DNA of 64,000 nt from Notolepis coatsorum (lineage: Eukaryota; Chordata; Actinopteri; Aulopiformes; Paralepididae): positions 96,794,121 to 96,858,120 of the forward strand of contig OZ020589.1 of NCBI GenBank assembly GCA_963971535.1. The letters are read 5' to 3'. Below, piece after piece: positions 1-64,000 of the stretch. The position numbers and the translations under genes are program-made. Each line of letters starts with the position of its first letter. Within the stretch, counting starts at the first letter, position 1. The notes under the pieces are model-generated. The model had not been told where the DNA came from. It was given only the letters and a program-made list of their open reading frames with translations, and did no database searches.

Positions 1-417
1 TTCCTCTTACCTGTGGCCGATGAGTCTGGAGAAAAAAAGATTCCAATTATTTGATTTTGATCTGCTAGATCCATTTTCCGTTTGTACGACGCAATAAACG
101 CCGAAAGCATATTGATTCTTGCGTCTCGAAAGCGATCCAATGCACTCGAGTGTTTGTCTGGATCCCCATAACAAGATAGCTCTGCCGGAACATTTTTCCC
201 GATGCACAGAGCGCCACATCCGGTTTAGAGTGGAGTGCAACTCGCCCGAAATCCACCAGGCGTCGGTATTGAGGCGTTGCAATATCAGACAAGAGTCCAG
301 AGGCTCCCACAGCCTTGCTGGATGAATTATGAATGCCAATAGCAAATAAAGGAAATAACGATCATAAAAACGAGTAAACTCGTTGTTGGCGTTATTAGAT
401 TGGCGGGCAATAACGAG
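1..417. other. unassigned sequence
   Basis: Open frames on the minus strand match no family I know, and no repeat ends are visible. I see nothing that can be supported. Confidence 0.3.
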
Positions 418-790
418 TAGGGATGGGTACCGAATTCGGTACTTTTGAGGTGCACCGAACCGAAACACGTCGGTACTACCGAGTATCGAATCAAGTGAGA
501 AACAAAAAAAATAAAAAATAAAAAATATTTTTTTTTTAACTTTTTTCTTTTCATGTCAACGTTCACACGCACAATATATGCTTACCTAGGATTTGACTTG
601 ATTCAACAACAAAGCAGCCGAAAAACTGTCGAAATTGTAGTTATTTGAAGTTTGGATTTCTTTTTTTTTACGACTGAGGTAGGTAAATTAAATTTCTTGA
701 GACTAAAGTACCGAAAAAAGGTACCGTTGGGTACCAGTATCGATTCACAGGTACCGGTACCGGTTCAAATGTGAAAGGTACCCATCCCTA
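418..790. mobile_element. hAT MITE (TAGGGATGGG termini)
   Basis: The termini are TAGGGATGGGTACC and GGTACCCATCCCTA in inverted orientation, flanked by an exact 8-bp duplication ATAACGAG (410-417 and 791-798). Repeated GGTACC-type subterminal motifs and the lack of a transposase mark a non-autonomous hAT element. Confidence 0.88.
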
Positions 791-798
791 ATAACGAG

Positions 799-1499
799 TA
801 AACTCGTTCTTGGCAAGGAATGTGTTAAAGACCGAAATTAACGTCACGTTAGCATAAGCTAACAAGCTAAACCCTGATCAGAGCCATAGACAGAGAGAAC
901 AGCAGAGTGGGGACTGGGGAAAGGGCAGGCATTCTCCCTTTCTGTGTGTGTGTGTTTGGAAAGATCAGATGAAGTCAGATGAGTATATTATATTGATATT
1001 AAATGTACTGAGGGTGGACAGATAATGTTGATATTTAAACATAAAAAATACAATACATAATAAATGTATTCATGATCATCATGCAACATAAAACAATTGT
1101 AGGAACGGTTTGGGAGAGGAAGGGGTTTTAGGTTGCGTGTTGTGAGTTCCAAAAAATTTTACTTAAAGTTTAAAGCTCAATATATCAAAACGTGGCACTT
1201 TATAGTGAACAGGAGGTCTATTTGTATTAAAAACAATAGATTGTTTTTCATTTAAATGTCTGGAAGAGCTCAAAAATAAAAATATATTTTTCCGTTGCCT
1301 TTTTTGAGTTGATCTAAAATTTTTACCGATTGTGTTAAATGGGCATATAATATCATCGATCGCAGGCACCCGAATCGAATCGTATCGTGGCAGACTATGA
1401 TATCGGCAAATATCGTATCGTTGTCCAAAGAATCTATATCGTATCGTGATGAAACTGGTGATTCCCACCCCTACCTATGAGCAATGCAGGGCTCCACAC
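799..1499. repeat. repeat related to 5740-6120, plus a truncated hAT end
   Basis: 820-1060 (TTAGCATAAGCTAACAAGCT, the CTCTCCCTTTCT-like run, TGGAAAGA) matches the interior of the hAT element at 5496-6360. 1343-1475 carries repeated CGTATCG motifs and ends CCCACCCCTA, the inverted form of a TAGGGGTGGG hAT terminus whose partner end is missing. No gene. Confidence 0.55.
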
Positions 1500-1836
1500 T
1501 AGGGTTGGGCATCGTTTGGATTTGAACGATTCCGGTTCCGATTCTCGATTCAGATTCTTTGAGGTGCAGGTCAAAACAGGTCACAGCTTATTTCGCAGGA
1601 CTTATTATTATTATTATTTTTTTTCTTTCATTTTTCTCATACTATTCACATTGTCAGTTGACTTGATACAGTTTAATTTGGTTGCTGTACTGTAGGGTAT
1701 TAATTAACAAAGTAAAAGACTTTTTTTAATTTAATTTATTTTATCGAAATTAAGAATCGAAACGCAAATATGTTACTATAGAACCGGAAGTTGGGAACCG
1801 GTTCCTATTAGAACCGGTTCTCGGTGCCCAACCCTA
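1500..1836. mobile_element. hAT MITE (TAGGGTTGGGC termini)
   Basis: The inverted termini TAGGGTTGGGCA and TGCCCAACCCTA are flanked by an exact 8-bp duplication CTCCACAC (1492-1499 and 1837-1844). The interior holds CCGGTTC palindromes and no coding frame. Confidence 0.9.
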
Positions 1837-1844
1837 CTCCACAC

Positions 1845-2769
1845 TAACCACCATGCTACCAACCTTCTCAGTTCGTCTCACAAGCACATGATTTGGTTGC
1901 ACACTTTTCTTTTGGTACAGCATGTGAGCTTGTATGCTAATGAATAGTTATTTTAGTTTGCATAGCCTATTTTTGCATTGATGACTGACTGTGACTTGAG
2001 ACTAGATATTTGCACAAATATTTGTATTTGAATATTAAGTTTCTCTGCCACAAGCAGTGGCTGACACAATAGGTTTTCTATTATATAATTGAATAATGTC
2101 GACATAAAATAACATGTTGACCCGTAAAAAAAAAATTGCATCTCTTGTATCATATAACCGGAGTACCGCACATAACCCACAGTCCACACTCTCGATTTGC
2201 ACTGTTCCCTCTGCCTCCGAGAGCCCAGGGGGACCTTCCGTCACTCAGCTCCAAGACAATGTCTGCACCAAACTTCTTACAGTATGTACAGATTTAAATT
2301 GTGAAGTTCAGTGGTTCTCAATATTTTTTGGGTCAATGCCCGTATCTGCCGTCGATGTTCCATAATGCTCAACCCCCTACATCCAATGGGAATTACATTG
2401 TCTGCTCTCAATTACGGTTATTTTCTGTTTATAATGGGTATCTATGAAATTCTCAGCCATTAATGTTTCTATTTGGCTCAGTTTGTTGGGTCAATTAAGT
2501 CTGTCAGTGTTGTGTGTCAAATTAAGGCTTCTAACCCAATAAAACCTTCATTATTATAATGTTTTTTTCTGGATTCAGATTTTTGCTAATCTCACGTATA
2601 TAAGTACGTATAAACTGAACAATCGAAAAAGTAGACCTTTTCTTTGCTAAAAAGTGACCCCACCCAGTCACCCACCCGTTTCTGAAGTGGGATTTTGATG
2701 GTGCTCACTGCCCCCCAACACTCCCTGGTAACGCCCCCGTTTAGAAACCCTGATTGTTGTACTTTAGCT
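1845..2769. other. mostly unassigned; possible hAT-like MITE at 2313-2752
   Basis: CAGTGGTTCTCAA at 2313 and TTTAGAAACCCTG ending at 2752 look like weak hAT-Charlie-type inverted ends. The flanking 8 bp do not match, so the call is uncertain. The rest shows no gene. Confidence 0.35.
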
Positions 2770-3891
<1,122 letters not shown>

Positions 3892-3899
3892 CTTTAGCC

Positions 3900-5150
3900 A
3901 TTGATAGGAAGAATGAAAAAAGAAGGTTGCCAAGCAGAACTCATCTGTTCTGTTTCAGGGTCTGTCTCAGGCTATGGTTAGACTAGTGTATTCCTGGCGT
4001 TTTTTTTATACGTTTTTGACGACGTATGATGTCCTATCTACACAGAAACGCGTTTTTTGGCGTTTTTTTGTGGATACGGCTGAAACGCAAAATTGTGTTT
4101 GCATTTGGAGATACGCAAAAAAAACGAGTCGACAACAGCGTGTAGTCAGCACGCTAGCCGTTGTTGCGAAAACGCCCATGCGCAGTAGATACCATCTGCG
4201 TGCCCTTCCGGTGACAATGACAACAGTGTGTGTGTTTGGGACAGAGCTCCGTGTCCCAAATAGCTTCAGCTACCATGTGTTGTCAAGTTATTGTTATAAG
4301 GACCCCAGTCCAAGCTACAACAGTCTGCATTCCCCTAACAATTGTTTGTATTGAGCCGTATTGTATTGTACCCATATGCAATATGTTAAATAAAGTTTAC
4401 ATCCATTCATTCTGCTAGCATTACCGATTGCAAGAGCAGCTGGCTAACGTGAGCTATCAGGATTCAGACCCTGTTAGCTCAGAGTTCCTCTTTCAACTTA
4501 ACAAGCATTAAACAAAATGGCCCAGTCATCTATTCACCTTTGTTTAATACACACAGCGTTGTCTCTAATGTTATCTAACTACTGATAGCTCGCGATATCA
4601 TCAGTTTTGTTGCTGGCTAAGTAGCGTGAGCTAACGTTAGCTTCTAGCCACAATGCTATATTGTTATAATGGCATACTCCATTGACGTTAGCATGCAGCT
4701 AACAATGCTACCGAGCGTTTTTTAGACTAAAACTATCCGCTCTTGGTGGTCACTTGTGTTGATGTTAGTTTTGTTTCATCAACAAATGACAAGCAGAACA
4801 CACAGTGAATGTATCCGTTTTGTTTATTGCACTTTTATTAGGCTTTGCTGGAAAATTATTGCTGCATTGAGTAAACAAGATGGTGGCGCGGCATAGGCTG
4901 CCTTATTGACATTTTCTTTGGTGGAGCTTCCACCAGGAAGTGTATTGGCACATTCGTTCTGATTGGTTGAAATTGCCTTCATGTTTGCCACCTACTGCCA
5001 CCTACTGCTTTGGCAGTGTACTACATCAGTGTGCTTGGCTGACAAAAATGAAAAAAAAACGAAAGTGTGACTCGAGGCGCATGACGTCGCGGCGATACGC
5101 GGCGATGCGTATAAGAAAACAATACGAAGATGATACGAAAGGTGTAACCT
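3900..5150. other. unassigned stretch with a degenerate LINE tail at 4290-4412
   Basis: 4290-4412 matches the LINE 3' end seen at 27840-28012 and 41335-41475 (CCCCTAACAATTG, TATTGAGCCGTA, GTTAAATAAAGTTT, then a CATT run). The remainder is rich in GTTAGC words but contains no coding frame I can support. Confidence 0.5.
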
Positions 5151-5151
5151 C

Positions 5152-5452
5152 AGCCTCAGTCTCCTCACTCATCTGTCTCCTCACTCATCTGTCCCTGTCT
5201 CCTCACTCATCCGTCTTGCTTCAGGGTCTGTCCCCGTCTCCTCACTCATCTGTCCCTGTGTCCTCACTCATCTGTCCCAGTCTCCTCACTCGTCTGTCCC
5301 TGTGTCCTCACTCAGCTGTCCATGTCCTCACTCAGCTGTCCCTGTGTCCTCAGACTCCTCACTCATCTGTCCCTGTGTCCTCACTCATCTGTCCCGTTTC
5401 AGGGTTTGTCCCTGTGTCCTCACTCATCTGTCTCCTCACTCATCTGTTCCGT
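5152..5452. repeat. minisatellite, about 20-bp units (CCTCACTCATCTGTCCCTGT)
   Basis: About a dozen imperfect units vary in length as single words are gained or lost. The long forward frames here arise from the repeat. Confidence 0.9.
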
Positions 5453-5495
5453 TTCAGTATCTGAATTCTGTCTCTCTTTCATCTGTACCCTTAGA

Positions 5496-6360
5496 CAGGG
5501 AACAAAATAAGTACCAGCCAACCGCCAATGGCTGGTAAAAAATCTGCCTGGCTGGTCGTTTTTAAAATCTACCAGCCAAATGGCTGGTAAGTCAAAAAGT
5601 TAAGTTTGTTCCCTGAGAGCAGAGCTACACAGCAGTGCGCCTATTTTGCGAGCCGAAATAAGTCTGTGGTTTTTTCTTCTTCTCACAACGAGTCAAATGC
5701 ATCTAACATGCATTGCATCGTCGCCATTCCTTTATGCCCACATCGCCCGAAATGAACGTTATGTTAGCGTAAGCTAACAAGCTAATCCTGATCAGCGGCA
5801 GAGCCATAGAGAACAGCAGACAGTGTGGTCTGGGGAAAGGGAAATGGGGGGGGGGGGGGGGCACTCTCCCTTTCTCTGTGTGTGTGCGTGCGTTTGGAAA
5901 GACGATGAAGTCACTAGTCAGGACTCAGGAGAGGAGTATATTGTAGTAAACTGAGGATTACTGAGGATGCACAGATAATGTTGATATTCAAATATAAAAA
6001 GGTTTCGAGAGGAGTGGAAGTTTGAAGACAGACTAGACTACAATATGATGCGGGGTGGTGAGTTGAAACAGTGTGTGTGTCCCCGACCCCACTTCTATGT
6101 TTCAATAAATTATTTGCATTTAAAACTATTAACGCTGACTCATTCCTTCAGTCCACTCAAAATTATGCTAATATTCCTTATGTTGTTTATGATATTAATT
6201 GAAAATAGCATATGAGAGTATTATATAGTAATAATAACACATGGCGATATACTAAAAAGCAATTTTAAATTTTTGGCTGGTAAAAAATCTGCCTGGCTGG
6301 TAGTTTTTAAAATCTACCAGCCAAATGGCTGGTAAGTCAAAAAGTTAATTTTGTTCCCTG
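5496..6360. mobile_element. hAT non-autonomous element with duplicated end
   Basis: The termini CAGGGAACAAAAT and ATTTTGTTCCCTG are flanked by an exact 8-bp duplication CCCTTAGA (5488-5495 and 6361-6368). The left 5531-5617 segment repeats the right 6274-6360 segment in direct orientation, including a terminal GTTCCCTG. The left end alone therefore resembles a complete 122-bp mini-element. There is no transposase; the interior resembles 820-1060. Confidence 0.88.
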
Positions 6361-6368
6361 CCCTTAGA

Positions 6369-7249
6369 ACTTGGAAGTGCGACCTAAAGGAAATTAATTT
6401 ACACATCCAAGTAAAGAAAGGTGCGTTTTGCTTTCCACATGGTGGCTGTTCTGCTTGTTGTCCGTTTAGAAGTGCGTGTGAGACTGCTGGTCGTGCAGCA
6501 GGTGAGGTGAAATGAGTTCCGTCCTTCACTTTAGAGAACGTACCGTGCACTGGCACACATTTTAATTGTTACTTATAATTATACTATATTCTATTGTGCT
6601 TGTATTCTATTGTGCTTCATTTAGTTTATATCCCATTAAATTGTATTCAACCTCTTTATCTTACAGTTGTAAAACCCTGGCCTACTTTTTTCATTTCATA
6701 ATTATATTCTATTGTGCTCCTATCTTAATTTAGTTCATATTTCATTTTATTCCACTTTTTTTATTGTCTGTCCGTTAATGTCGCACCGAAAACGACCAAA
6801 TCTAATTATGTGCATGTGAAAACTACTTGGCAATAAAGACCCTTCTGATTCTGATTCTTCTGTGAACGCGACCACGTGGAATTTTAACTCACACGCTCAA
6901 AAAAAGTGTTGCAACGTGGAGCCCTGCAACATCTAATCCAGATCAGGTCCTTTGCGAGATTAGCCGCAGACAGATGCAACCGATCGCATAATCCCCCCCA
7001 GGCTTCGCCCCTGGAGTAGTTGGGAGATAATTACAGGCTATAATGATTGAAATGATCAAAGCTCCATCCTCCGCAGGGGTCAGTCAGCTGATCCAGGATC
7101 AGCAGTATCACTCTTTACTTTTATATATTAATTTATTACATCCGGTAGGCTTAAAACATGCCATTCTGAACTATGTTTGTTTGCATTTGATTGACTTGCT
7201 TCATCATCATTCATAGTGTACAGTACAGAGTAGACCCTCACCTGCACCT
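6369..7249. other. LINE-tail-like segment and unassigned DNA
   Basis: 6560-6865 is AT-rich and ends TGGCAATAAAGACC followed by repeated TTCTGA, a tail form common for fish LINEs. 6870-7249 shows no gene or clear repeat. Confidence 0.45.
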
Positions 7250-7550
7250 TGCGTATACCGTTTACTTTTACTGAGTCGTAGTATATATATATATTCAGAT
7301 TTTTTTTGTCCATTGTCAATAATTTATTTTATTGTAACGTATATAATATAACCAATAGGGTATACAGACCCCCATCTGCACCTTTGTTTACACCGTTTAT
7401 TTGCTCTCATATTTTTATATTCAGATCCAATTTCATTGCCTAAATGTATGTATTTCTACTATTACCCTGCCCATACCTCCCCCATACTGCTATGATATCT
7501 GAATTTCCCCAAGGGGATCAATAAAGGAATATCTTACTCTTATGTATAGC
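7250..7550 (+). repeat. LINE/SINE 3'-end family with GGGGATCAATAAAGGAATATC tail, copy 1
   Basis: The stretch from TATACCGTTTACTTTTA through TACAGACC, CTGCACCTTTGTTTACAC and TTTCCCCAAGGGGATCAATA recurs at 12280-12462, 13593-14045 and 51290-51565. The CCCC/GGGG hairpin just before a short tail is typical of CR1/L2-like 3' ends. Confidence 0.65.
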
Positions 7551-8479
7551 AGTTTCTGTATAAAAGTAGTTTTTTTTGTATTAGTTTTGTTAAACATTAT
7601 GAAACAAGTAATATTTAGTGTTGAGGTTTTATAACATGGTTTCATATATAAGACCTTTCTTTAATATTGTGAGAATGGACTCCCCAATGAACTCAGCGAG
7701 TGTGCACAGTGAAGCTCCTTCTTTTACATCTATTTTGGTCATAGCTATAGAAGGTATCTGCATTTAGTTGATTTGTCACTTTAAACATTGTTATATGTTA
7801 TATAAACCTAACCTACCTTAACCTCACCGTTTATAAAATGTAACAATTACCTTAATATCAGTTGTATAAAAATATATAATATATTTAAATACTTTACCCA
7901 CGCCCACCGTGACCTTTAATAGATATTAAAAAAAAAGTGCGTTTATCGATTCCCGAAATTATGGTTTTCAACTCAATGAAAACACCTTCTAGTCAACATG
8001 TTGTTTTGCCATGATGACAAATCTATCTGATCCACGATCGACCTCTTGCTCTGCTGAAGAAAGCTGTGATTGTGTTGGTCCCTTGAACCTGGTTTGGATT
8101 AGTCAGTCAGATCATGCTAGTTTGAATTTGCCTTCACGTTATCTCTGATCGACTTGTCAGGTTCACTCAAACCAGGGTTGAAAAACGAATTTTCGCTTTT
8201 CCTTTAGCCTGCTTTGTGGAACAACAGCCATCCGGGGACCCATATGGTCCAAACTGACTGGAGTTGAGTAGAGTTCTCTCACAGCCAGCTGGCTCAGCTG
8301 GGGGCACAAGCCACCAGGTCTGGTTTCAACTCTGCCAAGGAGTTGTCGTGGGGGTCTCGGTCGGGCCACCAAATATTTACCAGTCATAAGTTATTTGAAT
8401 AAGTCTTGTTATCCTTCATTCCAACAGCCATCACTGAGCACAGAGTGACAGTACACACTCTGGTAATCTTCCTGGACTT
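7551..8479. other. unassigned sequence
   Basis: AT-rich, with no coding frame I recognise. The minus-strand frame at 8163-8387 has no family resemblance that I can support. Confidence 0.3.
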
Positions 8480-8706
8480 TTACCTCGACACTTACATTTG
8501 TTCTACATGTATTACTGTACATTGCTGTATGTTTTTGGTTGTATAATGTTTTTGGTTGTATAATTTAGAATGTATACATATTTTAGAATGTATATCCCAG
8601 ACTATTTTTCATTCTTATTTGTGATTTTGACAAACCTAATGTTTATTGTAAGCGATCTGTAGTGTTGAATTCCCCTGGGGATCAATAAAGTACTTCTATT
8701 CTATTC
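8480..8706 (+). repeat. LINE-like 3' end (GGGGATCAATAAAGTAC tail)
   Basis: The stretch ends CCCCTGGGGATCAATAAAGT followed by TTCTATTCTATT, a relative of the tail family at 7250-7550. It is short and 5'-truncated. Confidence 0.5.
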
Positions 8707-9245
8707 CATCGGTGTTGGAAATGCAAAGGAGTCGCCGAGATCAGTGCAACACACAAGACATCATCTTATCAACAGGTAGACTAGACATTTACATTGTTGG
8801 CCGCAGTGTGAAATCAAACACCGCGGTAAATGGCAACATGTTTTTGAGTTGCGACTCTACTCGTCGACATCCCCACAAACAATAAAGGAGTCAGTTTGGC
8901 TTGTATCGTTGTCCTTTTGTCTCCATGCATCATCATGCAGACATGCAGGACAGCTGCAAAAATGCACGGAGCGTTTTCCATTAGGAGCACAAGACAATGA
9001 GTAACAGAACACCGCTAACAGTCCCCAGCGTCCCAACAACATGGGCTCTTTGAGCAGAGGAAAACGTGAACACATTCGGTAGTGTAGATGCATCAATAAC
9101 TATCCTAAAGTTCTATCATCCCAGGTTAATCTGATTCTAAATCGACTCAATCTCAGTTTGTGGAACGAGATACAACTAGGTTGCATTGACGGGCAGTCAT
9201 AATAATCAACTCCGCGCATGGATTCAGAATGAAAATGAATGTTAC
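8707..9245. other. unassigned sequence
   Basis: No repeat ends, no recognisable coding. It would be intron if the candidate exon at 9246-9351 is real. Confidence 0.3.
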
Positions 9246-9351
9246 CTTCGGAGAGGAGCAGGGAGATGATCACAGTGAACATGGCTGGAAATGCTCCTCG
9301 CGTGTCCGTCTTTACCAGGACTAAATGTATCCCCGTGCGCTGGTTCTCCAT
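9246..9351 (-). CDS. candidate first coding exon of an unidentified gene
   Basis: On the minus strand an open frame starts MENQRTGIHLVL and contains MFTVIISLLLSEG, ending at a GAAG|GTAAC donor. The ATG at 9282 has a good Kozak context (CCAGCCATG) and begins a short hydrophobic run like a signal-peptide start. The flanking 9350-9750 region is richer in CpG than its surroundings and not obviously repetitive, as expected of a promoter or 5' UTR. No later exon was recognised at lower coordinates, so the gene could continue left of the window or the call could be wrong. Confidence 0.3.
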
Positions 9352-9900
9352 GTATGGACGGCAGCTATAGTTCCAAGTTATTCAAAAAGAGTGATCAGAC
9401 CATTTATGCAAGCGAACAATACCCCAAAACAGGGGGTTACTCGACGCAAAGGGGGAAATGCTGTCGGCTTTCCTTCCTTGGCCCGAGAGAGGGGAACGAG
9501 CGCTTTTGTTTAGAACTTGCGCTGCGATTCCACTCTCGTCAACCAAACGCTTTATCGCTCCGGCCTCATAAATACTAGTAAGTAATGTCGATGGAATGCG
9601 TTCTCCGAGCAGCACATTCAACTAAAACAACCACTATCCGCCACAGCCGAACACGCGAAACTATTGAATGAAAAGCAACCTCGATGTTCTTGGTCGGGAA
9701 CACTTTGTGGAGAAGCTTCCGGTGTGGTGTGGAGGGTATGGGAGGGAGGGTCGGGGGTACAATAAAGGTTTTAGAATGTGCCCTGCGTGGATCCAGGTTA
9801 GAAGTGGAGGGCTCGTTTCTTCTCTACACGAGCCAATGCACTTTCCATCCAAATACAAATGCACATAATCTCGCATAGGCTAGAGAGGTCCAACATTTAT
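9352..9900. promoter_or_regulatory. CpG-containing non-repetitive stretch, possible 5' UTR/promoter
   Basis: This stretch lies upstream (minus-strand sense) of the candidate first exon. It has more CG dinucleotides than neighbouring DNA and no recognisable repeat. The promoter role is an inference from position and composition. Confidence 0.25.
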
Positions 9901-11054
9901 AACCATGCCCCAACACCAGTTTTCAATTAAACTTTATTATAGTATTTGATATGACAATCTCTCTAAACAGTATGTTGAAATATAATTTGAAATTGAAAAT
10001 GCACAGAACGTTTTCATAAATGTACACAGACAATATCTACCACAGGCACCCACACATCACAAAGTGTTGTGTAATTGTCTCACATAAACTTTTCCTTTAC
10101 AAAAATATGAAGTAGGCAGCTAACTGCCAGACTTTCAAGAGAGTATAGTAATAGTTTAAAATTACATTTCCTCACAGCCTAAAACAAACGTTAAGGAGAG
10201 ACGGATAAGGATTATGCAATCATCTCTCATCAAATGATCCTACGATCTGCAAACAGTAAATATGAAATGTATGCCTCGCGACAATCAACATCTTCAGTAA
10301 CTGGTCCCCAAAGTTCAGGAATTTTACTTAAAATCAAAACATTCAACACTAATAAACCAATGATAAATAGACCATTATGTTTCAGCTCCATCTAGTGGCA
10401 GAATGATTCTGGTTTCATTCTGACACCCATTTGTTGTGGCAGAGTAAGAAACACATTTGTTTATATTTACAGGGTGCTGTAAACCTAGAAAGTAACTCAG
10501 TTTGAGGTTTGCAGTGCACCACCTATAGACATTAGTAATAGTACTTTGGGGGTTTACCAGTTTCATGTATAAAAGCCTCACTAGTCACTAGTATCAGAAT
10601 TTAAAAAGAAAAGAAAAGAAAAACTTTTAGCACATTTCCCAACAGAACTATACATATTCCTTGCAGCTGTTGTGCTTATACAAAATTGTAACATCGAGCT
10701 GAAAAGGGGGAAAAAACACCACCATACAAAAATAAAATCACTCTCCCTTAATAAAACCACAATTGTCCTTGTGGCATTTCATTAGTCTTCATATAAATAC
10801 AACCTGCTTATTTGTACCCTCAAAACAGTTATGATAGAATCAAATGCCCCCAAAATTGTCTCAGTAGTTCCCTCCATGCATTAATGTACACAGTGAGTCA
10901 GAACTTGTATGTTTAGATAATGCATGACGTGACCCTAGTTATATATTACATGAATAGTATATTACATGAATACAACTACTATAATAACAACAACAACAAC
11001 AACAAACATTCATACTATCCGACAATTTAAAATGTTTAGGAATCAACTGGGGTG
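9901..11054 (-). other. AT-rich non-repetitive stretch, 3'-UTR-like
   Basis: There is no coding frame. A minus-strand AATAAA at 9933-9938 lies in unique-looking sequence, so this may be a 3' UTR of a gene on the minus strand. An (AAC)n run lies near 10990. No coding exon that would own it was found. Confidence 0.2.
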
Positions 11055-11226
11055 TACTTGGTGTGGAGAAACATTATCAATCATGAATTGAAAATGGGGG
11101 ACCCTGATGTAAACAAGACAAACGTCTTTCTCTGGTCTGCATCCCCTTAACAATTGTGTATTGAGCCGTACTGTATTGTACCCATTCTGCAATCTGTTAA
11201 ATAAAGTTTTCATTCATTCATGCATC
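11055..11226 (+). repeat. LINE 3' end, CATT-tailed family
   Basis: GGGGGACCCTGATG, TCTGCATCCCCTTAACAATTG and AATAAAGTTTTCATTCATTC match the 3' UTR of the LINE copies at 26-28, 32-34 and 40-41 kb. Only the last 170 bp inserted. Confidence 0.85.
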
Positions 11227-12279
11227 AATGGTGCAGGCAGAAGTACTGTAGGCCTATGTATAGAGCATGTTCTCTCCATTTTTCTACACTAAAGACTGCG
11301 TTTGGATTATTCCTCCTCCTCCAACTAACTCATACATATATCAATATCAACACTGAGTGAGATCAAGGAGCTCTAGAGGTTCTCTCAACTGGCTTTGTAA
11401 TTGTAGCCCGTTTGACCTTGTTAGTGTTGCGACGCAATTGAGCTATCCCAAATTCCGCCCTCTTTTAGCTTGCCTGGGGAAAGCGAAGCTTGTGATAGGA
11501 CGAAGAAAACAGTTGTGATTGGAGGGTCAAGAGGGTGGAGTTTGAGATGGGTCAATTCATATATTAACCAAGTCATTTCTTTTATGAGAAAAAGAGGGCG
11601 GAGGTTGACATAGGTGAATTAAGATATTAATTATGAGAAAAAATTGCTAATGCTGGCCGTACAGCAATACACTCAACTGTCCAAAACATTAGGAATGGTA
11701 GTCCTAGTATTGTATACACCCCGTTACACAATCCCATGTCTCAAAAAATCTATCTTTAGATGGTCTCCTTCTCACTATCCTGCCATTCATGACAAAGTGG
11801 ATTTAATAAGTAAAGTCAATATGAGACTGTGGTTTTTACCTAGTCAGCGTACAGTATGCAACCTCTACCAGGGTTGAGGGTTCTAATGAAAGCATGGAAA
11901 CCCTGTTGACCTTCTGACAGAATGGGGTGGGGTGTGTATGGAAAACTGCAACTCCTCCAGTAAATCTACTTCTTGCATGGGGCACTTATTCCTAACATAC
12001 AGTCTTGCCAGCGAAGGGGGCAATGCGGCCTGAAAAAATAAATAACGTCCTCCAGTAGTTTAAATGAAGCTCCAAACTGACAGCGTTCAGCAGCAAACAG
12101 ACCACGCGTTGGCATTCTGGTTCTATTCCAGCGACATTTCACTGGTGTTTTGCCTCCAAACTGTGGCTATTTGAAGACGTCTACATTTGATGGATTTTTG
12201 AGACCAGTACTTCAACCCAAAGTAAATTAACCTGTATGCTGCAGGTTAAGTCTAGTCTAGTGGTCATAGTAACTTGTTG
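11227..12279. other. unassigned sequence
   Basis: No gene and no repeat boundary are recognisable; the short forward frame at 11644 has no supporting evidence. Confidence 0.3.
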
Positions 12280-12462
12280 GTTATAGCCGATAGGGCATAC
12301 AGATCCTCAGCTGCACCTTTGTTTACACAGTTTCTTTTTCTCATATTTCTATATTCAGATTTAATTATATTGTTTACACTGTTTCTTTTTCTCATATTTC
12401 TATATTCATATTTAATTGTATTGCCTATATTTTAATAAGGGATCAATAAAGGAATATCTTAT
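12280..12462 (+). repeat. GGGATCAATAAAGGAATATC-tailed repeat, copy 2
   Basis: It matches 7370-7550, with an internal near-duplication of TTTACAC(A/T)GTTTCTTTTTC. Confidence 0.6.
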
Positions 12463-13213
12463 AGTTAATTGTGCAAATGAGAGAATACTGTAGGTACAGT
12501 TGTATAAATTACTTGGCCTATACGATTTGCCTACATTATGACAGAGTGTTATGTGTGGGGGATGTTTGTGCCCTGATCAGGTGTTCCTAGTGTGATGTGT
12601 TATGTCTAGCTGTAGTTCCCTGTCCTGGTCTTGTAGTCCTTGTCGTTTCCCTCCCAGGTGTACCCATTTGTAATCAACCCAGGTGTCTCGTCTCGTCATT
12701 CCCTCATGTATAACTGTTCTTCCCCTGTGTCTGTTGCTGATCCTGTTTGTACCGTCCTGTGTTTTGTTTGTTCGGTTATGGTATGTTACCCTTTCGTTAC
12801 AAAACCATGGTAATTATAAATTAAATATCTTTTGTTTGGTTACTGTCTCCTCATTATGTTACATTGACAAAGACAACGAGCACTCCTTCAGTCAATGGTA
12901 ACGTAATACAGATATTCCTCTAACTACAGCTGTGTCTCAGAAGTCACCTAGCAAAACCCAATAGATCTATGTTGTAGGTGCGGTCAAAAACGTAGACATC
13001 CCTCTGTAGACATGGACGCTTCTAAATGTCAATCACAGTGCACAGCAAATCAACATTACAGCTGGAATCCAGTGGAAACAATTAATCACAGAAGTGCGAT
13101 GTAATTTGGGCCTGGTATTGTGAGACTGTGAGAAATCAACTAATGCTATATTTTTGCCAGACACTGAGGGCCGGCCTACAATAGCGAAGGTCCCTAACTA
13201 ACTGACTGACAAC
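12463..13213. other. unassigned sequence
   Basis: No supported gene or repeat before the SINE target site. Confidence 0.3.
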
Positions 13214-13231
13214 TAAATGAGTCTGACTCTT

Positions 13232-13531
13232 TTTTTTTTTTTTATCCACTTTTTCTCCCAATTTCTATATTTTCTCCCATCCCAATTTTCAAATCATCCA
13301 ATTCAACCCTCCCCTGTCACGGACGCTGTTTATTGCCTCCCACAAGCCGGCTGCAATGTGGACTAAGTCATACATAGCACGAGTCCCCTCCGGTACTTGA
13401 GGTAACAGCAGTCGCATCTTTTCACCTGCGCAGCTCGATCTCTCAGTGGCGAGGAGTAACGCGTGGGAGGCGTCTCAGCGTCTCCAGTATTCGTGGTGAG
13501 CGCCTTGCCCACTACGCCACGTAGCCGCCCA
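13232..13531 (-). mobile_element. tRNA-derived SINE, minus strand
   Basis: Reading the minus strand, the element begins GGGCGGCTACGTGGCGTAGTGG, with a box A-like TGGCGTAGTGG. It ends ATTGGGATGGGAGAAAAT and a poly(A)-type tail. The 18-bp target duplication TAAATGAGTCTGACTCTT lies at 13214-13231 and 13532-13549. The 3' body matches the SINE inside L1 at 23096-23590. Confidence 0.85.
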
Positions 13532-13939
13532 TAAATGAGTCTGACTCTTAATCACCAAAACCGGACACAGACTACAACGTATGACGTATCATACCAGTTA
13601 GGGTACCTTGTGTATACGTTTACTTTTAATCATAGTATATATTCAAATTCTTTATTGCAACGTATAAAACATACAATAGGGAATACAGACCTCAGTGGCG
13701 AGGAGTAACGCGTGGGAGGCGTCCCAGCGTCTCCAGTATTCGTGGTGAGCGCCTTGCCCACTACGCCACGTAGCCGCCCATAAATGAGTCTGACTCTTAA
13801 TCACCAAAACCGGACACAGACTACAACGTATGACGTATCATACCAGTTAGGGTACCTTGTGTATACGTTTACTTTTAATCATAGTATATATTCAAATTCT
13901 TTATTGCAACGTATAAAACATACAATAGGGAATACAGAC
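13442..13939. repeat. 249-bp tandem duplication (two units)
   Basis: Units 13442-13690 and 13691-13939 are nearly identical, with one C/T difference seen. Each unit holds the 5' end of the SINE, its target duplication and part of the flanking LINE-like repeat. Confidence 0.92.
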
Positions 13940-14045
13940 CTTATCTGCACCTTTGTTTACACGTTTGATTTTCTCATTTCTATATTCAGATACAATTTTA
14001 TTGCCTATATTTGTGTCTTTCTACTATTCTACTCTACATTCCGAC
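13593..14045 (+). repeat. GGGATCAATAAAGG-family repeat, copy 3 (partly duplicated)
   Basis: TACGTTTACTTTTAATCATA through TACAGACCTTATCTGCACC matches 7250-7440. The first part is present twice because of the tandem duplication. The usual tail is missing. Confidence 0.6.
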
Positions 14046-14213
14046 AGCCATCACTGATACAGAGGGTTTGGTCAGTAGCATGAGTCTTCCAGTCCCTCCG
14101 CTCTGTAGTAAACACAAAATACATCTTATGGTATTCCGTTCCCATGTCTTTGGTGCTAACCCCTTCAGTTTTGCTACAGCAAATGATTGGAATACACCAC
14201 AAAACACATGACT
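14046..14213. other. short unassigned spacer
   Basis: Nothing recognisable between the repeat and the MITE. Confidence 0.3.
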
Positions 14214-14215
14214 TA

Positions 14216-14630
14216 CCGTAATTCCTCTAATAGTAACCGGGTCTCAAATACAAGCCGGGTCTCTATTAATGGCCGGGTGCGCTCTTGAGCTAAGCAATTA
14301 TAAGCCGACCTCCTAATACAAGCCGGGTTACTAATATACTGAGCTGCATACTGAGCTAGTTACTTGATTTCACTTTGAAAACGTTGAAATGACCAGTGAC
14401 CACCTGTAATTGCATAGTTTACTATTTCATACAGTACTTGGTTTCAATAAATGAACCCAGTACATTTTACTGGGTTCAAACTGACACAAAATGTTGATTT
14501 ATTCATTATGATCCGTTTGAAAATTTGAAATATAGGCCTCCCTCTTATACAGGCCTCCTCCTAATACAAGCCTGGTACCCGCTACAGTTGAAACAAATAC
14601 AAGCCGGGGTTACTATTAGAGGAATTACGG
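14216..14630. mobile_element. TA-flanked MITE (CCGTAATTCCTC termini), copy 1
   Basis: The inverted ends CCGTAATTCCTCTAATAGTAAC and its complement are flanked by TA on both sides. The interior carries several AATACAAGCC(G)GG words and a 27-bp palindrome at 14452-14478. TA flanks suggest Tc1/mariner or a relative. A second copy in the opposite orientation lies at 35721-36249. Confidence 0.85.
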
Positions 14631-14849
14631 TAATATGTTAAACAAAATCTGCAACAGGTTGTAGTTGATTGCTGTACCTGCTGACCAGCCGACCTCCCCT
14701 CTACTGATTTCAATTTATTTACCTATGCCGTTATTTGCCATTTTCTTTTGTATCGTATGTGTGTAGTTTTTTTTAATTTATACTTCATTTTATACAATTG
14801 CTGAGGCCTCTTGGCCAGGTCGCCATTGTAAATGACAATTGGTTCTTAA

Positions 14850-15764
14850 CACTTTGAGTGCCAGCGACGTGTTATGTCGTCTTTTCATGCCCCCTGTTGA
14901 GTGCCGACGACGTGAATTGTCGTTTGATTTTTTCATTAGCGATCTGAATTCATATTTCATCAACCGAGTCTCCCGTTGGTACAGCAGCCCCTCTAGGAGC
15001 TCCGATGGGAAAATACCGCCCCCTATCGTCTATCCCTGTGTAACTGCAGGCCATTCCATTATACTGGTGGATCTGTGGAGGGGGAGCCTACTGGCTCCAT
15101 TATGCTGGCGAGGGATCTGATGAACATGGAAGTGATCGCGAGTTGGAAAGCAGCCTGGAATATATATTTACAGCAGCCAATAATCAATCAATAAACGCGA
15201 TCGATATTTGGAATGGCAATCAGGAATTGGAATAATCTTTTTGGAGAACATCTGATCTAAGGTAAGGAGTCTATGTTACCAGTTTCAGGATAATCAGAGC
15301 TGTATTCACTGAGATAACAGCGTGTCCCGTATGTATGTGTGTGTGTGTGTGATGTTGAGGAAATGAGGTAATCGATTTCTCAGCTCGCTTCTATAGCGTG
15401 CATAAGTACACATACTATCGATAATCTAGCGTTTATTTGAAAACGATTCATAAATAGGCCGACAAATGACAACGTGTAGTGTATTCGAGAATATTCCAAT
15501 AAATGCCGTTTGAGGGAATCTTTCTATTTTCTGGAAATTTTCGAGAAAACGATAGCTTTTCGAAATGCTATAAAAAGGATATGAACGGATTAAAAAACAA
15601 TCCGTTTCGACAATGTTGACTGCAAACAAGTCATTGATAAGCGACGGGCAGATTAGACACATAGCCATAATTTAAAACATAGATTATGCGTTTTTAACGC
15701 CATCATTGAAGTGGATGATGGCACTCAAGGACATTAATCAACGTTATGGCCGGCACTGAAAGTG
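14850..15764. mobile_element. TTAA-flanked MITE, piggyBac-like, copy 1
   Basis: The ends CACTTTGAGTGCC and GGCACTGAAAGTG are inverted, with TTAA at 14846-14849 and 15765-15768. Subterminal GAGTGCC words repeat inside both ends. There is no transposase frame. A second copy lies at 32359-35087. Confidence 0.82.
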
Positions 15765-15768
15765 TTAA

Positions 15769-16334
15769 CTGACTTTACCTGGTTAAATAAGGGTAAAATA
15801 GCAAAAACATTTAAATAGTAATACCTCACTAATTATGTGATTTAAGCCTTCCTCGAACTGGATCTGAAACGCATCCGTAAAAAGGATCCCATATTTGGAA
15901 TACATTTTTTGTCAATAGACAAAAAACAAATAGAGTCACAGGAAGCCACATCAACCACCTAGCTGCCAGAGTTTGAGGACCAAAAACCTTAATAAAAACC
16001 TAAATAAAATCTTAATCATTTTATTCCAATACATGTTTTATTTTAAATCAGCTCACATATGGACCCGTCACAGCGGCCCTTCGCCCACTTTTGGATCACG
16101 AACCAATAGTTGAGAGAAACCTTGCCCTAGCCTAAACAACTGAAATGCAGCCAAAATAAATGGCTTCCAATAGTACAATCAAACGTAGTCGGTAGAGAAG
16201 GAGGGATCCCCTCATGTCTACACAAACCCCTCCCCATATCTTCAATATACCTGTTCGCCGTTTACAAACATACAGTGTTCGAGCTAATCAGCAACACCAA
16301 CTGAGTCACGTGACTCAAGTTGCCCACTACCTGC
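15769..16334. other. unassigned sequence 3' of the SOUL gene
   Basis: No coding. A minus-strand AAAATAAA lies near 16036, which is too weak to call a poly(A) site. Confidence 0.3.
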
Positions 16335-16640
16335 GTGAGCTGCTGCACTAAAAGAATACGAGGGGGCTCTATGGAGAAACCATGGCACTCACCTGACTAA
16401 AAGTCATTTCAAACGAAAACGGCTGGATGTCATTTAGCCAAATCAGCATGGCTGCGAGTCCTTCACCTTTTACATATCTAGCTTTGGCATGGATTGATTA
16501 GTTTAGATCACTAGCATGGCTAACAAATTCAAATATATTGAAAACTTCCCCTGCTGTTCTGACCAGGAGTACGTTCCTTTTTGACGCTGTGATGCGAGCG
16601 CACACAGAGTCTGGCATATATACAGCGAACAGGTCTATAA
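16335..16640 (+). repeat. interspersed repeat, unknown class, copy 1
   Basis: GAGCTGCTGCACTAAAA, GAAAACGGCTGGATGTCATT, CATATCTAGCTTTGGCATGG and ACAGCGAACAGGTC recur in the same order and orientation at 55105-55408. No coding and no clear ends. Confidence 0.75.
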
Positions 16641-16679
16641 CTGTCCTGTAACAAACAACCTCTTAACTGGAATGTTGGG

Positions 16680-16693
16680 CCACTAGGGGGCGC
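16680..16693 (+). promoter_or_regulatory. CTCF-like motif beside the SOUL stop codon
   Basis: CCACTAGGGGGCGC matches the vertebrate CTCF core (CCASYAGRKGGCRS) at every position. It lies about 60 bp downstream of the SOUL stop, in the 3' UTR or flank. Binding is inferred from the motif only. Confidence 0.5.
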
Positions 16694-16753
16694 GGGGTGA
16701 AGAGGGAGAGAAGATGTGTGTGTGTAATGTGTGTAGCAGGCCGATGGGGTTTC

Positions 16754-16928
16754 TCAGGGATCCCTGCGGATGAACCAGATCTCGTTCCTGCGATAGGCCA
16801 CGCCCGGGTTCTCGTAAGTCGCCACCATGTAGGCGTCACGGTGCACGTTCTCTGTCGGTCCGAGGATCTCCCACAGCTGGCTGATCTGATGTCTGATGGT
16901 CTCCTCGGTGGTCGTGCCCAAGAATGTT
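16754..16928 (-). CDS. SOUL gene, last coding exon
   Basis: After a TTTTCCAG acceptor the exon reads TFLGTTTEETIRHQ and ends with the conserved ENPGVAYRRNEIWFIRRDP followed by TGA. This matches the C-terminal strand of HEBP2-type proteins. No AATAAA is seen on this strand within the next few hundred bases. Confidence 0.92.
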
Positions 16929-17507
16929 CTGGAAAAGGGATCAGTGTTTTGTTATTAGTTACTATTTTATCTCATCTGCCGCCTGTGGTGCTTTTTTTTC
17001 TTCCTATTGCTAGGTTTTAGTGAGTCGTTCCTTATCTTCATTGGGGAAAGTCTGGGAGTGTCGCATATTTGGATTTTATGATGGTTTTTAGTTTTTGATC
17101 TTTGCCTTGTACAAGAAGACGTACAGGGTACATTCCATGTGATCTCAAGCTATACAAATACATACAATTTGGAGGTATTTTCTTTACCATAGAAATCAAG
17201 GTAAATAGTAGACGATATTACAAGCTGAAGGTGACACTAAATGGCCTTTTGTCGAACCTGCAGATCCAGCTGAAAACAAGTGTGTTTGAGACTTGTCCGG
17301 CGATCTCACCGTGTTAACGACCACGCCTGTGCAAAAAGTCTGCACTTTCTACATTGCACTACTTTTATACCTATTCTTATGTCTGCACTTTCTACATTGC
17401 TTTTATTCTGTCAACTGTATGCTAACTTTATGCCTATGTTCATTTTATGCTATTTGCTGTGAAGCACTGAGCTGAAATCCATGCATGAAAGGTGCTATAT
17501 AAATAAA

Positions 17508-17549
<42 letters not shown>

Positions 17550-17555
17550 AATAAA

Positions 17556-17623
<68 letters not shown>

Positions 17624-20600
17624 ACAAGATGGGATCTCACCGAGTGATGACTCGAAGGGGAGCCCTGTGGACCAGGGAGATGTCCGTGTCCGTCGGCTGA
17701 GGTGGGTTGGCCTGGAACTCGGCAGGCAGGTAATACGTCGTCAGGATGTCCGTCTCAAACGCGTTGCCGTCCTGCGTCATCTGGATGTCGTTCACGATGG
17801 GAATAGTTATTCCCAGGTAGCGTCCTGTTGGAGAGACGAGGCAAGCGTCGGCTGAAGGTCTCACATAGTGGCCAGGATTTAGACGTGAGAATGTTCCAAT
17901 TGTTTTATACGTTACTTTTTGTTCTTATTCTTCAACTTTATTGTATTCCTGCCATCTTTTTATTGGATGTGAAGCACCTCACAGTCTGGCGACATCACTA
18001 ATTCATCCTAACACCTGCTTTATGGCTCCCAGTGTACACATCATCCTAACACCTGCTTTATGGCTCCCAGTGTACACATCAGTGTCCAAGTCCAGTCTCG
18101 AGTCCCCAGTGTTCAAGTCCGAGTCCAAGTCACCAAAGAAGAGCCAGAGTAGAGTCCCCATTACCCTAGTCCGAGTCCGAGTCCCAAGTCATCAAGGTTG
18201 AGTCCACTCCACTCTGGCAGTCAAAGAGCTGACATACAAATACAAAAAGGTCTACATTAAACATAAATGACACAGTGGTCACCATTTCAAAGGGAGTTTA
18301 TTTAAAAAAATAATAGCGGTATTTATCGATTAACAAGTCTGAGTCCTCGTATGCACCTTCCGAGTCTGAATGCAGTCAATGCTCGAGTCCAAGTCCACTC
18401 GAGTACTACAACACTGGTACACATGCACTCATTCATCAATCAATGCTTAACCCAGATACATTTCTCTCAATGAAAACTAGTTTAGCCAAAAAGTGAATCA
18501 AAGGAAGGAAAATAGAGAAACTCCTCACATTCCTCCCTTACAACAACAACAAAACACCATGGACAAACCTATTGTATTCCCTCAAATAATATAATAATTA
18601 TTTCTTAATCATTTTTCCATTTTCTTCAAAATCAACCTCATGAAAACTAAAAGACACTAGTTTCAAGTTTCTTTAATAGTTGTCATACAGAAGTACAGAA
18701 TACTTTCTCTTCCGGTTTAGCGCAATATGTAGCGCACGCATTTGGCAACAGCTCCGCTCCCATCAACGTTAATTTCGTTTAAAAACATTATTTGGACAAT
18801 ACCAAAAGAGATAAGACCACATCGTATGTATTTATAAGACCTTCTACTAACTATATCAAAAGACAACATGGGTAAGGATAGGGGAAAGACGGCAAAGAAA
18901 CAAGAAACGGCAACTTCAGCGGCGCAGAGCGAAACACGATCAAGAAGACACGGTCTAGGCGACGCGGGTACAGAACCGTTGGCGACAAGCCCCGACGAGG
19001 AGAATAAAGAGGAAAATACACCGGGACCATCGACTATGGTCCCCGACAGAGAGACAATAGTTGTCAACATAACAGGAGCGACAGGAACAAGCTCCGTGAG
19101 AGATAGAGCAGCTGATCTGGATAAGATAATAGCAGACAAATCCATCGCCATCGTCACTGCACCTATACCACCAGCTGGCACAAGCAGTACAACCATACCA
19201 CCCGATTTCAACTCACTGACTAACCTGATGAAAGAACAGATTACACACATCGAGGAGCTCAAAGCACACGTCGATGAGCTCAAAGCACACGTCGAAGATA
19301 AATTCGATCGCATCGATGCTAAATTGGAAGAAGTCAAGAAAGCGGTCGCTGCACAGTCCGAGCGAATCACGACAGTGGAGAATTCGGTGACAGATATTAC
19401 ACTGGCAGTCAAAGTGAACGAAAACACCATCTGCAATGGCATGACAGAGATGGCAAATGAGATAGAAAGTGTGAAAGAAGCATGCCGGAGGGAAATACAA
19501 GAGGTTAAAGATGAAGCGATGGAGAGGCTACTCGAATCCCATCGCTACCACAGGCGAAATAACATCCGCATTGTAGGGCTTGATGAAGCAGTCAATTGCG
19601 AAGACGACAACTTTCCAACAGTGCTATCATTGATTTTGGGTAACAACTTTCCAAACAAAGTGCCGAAAGTGGACCAAGTTTACAGAATCGGTTCTCGGGA
19701 GCAAAGAAGCAAAGGGCCAAGAGTCATCATTGTTACTCTGCGGAAGACATCAATAAGAGATGACATCATCAAAATTGCTCGCATCCAACGTGGGATGCTG
19801 AAACATGGTGAACATTCAATATTTATCTACGAAGATCTAAGCAAAGAAGCCATCGCTCGACGTCTACCATACAAGGAGGTGATGCAAAAATTGTTCAAGG
19901 CTGGCCACAAGCCACGGCTAACATACCCGGCGCTGTTATCGATCGTGAAAAGGGACGGCCGCAGGATTGGATTACGCACACCTAAAGAGGCTGAGGATTA
20001 TTGGATTAAATATGGAGGAGATACCCCAAGTCAGAACGACATTGTCTGAAAACAGATAAGCCGATTCATCTCCCTCTTTCTCAGTGTATATCACTATTAG
20101 AATGACTTTTATTGTGTTCATCAAAGTAGCAGATGATATGCAGGCCGTCTATACCAATGCGTACTGTGTATAATACGATCCGTAATACATTATAATTTCA
20201 GACTCTGGTCTCCGGGGAGACAAGTACATATCATTGGCAATAAGATCAATCTGGAATATTCTGGGTTTATCGCTCGACTGCCCTGGGTCTCTTAGATCAT
20301 TCTGGAACATAACAACAGTCTATTGGTACTAGTATATTCTACAACCTTCTAGAATATAATGCACCATGACAACGAAGGCCTACAACTCTAACATTAAACA
20401 TCCGGTGTGTATATACATAGCAGATAATCAATTGACTGAAGTTCAATCAGTCCTTAATAATACTTTAAAAATCAACCACACCTAAACGTATGAACACAAC
20501 AAGGTTATTCTAACAATTTAAGTAATCACTCCACTGATGAAGTGACTGGCACATTGATGCTCTAAAAGGCTCTGCTTTTCTATTGTATCTAATCACTTAA

Positions 20601-23600
20601 TTCGGTTCTAGTGGCTTCTCCACGTTGAATATTATTCTATCTCTCATTCCTTATCTATATATATTTTTTTTTATTATTCTATTTTTTATCTCTATCTTTT
20701 AACTTACATTGTTCTTTTCCATTGTTCTTCACATTAAGGTGTCAATATTTCTCTACAATCTTTTCCTTTTTCCTGACTTTCCTACATGTTAGTAGAGGGT
20801 TCAAATGAATATGTCGATGAAAGTTTATTCTCTTTTTTTTTTCATTTTACACAATATTTCATTACAGTAAGGGAAGGTGCAAGACCAAAAGCGACATTCT
20901 ATTGCATTAGAATGAAAATGTTAGATCCTATGGCAATTAGCATAGGAAGATTAGGATTACAATGCTCAGTTTGGGCAATCCGGTGGACTAAGGGAGAGAG
21001 TCATTCGCGGAGGATGTGTTTTTGGAACACAGGCCTGTACGACTCTCTGGGCGAGGGGAAAATAGGGGATTTTTATTTGTATATATATATGTTTTTAAGC
21101 TCGGCTCTCAACGGGACCTCATTAATTGGATGTACATCTATTGTAGCTTCGCACTCCAGAAGCATTACCAAAAACTACACAAGAACATGCATAGATTATG
21201 GCTAGTTTGAATATAATGATATGGAACACTGGTGGGATAAACAAACAACACAAACGCAAAAGCGTGCTCACACTGATGAAAAAAGAACATGTGGACGTGG
21301 CTCTATTAAGCGAAACGCACATTTTAGAGGAAGACATAGATACGTTAGCGGATAACATATACCATAATATTAGTCACTCTTCTTTTGGTACGAGAACTCG
21401 AGGTGTAGCCATAGTCGTCAGACGTAAATTAAATATCGAATTAAAAGGGGTATGGTCGGATGCTGAGGGGCGTATAACTATAGCTAGGATTGTACATAAT
21501 AACAGGAAAATAGTGTTGGCAGCGGTATATGCCCCAAATTTGTACGAAGTTGGTTTCTTCACTTCACTAACCGGGGAAATGTTAAACCATCCCGAGTACT
21601 CATATATAATAGGTGCGGATTTTAATGCCATTTGGAATCCAAGGATGGACAAATCTTACCTTGCCTTTTCCAGCGAACAAAAAAATTCATCTAAAGCATT
21701 AAAAGATTGGTCAAAGACTACAGGGGTAATTGATTTATGGCGCTCACTTAATCCCATGACCCGAAAGTACTCCTGTCGTTCGGCGAGACACAACACATTA
21801 TCCAGAATTGATTACGTCTTTGCATCCCCGAGAATATTTGATAAATATGAAGTGGAAATGATACCCAATGCGCTTTCAGATCACTGTTATTTAATCCTGA
21901 AAGCAACATTTGGTATACTATCTTCCCGGGCCCCAAGATGGCGTTTTAATACTATGCTGCTTAACAACAAGGAATTCATTACACAACTCAAAGAAGCTCT
22001 CACAGTATTCTTACGGGATAATGCAAACGCGGTGCAAGACCCCAGAATATTATGGATGTCGGTAAAGGGTATGATCAAGGATTTCACGGATAGATTTTCC
22101 TCCATATTGCGCAAAAATCAATGCACAAAACTGTCTGAAATGGAAACGCTTTACTCAACGTTATTTAATTCTTTAAAATACAACAACTCTACTGGACTAG
22201 AAAATCAAGTTAACATTCTAAAGACAGAGATCAATGCAATATACAGACAAAAATCGGAAATGCAAATATGCAGCACAAGACAACAGCAGTATTTCCAAGG
22301 TTCTAAACCTAGTCACCTATTAGCCATGCGATTAAGAATTAATGCAAAATTTGCAGATATAACTGCCATTAGAAAACAACAAGTACTTGTAACAGACCCC
22401 AAAATAATAAACGATACATTCAAAGAATTCTACTCCGACTTGTATAATTCAGAAACGACCTTTGATCAAAACAAATTAGACACATATCTTAATCAAATTA
22501 TTCTCCCTAAACTTTCGGAGGACGACGCTAAACAGTTAGAAGCACCGATCACATTGGAAGAACTCAAGAAGGCCATATCCGGAATGAAAAACGGTAAGGC
22601 TCCGGGAAAAGACGGTATCCCATCAGAAATGTACCTTTCTTGTTGGGACATATTTGGACCCTTATTACTAAATATGATCTTATACTCAGTCAAGGAGGGG
22701 AGCTTCCATAAACACCACAATATCGCACTCATTTCAGTCCTTCTCAAAAAAGACAAGGACCCCACTGAGTGCGGTAGTTACAGACCTTTAAGCCTCCTCG
22801 GAACCGATGTCAAACTGTACTCTAAGATATTAGCCATCAGATTGCAAAAGCATATGACGTCTTTAGTTCATCCGGACCAAACTGGCTTCATAAGAGGTCG
22901 CCTGATCAATGATAACATAAGGCGAATACTGCACGTACTAGATGCAGACAAAGAGGACACCACACCTAAGGCGATGCTATCCCTGGATGCTATGAAAGCA
23001 TTTGACAGGCTGGAATGGTCGTTTCTATGGGCAGTATTAGAAAGGATGGGGTTAGGAAAAGGATTCATTGATATGATTAAAGTACTATACAAGGAGGGCG
23101 GTTAGGTGGCCGAGCGGAGATTGCGTTCGTCACCAACCCCGGAGCTGTGAGCTGGATTCGCCTGTTCGAATCCAGCTCACAGCTCCGGGGTTGTCACCAG
23201 CTTGGCTGGCCGTCTGCACTAATACGATTGGCTGTATTAGAGGGTGGGAGAAGCTGGCGGGGTGGGTCCGGGTCGTTGTAAACAGCGACTCCTACAGTTC
23301 GGTCGGGGCGCCTGCTAAGCGCGGATAGGACTCGAGGGGGATAGTGTGGTCCTCCCACACGCTACGCCCTCTCGATAAGAATCCGCGCTGCCAGGTGAAA
23401 AGAAGCGGTGATTGGCTGGACGTGTGTCGGAGGAAGCACGTGGTAGCCTCCACTCTCCCAGATGATCTGACTGTGGGGGGTAAGTGCGCAGCGACCAGGA
23501 AGGGACTGGGAATTGGCATACGACTAACATTGGGATGGGAGAAAATCGGAGGAAAAATCGAGGAAAAAAAAAAAAAAAAAAAGAAAAAAAAAAGTACTAT

Positions 23601-26153
23601 ACAAGGACCCATCGGCCATGATTACAACAGGCACATTCATCTCCGAAATCTTTCCGGTATCACGCTCAGCCAGACAGGGTTGCCCTCTTAGTCCCGGACT
23701 ATTCGATCTATCATTAGAGCCTTTAGCACAATATATAAGACAATCCCAATACATAGAACCAATCGTAATCAAGGGCACACAACATAAAATTAGTTTATAT
23801 GCGGACGACGTAATATTGTTCATGCAAAGCCCCAACACCACATTGCCTCATCTACTCAAGTTGATAGAGAACTTTGGTGATTTATCGGGATTTAAAATAA
23901 ATTGGCCGAAGTCGGCTTTCCTTCCTCTTAACATCCGAGCAAAAAAAGACACAACCCTCCCAGGTGCGATACCCATGGTTAAACATTTTAGATGCTTGGG
24001 TGTGGAAATATTTCCCACCATAAGGCAAACGGTGAAGCACAATTACACAAAAATACAGAACAAAATCAAAGACGACCTGGACAGGTGGGCAAAACTTAAA
24101 AACTCAGTACAGGCAAGGGTATCAATAGTTAAGATGGATGTATTACCAAGAATCAACTTCATCAGCTCAATGCTACCGTTACCTCCTCCAGAGGGCTACT
24201 GGAAAAGATTACAATCCTCCACATACAAATTGATTTGGAATAACAAACCACCTCGCATAAAAAGATCCACCGCACAGAGAAATAAAGCAGACTGTGGCAT
24301 GGCAGTTCCAGATTTTTTACAATATTTTAAGGCTTTCACATTAAGACCATTGACAATATGGTTTGATCCCCAGGCTTTGGTATCTTGGAGAGAATTGGAA
24401 GAAAACATAGTAGCCCCACAGAGACTGAAGGACATAGCACACACTAAACTTTCAATCAAGCACTGTGAGCGGGAATTTGGCCCCATAATTACCCATGCAA
24501 TCAGAACATGGCGAGAAACACAAAAAAAATATCCTAACCCTCAAAAATGGCATAATCACACTCCCATATTCAATAACAATGCACTCTTAATGGGAAAACG
24601 TCCTATAAGATTCCCTATATGGGAAGAGCAAGGCATACACTCATTAGGGGATATTTTTAATAACCAGGGCTTCTGTAGTTATGGAGAAATATGCACAAAG
24701 TTTAACCTCACAGAGTCCACATGGCTTTTTTACATACAGTTACGCCTATGTTTGAGGTCTCACGGTGTTCCATTACACATACCAGTTGAACACCACAGAT
24801 ACCACACATTTTTCTATGAAAGAGAAACATTGGGAGGTTTTGTATCAGGTTTTTATTATCAATTACTAACGTCCTCGTATGAAACCCTTCAACTAGACAC
24901 TGTCTGGAGGAGGGATATTCCAGACCTGGAAAGTGACTTTGATTGGCAAGAAGCATGGGCAAATGTCCGTCTTACATCAAGGAACCCGGACCATCAACAA
25001 ATCAATCTTAACTATATTCACAGGACATACTTGACTCCTATAAGACTGAACAGAATGGGCCTGAAACAAGACTCAAAATGCACCCAATGTACAAATGGAG
25101 ACGAAGGGACATTTATGCACATGTATTGGGACTGCCCACCAGTTAAGGCATTCTGGAAAGATGACCCATCAATTATCAAAACTCGTATCTTGGAATATAC
25201 CAGTACACCCCTCTGTATTGCTTTTAAATGATGTTTTTGAGTTTGCAGTAAATCCACAGCTAAAGAGATTGGTCTTATCGGGTATCACAGTAGCTAAAAA
25301 ACTGATCGCATCACGCTGGTTTCAACCGGAAAAAATGTGCCGGAAAGTTTGGTCTCTTACATATCTCGATGTGATATATCAAGAAATATCTACAGCAAGA
25401 ATTCTGGGTCTCAACGAATCCAAAATGTCAATGTGGGTAGAAGTGGTGGAGAGAATAAAAGCTAGCTTATAATGGTAGTGTCTGTTAGGAGTGAGGGATA
25501 ATGGAGGTACTATCCAAGGAGGGGTCCGGGAGGGGGGGGGTTCGAGCTGGAGCATATGTGTGTAGGGTTTTAGAAAATAGGTATTAGGGGTATGTTCTAT
25601 ATAAACATTTATATAATTGTAATTTCGCTGGATATACACTGTATACGGTTAAAATGTTATTATAGACTTTTTTTTTATCTTGTTTCTGTACTTGCATGTC
25701 ATTTTAACCACCTTGACTGTTAGTTTCATTATGCATTATGTGTTGAGTACTGACTTTTAATAATTTTTGTTTTGCAATAATAAAAAAAATATAAAAAAAA
25801 AAAAAACTTTTAGAATACTTTTATACAAAATGCTTCTTTCTGTTACGCTCCAGAGACTGTGCTAGACAAAAGATAAGTATAAAATAAAATAAAATAGTAT
25901 AGCATGTAAAAATAGAAGTAAAAATAGAAGTCACGTACGTAGACAGTGTTCAGTATATACATATGTACAATGTTCGATGCAGAATAGAGTAACTGAGTTA
26001 CTGTACAATATACAATATACTATGCAATATACCAATATACAATACTATATAGTGCAAAGCAGAAATGGGATGAGGTACAATTTACAGTAAGGTGTACTGA
26101 GGTATGGGTTGTAGTGCAATCCTTTACCAATAAATATAAAGTGTGTATATAAA

Positions 26154-26202
<49 letters not shown>

Positions 26203-29200
26203 AAATATAAAGGAAGCATACTAGGTCCGCTACTGTTCCTAATTTATGCAAATGACATGTCGTCAGCTTGTGACTACAACTTGTTCCTGTTTGCGGACGA
26301 CTCAGCCCTGCTGGTCTCTGACAAGAACAAGTTACAGGTTGAAAAAACCCTCAGCTCAGAACTAGGCAAAATCTGCATATGGCTCGCTGATAACAAACTA
26401 TCATTACACATGGGCAAAACAGAGTCCATTCTCTTCGGTTCAAATAACAAACTCAGCAAGACCGACGGCTTCTCAGTTACAGTGGGTGACAATATTGTCA
26501 CAAGGAAAGAAGATATTACCTACCTGGGTTCCATCCTAGAGGCAAATCTTTCCTGTGACAAAATGGCATCCAATGTAATAAAAAAAGTCAACCAACGAAC
26601 TCGATTCTTGTACCGGATCTCCTCACTGGTAAACAAGAATACCCTGAAGACTCTAGCAGGAGCACTCATTCAAGGGTACTACGACTATGCTTGCACCTCA
26701 TGGTACCAAAGCACCTCAAAGGCGCTAAAAACAAAATTACAAACATCTCAAAACAAACTGGTCAGACTACTGCTTGACCTTACTCCTAGAACCCACCTCA
26801 CCCCTGCCCACTTTGACAACCTAGGATGGCTTAGAGTAGACGACAGAGTACAGCAACTTGCAATGGGCCTGGTCTACAAGATACACTACACGACCAAGGT
26901 ACCCATGTACATGACAAAATACTTCCCAAAGGTCAGTGAATACCACGATCACAACACCAGAGGGAGCTCCACAAATCATGTTAAACCCAGATTCGGCTCA
27001 AACAAGGGACTAAACACGTTTCGCAATTATGCCACATCAATGTGGAACGCCCTACCCAAAGCTGTAAAGGAATGTGAATCATTAGAAGTGGTGGAGAGAA
27101 TAAAAGCTAGCTTATAATGGTAGTGTCTGGTTAGGTGCGAGGGATAGTGGAGGTACTTCTCAAGGTGGGGTCCGGGAGGGGGGGGTTCGAGCTGAGCATA
27201 TGTGTGTAGGTTTTTTTTTTTTAGATAACGGGTATTATGGGTATATCTTATATAAGACAACTAACTAAAAGGTGATCTCATTGGATGTGCCCTGACAATT
27301 AATGCTTGTATATCTTATCGTGTGTTGTCATGTTTGTTTATATGTTTGTTTAAAAAAATAATAAAAAAATAAAATACAAAAAAAGGAATGTGAATCACTA
27401 CCCACTTTCAAAAACACTCTCAAAAAACACCTAAGGGAGACTGCAACTCGAAACTGGCCCCTGTAAATGTCCGAACACAACCCCCTCCAATGTACAGTAA
27501 ATTACCAAGTATGGTCTTGTCAATAATCCAATGTACAGTGTTGTTTGTACAGTGTCCCCCAACCACCCCTCCTACCCAACCCCCCCCCCCCCCCCCCCAC
27601 TCCTACCCAACCCCCCCCCCCCACCCACCCAACCACCTCCAATGTACAGTCCCCCCCACCCCCACCTACCCAATCCAATGTACAGTTTCTACGCCTAATG
27701 TATATACTCTTTTCTTTCTGGACTCTTTTTGTATCACAAACAGTACTGTAATTGCTAATCTGGTATGTCATAAATGTATAGATGTAGCAGTACTGTCTAT
27801 CTGTATGTCATGTATGTCATATATGTTACGATGAATTGAAAATGGGGGACCCTGATGTAAACAAGACGAAAGTCTTTCTCTGGTCTGCATCCCCTTAACA
27901 ATTGTATGTATTGAGCTGTACTGTACTGTACCCATTCTGCAATCTGTTAATAAAGTTTTCATTCATTCATTCATTCATTCATTCATTCATTCATTCATTC
28001 ATTCATTCATTCAGTCTAGGTGTTCTAAAGTGTGGAGAGTGGGTGCTGCAGTGTGTTTGTTTAAAGTAAGTGTGTGCGTATGGATGTGTGTGTTGTGTGT
28101 GTTGTGTTGTGAGTGCACTATAGTTCATGTTTCATCTAAAGATATGCACTTCAAACTGTTCCAATATACACAACACATGTGCTCAGCCCCCTGACGGTGT
28201 GTCAGCCACAACATTCTCTTTGCCTGGCAAATACACTACAGTCAAGTCACATGGCTGCAGAACTAAGCTCTAACGGAACACTCTCTGATGGGACATCTTG
28301 AATTTAACTTTTCGGAAAAAAGTAAAAAAGCACAGGTAAATCAGGCTTGGGAAAGGGGTCTAAAGGAGAACACCATGCACTTATCCCCGTCTAATCACCC
28401 CAAGTTACTCCATGTAAAGCAACTGGGTTCACCTGAGACCAGTTTTGTGGATGAATCCGGTACAGATGTTGCTTAATGGGAATTACCTCACCAGTGTCTA
28501 AATCATAGGTCACATACACTAGGAGTCACACAAACCCGATTAGTTGCCAGATCGTTGCCAAACATAAAACGTCACACCCTTTATAAAACTGGACGGAACG
28601 AGACCTCCTGTCATGGGTCCTGAAACAACATTGGACTTCAAAAAACACCTTGTACAGAGGCACAGTCACAGAGGCACCACCATTTCCTTCCACTGGGGAG
28701 GAAGCATTCAGAGTGGGCAAATCCATCATTCCTTGAACAAGCAAGGACATTGCTCCAGTATTCCTGAGAAGAGACGTCGAGATCCTTTCACCATCTGGTG
28801 CAACCGGAACAGTCCCCTCAGACACAAACCCTCAAACTGCTCTGCTACTGGACAGGACGGTGGGCTCTAAGGCCGGGCCTACTGCACAGGGACCATTTTG
28901 CGTCCAGACACAAATGAATGCCACACTACACTTAAGGCCCTCCCATAGTCGAGCAGACTGTACACAGAGCAGACTCCGCGGAGGTCCACTGGACTCTTTG
29001 AGCTTTCATAGTCGAGCGTACCTCCACGGACCAATTTCCTACATGTCACGCGCCAGTTTACACAATTGTCCCCACGCTGTTCAACTTCTGTCATGTCGTC
29101 GTCATCCGATGTCAAAATAAAGAGTATGTTATCTCCGTTTCCAATATTTCGAAATAAAACTGGCAATTTTACACACTTCATTTAGAAAAGCCATTCAAAC

Positions 29201-30826
29201 ATCTCTCTTGGCACAGAGCGAGTGGTCAGAGTAAAATGCAGATCGGCGGGTCACATTAAATGCAGTTCGATGTCAACCAAAACGCCGAGCAGCGTTTTAT
29301 GTGACACCAAGTCAGCGGCGCGGACGTCCGCACGTCAGAAAATAGGAGCTTCGCACTTGGACTCTGCTGTGGGTCTGCTGTCCGCTGAGATCAAAGCTCA
29401 AAGAGTCCGCGCGGACCTCCGCGGAGTCTGCTCTGTGTACAGTCTGCTCGACTATGGGAGGGCCTTTAGTATGTCCTTAATTTCCGAAAAAGGACAGGAC
29501 AATGTGACTTTACATGGCTGGGCTCTTTGCAATAATGACAAAGGAAGTTATCTCAAAACTGATTTATTTAGTGCATTTATATAGCGCTTTTATCCAAAGT
29601 GCTTTATAATTTATGCCTCATCTTCACCCATTCACTCACACATTCACACACGAGGAAACCATGCAAGGTGCCAACCTGCTCATCGGAAGCAGTTAGGGGT
29701 TTAAGTGTCTTGCTCAAGGACACTTCGACAAACTGCCGGGAGGAGCCAGAATCGAACCGGGAACCTTCCGATTGGCAGATGACCGCTCTACCTCCTGAGT
29801 AAAGTTGCCGCCTATATGGCCGATCAAACCACCTCCTGGAACCTGGAGACTGAGGTGAGGTGGGAGGAGCCTTGGTCACCACCTCGACTACTGCAATGCA
29901 CTGCTAGCTGGTCTACCAACCACTGCCACCAAGCCTCTTCATCTCGTCTAGAACACAGCCGCCCGCCTGATCTCCAACCTACAAAAGTCAGTCCATGTTA
30001 CCCCACTTCTTAGAGAGCTGCACTGACTCCCCATCGCCGCACAAATTCACTTCAAGGCCCTCGACCTGGCATATCGCACGGTCAAGGGAACGGCTCCCGC
30101 CTACCTCCAGTTAATGGTCTCCAACTACACACCCCCAAGACCCCTCCACTCTACGTCTTCTGGCTACCTCAGACCCACTCCTGTCCAGTCATCAAAGAGA
30201 AGCCGCCTATTCTCAGTCCTCGCTCCATAATGGTGAAAGTAACTTCCTAACACAATTAGGAGCCGAAACCTGACCAATCTTTCACCGTTGACTAAAGACA
30301 CACTTCTTCAATCAATATCTGAAATAAAAATAATAATAAATAAAAATAAACACTAATCTTCTTACCGTCATGCACTCCTCCTAATATACTAACATACACT
30401 TGACACTGCAGCACTCAGGTTTGAACACTTTTATGACATTATAACATAACAAAACTTGTAAGTCACTTTGGATAAAAGCGTCAGCTAAATGACAAAATGT
30501 AATGTATTTACCCAAAGAGCCTTACGAACAAGCATATAGCCGACTAGCACACAAGTTAGCTCATGCTACAAACCCTGAGCATTTATCATCAACATCAACA
30601 AAAAGACTACAAAGAACAAGCATCAACAAATAGGCCCTGAGCCTTCACTGTCAAGCATCGACCAACAAGCCATGAAGAATAACTACAAATCCCAAAATGC
30701 AACACGGCCCATCATTTCCTGTTCATCAAACTCACGCACTGACCATTAGCCACTAACAATTTGCCGCATGTTAGCAACCGCTAACCAAACACAGTTACCA
30801 TCAACAAGCATATCCCTACTCTTAAC

Positions 30827-30876
<50 letters not shown>

Positions 30877-33800
30877 AAGATGCATTCACCAACTTCCCTT
30901 TCTAGGTAATCAACTAAGTTACTGTAGAGATGTTTCTCTCTAGGCTTGGTTATATGAGGTTGAACATCACCATGGTTTACATTGGTAAGAATGCATGGTT
31001 CCATTTAAGCCATAAATTGTTCCATTTAAGCCATTTATTGCTCATGCACACATGTAGAGCTTGATGATGAGGCCGTTATTATTATTTTTGCTTTTTAACA
31101 TGCATAACCACAGGTCTCGTCTGAGTCACGGGGACAGAGGGCCCTCAGAGAAGGCATCCCAGCCCCCATGCTGAACACTGATGTCTCCTTGGCAAATGAG
31201 CTCAATTCTGTCTATGCACGCTTTGAGGCTGTAAATTACAACAACAGCCTACGGACCACTACGATAAAGTAGAGCCACTGCCGATTTAAGAAAGTGAATA
31301 CCAGGAAAGCAGCAGGACTGGACGGCATCCCCAGATATGTCCTAAAAGTCTGTGCTGACCAACTGGCCCTGGTATTCACTGACATACAACCTGTCCCTAG
31401 AACAGTCGGTCATCCTCACCTGTTTGAAAAAGTCCACTATTGTCCCTGTACCCAAAAAACCCACGCCCATTTGCCTCAATGACTATCGCCCTGTAACTCT
31501 CACTTCCATAGCCATGAAGTGCTTTGAGAAGCTAGTGAAGGGCTACATCTGTTCCTCCCTCCCAATCACCTTGGACCCCCTGCAATTTGCATACCGCCCC
31601 AACAGGTCCACGGAGGACGCCATAGCCCATGTGCTGCACACAGCAGCATCACACCTCAGCTCAGCATTCAACACCATAGTCTCCTCCAAGCTCGTCATCA
31701 AGCTCAGAGACCTGGGCTTGAACTACGACCACTGCCATTGGGTCTTGGACTTCCTGACAGGAAGACCCCAAGTGGTGAAAGCAGGAAACTGCACCTCAAC
31801 ATCCATCACTCTCAATACAGGTGCCACCCAGGGCTGTGTTCTGAGCCCCCTCCTCTACTCGCTTTACACGCATGACTGTGTGGCAAAGCACAACAGCAAC
31901 ACAATTGTCAAGTATTCTGACGACACAGCTGTGGTGGGCCTGATCTTTGCAAACGACGAGAGGGCCTACCTGGGAGAGGTGGAGAACCTGGCACTGTGGT
32001 GCCAGGAAAACAGCCTCTCCCTGAATGTCAGCCAAACCAAATAACTGATTGTGGATTTTAGGAGGTCTGGGGCAAGGAACTACAGCCCCTGCACCATCTA
32101 TGGGGCACTGGTTGAGAGAGTGAACAATTTCAAGTACCTCAGAGTCCACATATCCGAGGACTTGACATGTACCACACACATATACAGTGTAGCAAACAAC
32201 TGCCTCTTTGCACTGCTGCGGTCAGGCAAGCGCTACCGGAGTCTCATGGCCAGTACAGAGAGACTCAAAAGGAGCTTCTATCCCCAGGCCATCAGGATCA
32301 ATGACTATGCAACACTAACCCATCCATCCACACAATCACTTTAAACACCGACCTTTAACACTTTGAGTGCCAGCCACGACAATTGTCGTCTTATCAGACC
32401 CCCCATTGAGTGCCGACGACGTGAAATGTCGTTTGTTTGCCGTATTTTTTTTTATTGGCGATTTGAATTCATATTTCATCAATCGAGCCTCGGGTTAGTG
32501 CTGCAGAGTCTCTCTGAGCTCAATTGGGAAGATACCGCCCCCTATCGTCTCTCCCTGTGTAACTGCACCCCATCAGTTCTGACTGATGCAGGGGGAGTGG
32601 TCAGTTTCCTCATTTTATTTTTCCCTCAAGGCATCTGAAGGATCGATTGTGCTCGCCGGCCCGGAAACTTGTGGATTATGTATTTACAGTATCAACAGGT
32701 CGAAAAATACCTCGCGGAAAAAAATCTAATCTACGAATTCCAATCTGGCTTCAGAACATCCCACTCCACTGACACATGCCTTCTCTATTTAAACGACCAC
32801 ATCAAACAAGAGGTGGACGCGGGCAAATACTGCGGCATGGTCATGCTGGACCTACAAAAGGCCTTCGACACTGTCAATCACACCATTCTGATTGACAAGC
32901 TAAACGCAATTGGTTTTGATAGTCTATCAGTGAGCTGGATGCAATCCTACCTGGAGGGGAGAGAGCAGATGGTGGAGGCAAATCTTTCCTGTGACAAAAT
33001 GGCATCCAATGTAATAAAAAAAGTCAACCAACGAACTCGATTCTTGTACCGGATCTCCTCACTGGTAAACAAGAATACCCTGAAGACTCTGGCAGGAGCA
33101 CTCATTCAAGGGTACTACGACTATGCTTGCACCTCATGGTACCAAAGCACCTCAAAGGCGCTAAAAACAAAATTACAAACATCTCAAAACAAACTGGTCA
33201 GACTACTGCTTGACCTTACTCCTAGAACCCACCTCACCCCTGCCCACTTTGACAACCTAGGATGGCTTAGAGTAGACGACAGAGTACAGCAACTTGCAAT
33301 GGGCCTGGTCTACAAGATACACTACACGACCAAGGTACCCAGGGGCGGACCTAGCCCATTTGGCGCCCTAGGCGAGATTCACCACTGCGCCGCCCCCCCC
33401 CCCGGATGGCTTTTTTCTTCATAGTTCTCTAACGTTAGTCTTTCTTTCCTCAACGTTCAATTCTATAAACACTTGACCGATACCCATCAATGCACAGCGC
33501 TCTAGCATGTTCTGACTTATGTGAACACCTAAAGCTGAGGCTCAGACCGACCGACCGTTTTAGATTTTTGGCTCATTTTCCCTTATGTTAGAATTTTTTT
33601 TAATGTAAAAATAATGGTTGCAGATATAGAGGGGGGCGCCAAAACTGCCACCTCTGGGTGGCGCTCTAGGCGACCACCTATATCGCCTGTAGGAAGGTCC
33701 GCCCCTGAAGGTACCCATGTACATGTCAAAATACTTCCCAAAGGTCAGTGAATACCACGATCACAACACCAGAGGGAGCTCCACAAATCATGTTAAACCC

Positions 33801-36001
33801 AGATTCGGCTCAAACAAGGGACTAAACACGTTTCGCAATTATGCCACATCAATGTGGAACGCCCTACCAAAAGCTGTAAAGGAATGTGAATCACTACCCA
33901 CTTTCAAAAATACTCTCAAAAAACACCTACGGGAGACTGCAATTCGAAACTGGCCCCTGTAAATGTCCTAACAACCCCCTCCAATGTACAGTAAATTACC
34001 AAGTATGGTCTTGTCAATATTCCAATGTACAGTTTTGTTTGTACAGTTGTACAGTGTCCCCCACCCACCCCTCATACCCAAACTCCCCCCCCCCCACTCC
34101 TACCCAACCCCCCCCCCCCCCAACCACCTCCAATGTACAGTCCCCACCCCCACCTACCCAATCCAATGTACAGTTTCTATGTCAAATGTATATACTTTTT
34201 TTTTCTGGACTCTTTTGGTATCACAAACAGTACTGTATTTGCAAATCTGGTATGTCATAAATGTATAGATGTAGCAGTACTGTCTATCTGTATGTCATGT
34301 ATGTCATATATGAATATGTTACGATGAATTGAAAATGGGGGACCCTGATGTAAACAAGACGAAAGTCTTTCTCTGGTCTGCATCCCCTTAACAATTGTAT
34401 GTATTGAGGCTTGAGCTGTACTGTACTGTACCCATTCTGCAATCTGTTAATAAAGTTTTCAATCAATCAATCAATCAATTCAATCAATCAATCAACACTG
34501 TAATCAATAAGCGTGATCGATATTTGGAATGGCGATCAGGAATAGGAATAATCGTTTTTGGATAACATCATCTGATCTCAGGTAAGGAATCTATTTTACC
34601 AGTCTTAGGATAATCAGACCTGTTTTCACGGAGATATAAGCGTTTGCCCTATGTGTGTATGTGGCTCTGTGGCTGTGATCGTTGATGAGGAAATGAGAAT
34701 CGATTTTCAGCCCGCCTCTATAGCGTGCATAAGTACACATATACTATCGATAATCTAGCGTTTATTTGAAAACAATTCATAAATAGGCCGAAAAATGTCA
34801 ACGTTTTTGTGTATTCTAGAATATTTCAGTAAATGCCTTTTATCACGGAATCTTTATATTTTCCTTGAAAACGAGGGCTTTTCAAAATGCTATAAAACAG
34901 AATTGAACCGATAAATAAACAATCCGTTTCGACAATGTTGACTGCAAACAAGTCATTGATAAACGACAGGCAGATTAGACACATAGCCATAATTTAAAAC
35001 ATAGATTATGCATTTTTAACGCTATCATTGAAGTGGATGCTGGCACTCAACAGGGTTTTCAATGTTAAATGGCCGGCACTGAAATTGTTAACATTCACTT
35101 TAGACACTTTAAACACTAGACCATATTTTATCTATTTATAACTTTTTTTGCACTACATCTCTACCTCACTTTAGCATTTTGTACTTTAGTTTGTATATAG
35201 TGTTTGGTCTTTATTCCTTTTACTGTATGAAGCACAACTTCAGGGGGCTGATACAGAACCAAGCATTTCACGTACATGTACCTTATATGTGACAAATAAA
35301 ACAAAACTTGAACAAGACCAGAACAAAGGAAATGGATATGTAGGCTACTAGGCCTGAGTGAGTGAGTTCAGGTGAGAATGGCCAATCATGCACAATCATC
35401 TGTTTACGCGAGAATCTGATACCAAGCGGATAATCCCTTGTAGCACAGGCTTTGCCCAAAGCCTAAAGGCCTACACTTTACCCAAGCTAAATATAACCCC
35501 ACATACCTCTGCTTGTAAACACAATGCTTGAATGTAAGCTCACTTAACCCGGGTATATTTCTCTCAATGAAAACCAGTTTAGCCAGAAGGTGAATCAAAG
35601 AAGCATGTCTCACAACCTGTAGGAGCCATTCTTGAGTTATTTAAGTGAAGGTGGATTTTTTTTGTCAAATCAGTTGCGCAATAGTCACTTTTGGTGAGTT
35701 GTTTCTATACAATTCACTTACCGTAATTCCTCTAATGGTAACCCCGGCTTGTATTTGTTTCAACTGTAGCTGATACCAGGCTTGTATTAGGAGGAGGCAT
35801 GTATAAGAGAGAGGCCTATATTTCTAATTTTCAAACAGATCATAATGAATAAATCAACATTTTGTGTCAGTTTGAACCCAGTAAAATGTACTGGGTTCAT
35901 TTATTGAAACCAAGTACTGTATGAAATACGGTAGTAAACAGTGCAATTACAGGTGGTCAAAAAAAGTAAAATAAAGTAAAATAGTGCAATCACAATACTG
36001 G

Positions 36002-36034
<33 letters not shown>

Positions 36035-39000
36035 TTCGTTTTATACAATTCTGAGGTAGGCTTACTCTCTTGGTAAATATTAACACCATACCATTATATG
36101 GTATTTACTGCACAGCCAGGCCAGCATATACATGAAACCCGGCTTGTATTAGGAGGCCGGCTTATAATTGCTTAGCTCAACAGCGCACCCGGTCATTAAT
36201 AGAGACCCGGTTTTTAATTGAATACCGGTTACTATTAGAGGAATTACGGTATATGACATTTAGGTATGACACAAGCATTTTTAGTATAGAAATGTGTCAA
36301 CAGACTAAAGCAGGGAACCACAATATTTTGCATACAATTTATGCAGAATGTAATATCATAACTGTCTATTATTTTTCTTGCAATTGAGCCAATTTTCCTT
36401 AGGTACGGTTTTGAGGTGTGTGTTCAACAGAATGTAGTATCAAAAACACGTTCACAAAAAGTATGGGTTACTGAATGCTGAACTGCACTGTTATAATCAC
36501 TAAGCCATTGTAAGACCTTACCTGTGTCCCTGTATCACTTGTCTCTGCTGCCCTTTGATTAAAAAACGTCTGCATGTCCATTTTCCTTTTTTTGTGGCAT
36601 ATTTGAGTTAGTAGTAAAAGTCACCTAGTAAAAGTGAGATAATTGACTATATCAAAACATGCTAGGGCTGTACCGAATAGTTCGAAGCTTCGTTCATAAT
36701 GTTGACATTCTAATTCTAAATCAACATAAAAAAATTGTAATTATTTATAAAAAAAAAAAAAAAAAAAAATATTTGTAATTTGCCAAGGTATGGCAAGTGC
36801 CTTACCTTGCAAAAACAAGGAGGTAGGGACCGCACTCGGAATATCGTTGTTTTTATTTTCAAGTTGTTAAAGGGCACAAAACGTTTTCAGCCATCCGGCC
36901 TTCATCAGTGTGCAAATGACAAATGTGACAAACACAACTTAAATAGGCTGTACTTGACAACAGGTGGGAACAATCGGCAATCAGTTAACAGGCTAGGTTG
37001 ATGTCATGATTAGTAGCAGGGCTAGATTGACAAGTAGATATCACAATATCACAATATCACATAAATGTGTATGATGGTAATATATGAAAACAACAAATTG
37101 ATACATATTACAATATTTACAGACCTGTATGGAATAAAAAAAAAAGGCAGTACATTGGGGTGCATCAGGTTGTTAAACCGTTCATTAAACAGTGTACTAG
37201 TTTTTCTCTCTCATACAGTAGATAACTTTGGATAGTACCTAAATAAATGGAGCTCATAAAGTAGATAACTTAGGATAGCATCTACAGGAATGGAGCCAAA
37301 CTGGACTCTTCATTCATCCCAAATGTCGTGCCACAGGGGAATTAATGCCAGTCCGCTTTATATTGCTATATTAACGACATTAATTCCCCTGTGGCACGAC
37401 ATTTTAACGAAATGGATCATAAAATTTATGACCTCAAGTGCATAGGTCTAGAGATGGTTTTTCTTAATAGAAGAGGTGGCAACCATGAACAACTGCTTTT
37501 GCAACAGGAATGTGTATGGATTCATCGGCTCAAATCTATGTATCCAGTTGGGATGAATGAAGAGTTCAATTTGACTCCATTCCTTTAGCTATCATAAGTT
37601 ATCTACTGTATAAACAAAAAACTAGTACACTGATTAATTAACGGTCTTACAACCTGATACCCCCAATGTACTGTGTTTTTTGTTCCATACAGAGTTGTAA
37701 ATTATATATTGTATATTGTATTGACATCGGCTCAAATCGATGTATTCCATCTGGGATGAATGAAGAGTCCAGTTTGGCTCCATTCCTGTAGATGCTATCC
37801 TAAGTTATCTACTTTATGAGCTCCATTTATTTAGGTACTATCCAAAGTTATCTACTGTATGAGAGAGAAAAACTAGTACACTGTTTAATGAACGGTTTAA
37901 CAACCTGATGCACCCCAATGTACTGCCTTTTTTATTCCATACAGGTCTGTAAATATTGTAATATGTATCAATTTGTTGTTTTCATATATTACCATCATAC
38001 ACATTTATGTGATATTGTGATATTGTGATATCTACTTGTCAATCTAGCCCTGCTACTAATCATGACGTCAACCTGGCCTGTTAACTGATTGCCGATTGTT
38101 CCCACCTGTTGTCAAGTACAGCCTATTTAAGTTGTGTTTGTCACATTTGTCATTTGCACACTGATGAAGGCCGGATGGCTGAAAATGTTTTGTGCCCTTT
38201 AACAACTTGAAAATAAAAACAACGATATTCCGAGTGCGGTCCCTACCTCCTTGTTTTTGCAACTTAATTAATGTTGGACTACGCACCTGTCTGAGCGCAG
38301 TGGTTACCCCCTTTTTCTACCATAAGTGCCTTACCTTGCCATAACAAAATGACGCCCCTGACCTGCACTGGCTCCCCATTGCTGCACGAATCTGCTTCAA
38401 AGCCCTCGACCTAGCATACCGTGCGGCAAAGGGAACCGCTCCGGCCTACCTCCGGTCAATGGTCTCCAACAACTACATACCCTCAAGACCCCTACGCTCT
38501 GCATCTTCTGGCCGCCTCAGACCTACTCCTATCCGAGCTCCAGCAGGGTCATCAAGGAGAAGCCGCCTATTCTCAGTCCTTGCCCCACAATGGTGGAATG
38601 AACTACCCACCCCAGTCAGAACAGCCGAAACCCGTCCAATCTTTCGCCGGCGACTAAAGACGCACTTCTTCAACCATTATCTGAAAATAAAATAAAAATA
38701 TATCTAACCCTAACTAACCTTACTGTCATGCACTTGTCCTAATAAACTAACCTACACTGTAGCACTCAACACTTTGATGAACATTGTTACTCAGCTGATA
38801 GAGTTGTGCCCTTCCTGATGACTTGTCGTACAAAACTTGTAAGTCGCTTTGGATAAAAGCGTCAGCTAAATGACTAAATGTAAATGTAACACAACACACG
38901 CACCGCATTATGAGATGATTATGAGTTTTGTTCGTTATGCAGATCGGAAATAAATGATTGATTCATTGTATACAGCCAAACGGATGGATCAAACTCTTTA

Positions 39001-41988
39001 TTATGTGCGCGTAGACTAGGCTAATCCCGGAGTGGAAGTGGCAAGTAAGAAATCCGAAATCGCTTGTAAATTGCCACTATACAACCTACACACAGCAGTT
39101 GGATTAAGCTCTAAAACTAGAAAAAACAAGGTTCTCATTGAAATAGGGGTGTAACGGTACACATATTCATACCGAACCGTTTCGGTATGGGACTTTTGGT
39201 TCAGTACGTGCTGTGTACCGAACGAATGCAACATTACTTTAACCACTAATGGAACGCACATGCAGAACTTTAGTTCAGCCCCTTCCCAAAATATAACGCA
39301 CACCACTGAGAGATTACCTGTAATTTTGCATAGTCTCCTAGTATGGCGAACGCAAACGACAAGCCAGAGCTAGAAGACCTACCAGACTTACCATAACAAG
39401 GCATCGTGATGTCCGAAAATAAATAAATAAAAGCACCACAAAAACACTGCAAATTACAGTGAATAAATAAATAATTAAGAACTAAACTCAATTGCGTGGA
39501 TATATAGCTATAGTGGAATAGAATGGACACATCTACATTCAGCTCTCAGCACATCCCATTCCTTTCATGTAGGATATATATTTGCACTTTCGTATTAACA
39601 CATTCAGGGCCATTTAGGCCGGGAGCCAGGTCCACCCCTCAGGATGTTTTTTGCTACCTTTTTTTCATTATTATTTCCTGTTATCCCATACCTTGGGCCA
39701 TCACGAGTTGATAATGACCACCCCCAAATCAGCCCCGTCTTGGCTCTTTTTGGGAAAAGCTTCTGGCGAAATTATGTAATTGCAAATATGAGGGTACTGC
39801 GACTGCATAAATGGTCAGATAAGTCTGAAACTTTGCATGGTGTATCCTGACACATAGGGGAAAAGTATCAGAATAATACTCTGGAGCTTACTACCTTTCT
39901 ATTGTCAAATATCACCCTCAGAATACCCCAAAAGACAAAAGAAATGTTTGTCCGCCTGACAAATTGTCATCAAAAGTGATAGTTTTCAAGTATTTTATTA
40001 TACATGTTGCTGCTTCACATGGATATAAAAACGTCCCACATTTATAAGCTTCAATTTAAGTCCAAGATGACCTTTCTATCTAGAAATAGTACACCTGCTA
40101 TGACCAACGTTCTCCATTGGGTGACAATATTGTCACAAGGAAAGACGAAATTACCTACCTGGGTTCCATCCTAGAGGCAAATCTTTCCTGTGACAAAATG
40201 GCATCCAATGTAATAAAAAAAGTCAACCAACAAACTCGATTCTTGTACCGGATCTCCTCTCTGGTAAACAAGAATACCGTGAAGACTCTGGCAGGAGCAC
40301 TCATTCAAGGGTACTACGACCTGCACCTGATGCGTGCACCTCATGGTACCAAAGCACCTCAAAAAATTACAAACATCACAAAACAAACTGGTCAGACTAC
40401 TACTTGACCTTACCCCCAGAACCCACCTCACCCCTGCCCACTTTGACAACCTAGGATGGCTTAGAGTAGACGACAGAGTACAGCAACTTGCAATGGGCCT
40501 GGTCTACAAGATACACTATACGAATAAGGTACCCATGTACATGTCAAAATTAGGGATGCTCGATATTGGCTTTTTTACCGATACCGATATTCCGATATTG
40601 TCCAACTCTTAATTTCCGATACCGATATATGCAGGGTTTCCCACCCCAAAAAACGGAATAATTTCAGGTAACTAATCATTTCACTGGTTATATATATAAC
40701 AAATATTGTTATTGTTTTTTCTTTTTTTAAACCGATACCGATATTTTTCGATATCACATTTTACTGCCGATATCGGCCGATAATATCGGTCGGCCGATAA
40801 TATCGGACATCCCTAGTCAAAATACTTCCCAAAGGTCAGTGAATACCACAACCACTACACCAGAGGAAGCTCAACAAATCATGTTAAACCCAGATTCGGC
40901 TCAAACAAGGGACTAAATACATTTCGCAATTATGCCACATCAATGTGGAACGCCCTACCCAAAGCTGTAAAGGAATGTGAATCCCTACCCACATTCAAAA
41001 CTGCTCTTAAAGAGCACCTACGGGAGGCTGCAATTCGAAACTGGCCACCGTAAATGCCCAAAACCCAGACCACCTCCTAATAGACAGTCTCCTCCCCACT
41101 GAATGTATATATTCCCTCCCCGCCATATGTATATTTCTCTCCCACCCACCCACCCCCTCCTAATGTACAGTCCCCTCCCCATCATATGTATATACTCTGT
41201 CAGGATCTAGGGGTAACAGTACTGTATATTTGAATACCGTTTATGTCACAAATGTATCAGTACTAAATACCTATATGTCCCTATGCCATAAATGTCATGT
41301 ATGTTGTGTATGTCATAAATGTCTATATGAATTGAAAATGGGGGACCCTGATGGAAACAAGACAAACGTCTTTCTCAGGTCTGCATCCCCTTAACAATTG
41401 TGTGTATTGAGCCGTACTGTATTGTACCCATTCTGCAATCTGTTAAATAAAGTTTTCATTCATTCATTCATTCATTGTACCTCAAATCGAGAAAATAGAA
41501 CATATTTCTTCTCTTTTTTTTCTCCCTTATTTTTTATATCTAAAAAATATATTAAACAAGAGTTGAGACTTAAGTAATGTAATGCTATACTATCTGGAGT
41601 TAATTACATGAAAAGTGAACAATGTTACGCCCCCTGGTGGACCGGGGTATCACAGTGCAACATAAAACAGATTGAGCAAAGGAGGGTTCAGTCACAGAAA
41701 ACCCGGTAACCAAATATGAAATGTATTAAGTCCAGGCAACACAATGAACAAAATGACTCTAGTGTGCAGTCTGTTATCAAGAAGTAAATAGAATCAACAT
41801 TACTAAACTGTAGATAGATATTCTATACAGCCAAATGGAGAAAATAAAATACAGCTCAAACTAAAAATAGAATACATTTCTTTGGTTCTTAGACCCCTTT
41901 TGCTGCTTACTCTATTTGCTGTGATCCATTAGCTGACTATAAAACTATGATAATTTTTATTAGAATTTTAATCATCATTTTCCTCCTC

Positions 41989-42026
<38 letters not shown>

Positions 42027-45000
42027 TATTTGTATGGATTTCATCTGCTAAGTCATCTTCATCCGTTTCTTCTTCTGCCAAGACATCGACGAGGGCTTTG
42101 GGGATGACGTCACCCTCAAACCACAGTGGTTCTAGCTTGCCAGTCTCTGTGTTAATGTGAAATCCATGGTCAAGAGGGGATGGGATCTCCGGGTAGTCCT
42201 CATGAGCCCTCTTCCAGACACATGCCTGGAAGTTGACTCTTCTCGTGTGCTGTAAGAGGACCCTCTTGCAAGGTGGGAAGGTGGAGAGGTCAACGGAGAT
42301 ACCCTGTCGAAGCTCAAGGCTTGAGCCACACATCTTGACTTTAATCTCTCTTGCCTCATCAACCTTCTTGATTCGACGACTGAAACCATAGAGGCGACAG
42401 GTGAACTCTTCAACACCACTGAGAATCCACTCATCAAGCTCCCAAGAGTTCCCCACTTCAGCAAAGATCTGGATAAACTTTTCTGATTAAGAATCTTCAT
42501 CGGTCGCACCTTCGCTTTGCCTTTGAATGCTGATGTGCAGTCAGCACCAATGAATGCGTGCAAGGCCAGGAGAGCTGAAATGTGTTCCTCTGAGTAATCT
42601 TCAGCCAGCTGGTTGAGGTTGATCAGCCTATCTCCCATGTCAAAGAGGATGTTGACAGTTGATCACTTGGCATAATACAGGAGGATGAAGAAAATGTCAG
42701 AGTATTTTGCTCTGACTCTGACTGTTGTGATGTGAGGCCTTTTGGTTTGGATATACTGCATGTAAATGATTACCCTCACATCCGTTTCTTAATGTTTTGA
42801 ACAGATCTCAGGTAGAAGCTCTTTAGACATCACTCCAGCATTGCATGCTTGACCAGCCTCTACAAAAATAACAGGCCTTCGGAGGATGTCTTTCATCATA
42901 TCTTCAGAGCTCCAGTGATCCAGAAGTAAATGAATGAGGGCCTTCTTGTTTTCATCATTTGTGAGAAAACCATTCCAATCAGTGGGCCGATGAACATTTA
43001 GCCCCTCACCATAAAACATTCACCACAACCTCTGCGATCCCTCTCAGCTGATTTTGGTGAATGAAGACGGTCAAGGTCAGTGTCTGCTGATAGTTTCAGC
43101 TGTAGCCGGTAGACTTTTGAAGGTGCGCTCTGATATATTCTTCACTGTTCGTGGCACATCACGCATGTAGAATGAGGAGTTTCCATCTTGAATGAGAGCA
43201 CATTGGCTTGGGGAAGGAAGTTGGGCATTCTCAGCATCTTTGATCATGTAGTTAATTTCGTTTGCTTTGTTGGCTTTTGCGGAAAAAACGATCGATTGTT
43301 GAGATGGAGTATGGCGTCAGAGTCAAGGGATAGGTCATTAGGTCAGAGATGCTTATTTGTGACTTGAGTTGTTGTGATTTGACAAAGATCTGAAAGATGA
43401 ACCCACTTGTGGCCTTGTACTGGATCACTTTCTGGTTTGATGCCACAAGCTTCCTTTTAGGTGTGGTAGATGACATTGTCTTGAATCTGTTCCTCTTGGT
43501 AGGTTAAAAGAAAAGGACTTTTTTTGTCTGAAGTCGATCACAGATGAACATCTCTTTTTGAGTTTTGCCATTTTTCAGGGCATTCAACACATCATTGCGC
43601 ACCTCTTCTGGCATAGCTGCTCCTAAAGTCAAACTTGTCAAGGGCTGAGAAGTATCAAGCTGAAATGGGTTGATAAAACTCTGTTTGCTGGACTTGCTTC
43701 TCAGACAGTGATTTCACGTGTTCTTAGATCTCGTTGCTGCTTCTCTGTATGTTCACCTCGGTCGATTGTCATTTTCCACATCTCTTCTACATACTCTCCT
43801 TTGGCATGGGCAGTCAGGATATGACGTTGGCTGGCTTCATAGTTACTGGTGATTCCACAGATCCCTGCAGAATATGTTCCAGACCCTGAGTTTGACTTGA
43901 GCCATTTCATAGCAGTCTCTTCTATTGTTTTGTCAGTGTGGCAGCGGTTGGCTGGGATATGTGATCTGGATACATTGATTGCTCCAGCACGCAAACGTTT
44001 CTCAGATCCTGGATGTGTTTCCTCAATGTGTTCAAGATAGTATCCCAAGTATGTGAGGAATCTAGCATAGTTCTGCTGGTCTGAGCAGAAGAAAAGGTAT
44101 GGCATGTTGTTTAGGGTGGCTTTGTATCCTTTATAGTCATTCATTTTGATTGCCTTATTCATTGACAGGACGAGCCAGGTGCAGTCCATGTATTCCATCC
44201 AAAACTGTCCAGTTTCTCCCAGCTTCCCATTTCTCACGGCTTCTCTGAATGCATGATATTCTGCCATGTGGTGAGATACATCTTCTGATGAGAGCACTTC
44301 AGCGAGAGTAGATTGATTCAGAGTGAGATTTTCCAAAAATGCAGTTCATTCTGCAGAGAGTGGTTCATGAGTTTCCAGATACTTGTCATAGAGGAGTCTC
44401 TCTAGAGCTTCCAGCATGGATTTGTGTGTGTTCATTGCTCTGTCCCAGTTATTATGTGCTTGTGTGTGGAGAGATCAGTGTTCAGTGTTCTGATGGCCTG
44501 GGGGAAGAAGCTGAGTCTGAGTCTCTCTGTTCTTGCTGCGTGTATGCAGAGGCGGTTGCCTGACTGCAGCAGCTTGAACAGGCTTATGTGCCAATATACA
44601 TTCATTTAGATCCAATGTTTCACATTTCATTGACATCTAACCTCAGACACGGACTAATATCCCAGACTGGGGGCGGTGGCTGATTCTTCTTTGAAGCACT
44701 CTGGCAAATTATCCAGGCATCTTGTCGTCTCTTTGACACCTTGACTATACAGTAGCATTGCAGCCATCAGAAAGTCAGTATATTCATTACAGCAAAATAT
44801 TGTACACACACACACACACCATAAATATCCCACTTCTGCTCTCACTAGTCTCCCACTAGCTAGCTACATTGGGCTGGCAGCTAACAATCTACAAGCTAAC
44901 TAGCTAATGTTATCACTGTAGAAGTAGAGTTGCTAATAATTATAATTTATTTTCTTAATAATTACAATTTCATAATTTCTCTCCCACTTCTACTCTCACT

Positions 45001-48000
45001 AGCTAGCTACATTGGGCTGGCTATATTAGCTAACAATCTAAAAGCTAACTTAATGTTATCACTCTAGAAGTAGAGTTGCCACCTTTCATGTAAAAAAGAT
45101 ATTGGACACAGCCAGAATAATAGATCAACATTGTCTTTGCTGAATAACTTCAGGTGGGATGTGACATGAAACAGGGTTAGGGTTTTGGTTGGTTGGTGTG
45201 TGTAACCCGGTCAGCACTGCTTTATGTTGCACTGTGATACCCCGGTCCACCAGGGGGCGTAACATTGTTCACTTTTCATGTAATTAACTTCAGATAGTAT
45301 AGCATTACATTACTTAAGTCTCAACTCTTGAGAAGAAATAAGGGTAATGCTTGAATGTTATATTTTCTCGATTTGAGGTACAATGGAGAACTTTGGTCAT
45401 AGCATGTGTACTATTCTAGATAGAAAGGTCATCTTGGACTTAAATTGAAGCTTATAAATGTGGGCAGTTTTTATATCCATGTGAGGCAGCAACATGTATA
45501 ATACAATACTTGAAAATGATCACTTTTAATGACAGATGAAGGCGGACAGAATTTCTTTTGTCTTTTGGGGTATTCTGAGGGTGATATTTGACAATAGAAA
45601 AGTAGTAAGGCCCAGAGTATTATTCTGATACTTTCCCCCTATGTGTCAGGATACACCATGCAAAGTTTCAGACTTATTTGACCATTTATGCAGTTGCAGT
45701 ACCCTCATATTTGCAATTACATAATTTCGCCAGAAGCTTTTCCCAAAAAGAGGGTTTTTTGGCCCCTGAGGCCAGACAGGGCTGATTTGGGGGTGGTGAT
45801 TATCAACTCGTGATGGCCCAAGATATGGGATAACTGGAAATAATAATGGAAAAAAAGGTAGCAAAAAAACATCCTGAGGGGTGGACCTATCTCCCGGCCT
45901 AATTGGGATGAGTCTAATAAATCTCTAGAGGGCCGGCAAATGTAAACAGACGTGGGGCTGTTTGTAGAGCTAAATCTATACTTTATAGTATTGCTATCTG
46001 TCCATTGAGACCATAAACCGTCCCTTCAAAATGGCTTAAAGAAAAAAAAAATTCATCAATACGTTCTCATTTTATAGCGCCGTGAATATAAGCGTTATAC
46101 GGGATTTCGGCTAGGATATTTCCTGGAAGCCGAGATACAGGGCTAATAGCTACTACCGTTATATCCAATGGCATTTCCGTTATACATATGCTACAGAAAT
46201 AACTCAAACTGCATATGATCGGCACGATCCTCAAGCATGTATGCATGAAAGGGGGGGGGCGTTGTTTCTGATTATTGATTACCAATAACCGCGTTAGCCT
46301 CATTAGCCTCATTCATTGATCGGATGGATGGCTATCAAAACAAGGCCCAATCGGGATGTACTTTATGTGAAAAATATCTTACCGTGGGCCGGTGGGATCC
46401 CCCCCGAGCATTTCCCCGTTATCGATCGCCATCTGGTAGATCGATATGTCCATTGGCTGATGATGAATCCCCTTATTGCATAGTGAAATCTGCAACCCAA
46501 AACGTAATCCAAGCTACAGGCTGCACATCCAGAATCGAGCTAACTGAAAACTCCATTGAAAGTGAAGAGTCCACCGTTCAGCCACAGGGCACACTCCATT
46601 ATCACGACAGCGCCCCTAAGAGGATCTGACCGGTAATGCACGTTGGCGAATTCAAAGAGTAGGGTAAATCTGCAGTGCCGCTCGGCGACCTTGAATAGGT
46701 TATTAAAATGGAATAAAAGCAATAACAACTTGCCACGGATATATCCGTGCTTCTGTCCACAACGGGTGGAATCGAAACACGGAGATCTCCGTGGTCGGGC
46801 GCCATTGTGTTAATATTCCACAATATAACACTGTCTTGTTCTCTTTTGTTATTATTTATTGTTGGTTTTATAAAATTTTTAGATAATCGCTGATCGTGCA
46901 CTGAGGAGGGAGCGCCAGTACCGCGACCAATGCGGACATATTCTATCATACATGGTGCACCTCGAGAAAACAGGATGAGGATGAGAGATGTCGGCACCTG
47001 CAGAATTCTCCTTGCAAATGTAGCGCATCAGCTTCATGAACGCCATGGAGATGCTCTGCTCGTACAGCTTTTCTGATCGCGTGATGCAGGCCCAGGTCCC
47101 TGCCGGGTACACCCTCTCCTCGTACACGACCTCGCCAAGCTGAAACACACATTTCAAACACTTCATTTGAATCCGTGCCCAATGCACAAGGTTCAAATAT
47201 TGCAGAGGTTTAAATTATGCTTTGAATACAAAACATACACACGGACACAAGGAATTGGGGCCAAGCGCTGAAATATCTACGGATTTTGTCGCCTGAAAGG
47301 GCAATCGACAGGCAACAAATAGGGCTTTAATTCGATATATATTGTATTTAAAAAAAGCCGCTAGAGGTCGGCAAAGTGGCGCGTCACACCGGTGGGCAAA
47401 TCTTCCTCAAGAGGTCCCGGGCCGCCTGAATTCTTTTACTAACAGATTTCCAGTTCCGCGTTCGCATTCTGCGCTCTGATTGGCCACTGACGTTTCTGGT
47501 CGCGCCAATCGTGTGACGGCAAGTTCTGCCACCGGTTAAGCTTAGGCACTCTTTCGAAGTTGGTTAAGGTTAGAGTTTGTCTTAGAGCAGGGCGATAGAA
47601 CACCAGCCCTGATTACAAACTCTAACCGTAACCAACTTCTTAACCAGTGTTAGGTAGTTTGCTGCTGTTCGAGGCGGAAATGGGCGCGTCACGCGATTGG
47701 GCGCACATGTCACATGACCAGAAACGTCAGTGGCCAATCAGATCGCACCAGAAACGTCAGTGGCCAATCAGATCGCAGAACGTGAACACGGAACTGGAAA
47801 TCCGTTAGTAAAAGAAATAAAGAATAGACACTCCCGGGCCGGGCCGGTGCCAGTTAAGAGGTTGATTAACATTTTCTTAAAACAAGATTAAATTGACCAG
47901 AATCACGGAAAAATACTTAAAAATAAGCTAAATGATCTGCCAGTGGAATAAGATAATTCAAGATAATTCTACTCAATATTGGACTTATTGTACCAAATAC

Positions 48001-48939
48001 AATATATTTTTTCACAAATATGCAGCTACCTGGGCCTCCAGAGCACTTCTAGTGTCAGCGGACACACCAAAAACATCTTAGAAAATTCACACGCACATAA
48101 CTCTCGAACAATTCTAAGGTAGTTTTAAGTTATTTCTCCGGCAGCATGCACAAATATGGATTCCGGCAGCGTGCATGACATTTTTTTCAGGGGAAACACT
48201 GCAACCTATACTATACACTGCACTTTTACACCCCTACCAAACCAACCTACTCCACCACTACACCCTACCTGACCATTTACTCCACCTGTACATATTCCGT
48301 CATTTAGCTCAACGCTTACAAATTGTGAGCAGGAGAGGTACACCTCTGACAGCTACACTCAGTTACACTCTGAGTGCATAGTAGTATAGCATGATAGCTA
48401 GTAGTATAAGTATAGTAGAATAGTAGTAAGGTACATAATAGTAAAAAAGAGTAGAACGTTTTGTTTTTTTTAGATATAGTTTGAAGAGGTGCACCACAGC
48501 CTCTGATCCTCCAGCTCTGATCTCCTCATTATCCCAGTGAAGGAAAACGGTGTTTTTCAATGTATGTAATGTATATTGGGGGAGATGACAGCATCTAAAG
48601 GGGCTAGGTCAGAGAGGTCAAAATGTGCATGGTGGTGGTGGAAGCAGCAGTCAGTGGTAGCAGCGAGCGAGCAGGGTGTCTGCATTCCTCAGCACATAAA
48701 CAACTGATAGGAAACAGTGGCAGGAGGTTTGGGTCAGAGCGATGGGGAGGTGTGTTAAAGGTTAAAACCGTTGTCATGACAGCGTGTCACATGACAACCA
48801 GAAGAGAGGCCGGGCCTGTCGTTGCTATGGCGAGAATATAGAAAAGTGAGTTTCTTCCGGGTGTAAGTCAGACTAAGAAACGGATCCCGCAGGAGAGAAG
48901 GAACCATCAGAGACTCTCATCCCTCTCACCCTCACCGGT

Positions 48940-48970
<31 letters not shown>

Positions 48971-51820
48971 GACACATCATCATTAGCTTCGGCTAACGGG
49001 AGAAGGGTTCTGGCTAACGACAAGGCCTGAGCCACTATTGGACTGAACAGCAGAAGAGACGATAGCAAGGACAATACAATCTGATAACATCTGAGCTGAG
49101 GCTTCTGTTTATGTAATAAACAACGTTCTTGCAAGAAAGGTACTACGCTGTCCAGTGTGAATACTTATGGTTACGGAGTTGCATTAAAGGGGAATGACAA
49201 AGATTGTATCAGCCAGTATGAGACGTCGGAGAGATAAAACACAACGCAGGGTCAACGGATAAAGAGATAACACAAGCCAACAGATGAAGAGGTGATACTG
49301 GCTGAACCAGGATCTAACACCAGTCATGCACTGGACTTAAACTAAGGTCAAATAAATCACTTAAATATGACTAAAACCAATAAAGCGTTTCCATAAAAAC
49401 ACAAAAACTAAATGAAAATGGCGCTGTACCTTTTCATTACGAGAGACGGAGTCAAACGGGACCTGTTCTCGCTGTTGGTTCTGCCGCGTCATCTCCTGAA
49501 TGGGTCCGGTCATTTCTGTTCAAAGACAAATTCAGACAGGGCGGATGAGTAAGCACTAAGCACGCACCTACCAGAGACTCTGGGTTCGATTCCCACTGTC
49601 AGCGGTATCTCCGGCTTGGTCAGTCGTCACTACAAACACAAGACTTCCACATGTATCAGAGGAGGCATGTGGAAGTCTACACCCTCCCCAGACCAACAGT
49701 AGGGCATCGCAATGACCAGCCCAGAACCAGGAGGTATTTATGTCCCGGTGTTGTGCCGAAAAATTACTGCCTGCCGAAATCCAACTGCCCCCACGTGACC
49801 GTTCGCGTGAATGGTCCGCTGCTATGGGGAAATGTTCGTCTGTCAGTCACTTGAGTATTATGAAGTGTGATTGTACCACAGTTTCATATTAATGTACAGT
49901 TTCATATTAATGTACTTATATACAGGTAAGGTAAACAAAGTGGATGAGTTCGGTAAGGTAAACAAAGTGGATGAGTTCGGTAAGGTATTGCATGTGTAAT
50001 AAATAAATTAGTTGACCTCGCATTGTGCGATATCTCTCCGAACTCATCCACTTTTTGTTTACCTTACCGAACTCATCCACTTTGTTGACCTTACCTGTAT
50101 ATAAATACCTGTATATAAGTACATTAATATGAAACTGTGGTACAATCACAATAACACTTCATAATACTCAAGTGACTGACGGACAAACATTTCCCCATAG
50201 CAGCGGACCATTCACACGAACGGTCACGTGGGGGCAGTCGGATTTCGGCAGGCAGTCATTTTTCGGCACAACACCCGGCTAAAGATTCATCTCTTCTCCC
50301 TGGCCTTTTACCAGAGCCAAGCTTGCCTCCTAGGTCACTACTTTTAGTCCTTTTATGCCTTCTTTTTGTATATGTATATGTATTTCTTTGCTCCATGCTT
50401 TTATCTGTGAAGCACTTTGGTACAGTCACAACTGTTGTAAATGTGCTATATAAATAAAGTTGATTATAATTAGGAAAGGAATCGAGTGGCAGGAGTTTCA
50501 CTGTACTTTGTATTTTACTATTGCACTTTACTGTTACATTTACACTCTTTGTATTTTACTATTGCACTTTACTGTTACATTTACACTCTTTGTATTTTAC
50601 TATTGCTCTTTACTGTTACATTTACACTCTTTGTATTTTACTATTGCACTTTACTGTTACATTTACACTCTTTGTATTTTACTATTGCACTTTACTGTTA
50701 CATTTACACTCTTTGTATTTTACTATTGCACTTTACCGGTACATTTACACTTTAGTGTTTTACTATTGCACTTTACATTTACACTCTTTCATTTGTTAGT
50801 TTTCTAGTCAGCATGTACCTTTTGCTTTAGAAAGATACTGGATGGACAGTAGCCTATTGATTGTAAAATAAATAACTATTATTTATCAACAGTAATGATT
50901 AAATATAACTTGATCGATGACAAGTGATTTTGTTTGCAGATGATTAAATTTTTTGTGATACATTCTTTTTTATTGATTTATTTGTTCTTTTACATGAAAC
51001 ACAATACAGTAAAACAACAATAAACAGGACTTCACAGGACATAGTAACAACAACAATAACGACAACGGAAATGACCAAAACAATAAAACAGAACAAAAAT
51101 AGAATTGTGTTACCACCCGACACCACAAAAAACATTTCCATTTCTTTCATTGTTTAACATTTTTATTTCTCAAATATATTTATTGTACGAAATAAACTAT
51201 TCATCCATTCACTCTGGTTGGATGCCAAACCTCTCAAACTTACTCATAGTATATATTTCGATTATAGTGTCTATCGTAACTATATTTATGTAATGCAGAT
51301 ATAACTGATAGGGCATACAGACCCTCATCTGCACCTTGTTACACTGCCTACTTGCTCATAATGTGTATACACAGTTAATTATATTGTTATATTGTTTACA
51401 CTGCCTATGTGTATTTTAACTTTTCTACTGTACTATAATTTGATGACCCGTTTATGACATGATCCTCATGTTTTCTACTATTACCATGTACCTCCCCTCC
51501 CCTCTCCCCCATGCTGCTATGATGCCTGAATTTCCCCAAGGGGATCAATAAAGGAATAGCTTATCTCATCTTCTTTTCATTGTACTCTTGTGAAAATGTG
51601 ATCATTTTTTTTGCAGGTTGCCAGCACAAATCCCGTCAGGCAGCACGCCTCCCTCACCTCGAGGCACGGACACCTGATGCGTGCTGCCGACGGCCTGCCA
51701 GTGGCTGTACAGCCTCTCCTCCTCCCCCTCGTGCTCAATCGCCTCGGGGCGGTCAGTGATGTCATCATCCAGCTCCTCGTCGTCCAATCCGTTGAGGTCT
51801 TCCAGGGAGATGAGAGCCAT
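16754..51820 (-). CDS. SOUL/heme-binding-protein family gene, five coding exons
   Basis: Five minus-strand exons (51658-51820, 49430-49515, 46998-47139, 17641-17824, 16754-16928) have AG acceptors, GT donors and compatible phases (1, 0, 1, 2). Spliced, they give 750 nt, or 249 residues plus stop. Residues from about 85 to the end resemble the SOUL domain of HEBP2: the ERVYPAGTWACIT strand, the TDILTTYYLPAEFQANPPQP stretch where HEBP2 has its LYIPSEQQFDPPRP region, and the C-terminal RRNEIWFIRR. The first 54 residues are acidic. Family members bind heme or other tetrapyrroles; the role of this paralogue is not shown by the sequence. The coding frame is undamaged. The third intron is about 29.2 kb of transposons. 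Upstream noncoding exons and the poly(A) site were not identified. It could be one of the fish soul paralogues; I do not assign which. Confidence 0.9.
17290..17621 (+). repeat. LINE/SINE tail (GCTATATAAATAAAGTTATT) with ATT microsatellite
   Basis: The stretch from CTGCACTTTCTACATTGC to GGTGCTATATAAATAAAG resembles 53330-53515 and 50400-50465. It ends in more than 100 bp of TTA repeats, interrupted by a second ATAAATAAAG. It lies in the last SOUL intron, 20 bp from exon 4. Confidence 0.7.
17641..17824 (-). CDS. SOUL gene, coding exon 4
   Basis: The 184-nt exon is bounded by a CCAACAG acceptor and a GTGAGATC donor. It encodes GRYLGITIPIVNDIQMTQDG through LVHRAPLRVIT, the central SOUL-domain sheet with the YLPAEFQANPPQP motif. 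It lies 20 bases from the end of an ATT microsatellite. Confidence 0.92.
18005..18079 (+). repeat. 38-bp tandem duplication
   Basis: CATCCTAACACCTGCTTTAT through GTACACAT occurs twice in a row, starting at 18004 and 18042. The second unit forms the left target site of the next hAT element. Confidence 0.85.
18080..18416. mobile_element. hAT MITE (CAGTGT termini, GAGTCC-rich)
   Basis: The ends CAGTGTCCAAG and CTACAACACTG are flanked by an exact 8-bp duplication GTACACAT (18072-18079 and 18417-18424). The interior is full of GAGTCC/AAGTCC words. No transposase. Confidence 0.87.
18425..18706 (-). repeat. repeat fragments; LINE 3' end interrupted by L1
   Basis: 18447-18510 matches 35530-35605 (TTTCTCTCAATGAAAAC, GTTTAGCC). 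18655-18706 reads, on the minus strand, as a LINE tail ending GAAACTTGAAAC, and its other half continues after the L1 at 25812. Confidence 0.5.
18868..20049 (+). CDS. L1 ORF1 protein (RNA-binding chaperone)
   Basis: The 393-residue protein is intact. Residues 1-115 are charged and Ser/Thr-rich, probably disordered. Residues about 120-225 form a long heptad coiled coil for trimerisation, with ELKAHV twice in a row. Residues about 228-320 resemble the L1 RRM (NNIRIVGLDE, then GPRVIIVTLRKTSIRDDIIK). The C-terminal domain covers about 325-385 (LTYPALLSIVKRDGRRIG). This is the transposase-22-type ORF1 of L1, not the zinc-finger type of Tx1. The start at 18868 gives the first in-frame Met. The minus-strand frames over it are shadows. 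Confidence 0.92.
   Translation: MGKDRGKTAKKQETATSAAQSETRSRRHGLGDAGTEPLATSPDEENKEENTPGPSTMVPDRETIVVNITGATGTSSVRDRAADLDKIIADKSIAIVTAPIPPAGTSSTTIPPDFNSLTNLMKEQITHIEELKAHVDELKAHVEDKFDRIDAKLEEVKKAVAAQSERITTVENSVTDITLAVKVNENTICNGMTEMANEIESVKEACRREIQEVKDEAMERLLESHRYHRRNNIRIVGLDEAVNCEDDNFPTVLSLILGNNFPNKVPKVDQVYRIGSREQRSKGPRVIIVTLRKTSIRDDIIKIARIQRGMLKHGEHSIFIYEDLSKEAIARRLPYKEVMQKLFKAGHKPRLTYPALLSIVKRDGRRIGLRTPKEAEDYWIKYGGDTPSQNDIV
20050..21197 (+). other. L1 inter-ORF spacer
   Basis: This 1.15-kb stretch lies between ORF1 and ORF2. It is AT-rich and contains no convincing coding frame; the forward frame at 20786 has no family match. It is longer than the spacer of mammalian L1. Confidence 0.7.
21198..25472 (+). 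pseudogene. L1 ORF2 (endonuclease-reverse transcriptase), interrupted
   Basis: The protein starts MASLNIMIWNTGGINKQHKR, an APE-type endonuclease: SETHILEED carries the catalytic Glu, and GADFNAIW and the LSDHCYL segment follow. RT begins near residue 420 (KNGKAPGKDGIPSEMY, YRPLSLLGTDVKLYSK, LSLDAMKAFDRLEW). A SINE lies in the RT between KVLYK and DPSAM. After it come YADDVILFM and a C-terminal CTQCTNGDEG...HMYWDC zinc knuckle. The last 80 residues (to ERIKASL) are in another frame, a shift near 25225. Without these two events the copy would be full length, about 1.25 kb of codons, so it is fairly young. Confidence 0.92.
23096..23590 (+). mobile_element. tRNA-derived SINE inserted in L1 ORF2
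   Basis: The head has box A TGGCCGAGCGG and box B TGTTCGAATCC; the tail ends ATTGGGATGGGAGAAAATCG and then poly(A). A 17-bp target duplication AAAGTACTATACAAGGA lies at 23079-23095 and 23591-23607. The head contains a 27-bp perfect inverted repeat (23134-23160 and 23167-23193) with box B in its right arm. The body shares GGTGAAAAGA and the tail with the SINE at 13232-13531. Confidence 0.93.
25812..26158 (-). repeat. LINE 3'-end remnant flanking the L1
   Basis: This continues the repeat split by L1 (TACAAAATGCTTCTTTCTGT; CCAGAGACTGTGCTAGAC). It has many TATACAATA words and no coding. Confidence 0.45.
26159..26199. repeat. (TA)n microsatellite
   Basis: About 40 bp of uninterrupted TA lies at the 5' junction of the following LINE. 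Confidence 0.95.
26210..27081 (+). pseudogene. LINE RT C-terminal half, copy 1
   Basis: The open frame runs from the TA repeat through the FADD catalytic box (FLFADDSALL), the thumb region and the C-terminus up to KECES, where the L1 fragment cuts it off. The coding resumes at 27398 with LPTFKNTLKKHLRETATRN. The 5' half with the endonuclease is absent. Confidence 0.85.
27082..27381 (+). mobile_element. 5'-truncated L1 3' end inserted in the LINE
   Basis: GTGGTGGAGAGAATAAAAGC through GGGGTTCGAGCTG to an A-rich tail matches 25443-25800 of the large L1, starting within the last ORF2 codons. A 16-bp target duplication AAAGGAATGTGAATCA lies at 27066-27081 and 27382-27397. Confidence 0.93.
28013..28525. 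other. unassigned sequence
   Basis: It has a GTGTGTTGTGTG-rich start and then nothing recognisable. The last part may belong to the adjacent LTR-element remnant. Confidence 0.3.
28526..28830 (-). mobile_element. LTR retrotransposon protease remnant (Gypsy-like fossil)
   Basis: On the minus strand the translation resembles a retropepsin-type domain (LLRNTGA active-site region and the GNDLA segment) of fish Gypsy-type polyproteins. It is a short, broken fossil with no LTR visible nearby. Confidence 0.6.
28935..29465. mobile_element. PIF/Harbinger-like MITE
   Basis: Inverted repeats of about 75 bp start AGGCCCTCCCATAGTCGAGC and are flanked by TTA on both sides (28932-28934, 29466-29468), the 3-bp target site of Harbinger elements. 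A CTCCGCGGAG palindrome lies in each arm. No transposase. Confidence 0.8.
29572..29812 (-). mobile_element. tRNA-derived SINE, minus strand
   Basis: Minus strand: GGAGGTAGAGCGGTCATC (box A region), GGTTCGATTC (box B), then the GTCCTTGAGCAAGACACTTA body shared by many fish SINEs, and a tail with AAAAGCGCTATATAAATGC. The target site was not resolved. Confidence 0.8.
29872..30515 (+). mobile_element. L2-clade LINE 3' end, copy 1
   Basis: The translation resembles the L2 C-terminus (CNALLAGLP, LISNLQKSVHVTPLLREL, AYLQLMVSNYTPPRPL) with stops. The 3' UTR is AAGTCACTTTGGATAAAAGC and GTCAGCTAAATGAC before an ATGTAA-type tail. Severely 5'-truncated. Confidence 0.85.
30516..31109. other. unassigned spacer with (AC)n
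   Basis: An AC microsatellite occupies 30832-30874 and a short duplication GTTCCATTTAAGCCAT lies near 31005-31040. No gene. Confidence 0.5.
31294..32344 (+). pseudogene. Rex1-like reverse transcriptase remnant
   Basis: The longest open part is 230 residues (31352-32044) with RT motifs. A codon deletion removes the first conserved Asp region after AASHLSS, and a stop separates the last 97 residues. The YADD-equivalent reads YSDD. The endonuclease is absent. Confidence 0.82.
32695..34491 (+). mobile_element. CATT/CAAT-tailed LINE copy 2, internally deleted
   Basis: It begins in the RT (EKYLAEKNLIYEFQSGFRTS, VMLDLQKAFDTVNH) and then jumps in frame from REQMVE to ANLSCDKMASN, skipping the FADD region present in copy 1. 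The C-terminal part is interrupted by a hAT MITE and ends WNALPKAVKECESLPTFKN. The 3' UTR matches copy 1 and the tail is CAATCAAT. Confidence 0.88.
33340..33707. mobile_element. hAT MITE (CAGGGGCGGACC termini) in the LINE
   Basis: The inverted ends CAGGGGCGGACC and GGTCCGCCCCTG are flanked by an exact 8-bp duplication AAGGTACC (33332-33339 and 33708-33715). The undisrupted site is seen in LINE copy 1 at about 26896. No transposase. Confidence 0.93.
35311..35720. other. unassigned; contains a repeat shared with 18447-18510
   Basis: 35525-35610 (TATTTCTCTCAATGAAAACC, AGTTTAGCCAGAAGG) matches the earlier copy. No gene. Confidence 0.45.
35721..36249. mobile_element. TA-flanked MITE (CCGTAATTCCTC termini), copy 2
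   Basis: Same termini and TA flanks as 14216-14630, but in the opposite internal orientation. It includes the same palindrome (GAACCCAGTA/TACTGGGTTC) and an extra AAT microsatellite at 36004-36032. Confidence 0.85.
36252..36794. other. unassigned; possible truncated hAT end
   Basis: TAGGGCTGTACCGAATAG at 36664 looks like a hAT terminus; no partner end is present. The rest holds a poly(A)-like run and nothing else. Confidence 0.4.
36874..36913 (-). ncRNA. hammerhead-ribozyme-like motif, left Penelope arm
   Basis: Read on the minus strand: stem I GCACA/TGTGC, core CTGATGA, stem II GGCC/GGCT, core GAA, minimal stem III AAC/GTT, cleavable T before TGTGC. This follows the short type-I hammerheads reported in Penelope-like elements. 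One extra A precedes stem II. Activity is not shown. Confidence 0.5.
37391..37588 (+). pseudogene. Penelope GIY-YIG endonuclease C-terminal fragment
   Basis: ARHFNEMDHKIYDLKCIGLE, NRRGGNHEQLLLQQECVWIH and LKSMYPVGMNEEFNLTPFL match the end of fish Penelope-like (Neptune/Poseidon) polyproteins, where the GIY-YIG nuclease follows RT. The GIY-YIG signature itself lies upstream and is missing. Confidence 0.8.
38156..38195 (+). ncRNA. hammerhead-ribozyme-like motif, right Penelope arm
   Basis: Same architecture as the left-arm motif: GCACA, CTGATGA, GGCC/GGCT, GAA, AAT/GTT with a G-T wobble in stem III, then T and TGTGC. It points out of the element toward 38323. Confidence 0.5.
38352..38888 (+). 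mobile_element. L2-clade LINE 3' end, copy 2
   Basis: DLHWLPIAARI-type coding (CTGCACTGGCTCCCCATTGC) through FSVLAPQWWNELPTPVRTAE and RRRLKTHFFNHYL. The 3' UTR is GTAAGTCGCTTTGGATAAAA with the ATGTAAATGTAA tail. The frame is better preserved than in copy 1. Confidence 0.88.
38889..39613. other. unassigned; truncated hAT end at 39144-39250
   Basis: TAGGGGTGTAACGGTACAC with CCGAACCG/CGGTA words is a common fish hAT terminus; the other end is not found. No gene. Confidence 0.5.
39614..40118 (+). repeat. left terminal inverted repeat, outer part
   Basis: It matches 45396-45902 in inverted orientation: CACCCCCAAATCAGCCC, AAGCTTCTGGCGAAATTATG, GTATCCTGACACATAGGG and AAGTCCAAGATGACCTTTCT all recur. 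Small indels separate the arms, so it is not recent. Confidence 0.9.
40119..41472 (+). mobile_element. CATT-tailed LINE copy 3, inserted in the left arm
   Basis: It starts at VGDNIVTRK-type coding (GGTGACAATATTGTCAC), 5'-truncated, with ILEANLSCDKMASNVIKKVN and RTHLTPAHFDNLGWLRVDDR, and ends in the CATT tail. The arm sequence CTCCATTG|TACCTC is split, with a short CATTG duplication. It carries a hAT MITE at 40551-40815. It is more diverged than copies 1 and 2. Confidence 0.87.
40551..40815. mobile_element. hAT MITE (TAGGGATG termini, CGATATCGG-rich)
   Basis: The ends TAGGGATGCTCGATATTGG and ATCGGACATCCCTA are flanked by an exact 8-bp duplication GTCAAAAT (40543-40550 and 40816-40823). The interior is packed with CCGATA/TATCGG words. 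Confidence 0.93.
41473..41665 (+). repeat. left terminal inverted repeat, inner part
   Basis: TGTACCTCAAATCGAGAAAA, GAGTTGAGACTTAAGTAATG and ACATGAAAAGTGAACAATGT match 45222-45396 inverted. It was separated from the outer part by the LINE. Confidence 0.9.
41627..41640 (-). promoter_or_regulatory. CTCF-like motif in left arm
   Basis: The minus strand reads CCACCAGGGGGCGT, 13 of 14 positions of the CTCF core. Its mirror copy is at 45247-45260. Confidence 0.4.
41968..44416 (-). pseudogene. PIN/XPG-like multicopy gene family remnant
   Basis: The N-terminal part (44336-43701) has GQFWMEYMDCTWLVLSMNKA, YARFLTYLGYYLEHIEETHP and RSHIPANRCHTDKTIEE. A middle part follows (KRKLVASNQKVIQYKATSGF, ISDLMTYPLTLTPYSI, RPTDWNGFLTNDENKKALI). 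The C-terminal part (42638-41968) has LLALHAFIGADCTSAFKGKA, LPPC-type FPPCKRVLLQHTRRVNFQ, and an acidic tail with ten Asp from an ATC repeat. Related proteins recur in many fish and invertebrate genomes; the GCDTTSAF-like motif suggests a PIN/XPG-type nuclease fold, an inference. Several frame breaks and a Rex1 insertion near the 5' end show it is dead. No DDE or tyrosine-recombinase signature was seen. Confidence 0.7.
44420..44605 (-). mobile_element. Rex1-like LINE C-terminal fragment
   Basis: Minus-strand translation LFKLLQSGNRLCIHAARTER and SFFPQAIRTLNTD matches the end of Rex1-type RT, as at 32200-32310. Short and broken. Confidence 0.7.
44606..45221. other. unassigned interior of the TIR element
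   Basis: It holds two imperfect copies of a segment with TCCCACTTCTGCTCTCACTA, TAGCTACATTGGGCTGGC and TGTTATCACTGTAGAAGTAG (44825-44935 and 44985-45080). No coding. Confidence 0.5.
45222..45902 (-). repeat. right terminal inverted repeat
   Basis: The uninterrupted arm of about 680 bp, the partner of the two left-arm parts. Confidence 0.9.
45247..45260 (+). promoter_or_regulatory. CTCF-like motif in right arm
   Basis: CCACCAGGGGGCGT on the plus strand, the partner of 41627-41640; the two point outward from the element. Confidence 0.4.
45903..46997. other. unassigned intron sequence with two 16-bp palindromes
   Basis: CACGGATATATCCGTG (46734-46749) and CACGGAGATCTCCGTG (46778-46793) are perfect palindromes of the same form. 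No gene; the forward frame at 46324 lacks support. Confidence 0.45.
46998..47139 (-). CDS. SOUL gene, coding exon 3
   Basis: The 142-nt exon follows a TGTTTCAG acceptor and starts LGEVVYEERVYPAGTWACIT, the first strand of the SOUL domain. It ends ICKENSA plus one base before a GTGCCG donor. The 29-kb intron begins immediately after it. Confidence 0.9.
47436..47813. mobile_element. foldback element in SOUL intron 2
   Basis: The ends TTCTTTTACTAACAGATTTC and its near complement at 47790-47813 bracket long inverted arms (CTGATTGGCCACTGACGTTT). The right arm has a tandem duplication of about 36 bp (CCAGAAACGTCAGTGGCCAA). No coding; the superfamily is unknown. Confidence 0.75.
47814..49429. other. 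SOUL intron 2 remainder
   Basis: A degenerate L2 tail lies around 48295-48345 (CGTCATTTAGCTCAACGCTT). A poly-G run of about 30 fills 48940-48969. No coding frame supported. Confidence 0.5.
49430..49515 (-). CDS. SOUL gene, coding exon 2
   Basis: The 86-nt exon is bounded by an AACAG acceptor and a GTACAG donor. It joins exon 1 in phase 1 to give R-E-MTGPIQEMTRQNQQREQ and ends in phase 0 after SRNEK. No stop occurs in the joined frame. Confidence 0.85.
49749..50273. mobile_element. foldback element with 5-bp target duplication
   Basis: The ends TGTTGTGCCGAAAAAT and ATTTTTCGGCACAACA bracket arms of about 250 bp (ACGTGACCGTTCGCGTGAAT; CTTCATAATACTCAAGTGAC inverted). An exact CCCGG duplication lies at 49744-49748 and 50274-50278. 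The centre has duplicated GTAAACAAAGTGGATGAGTT units in both arms. Almost the entire element is palindromic; no coding. Confidence 0.85.
50279..50496 (+). repeat. LINE/SINE tail (GTGCTATATAAATAAAGTTG)
   Basis: TGTGAAGCACTTTGGTACAG and GCTATATAAATAAAG match the tail at 17450-17510. Nothing else is recognised. Confidence 0.6.
50497..50790 (+). repeat. 41-bp minisatellite, about seven units
   Basis: Unit TTGCACTTTACTGTTACATT-TACACTCTTTGTATTTTACTA recurs every 41 bp from 50521, nearly identical; the last units are shorter. Because 41 is not a multiple of three, all three frames stay open, giving false ORFs. Confidence 0.95.
50791..51289. other. unassigned intron sequence
   Basis: AT-rich, no coding and no repeat ends recognised. 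Confidence 0.3.
51290..51565 (+). repeat. GGGATCAATAAAGGAATA-tailed repeat, copy 4
   Basis: GGGCATACAGACCCTCATCT through TTTCCCCAAGGGGATCAATA; the same order as at 7370-7540. It lies in SOUL intron 1, about 90 bp from exon 1's donor. Confidence 0.65.
51658..51820 (-). CDS. SOUL gene, coding exon 1
   Basis: The start codon lies at 51820-51818 and the exon encodes 54 residues, beginning MALISLEDLNGLDDEELDDD and ending HQVSVPR, plus one base. The donor reads CGAG|GTGAGG. An acidic N-terminus fits the family's cytosolic fish members. A CAG acceptor-like site lies just upstream of the ATG, so a noncoding exon further 5' is possible. Confidence 0.85.
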
Positions 51821-51923
51821 CACACTGAGGATCGAGAGTAGAGACCTGATGACATTAAAAGCAAATCTGAAAATAAGTAACTTTTCCCCAACAAAAATGT
51901 AAAAAAAAAATATATATATATAT

Positions 51924-52548
51924 TAGTGCTGTCAGGCAATAAAAAAATCTATCTAATTAATTACAGGATTTGTAATTAATTAATCTAATTAATCACATTT
52001 TAATCGCATAACCATTTTAGGCCTGATATTTTATATTCTATAATCATATTTCAAATAGCATGTGTCCGGATGGCAGAATTCAGTACTGTATCTACAAAAC
52101 CTTCTGTTTAATCATCTTCCCTTTATTAATTTGCTTAGATTTTTCAGGTCTGGTCAATTTTAGCATGGTGTTATTCACAGTAAAAAATTAAGAAAAAAAG
52201 AATTGAATTGATATTCTCACATTACAATTTACTCAAGCCTAGTAACAGACACAGTATTTCTGACACTGGGAATACATTCCCTGAGACCCTGAGATCCATA
52301 GATGTCCCTAGAATCAGATACCAAGAACATGCAAATGGACCATTTAAAAAAAAAGTTTGTAGATGTTTATTCTACGTTATTATGGAATGAATGAGATTTA
52401 AAAAAAAATTAAAAGAATTAAATTTATTTTTTAAAGAAATTCATAATATATATATATTTTTTTTTATACATTTTTAGTTAATTTTCATAACGCCATAATT
52501 TGCTTTGTAATTAATTAATCTAATTAATGTGATCAAATGACAGCCCTA
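51924..52548. mobile_element. hAT MITE (TAG[G/T]GCTGTCA termini, TTAAT-rich)
   Basis: TAGTGCTGTCA and TGACAGCCCTA are inverted ends; TAATTAATTAATCTAATTAA lies in both subterminal regions. The flanks are ATATATAT on both sides, consistent with an 8-bp duplication but inside AT-rich DNA. It sits just upstream of the SOUL start codon. Confidence 0.75.
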
Positions 52549-52566
52549 ATATATATATAAAACCGT

Positions 52567-52805
52567 TCAAGTTTCAAGTTTGCTTTTATTTATTTTATTT
52601 TATGTAAAGTAGATTACATTACAGTGAAATGCTTGGTTCTGTATGAGCCCCCCGAGAATGTGCTTCATACAGTAAAAAAAGTAAGTAAAAGAGGAATAAA
52701 GTCCCAACACTATACAAATATACAAACTAAGGTACAACCGAAGTACAATGAAAGTACACAATAGTAATAAAAATGCAGACAATGAGGTACAAAAATGCAA
52801 AAACA
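52567..52805 (-). mobile_element. Rex1-like LINE 3' end, minus strand
   Basis: This is the reverse complement of 35150-35310 (TGAAATGCTTGGTTCTGTAT; ATACAAACTAAGGTAC). Only the 3' UTR is present. Confidence 0.75.
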
Positions 52806-53329
52806 AGGTTCCCCTACCAATGTTTTGGAACTATTGTTTATTGAGGAAGGAAATAATATCCACCTCTCAACCAATCACAATTGCGTATTCACACAAGCCA
52901 TTGTGTAAATCTAGATAATATAAAATCAGCTATAGTTTTGTATATAAATTCAACATAAGCTAATTGAAGCTCATAGTTCCCTCAGTCTCTCGCAGCATGG
53001 GAAAATGAATGAGTTATTAAACTAATTTGGTCTGATAAGGCAGGGGATTTTGAATTTCGAAGTGGCAATATAAAAATAAAAAAAAACATTGTCAAAGCTA
53101 GTTTAGCATTGCAACATGGGTCCTCCAACCATCACTAGCTTCAGTGAATTCTGCTGGGGTGGCATCCCCGTCGCTGTGCATGGCGGTGTGAGTGGCACGT
53201 GGGACGTTTGCGCTTTCCTTCGGTCATGACGTGCTTTATCAGGGGGTGTGTCTTGGATGGGTATGTGGTGGGGATTGATGTGTGGGGTGTTTGGGGGACT
53301 GACTGTTCCAGGGGGGTTCACATGCCTTC
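52806..53329. other. unassigned sequence upstream of SOUL
   Basis: No supported gene or element boundary. The Pro-rich minus-strand frame at 53103-53321 matches no family I know. Confidence 0.3.
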
Positions 53330-53515
53330 GAGAAACATTGTACTTATTGTACTTATTTTATACCTATTCTTATGTCTGCATTTTATACATTGTACGCTGA
53401 TTTTATGCCTATGTTAATTTTGTGCTACTTGCTGTGGGGCACTTTGGGCTGCGGTCCATGTGTGAAAGGTGCTATATAGATAGAGTTGTTATCATTTATT
53501 ATTATTATATTCAAA
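53330..53515 (+). repeat. LINE/SINE tail, copy at 53 kb
   Basis: TTCTTATGTCTGCATTTTAT through AAAGGTGCTATATAGATAGA parallels 17360-17510. Degenerate. Confidence 0.6.
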
Positions 53516-54154
53516 AAAATGTATGCATTGAAATGACAAAATTGTCCTTTCCGAGAATAAATAACGGTTTGAATTGAATTCTCATAGTGGGGACGTAACG
53601 ATATTGCAACATCCACTCCTTTAGTGTTACTGTTAGTAATGTTGTTCTTAAAATTAGACTAGTTAGTAAAACATATAATCTTCCTGTAAAACGTCACTTT
53701 ACCATCTCAACCCAAATGCTGATATACAGCGTAATGTAATGCCACCAAACAGGTAGAAGAACCCCACGTGGTACTGCGCTTTGTTTACTTTTTAGTTTTG
53801 GTCTGATGTGTGGTTTGGAGTTTAGTAACTTGTTATTATACTGTGAATGTCTCCAGACCTCTCTTGGTAGAGCCTGAAGAGAGTTCAGCAGTAGCAACCC
53901 CTCCACTATCCCCATGGAAACAAAACAAAAACAAAAGCTGTAAGCAAAGCACAGTACTAGAGGTCGCCGTTTGATAACATTACAGATTCTACCTTTAAGA
54001 GGTCTATTTAACTTGATAAGATACTGAAGCATCAGGAAAAGTTAATCGGACTCATCATGATATGCTTTGTCTCTGGAAGTAGCATTATAATATTGTATTA
54101 TATATAGTATATTATAATTCAACATGGTCCAGTGTAGGCCGTCATGGTATTTTT
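53516..54154. other. unassigned sequence
   Basis: No coding frame or repeat I can name. Confidence 0.3.
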
Positions 54155-54545
54155 TTTACATTTGGTCATTTAGCTGAACAATTTTATCCAAAGCAACTTA
54201 CACGTTCTGTACGACAAGTCAGCAGGAAGGGTACAACTCTTACAGCGGAGTAACAATGTTCATCAAAGTGTTGAAACTTGGGTGCTGCAGTGTTGAGTGC
54301 ATAGTAGTAGAGATATATTATTATAGTAGGAAGAGTGCATGATAGTAGACAGTAAGACGGTTCATTTAATGTTTTTGTTTTTTTATATACGTATATCTTT
54401 CAGATATTGATTGAAGAAGTGTGTTTTTAGTCGACGGTGAAAGATTGGTCGGTTTTCGGCTGTCCTAACTGTTTTCGGGTTTCGGCTGTCCTAACCATTG
54501 TGGAGCGAGGACCGAGAATAGGCAGCTTCTCTTTGGTATTTTTTA
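54155..54545 (-). mobile_element. L2-clade LINE 3' end, copy 3
   Basis: Minus strand: CGGTTTCGGCTGTCC-type coding end and GTAAGTTGCTTTGGATAAAA then CAGCTAAATGACCAAATGTA. It is strongly decayed. Confidence 0.75.
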
Positions 54546-55104
54546 ACTGATCAGTACATTAAAAGTGCTATAGATTTGTATGTAGAGTAAATGTATGTAG
54601 AGTATGTATTTTTAATAATACATCCAGAGCTTTTAGAAAGGTGCTGAATAAAGAAACTAAAAGGAATTTATCATTTAAAAAAAATGTGCAGGTCCAAAAT
54701 CAATGTTTTTTCATGTAGCGTGCATGTATCCACTCCCTACTTCCCTTTTCCTCATGTGGAATGCACCCGAGCGATAAATGAGTGAGAGGCCAGGTTACGC
54801 TATGTGCCATGTCCAACCAGAAGTGGGCAAATCGTGTTACATTGAAAACCAAGGCTGAGGCGGTTATTTCAAATAACATTCACACTCATCTCATGGATAA
54901 AACACAAAAATAACTAACTGGGTTTAACACAGAAAGAGACAATAAACCACACAATTATAACATTTGCAACACTTAACAACTATTTGACAACTGTCTGTAG
55001 GATACACACACGTCAAAAGTCGAAACTTTCAAAAGGGAGAGATAGAGAGCAGAGAAGCACTGTTTGTGTTCATTCTCGCTTATTATATAGATATAGCCAC
55101 CTGC
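54546..55104. other. unassigned sequence
   Basis: Nothing recognisable. Confidence 0.3.
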
Positions 55105-55408
55105 GCGAGCTGCTGCGCTAAAAAAGTACGACAGGGCTCTATGAAGAAAACATGACACTCCCCTGACTAAAAGTTGTTTCAAACGAAAACGGCTGGATGT
55201 CATTTTGCCAAATCAGCATGGCTGTGAGTGTGATTCTTTCTCACCTTTTACATATCTAGCTTTGGCATGGGTTGATTGTTTAGGTCGCTAGCATGGCTAA
55301 CAAATGTAAATATATTGTAGTTGTTCTGACCAGGATTACGTTCCTTTTGCACCCTTGATGCATGTGCACACCGAGTCTGACGTATACAGCGAACAGGTCA
55401 ATTGTCAG
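55105..55408 (+). repeat. interspersed repeat, unknown class, copy 2
   Basis: Partner of 16335-16640: GAAAACGGCTGGATGTCATT, AAATCAGCATGGCTG and ATACAGCGAACAGGTC in the same order. Confidence 0.75.
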
Positions 55409-55734
55409 CCAGTAATCCACATGGTTTCTTATGCTAATCAGACCTGGAAGCAGATGTGGCTGCACATTGAGGTAATCAGTGTAGCACAGCCATCCCCATA
55501 CACACACTGGGAAGAGCCTTTGTCATGACAACATCGTATCTGCTCCTGGCTTGTTACATCCTGCCAATAAACTGGTTTGTATTATTTACCATCTTTCGCT
55601 TATGTCACACAGTGCAGCAGTTGACACTGCCACACGCCACCTGTCTCTTGAACACACACACATGACACATGCACCCTGCACTGCACATACACTTTTACTA
55701 TTTTATTTTACCTTAATTTTATTTTATTTATTTA
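55409..55734. other. unassigned sequence
   Basis: CACACACATGACACATGCAC-type simple sequence; no gene. Confidence 0.3.
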
Positions 55735-56507
55735 CATTTACATTTACATTTAGTCATTTAGCTGACGCTTTTATCCAAAGCGACTTACAAGTTCTGTACG
55801 ACAAGCCATCAGGAAGGGCACAACTCTATCAGCTGAGTAACAATGTTCATCAAAGTGTTGAGTGCTACAGTGTAGGTTAGTTTATTAGGACAAGTGCATG
55901 ACAGTATGGTTAGTTAGGGTTAGATATATATATATTTTTTTTTTTTTTTTTTTTTAAATTCAGATAATGGTTGAAGAAGTGAGTCTTTAGTCGACGGCGA
56001 AAGATTGGATGTGTTTCGGCTGTCCTAACTGGGGTGGGTAGTTCATTCCACCATTGTGGGGCAAGGATTGAGAATAGGCGACTTCTCTTTGATGACCCTC
56101 CCGGAGCTTGGATAGGAGTAGGTCTGAGGCGGCCAGAAGATGCAGAGCGTAGGGGTCTTGAGGGTGTGTAGTTAGAGACCATTGACCGGAGGTAGGCGGG
56201 AGCAGTTCCCTTTGCCGCACGGTATGCTAGGTTGAGGGCCTTGAAGCGGATTCGTGCAGCAATGGGGAGCCAGTGCAGGTCCCTAAGAAGTGGGGTGACA
56301 TGGGCCGACTTCGGTAGGTTTGAGATCAGGCGGGCCGCTGCGTTCTGAATGAGTTGAAGAGGCTTAGTGGCAGTGGCCGGGAGGCCAGCGAGCAGTGCGT
56401 TGCAGTAGTCGAGGCGGGAGATGACTGTTGATTGGACGAGGAGTTGGGTGGCTTCTTTTGTCAGGAAGGGGCGGATCCTTCTGACGTTGCTCAGGAGGAA
56501 TCGGCAG

Positions 56508-56676
56508 TGTTAAGTCGCAAATAAGACAACCGTTATCTTTCATTCATGTTTATTTCACGCTCCACAGCGTAGTGGCCACAGCCTTCCTCCAGTCCAAAAC
56601 CAGTGACGCGCAACAACAGTGCCCATTCACCTTTATCCAGATTACCGTAATGGCCGCAGTAGAAGTGAACTTAACA
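56508..56676 (-). repeat. copia 3' LTR
   Basis: 169 bp, identical by eye to 61114-61282. A purine-tract unit next to it on the inner side is repeated about three times (56677-56790). Confidence 0.93.
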
Positions 56677-59600
56677 ATCTCACTCTCTTTTTTTAAACAA
56701 ATAATACAAGATCAGATCTCACTCTCTTTTTTTAAACAAATAATACAAGATCTCACTCTTTTTTTTTTTTAACAAATAATACACTGCAAGGATATTTCAA
56801 GAAAACAAAAAAAATAAACTCAGTCATCATAACCAGTTATTCAGTAATCTAGCTTCCACTGTCCATTCTTCAGTGCTTTAAGCAGCACAAGCGAAGATGC
56901 TCTCTTTTTGGTCAGACAGTTTGCCAGCTGGTCCTTCGTAGTAGACCACAGAATCCGTTGGATCCTTTTGTCCTGGATAAGTTCTTTGATTCCACTTATT
57001 TCCAGTCTCAGTCGTTTCTCAGTCACTGACTTGGTGGACTTGATAGCCTCCACAAGGGAGAAGTTGTCTGTAACACACATCACAGGTAGGGTGCGCTGTT
57101 TGACCATACCTGTAGTAAGTTCAGAGTAGAGAGAGGACAAAAATATGGCATTATCAATACCATCAGCCAGGGCTAGTGTCTCTCCTGCCAGCGTGCTCCG
57201 AACCACTCTTCTGATCCTTTTTGATTTCCAGCAGATTGGAGAGAATCGTCCTTTCTCACCCATCAGAACGATGAGATGCCCTCCTTGTGTTCCCCCATCT
57301 GGGAGGTTTCCCATGGATGCGTCGCTGAAAACAACAAGCTTCAAACAGTCCTCCTTTCCTAAGTTGTGAAACTTCAGGGTGACATGTTCTGATTGCAGTT
57401 TTCGTACTACCTTATTTGCTTCATGCATAGTTTGCACAGTAGCATGTTTTAGATTGGTTGCAAGGACACATGTATCAAACATGATATCTGGCCTACTCTG
57501 TCTAGCCACCCACAAGAGTTGTCCTATTTTTGACCTTAGGTTGTCAGTCTCACACTCTGTGAGAAGAGCATCACGGTGCAACGCTCTTGATGGGTCTATG
57601 AGAATGGGCTGAAGGTTCTTTATGTAGATCTCCTGTTGCACAAGCACTTCTCCACCTACTGTGGAGAGTTCCATCCCCACATAGCGAAAGTTGTCTTGTT
57701 CCTCACGTCCCACCTGGAAAACTGTTTTGAGGTGGGGAATGGTCGTCGTGGCAAATGTGTGTGAGCCACCCCAGATGAAATCATCCACATGACAGGCAAG
57801 AACACCAGTCACAATACAGTTTTCATCAAGCCAGTAGAATACAGCAGGATCAACTTGTGACATAGTGGCCCCTGTTTTGATCATCGTTGCTTTTACTCTG
57901 TTGTACCAGTAGAGAGAGGCATCAGCGAGTCCATAGACACACTTCTTCAGCTTCCACAGTGTGCCGTCACTTTTAGCCTCAGGAGGAGGGCGGATGTGTA
58001 TATCCCGAGACAGCTCCATTCCTTGAAGAAAAGCTGACTTTATGTCCATAGAGTTCAATGTCATTTTTCTGACACAGAACTGATATGAGTAATCTAAGGG
58101 ACTCTGATGAGCATGTAGGCGAGTCCTTCTGTAGATCTTGAGTGTTAAATTCTTCAAAACCCCTAGCCACTAGCCGTGCTTTAGGTATGATACCATCTGG
58201 GGTTTCTTTAAGCGTACACACCCATCTCGTTGACACCTGTCTTTGACCCACATTTTTCACCTCCTCAAACACCTCATTTTTCCTCCAGTTACTGATTTCA
58301 TCTTGTTTAGCCTTATCAAATGGTACACCCTCTGTTACTAATACATCATTTTCCTGCATATCAGAGCATAGTTCTACACCATCTAGTTCTACACCATCTA
58401 GTGGCTTAACCTGAAAATTGTCTACTTTAGTAAGATCAACTGACCCCATAGTACCGGTGATGTCAAAAGGTTCTAAGTACTGTAGGTTGTACCAGTTGCT
58501 GTTTTTTCCTGTAGCCTTTCCTGCTCGTCCCATCACTTTAGCTGTGTGAGAAACACCTGTTACATTATCCACAAAGCTGATTGTCTGACCGGCTTTTACC
58601 TTTATACCGGTTTTCACCTCTATGCCGGTCTGGTGATAATCGTCTTGATTTATCGCATTAGGGTTATCTATATCCTGGTTTGCTACACCTGCTGCGTCAT
58701 TATTTATGTCACCATCAGTAACGGGCATGTCCTCACTGTTACTATTCATATCATTGTCAGTAACAGGCACATTATTATCACTAACAGATACATCGACATT
58801 GCCCACAGTATTACTTTCCCCAGGGTGCACTTTTCGCAGCCTAGATTGATGAACCCTGACATATGTCCCACCATGACGTACAAAAATCACCACCCCATCT
58901 TGCCCTATCACAACCCCAGGGCCTTTCCATTCAACACAGTCTGTCCTTTTGTAGAACACTTTGTCTCCCGTTTCATACTTCTCATCTGTTGGACGAAGCT
59001 GCTTTCGAAGAGCTCGTCTGATTCTCTCTGAGCATTCTGCCTCCGTAAAAGCTTTCCTTGCTGCATGTAATGCTGTTATGTGCTTTCCCACCCATGCGCT
59101 CATTGTAGTTCCCTCCAAAGCAGGTGGCTGGTCAACAAACACAGAGGGAAGGTTCGGGTTCTGTCCAAACACCAGCTGATGTGGACTGTAGCCATGCACG
59201 TTCTGCATTGTGTTCTTTGCCATGAGTGCCCAATCAAGAGCCGTTTTCCAGTCAAGTCCTTTGTCAAGTTTTACCTTCAGTAGTATCTCTGTAAGGGATT
59301 GGTTGTGGCGTTCCAGCAAACCATTGCTCCATGGACTGTAGCCAGCAGTCGTCTTGATCTCGATGTTGAAGTTCTCCGCCATGTCTCTTATTTCCTCATT
59401 ATTGAACTCTCCACCGTTGTCAGTGAAGAGACGCTCAGGTGGACCATGGACACTGATCCAGGAATGCACAAAATTGTTCACTATCACACTTGGCTTCTTT
59501 GAGGTCACGATGCTACCTGCACTAAAGCGAGTGAAGTGATCGATAATGTGTAGGTACCACACATTTGGTTCTAGCTCATGTAGATCAACTGCCACAGTCT

Positions 59601-61113
59601 CGTTGTACCTGGAGGCCATGGGCAGACCAACAGCAGGCTTGGGCTTAGCCTTGCTGTACTTGAGACATATCTCACATTTTCCTACTATTTCCCCTAGAAT
59701 AGCAGTGCATTCATCATCCGTGTTTCCAGCATTTGTCAGCAGCTTCTTTAGCCTATCAACTGATGCATGTCCAAATTGCTTGTGAAGTTTAAGTAAAGCT
59801 TTGTGTTTTTCCACACTGGTCATATTATCTGTGATGGCCAGGACCACATTCTCATATGCTTCACTCGGGGACTCCTTATCCAGTATGTTCAGACAGTAGT
59901 GTCCAGATGAAGTCAACTCTAGAGCTACTGGTTTCTGAAACATTATAGCTGTATCGTTTTCCAGGTTCAACACAGCTCCTGCCCTCTTTAGCGAAGTTTT
60001 ACTGAGCAGTAAAGGAATGTCAGATGAGACTACCTCTGTTTCAATATAACATTTTGTTTCTCCTATCTTGGCTGGTATCTTGACCTTTTTTGTAGAATGC
60101 ACAACTCGCCCATCCCCAAACTTAAAAGGTTTGCTACTCTCTGTGCTAACCAACCTTTTGACTTGTTTCTCATTTAGTCCCCCAACATAGTTATCCAGCC
60201 ATTTTTCACCACATACAGTCCGTGTACATGCCGTATCAATGACGGCCGTTCCCAGAGCCTCAACCATGAATATTGCTGCATCTGATACCTTAGAAATAAG
60301 TGTTATATTACACTCATCTGGCTCTTCATTTTCTTCCGTCACTTTTACATATTCTTTCTTGTTTGGGCAATCTTTCACCCAGTGGAATGTGCTCTGACAA
60401 ATCCCACACTTCGTTCGTCTTCCAAATTTATCAAGCGGATTAGTGCCTGCGAATGGTCCTCTAACTTGTCCATTTTGAGATCGCGGCTGCTCCCGCCTCT
60501 GCTGCTCTCGTCTCTGATCTGTGTAAAAAGCTGCATCTTGCTTCACAGTAATGCCTCCTGCCCTTTTCTCCGTTTTTTCTCCAAATATACGTTTCAGTCC
60601 TGACTTCATATCAACAAAGGTGTGCTTACCACAGGCAGTCAACGCCAGTTGTTTGTCTTTGATGTCGAGGCCCGCTGTATCCAGTAGTTTGAATGCCAAA
60701 ACAGCGTCAGGTAGAACCATATCGAACTTCTTGATCCGGTTGTACTTCTGTTCAAAATCAACAATATAGTCCACCATAGAGACGCCGTCTCCTCGCGAAA
60801 TCTGATCAAACTCCGAATAGGCTTCGTAAGCCCGGTCCTTCTCTTCTCTCAAAAACACACTGTCAAGTTCCCGAATCAAAGTTACCATTCCATCATCCTT
60901 ATTCAGATCATCGACAGGTATTTCCAACGCAGTATCCCTCGCTCTACCCGTCAACGATAGAGCAACAGCCAACGCTTGTTTCTTCTTGGCTAAATCAGTC
61001 ACCCGACTCCACATCTCCACTTCATTCTTCCACTTCTCAAAAGACGTCTTTTCGTCCAGTCCAGGCGGCTGCCTGTAGTTATTAACGTTAGAGGCCGCCA
61101 TCCTCTGCTACCA

Positions 61114-61282
61114 TGTTAAGTCGCAAATAAGACAACCGTTATCTTTCATTCATGTTTATTTCACGCTCCACAGCGTAGTGGCCACAGCCTTCCTCCAGTC
61201 CAAAACCAGTGACGCGCAACAACAGTGCCCATTCACCTTTATCCAGATTACCGTAATGGCCGCAGTAGAAGTGAACTTAACA
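61114..61282 (-). repeat. copia 5' LTR
   Basis: 169 bp, TG/CA bounded, followed on the inner side by the tRNA primer-binding site TGGTAGCAGAGGATGG. Confidence 0.93.
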
Positions 61283-61287
61283 GGCAG

Positions 61288-62539
61288 GTTCTGGTTGTCG
61301 CTGCGATGTGAGCAGAGAAGTTCAACTGGTCGTCGAGGACAACACCAAGGTTCTTGGCGGTCGGGGACGCGGTCACAGCTGCATTCTCGACTGTGATGGA
61401 AAGGTCGGTCAGGGGGGAGGATTTGGCCGGCAGGTGGAGCAATTCTGTTTTGCTTAGGTTCAGTTTGAGGTGGTTGGTCGTCATCCAGGCGGAGATGTCG
61501 GACAGACAGGCCGAGATCCGCTCAGAGACGTGGATATCTGAGGGAGGGAAGGAGAGGAAGAGTTGAGTATCGTCGGCATAACAGTGGTAGGAGAAGCCAT
61601 GAGACGTGATAATGTTACCCAGTGATTTAGTGTAGAGGGAGAAGAGAAGGGGTCCTAAAACCGAGCCCTGGGGGACACCCGTCCGCAGGGGGCGGGTGGC
61701 CGACAGGGTCCCTCTCCATGACACTTGGTAGGACCGGTCATTGAGGTATGATGACAACCATGTCAGCGCAGAGCCAGCCACTCCCATTCGTGCGAGGGCC
61801 GCGAGGAGGATCTGGTGGTTGACTGTGTCGAAGGCTGCAGATAGATCTAGGAGAATCAGGACAGAGGAGAGGCCTTTCGCTTTTGCTAAGTGAAGTGCCT
61901 CTGTGACCGCAATGAGGGCTGTCTCTGTGGAGTGACCAGTCCTGAAGCCTGACTGATTAGGGTCTAGGAGGTCATTCTGTAAGAGATAAGCAGTAAGTTG
62001 GTTGGATACAGCACGTTCAAGTGTTTTAGAAAGGAAGGAGAGAAGAGAGACAGGACGGTAGTTCCTATGACGGTAGGGTTCAGGGATGGTTTTTTTATGA
62101 GGGGCGTGACTCTGGCTTGTTTTAGGGAGGTGGGGACCACCCCCGAGTTGAGTGAGGAGTTGATGGTTGCAGTTAGGAATGGGAGGATGTCTGGTGCTAT
62201 GGTCTGGAGGAGTGGGGAAGGTAGCCGGTCCAGCTGGCATGTAGTCGGACGGTTCGACGTTACCAGTGTCAGGGTCTCGGCTTCTGTAATGGGAGAGAAA
62301 TATGACAGAGTGAAGGATGAGGTTCTCGATTCAGCATTTGGAATGGGTGGGGGTTGGGAGAAGGAGCTGCGGATGTTCTCCACTTTTTCCTCAAAGAAGA
62401 TCGCAAAGTCTTCGGCAGAGAAAGATGAGGGAGGGGGGGGGTGGGGGGGGAGTGAGGAGGGAGGACATGGTAGCATGCAGTTTGCGAAGATTCTTGGCAG
62501 AGGCCTCGATCCTATGGTGAAAGAAAGAAGCTTTGGCAT
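61288..62539 (-). pseudogene. L2 reverse transcriptase remnant
   Basis: Two overlapping frames cover FAIFFEEKVENIRSSF and the RT palm with CYADDTQ, up to LGVVLDDQLNFSAHI, where the copia LTR begins. The rest of the coding lies beyond the copia element at 56507-55990. Confidence 0.88.
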
Positions 62540-62640
62540 TAGTAATGGTTTGAGAATGTTAACAAGAGGTTGTGATATGTGTCGATGTCAGCAGTGAGGC
62601 GTGACTTTCTATACTTCCTTTCAGCTGCTCTATCATACTA

Positions 62641-62815
62641 CTACTACTTATTGTTATTGGACACACACACACACTGCACCTTATCATGCACATACACTAC
62701 ACGCAGGACACTTGTGCACTGTTGAGTCTGAGCTCTAAACACAAGCATTTCATTACCTGCAATGCCCCCTGCATTGTTGTGTATTTGACAAATAAAAAAC
62801 TTAAACTAAGTGTTT
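62641..62815 (+). mobile_element. Rex1-like LINE 3' end
   Basis: CAAGCATTTCATTACCTGCA and TTGACAAATAAAAAACTTAA parallel the 3' end at 35240-35310. No coding part. Confidence 0.6.
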
Positions 62816-63199
62816 ATTTTTTTACAGGGCTCTCCGACACAGCGACACAGGCCAAAAGATGGTAAATACAATAAATACAAACCAGTTTATTGAAGAGAAT
62901 GGCAAGAGGTAACAAGCCAGAAGCCAAGGGCATACGTTTGGTTTCAACAGGGGGGGTGGGGGGGGGGGGGGCATTTTAAACCACAGTAAGTGTACTTGCA
63001 GCTCCTGAGGTCCTACTTCTCCACTTACCACCTTATTTTGATCAACTACCGTACTTTTCGCACTATAAGCCACAACTGAATATAAGCCGCAGCAGCTAAA
63101 TTGAATGATGTGTACATATATAAGCCGCACTGGACTATAAGCCGCAGGTGTTTTAATGTTTAATTACCATAATGTAAGGGTTCGTGCACAGAGGGGATT
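62816..63199. repeat. CCGTACTTTTCGCACTATAAGCC repeat and poly-G
   Basis: 63049-63175 holds repeated ATAAGCCGCA words beginning ACCGTACTTTTCGCACTATA, a common fish MITE end; its other terminus is not clear. A poly-G run lies at 62950-62972. Confidence 0.5.
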
Positions 63200-63412
63200 G
63201 TCGGGAAAGAGATGTCTGTTTTTATTTTTTTGTGTGATTTTTTTTTGCATTTTTACAACTTTATTGGTCACGCAGGACCGACAGAGGAGAGGGCGAACGG
63301 GAGGAGAGGTGGGGAGGACATGCGACAAATAACAACGGGAGCTGGGATCGAACCCGGGTCGGCCGCGTAGGTGCGCGAGGCACTATGGTATGCGCCACGA
63401 GGGCGCCCCGAA
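63200..63412 (-). mobile_element. tRNA-derived SINE, minus strand
   Basis: Minus strand: GGGGCGCCCTCGTGGCGCAT (box A region) and GGGTTCGATCCC (box B), then TGTCGCATGTCCTCCCC and an A-rich tail. It is a SINE head, not a functional tRNA gene. Confidence 0.8.
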
Positions 63413-63465
63413 AGATGGCTGTTTGAGAAAGCTCCCATTTATTAAAAATTTTGTTTAAACAGTAA

Positions 63466-64000
63466 CGGTAGATAGGTACTAACGATAGCTACTTAGCCAA
63501 CACTAGGTAGCTACTAACGTTAGCTCACGGAACGATAGCTACTTAGCCAACACTAGGTAGCTACTAACATTAGCTCACGGAACGATAGAGCCAACACTAG
63601 GTAGCTACTAACGTTAGCTCACGGAACGATAGAGCTAACACTAGGTAGCTACTAACGTTAGCTCACGGAACGATAGAGCCAACACTAGGTAGCTACTAAC
63701 GTTAGCTCACGGAACGATAGCTACTTAGCCAACACTAGGTAGCTACTAACGTTAGCTCACGGAAGATAGAGCCAACACTAGGTAGCTACTAACGTTAGCT
63801 CACGGAACGATAGCTACTTAGCCAACACTAGGTAGCTACTAACGTTAGCTCACGGAACAATAGAGCCAACACTAGGTAGCTACTAACGTTAGCTCACGGA
63901 ACGATAGCTACTTGGCCAACACTAGGTAGCTACTAACGTTAGCTCACGGAACGATAGAGCCAACACTAGGTAGCTACTAACGTTAGCTCACGGAACGATA
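63466..64000. repeat. minisatellite of 50-bp and 44-bp units, runs off the window
   Basis: Two unit types share CCAACACTAGGTAGCTACTA and ACGTTAGCTCACGG. The 50-bp form has ATAGCTACTTAG, the 44-bp form ATAGAG. Order: long, long, short, short, short, then long/short alternating to the end. Confidence 0.95.

Follow-up and report, generated by a model that had tools for sequence, protein, structure and literature searches.

A degenerate, internally deleted DNA transposon of probable AcademX type, with long inverted arms and the remnant of a transposase–nuclease gene, in Notolepis coatsorum

In a 64,000-nucleotide stretch of the Notolepis coatsorum genome (contig OZ020589.1; hereafter the window, with positions counted from its first nucleotide), we describe an element that we regard, with a probability of roughly 0.8, as a degenerate and internally deleted DNA transposon of the Academ superfamily (AcademX type), with terminal inverted repeats of ~0.69–0.72 kb. 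Its family is a probable new AcademX family, filed by its domain layout and the length of its target-site duplication against published descriptions.

Results

The element occupies 39615–45901 of the window (6,287 bp), and its outer ends, TAGGCC... at 39615 and ...GGCCTA at 45901, were set exactly by the ends of other copies; an earlier sequence-only reading had given 39614–45902, one base too long on each side. The same reading had described inverted arms bracketing a dead gene, and both observations hold. Self-comparison of the window and recurrence at other loci confirm the arms, which measure ~0.69 kb in the window (~0.69–0.72 kb across the family) and pair in four ungapped blocks of 88–202 nt at 92–98% complementarity, far beyond chance. 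The left arm is split by a LINE-like insertion with a CATT repeat at its end and CATTG on both edges, which is missing from three aligned copies (L009, L013, and L017). The features of the element are as follows.

39612..39614, no strand: left target-site duplication ATT (flank comparison across copies)
39615..40119, plus strand: left inverted arm, outer part (window pairing and copy alignment)
40120..41472, plus strand: LINE-like insertion of 1,353 bp in the left arm (alignment; reverse-transcriptase-like frames by eye)
41473..41654, plus strand: left inverted arm, inner part (window pairing)
41971..43316, minus strand: gene remnant in several frames, putative nuclease half (FEN1/XPG-like), with a DGN-type motif at 43190 and a GAD-type motif at 42560
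43507..44345, minus strand: gene remnant, C-terminal part of the predicted transposase domain, with catalytic motif three retained as DKTIEE at 43934
44453..44455, no strand: internal-deletion junction (L013 element positions 1380/4440; alignment to L013)
44456..45216, no strand: noncoding stretch from the right arm to the gene, conserved in related copies
45217..45901, minus strand: right inverted arm (window pairing and copy alignment)
45902..45904, no strand: right target-site duplication ATT (flank comparison across copies)

The gene remnant, on the minus strand at 41971–44453, could be traced as seven open pieces in several frames, and calling it dead was right because stops and frame changes break it. 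The deletion at 44453–44455 took the N-terminal region of the protein along with the first and second catalytic acids of the predicted transposase, and the loss of this N-terminal half explains why the sequence-only reading did not make the link to a transposase. The longest copy examined (L013) measures 7,953 bp; its arms are 705 bp long and 98.6% identical, and its gene is split over two frames of 470 and 1,273 residues; the gene of L012 is likewise in two frames, of 613 and 973 residues. The window copy aligns mainly to L013 positions 1–1380 and 4440–7953, joining 1380 to 4440, and eight other copies (L009, L011, L017, L018, L019, L020, L023, and L028) join 1387 to 4440. The transposase motifs of L013 lie at 3276, 4224, and 4959; the first two fall in the part deleted from the window and the third is kept. 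Because those two motifs are gone, the window copy is unlikely to have moved on its own, and copies like it most likely spread in trans. A second deletion type, with a 760/3265 junction in L045 and L046, shows that more than one shortened form of the family exists.

Searches against Pfam-A assigned no family to six pieces of the window, and among four frames of the long copies they returned just DUF2172, under its cut-off; for DUF6589 we found no literature. The transposase gene of L013 has a 48-bp tandem repeat inside its open frame (L013:4109–4586, 10 copies, 99% matches), and this repeat produced misleading database matches: the PDB sequence matches, chiefly to malaria circumsporozoite protein, were ascribed to it and set aside.

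In other copies, 24/28 outer ends start TAGGCCGGGAGCC; the four that deviate are the left ends of L012, L015, and L028 and the right end of L018. Identical 3-bp flanks were found in nine of the 13 elements in which both ends are readable (window ATT, L009 ATA, L010 TTT, L011 TTT, L013 CTA, L014 TTA, L016/L031 TAA, L017 TTA, and L026/L038 AGA), while the remaining four (L012/L030, L015, L019/L034, and L028) have no 3-bp match or are rearranged; L023 and L025, each with a truncated outer end, were left out of this count. Assuming 59% A+T, the chance of at least 9/13 matching flanks is ~9e-14.

The source genome was searched with an arm (41 matches; best 40 of 334 first-look candidates scored) and with gene piece a (160 matches; best 150 of 761 candidates scored), and the 98 listed gene rows at ≥50% identity were used to count how often arms and gene occur together. 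This genome is listed at 3.42 Gb, yet 16 of its contigs add up to ~2.49 Gb and many further large contigs exist; the listed size may be too low, and a number overflow would put it at ~7.7 Gb. The arm matches merge into at least 32 loci, nine of them paired by script, and at 25 of the 32 listed arm loci a row of piece a lies inside the arm pair or up to 20 kb inward of a single arm; one more (C6:167569498, L014) is without piece a and holds other gene pieces. Arms and gene thus recur together, a possibility raised by the sequence-only reading, and arms lying mostly without the gene, the outcome that would have told against the proposal, is not the pattern of these 32 loci. Conversely, grouping the 98 gene rows gave 69 clusters, at least 26 of which have an arm within 20 kb among the matches listed; the other 43 have none within that distance among those matches (best 40 of 334 arm candidates), and in one of them, L046, ~15 bp of the 5' arm remains in the stretch examined.

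Stretches were examined for 22 elements, the window included. An inverted arm pair is present in 15 (window, L009, L010, L011, L012/L030, L013, L014, L015, L016/L031, L017, L019/L034, L023/L032, L025, L026/L038, and L028) and gene DNA in 18, the gene being absent from the fetched stretches of L015, L021/L035, L024, and L027/L036. Less than 80 bp from the end of the gene remains in L015; by coordinates, L024 has gene matches between its arms, a pair spanning 29 kb, and L021 has them ~15 kb inward from its arm. Gene piece a has a further 52 matches among the rows listed, at 25–36% identity (for example C4:115959187–115959729 and C13:100445740–100446276); 21 of them lie in a 229-aa open frame, and another falls in an open frame of 1,404 aa. 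These seem to represent at least one divergent family with this putative transposase domain in the genome, perhaps younger than the family of the window.

Protein searches gave 81 relatives among 7,995 scored candidates and 111 among 7,991, many of them single frames of ~1,550–1,580 aa and most without a name. Their named hosts include the fish Coilia grayii, the molluscs Solemya, Patella, Haliotis, Nucella, Elysia, and Pinctada, and the echinoderms Strongylocentrotus and Apostichopus, in agreement with the earlier remark that the gene family recurs in fish and invertebrates; no sequence relatives were found in plasmids, viral contigs, or prokaryote genome contigs. Two relatives (P0046 and P0060) are labelled as metagenome-assembled genomes (MAGs) of the bacterium Candidatus Thiodiazotropha and are probably clam host DNA binned with the symbiont. 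The Coilia grayii (anchovy) protein P0002 is 86% identical to L013:2504–3913 over 450 aligned positions, and an unnamed protein, P0001, shows 90% identity to L012:6188–9103 over 796 positions; horizontal transfer is worth considering should the host turn out not to be closely related to Coilia.

An alignment of 20 relatives allowed the protein, ~1,570 aa long in relatives, to be read as three regions. In the N-terminal one, 17 Cys/His columns among the first 700 are strongly conserved, and eight of these (61, 66, 128, 131, 183, 186, 245, and 248), conserved in 17/18, 18/18, or 19/19 rows, likely form two putative zinc-binding sites. In the middle region, DNFD occurs in all 19 rows that have letters there, and the D of TFDL and the E of DKTxE in 20/20, which together with the model points to a predicted RNase-H-like DDE transposase domain. 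Among the rows listed, the solved folds nearest to that model are Hermes and RAG1, with moderate VIA scores, an rmsd of 8.0 for Hermes, and 6–8% identity, and Spt6 and Prp8 have a VIA score of 5.0, equal to the lowest RAG1 rows; Foldseek returned no match to the transposase model at E ≤ 0.001. A profile search against PDB sequences found nothing. The C-terminal region keeps seven acids (DGN, EETD, DxD, and GCD) in 20/20 aligned rows, which we take to be the FEN1/XPG pattern, and both the modelled fold and these acidic residues argue for a predicted FEN1/EXO1/XPG-like (PIN-like) nuclease. FEN1, EXO1, XPG, and GEN1 have the same fold and conserved-acid set, with ~8–15% identity in the listed rows, but the nuclease of the window family belongs to a mobile element and shares one protein with a transposase. 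The description of the window gene as PIN-like therefore applies to its C-terminal half, the rest being a transposase remnant.

Discussion

The nuclease of AcademX elements is of the XPG type, and a FEN1/EXO1/XPG-like domain, predicted from fold and residues, lies in the same protein as the transposase domain in the window family. According to one source (PMC10045372), AcademX elements make 3- or 4-bp duplications and AcademH elements 9- or 10-bp ones, a difference tied to the possession of a nuclease versus a helicase; against that description, the window family sides with AcademX in its 3-bp duplication (9/13 elements) as well as in its nuclease. AcademH, with which the window family by hypothesis shares its superfamily, is described with a helicase and the longer duplications, whereas no helicase family was listed for the frames of L012 and L013, the 20 aligned relatives, or the further relatives. 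The hosts agree also, molluscs and fishes being common to both: Academ is described as abundant in bivalves, with 100 curated elements of mean length 5,565 bp (PMC10294476), and is listed in zebrafish, medaka, and stickleback (PMC4746887). The likeness to AcademX is one of description, and arms of ~0.69–0.72 kb may or may not be usual in that group. The sequence-only reading had suggested that the PIN-like protein, which it could not tie to a transposase superfamily, may belong to an unnamed class of DNA transposon. The transposon itself is upheld, and its gene product is most likely the mobility protein, given the transposase domain; the unnamed class is not, since the RNase-H/DDE domain of the relatives, the FEN1/XPG-like nuclease, and the 3-bp duplication match AcademX as described (PMC10045372).

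Compared with the hAT (Hermes) and RAG1/Transib transposases, the transposase model shows 6–8% sequence identity. Duplications are of 8 bp in hAT and 5 bp in Transib elements and of 3 bp here, and we know of no fused nuclease in either kind of transposase.

Among other readings, the one that fares best is that the family represents an undescribed superfamily with a DDE transposase and a FEN1-like nuclease, resembling Academ just in layout and duplication length. In its favour, neither the window pieces nor the long copies match a Pfam transposase family, arms of 705 bp may be atypical of Academ, and the Academ likeness comes from description and not from protein comparison; we nevertheless think it unlikely, because a transposase, a nuclease, and a 3-bp duplication are a rare combination that the family shares with AcademX in the published outline, and the relatives occur in bivalves, where Academ is reported as abundant (PMC10294476). 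Far less probable is that the PIN-like gene is cargo, riding along with arms mobilised by an unrelated transposase. Some arm-flanked copies do lack most or all of the gene in the fetched DNA (L015 and L027/L036), but the same protein bears the transposase-like domain with its invariant D, D, and E, and, inserted elements aside, the two longest copies showed no other long gene. From the window alone, the arms could have been taken for a chance arrangement, or for a local inverted duplication next to a pseudogene unrelated to them. This reading has practically nothing left in its favour and is ruled out by the recurrence of the same arms and the same ends at many loci with 3-bp duplications of differing sequence.

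For an AcademX-type element, the duplications and the predicted domain suggest how movement might proceed. The DDE transposase would act at the ends of the arms, cut the element out, and paste it in at a staggered target site, which would give rise to the 3-bp duplication, and the FEN1-like nuclease would trim flaps or open hairpins arising from excision or insertion. Deletion copies such as that of the window, which retains one catalytic acid of three, would be moved in trans by the protein of longer copies. More speculatively, and with the odds rather against it, the fused FEN1/EXO1-like nuclease may be a working catalytic part that opens or trims the hairpins or flaps of a hAT/RAG-like transposase, so that the element, ~0.7-kb arms included, would carry its own end-processing enzyme.

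An unexplained 'PIN-like' gene family of animal genomes can now be viewed as encoding a transposase-nuclease, most likely that of a known transposon group. Exact ends, a 3-bp duplication, and predicted structures for the domains are in hand, which makes it possible to test what the fused flap nuclease does. Annotators should be aware that its relatives are stored as animal hypothetical proteins and that some even bear a symbiotic bacterium's name.

Other mobile elements are abundant in the window (regions listed at 56844–61107, minus strand; 21195–25228, plus strand; and 38826–38879, plus strand). An RNA-family scan of the window gave just one LINE 3' element (UnaL2), and a Copia-like frame was recognised by eye. 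L1-like frames occur too, with relatives of the endonuclease and reverse-transcriptase kinds, and the relatives of one LINE frame are at most 48% identical to it.
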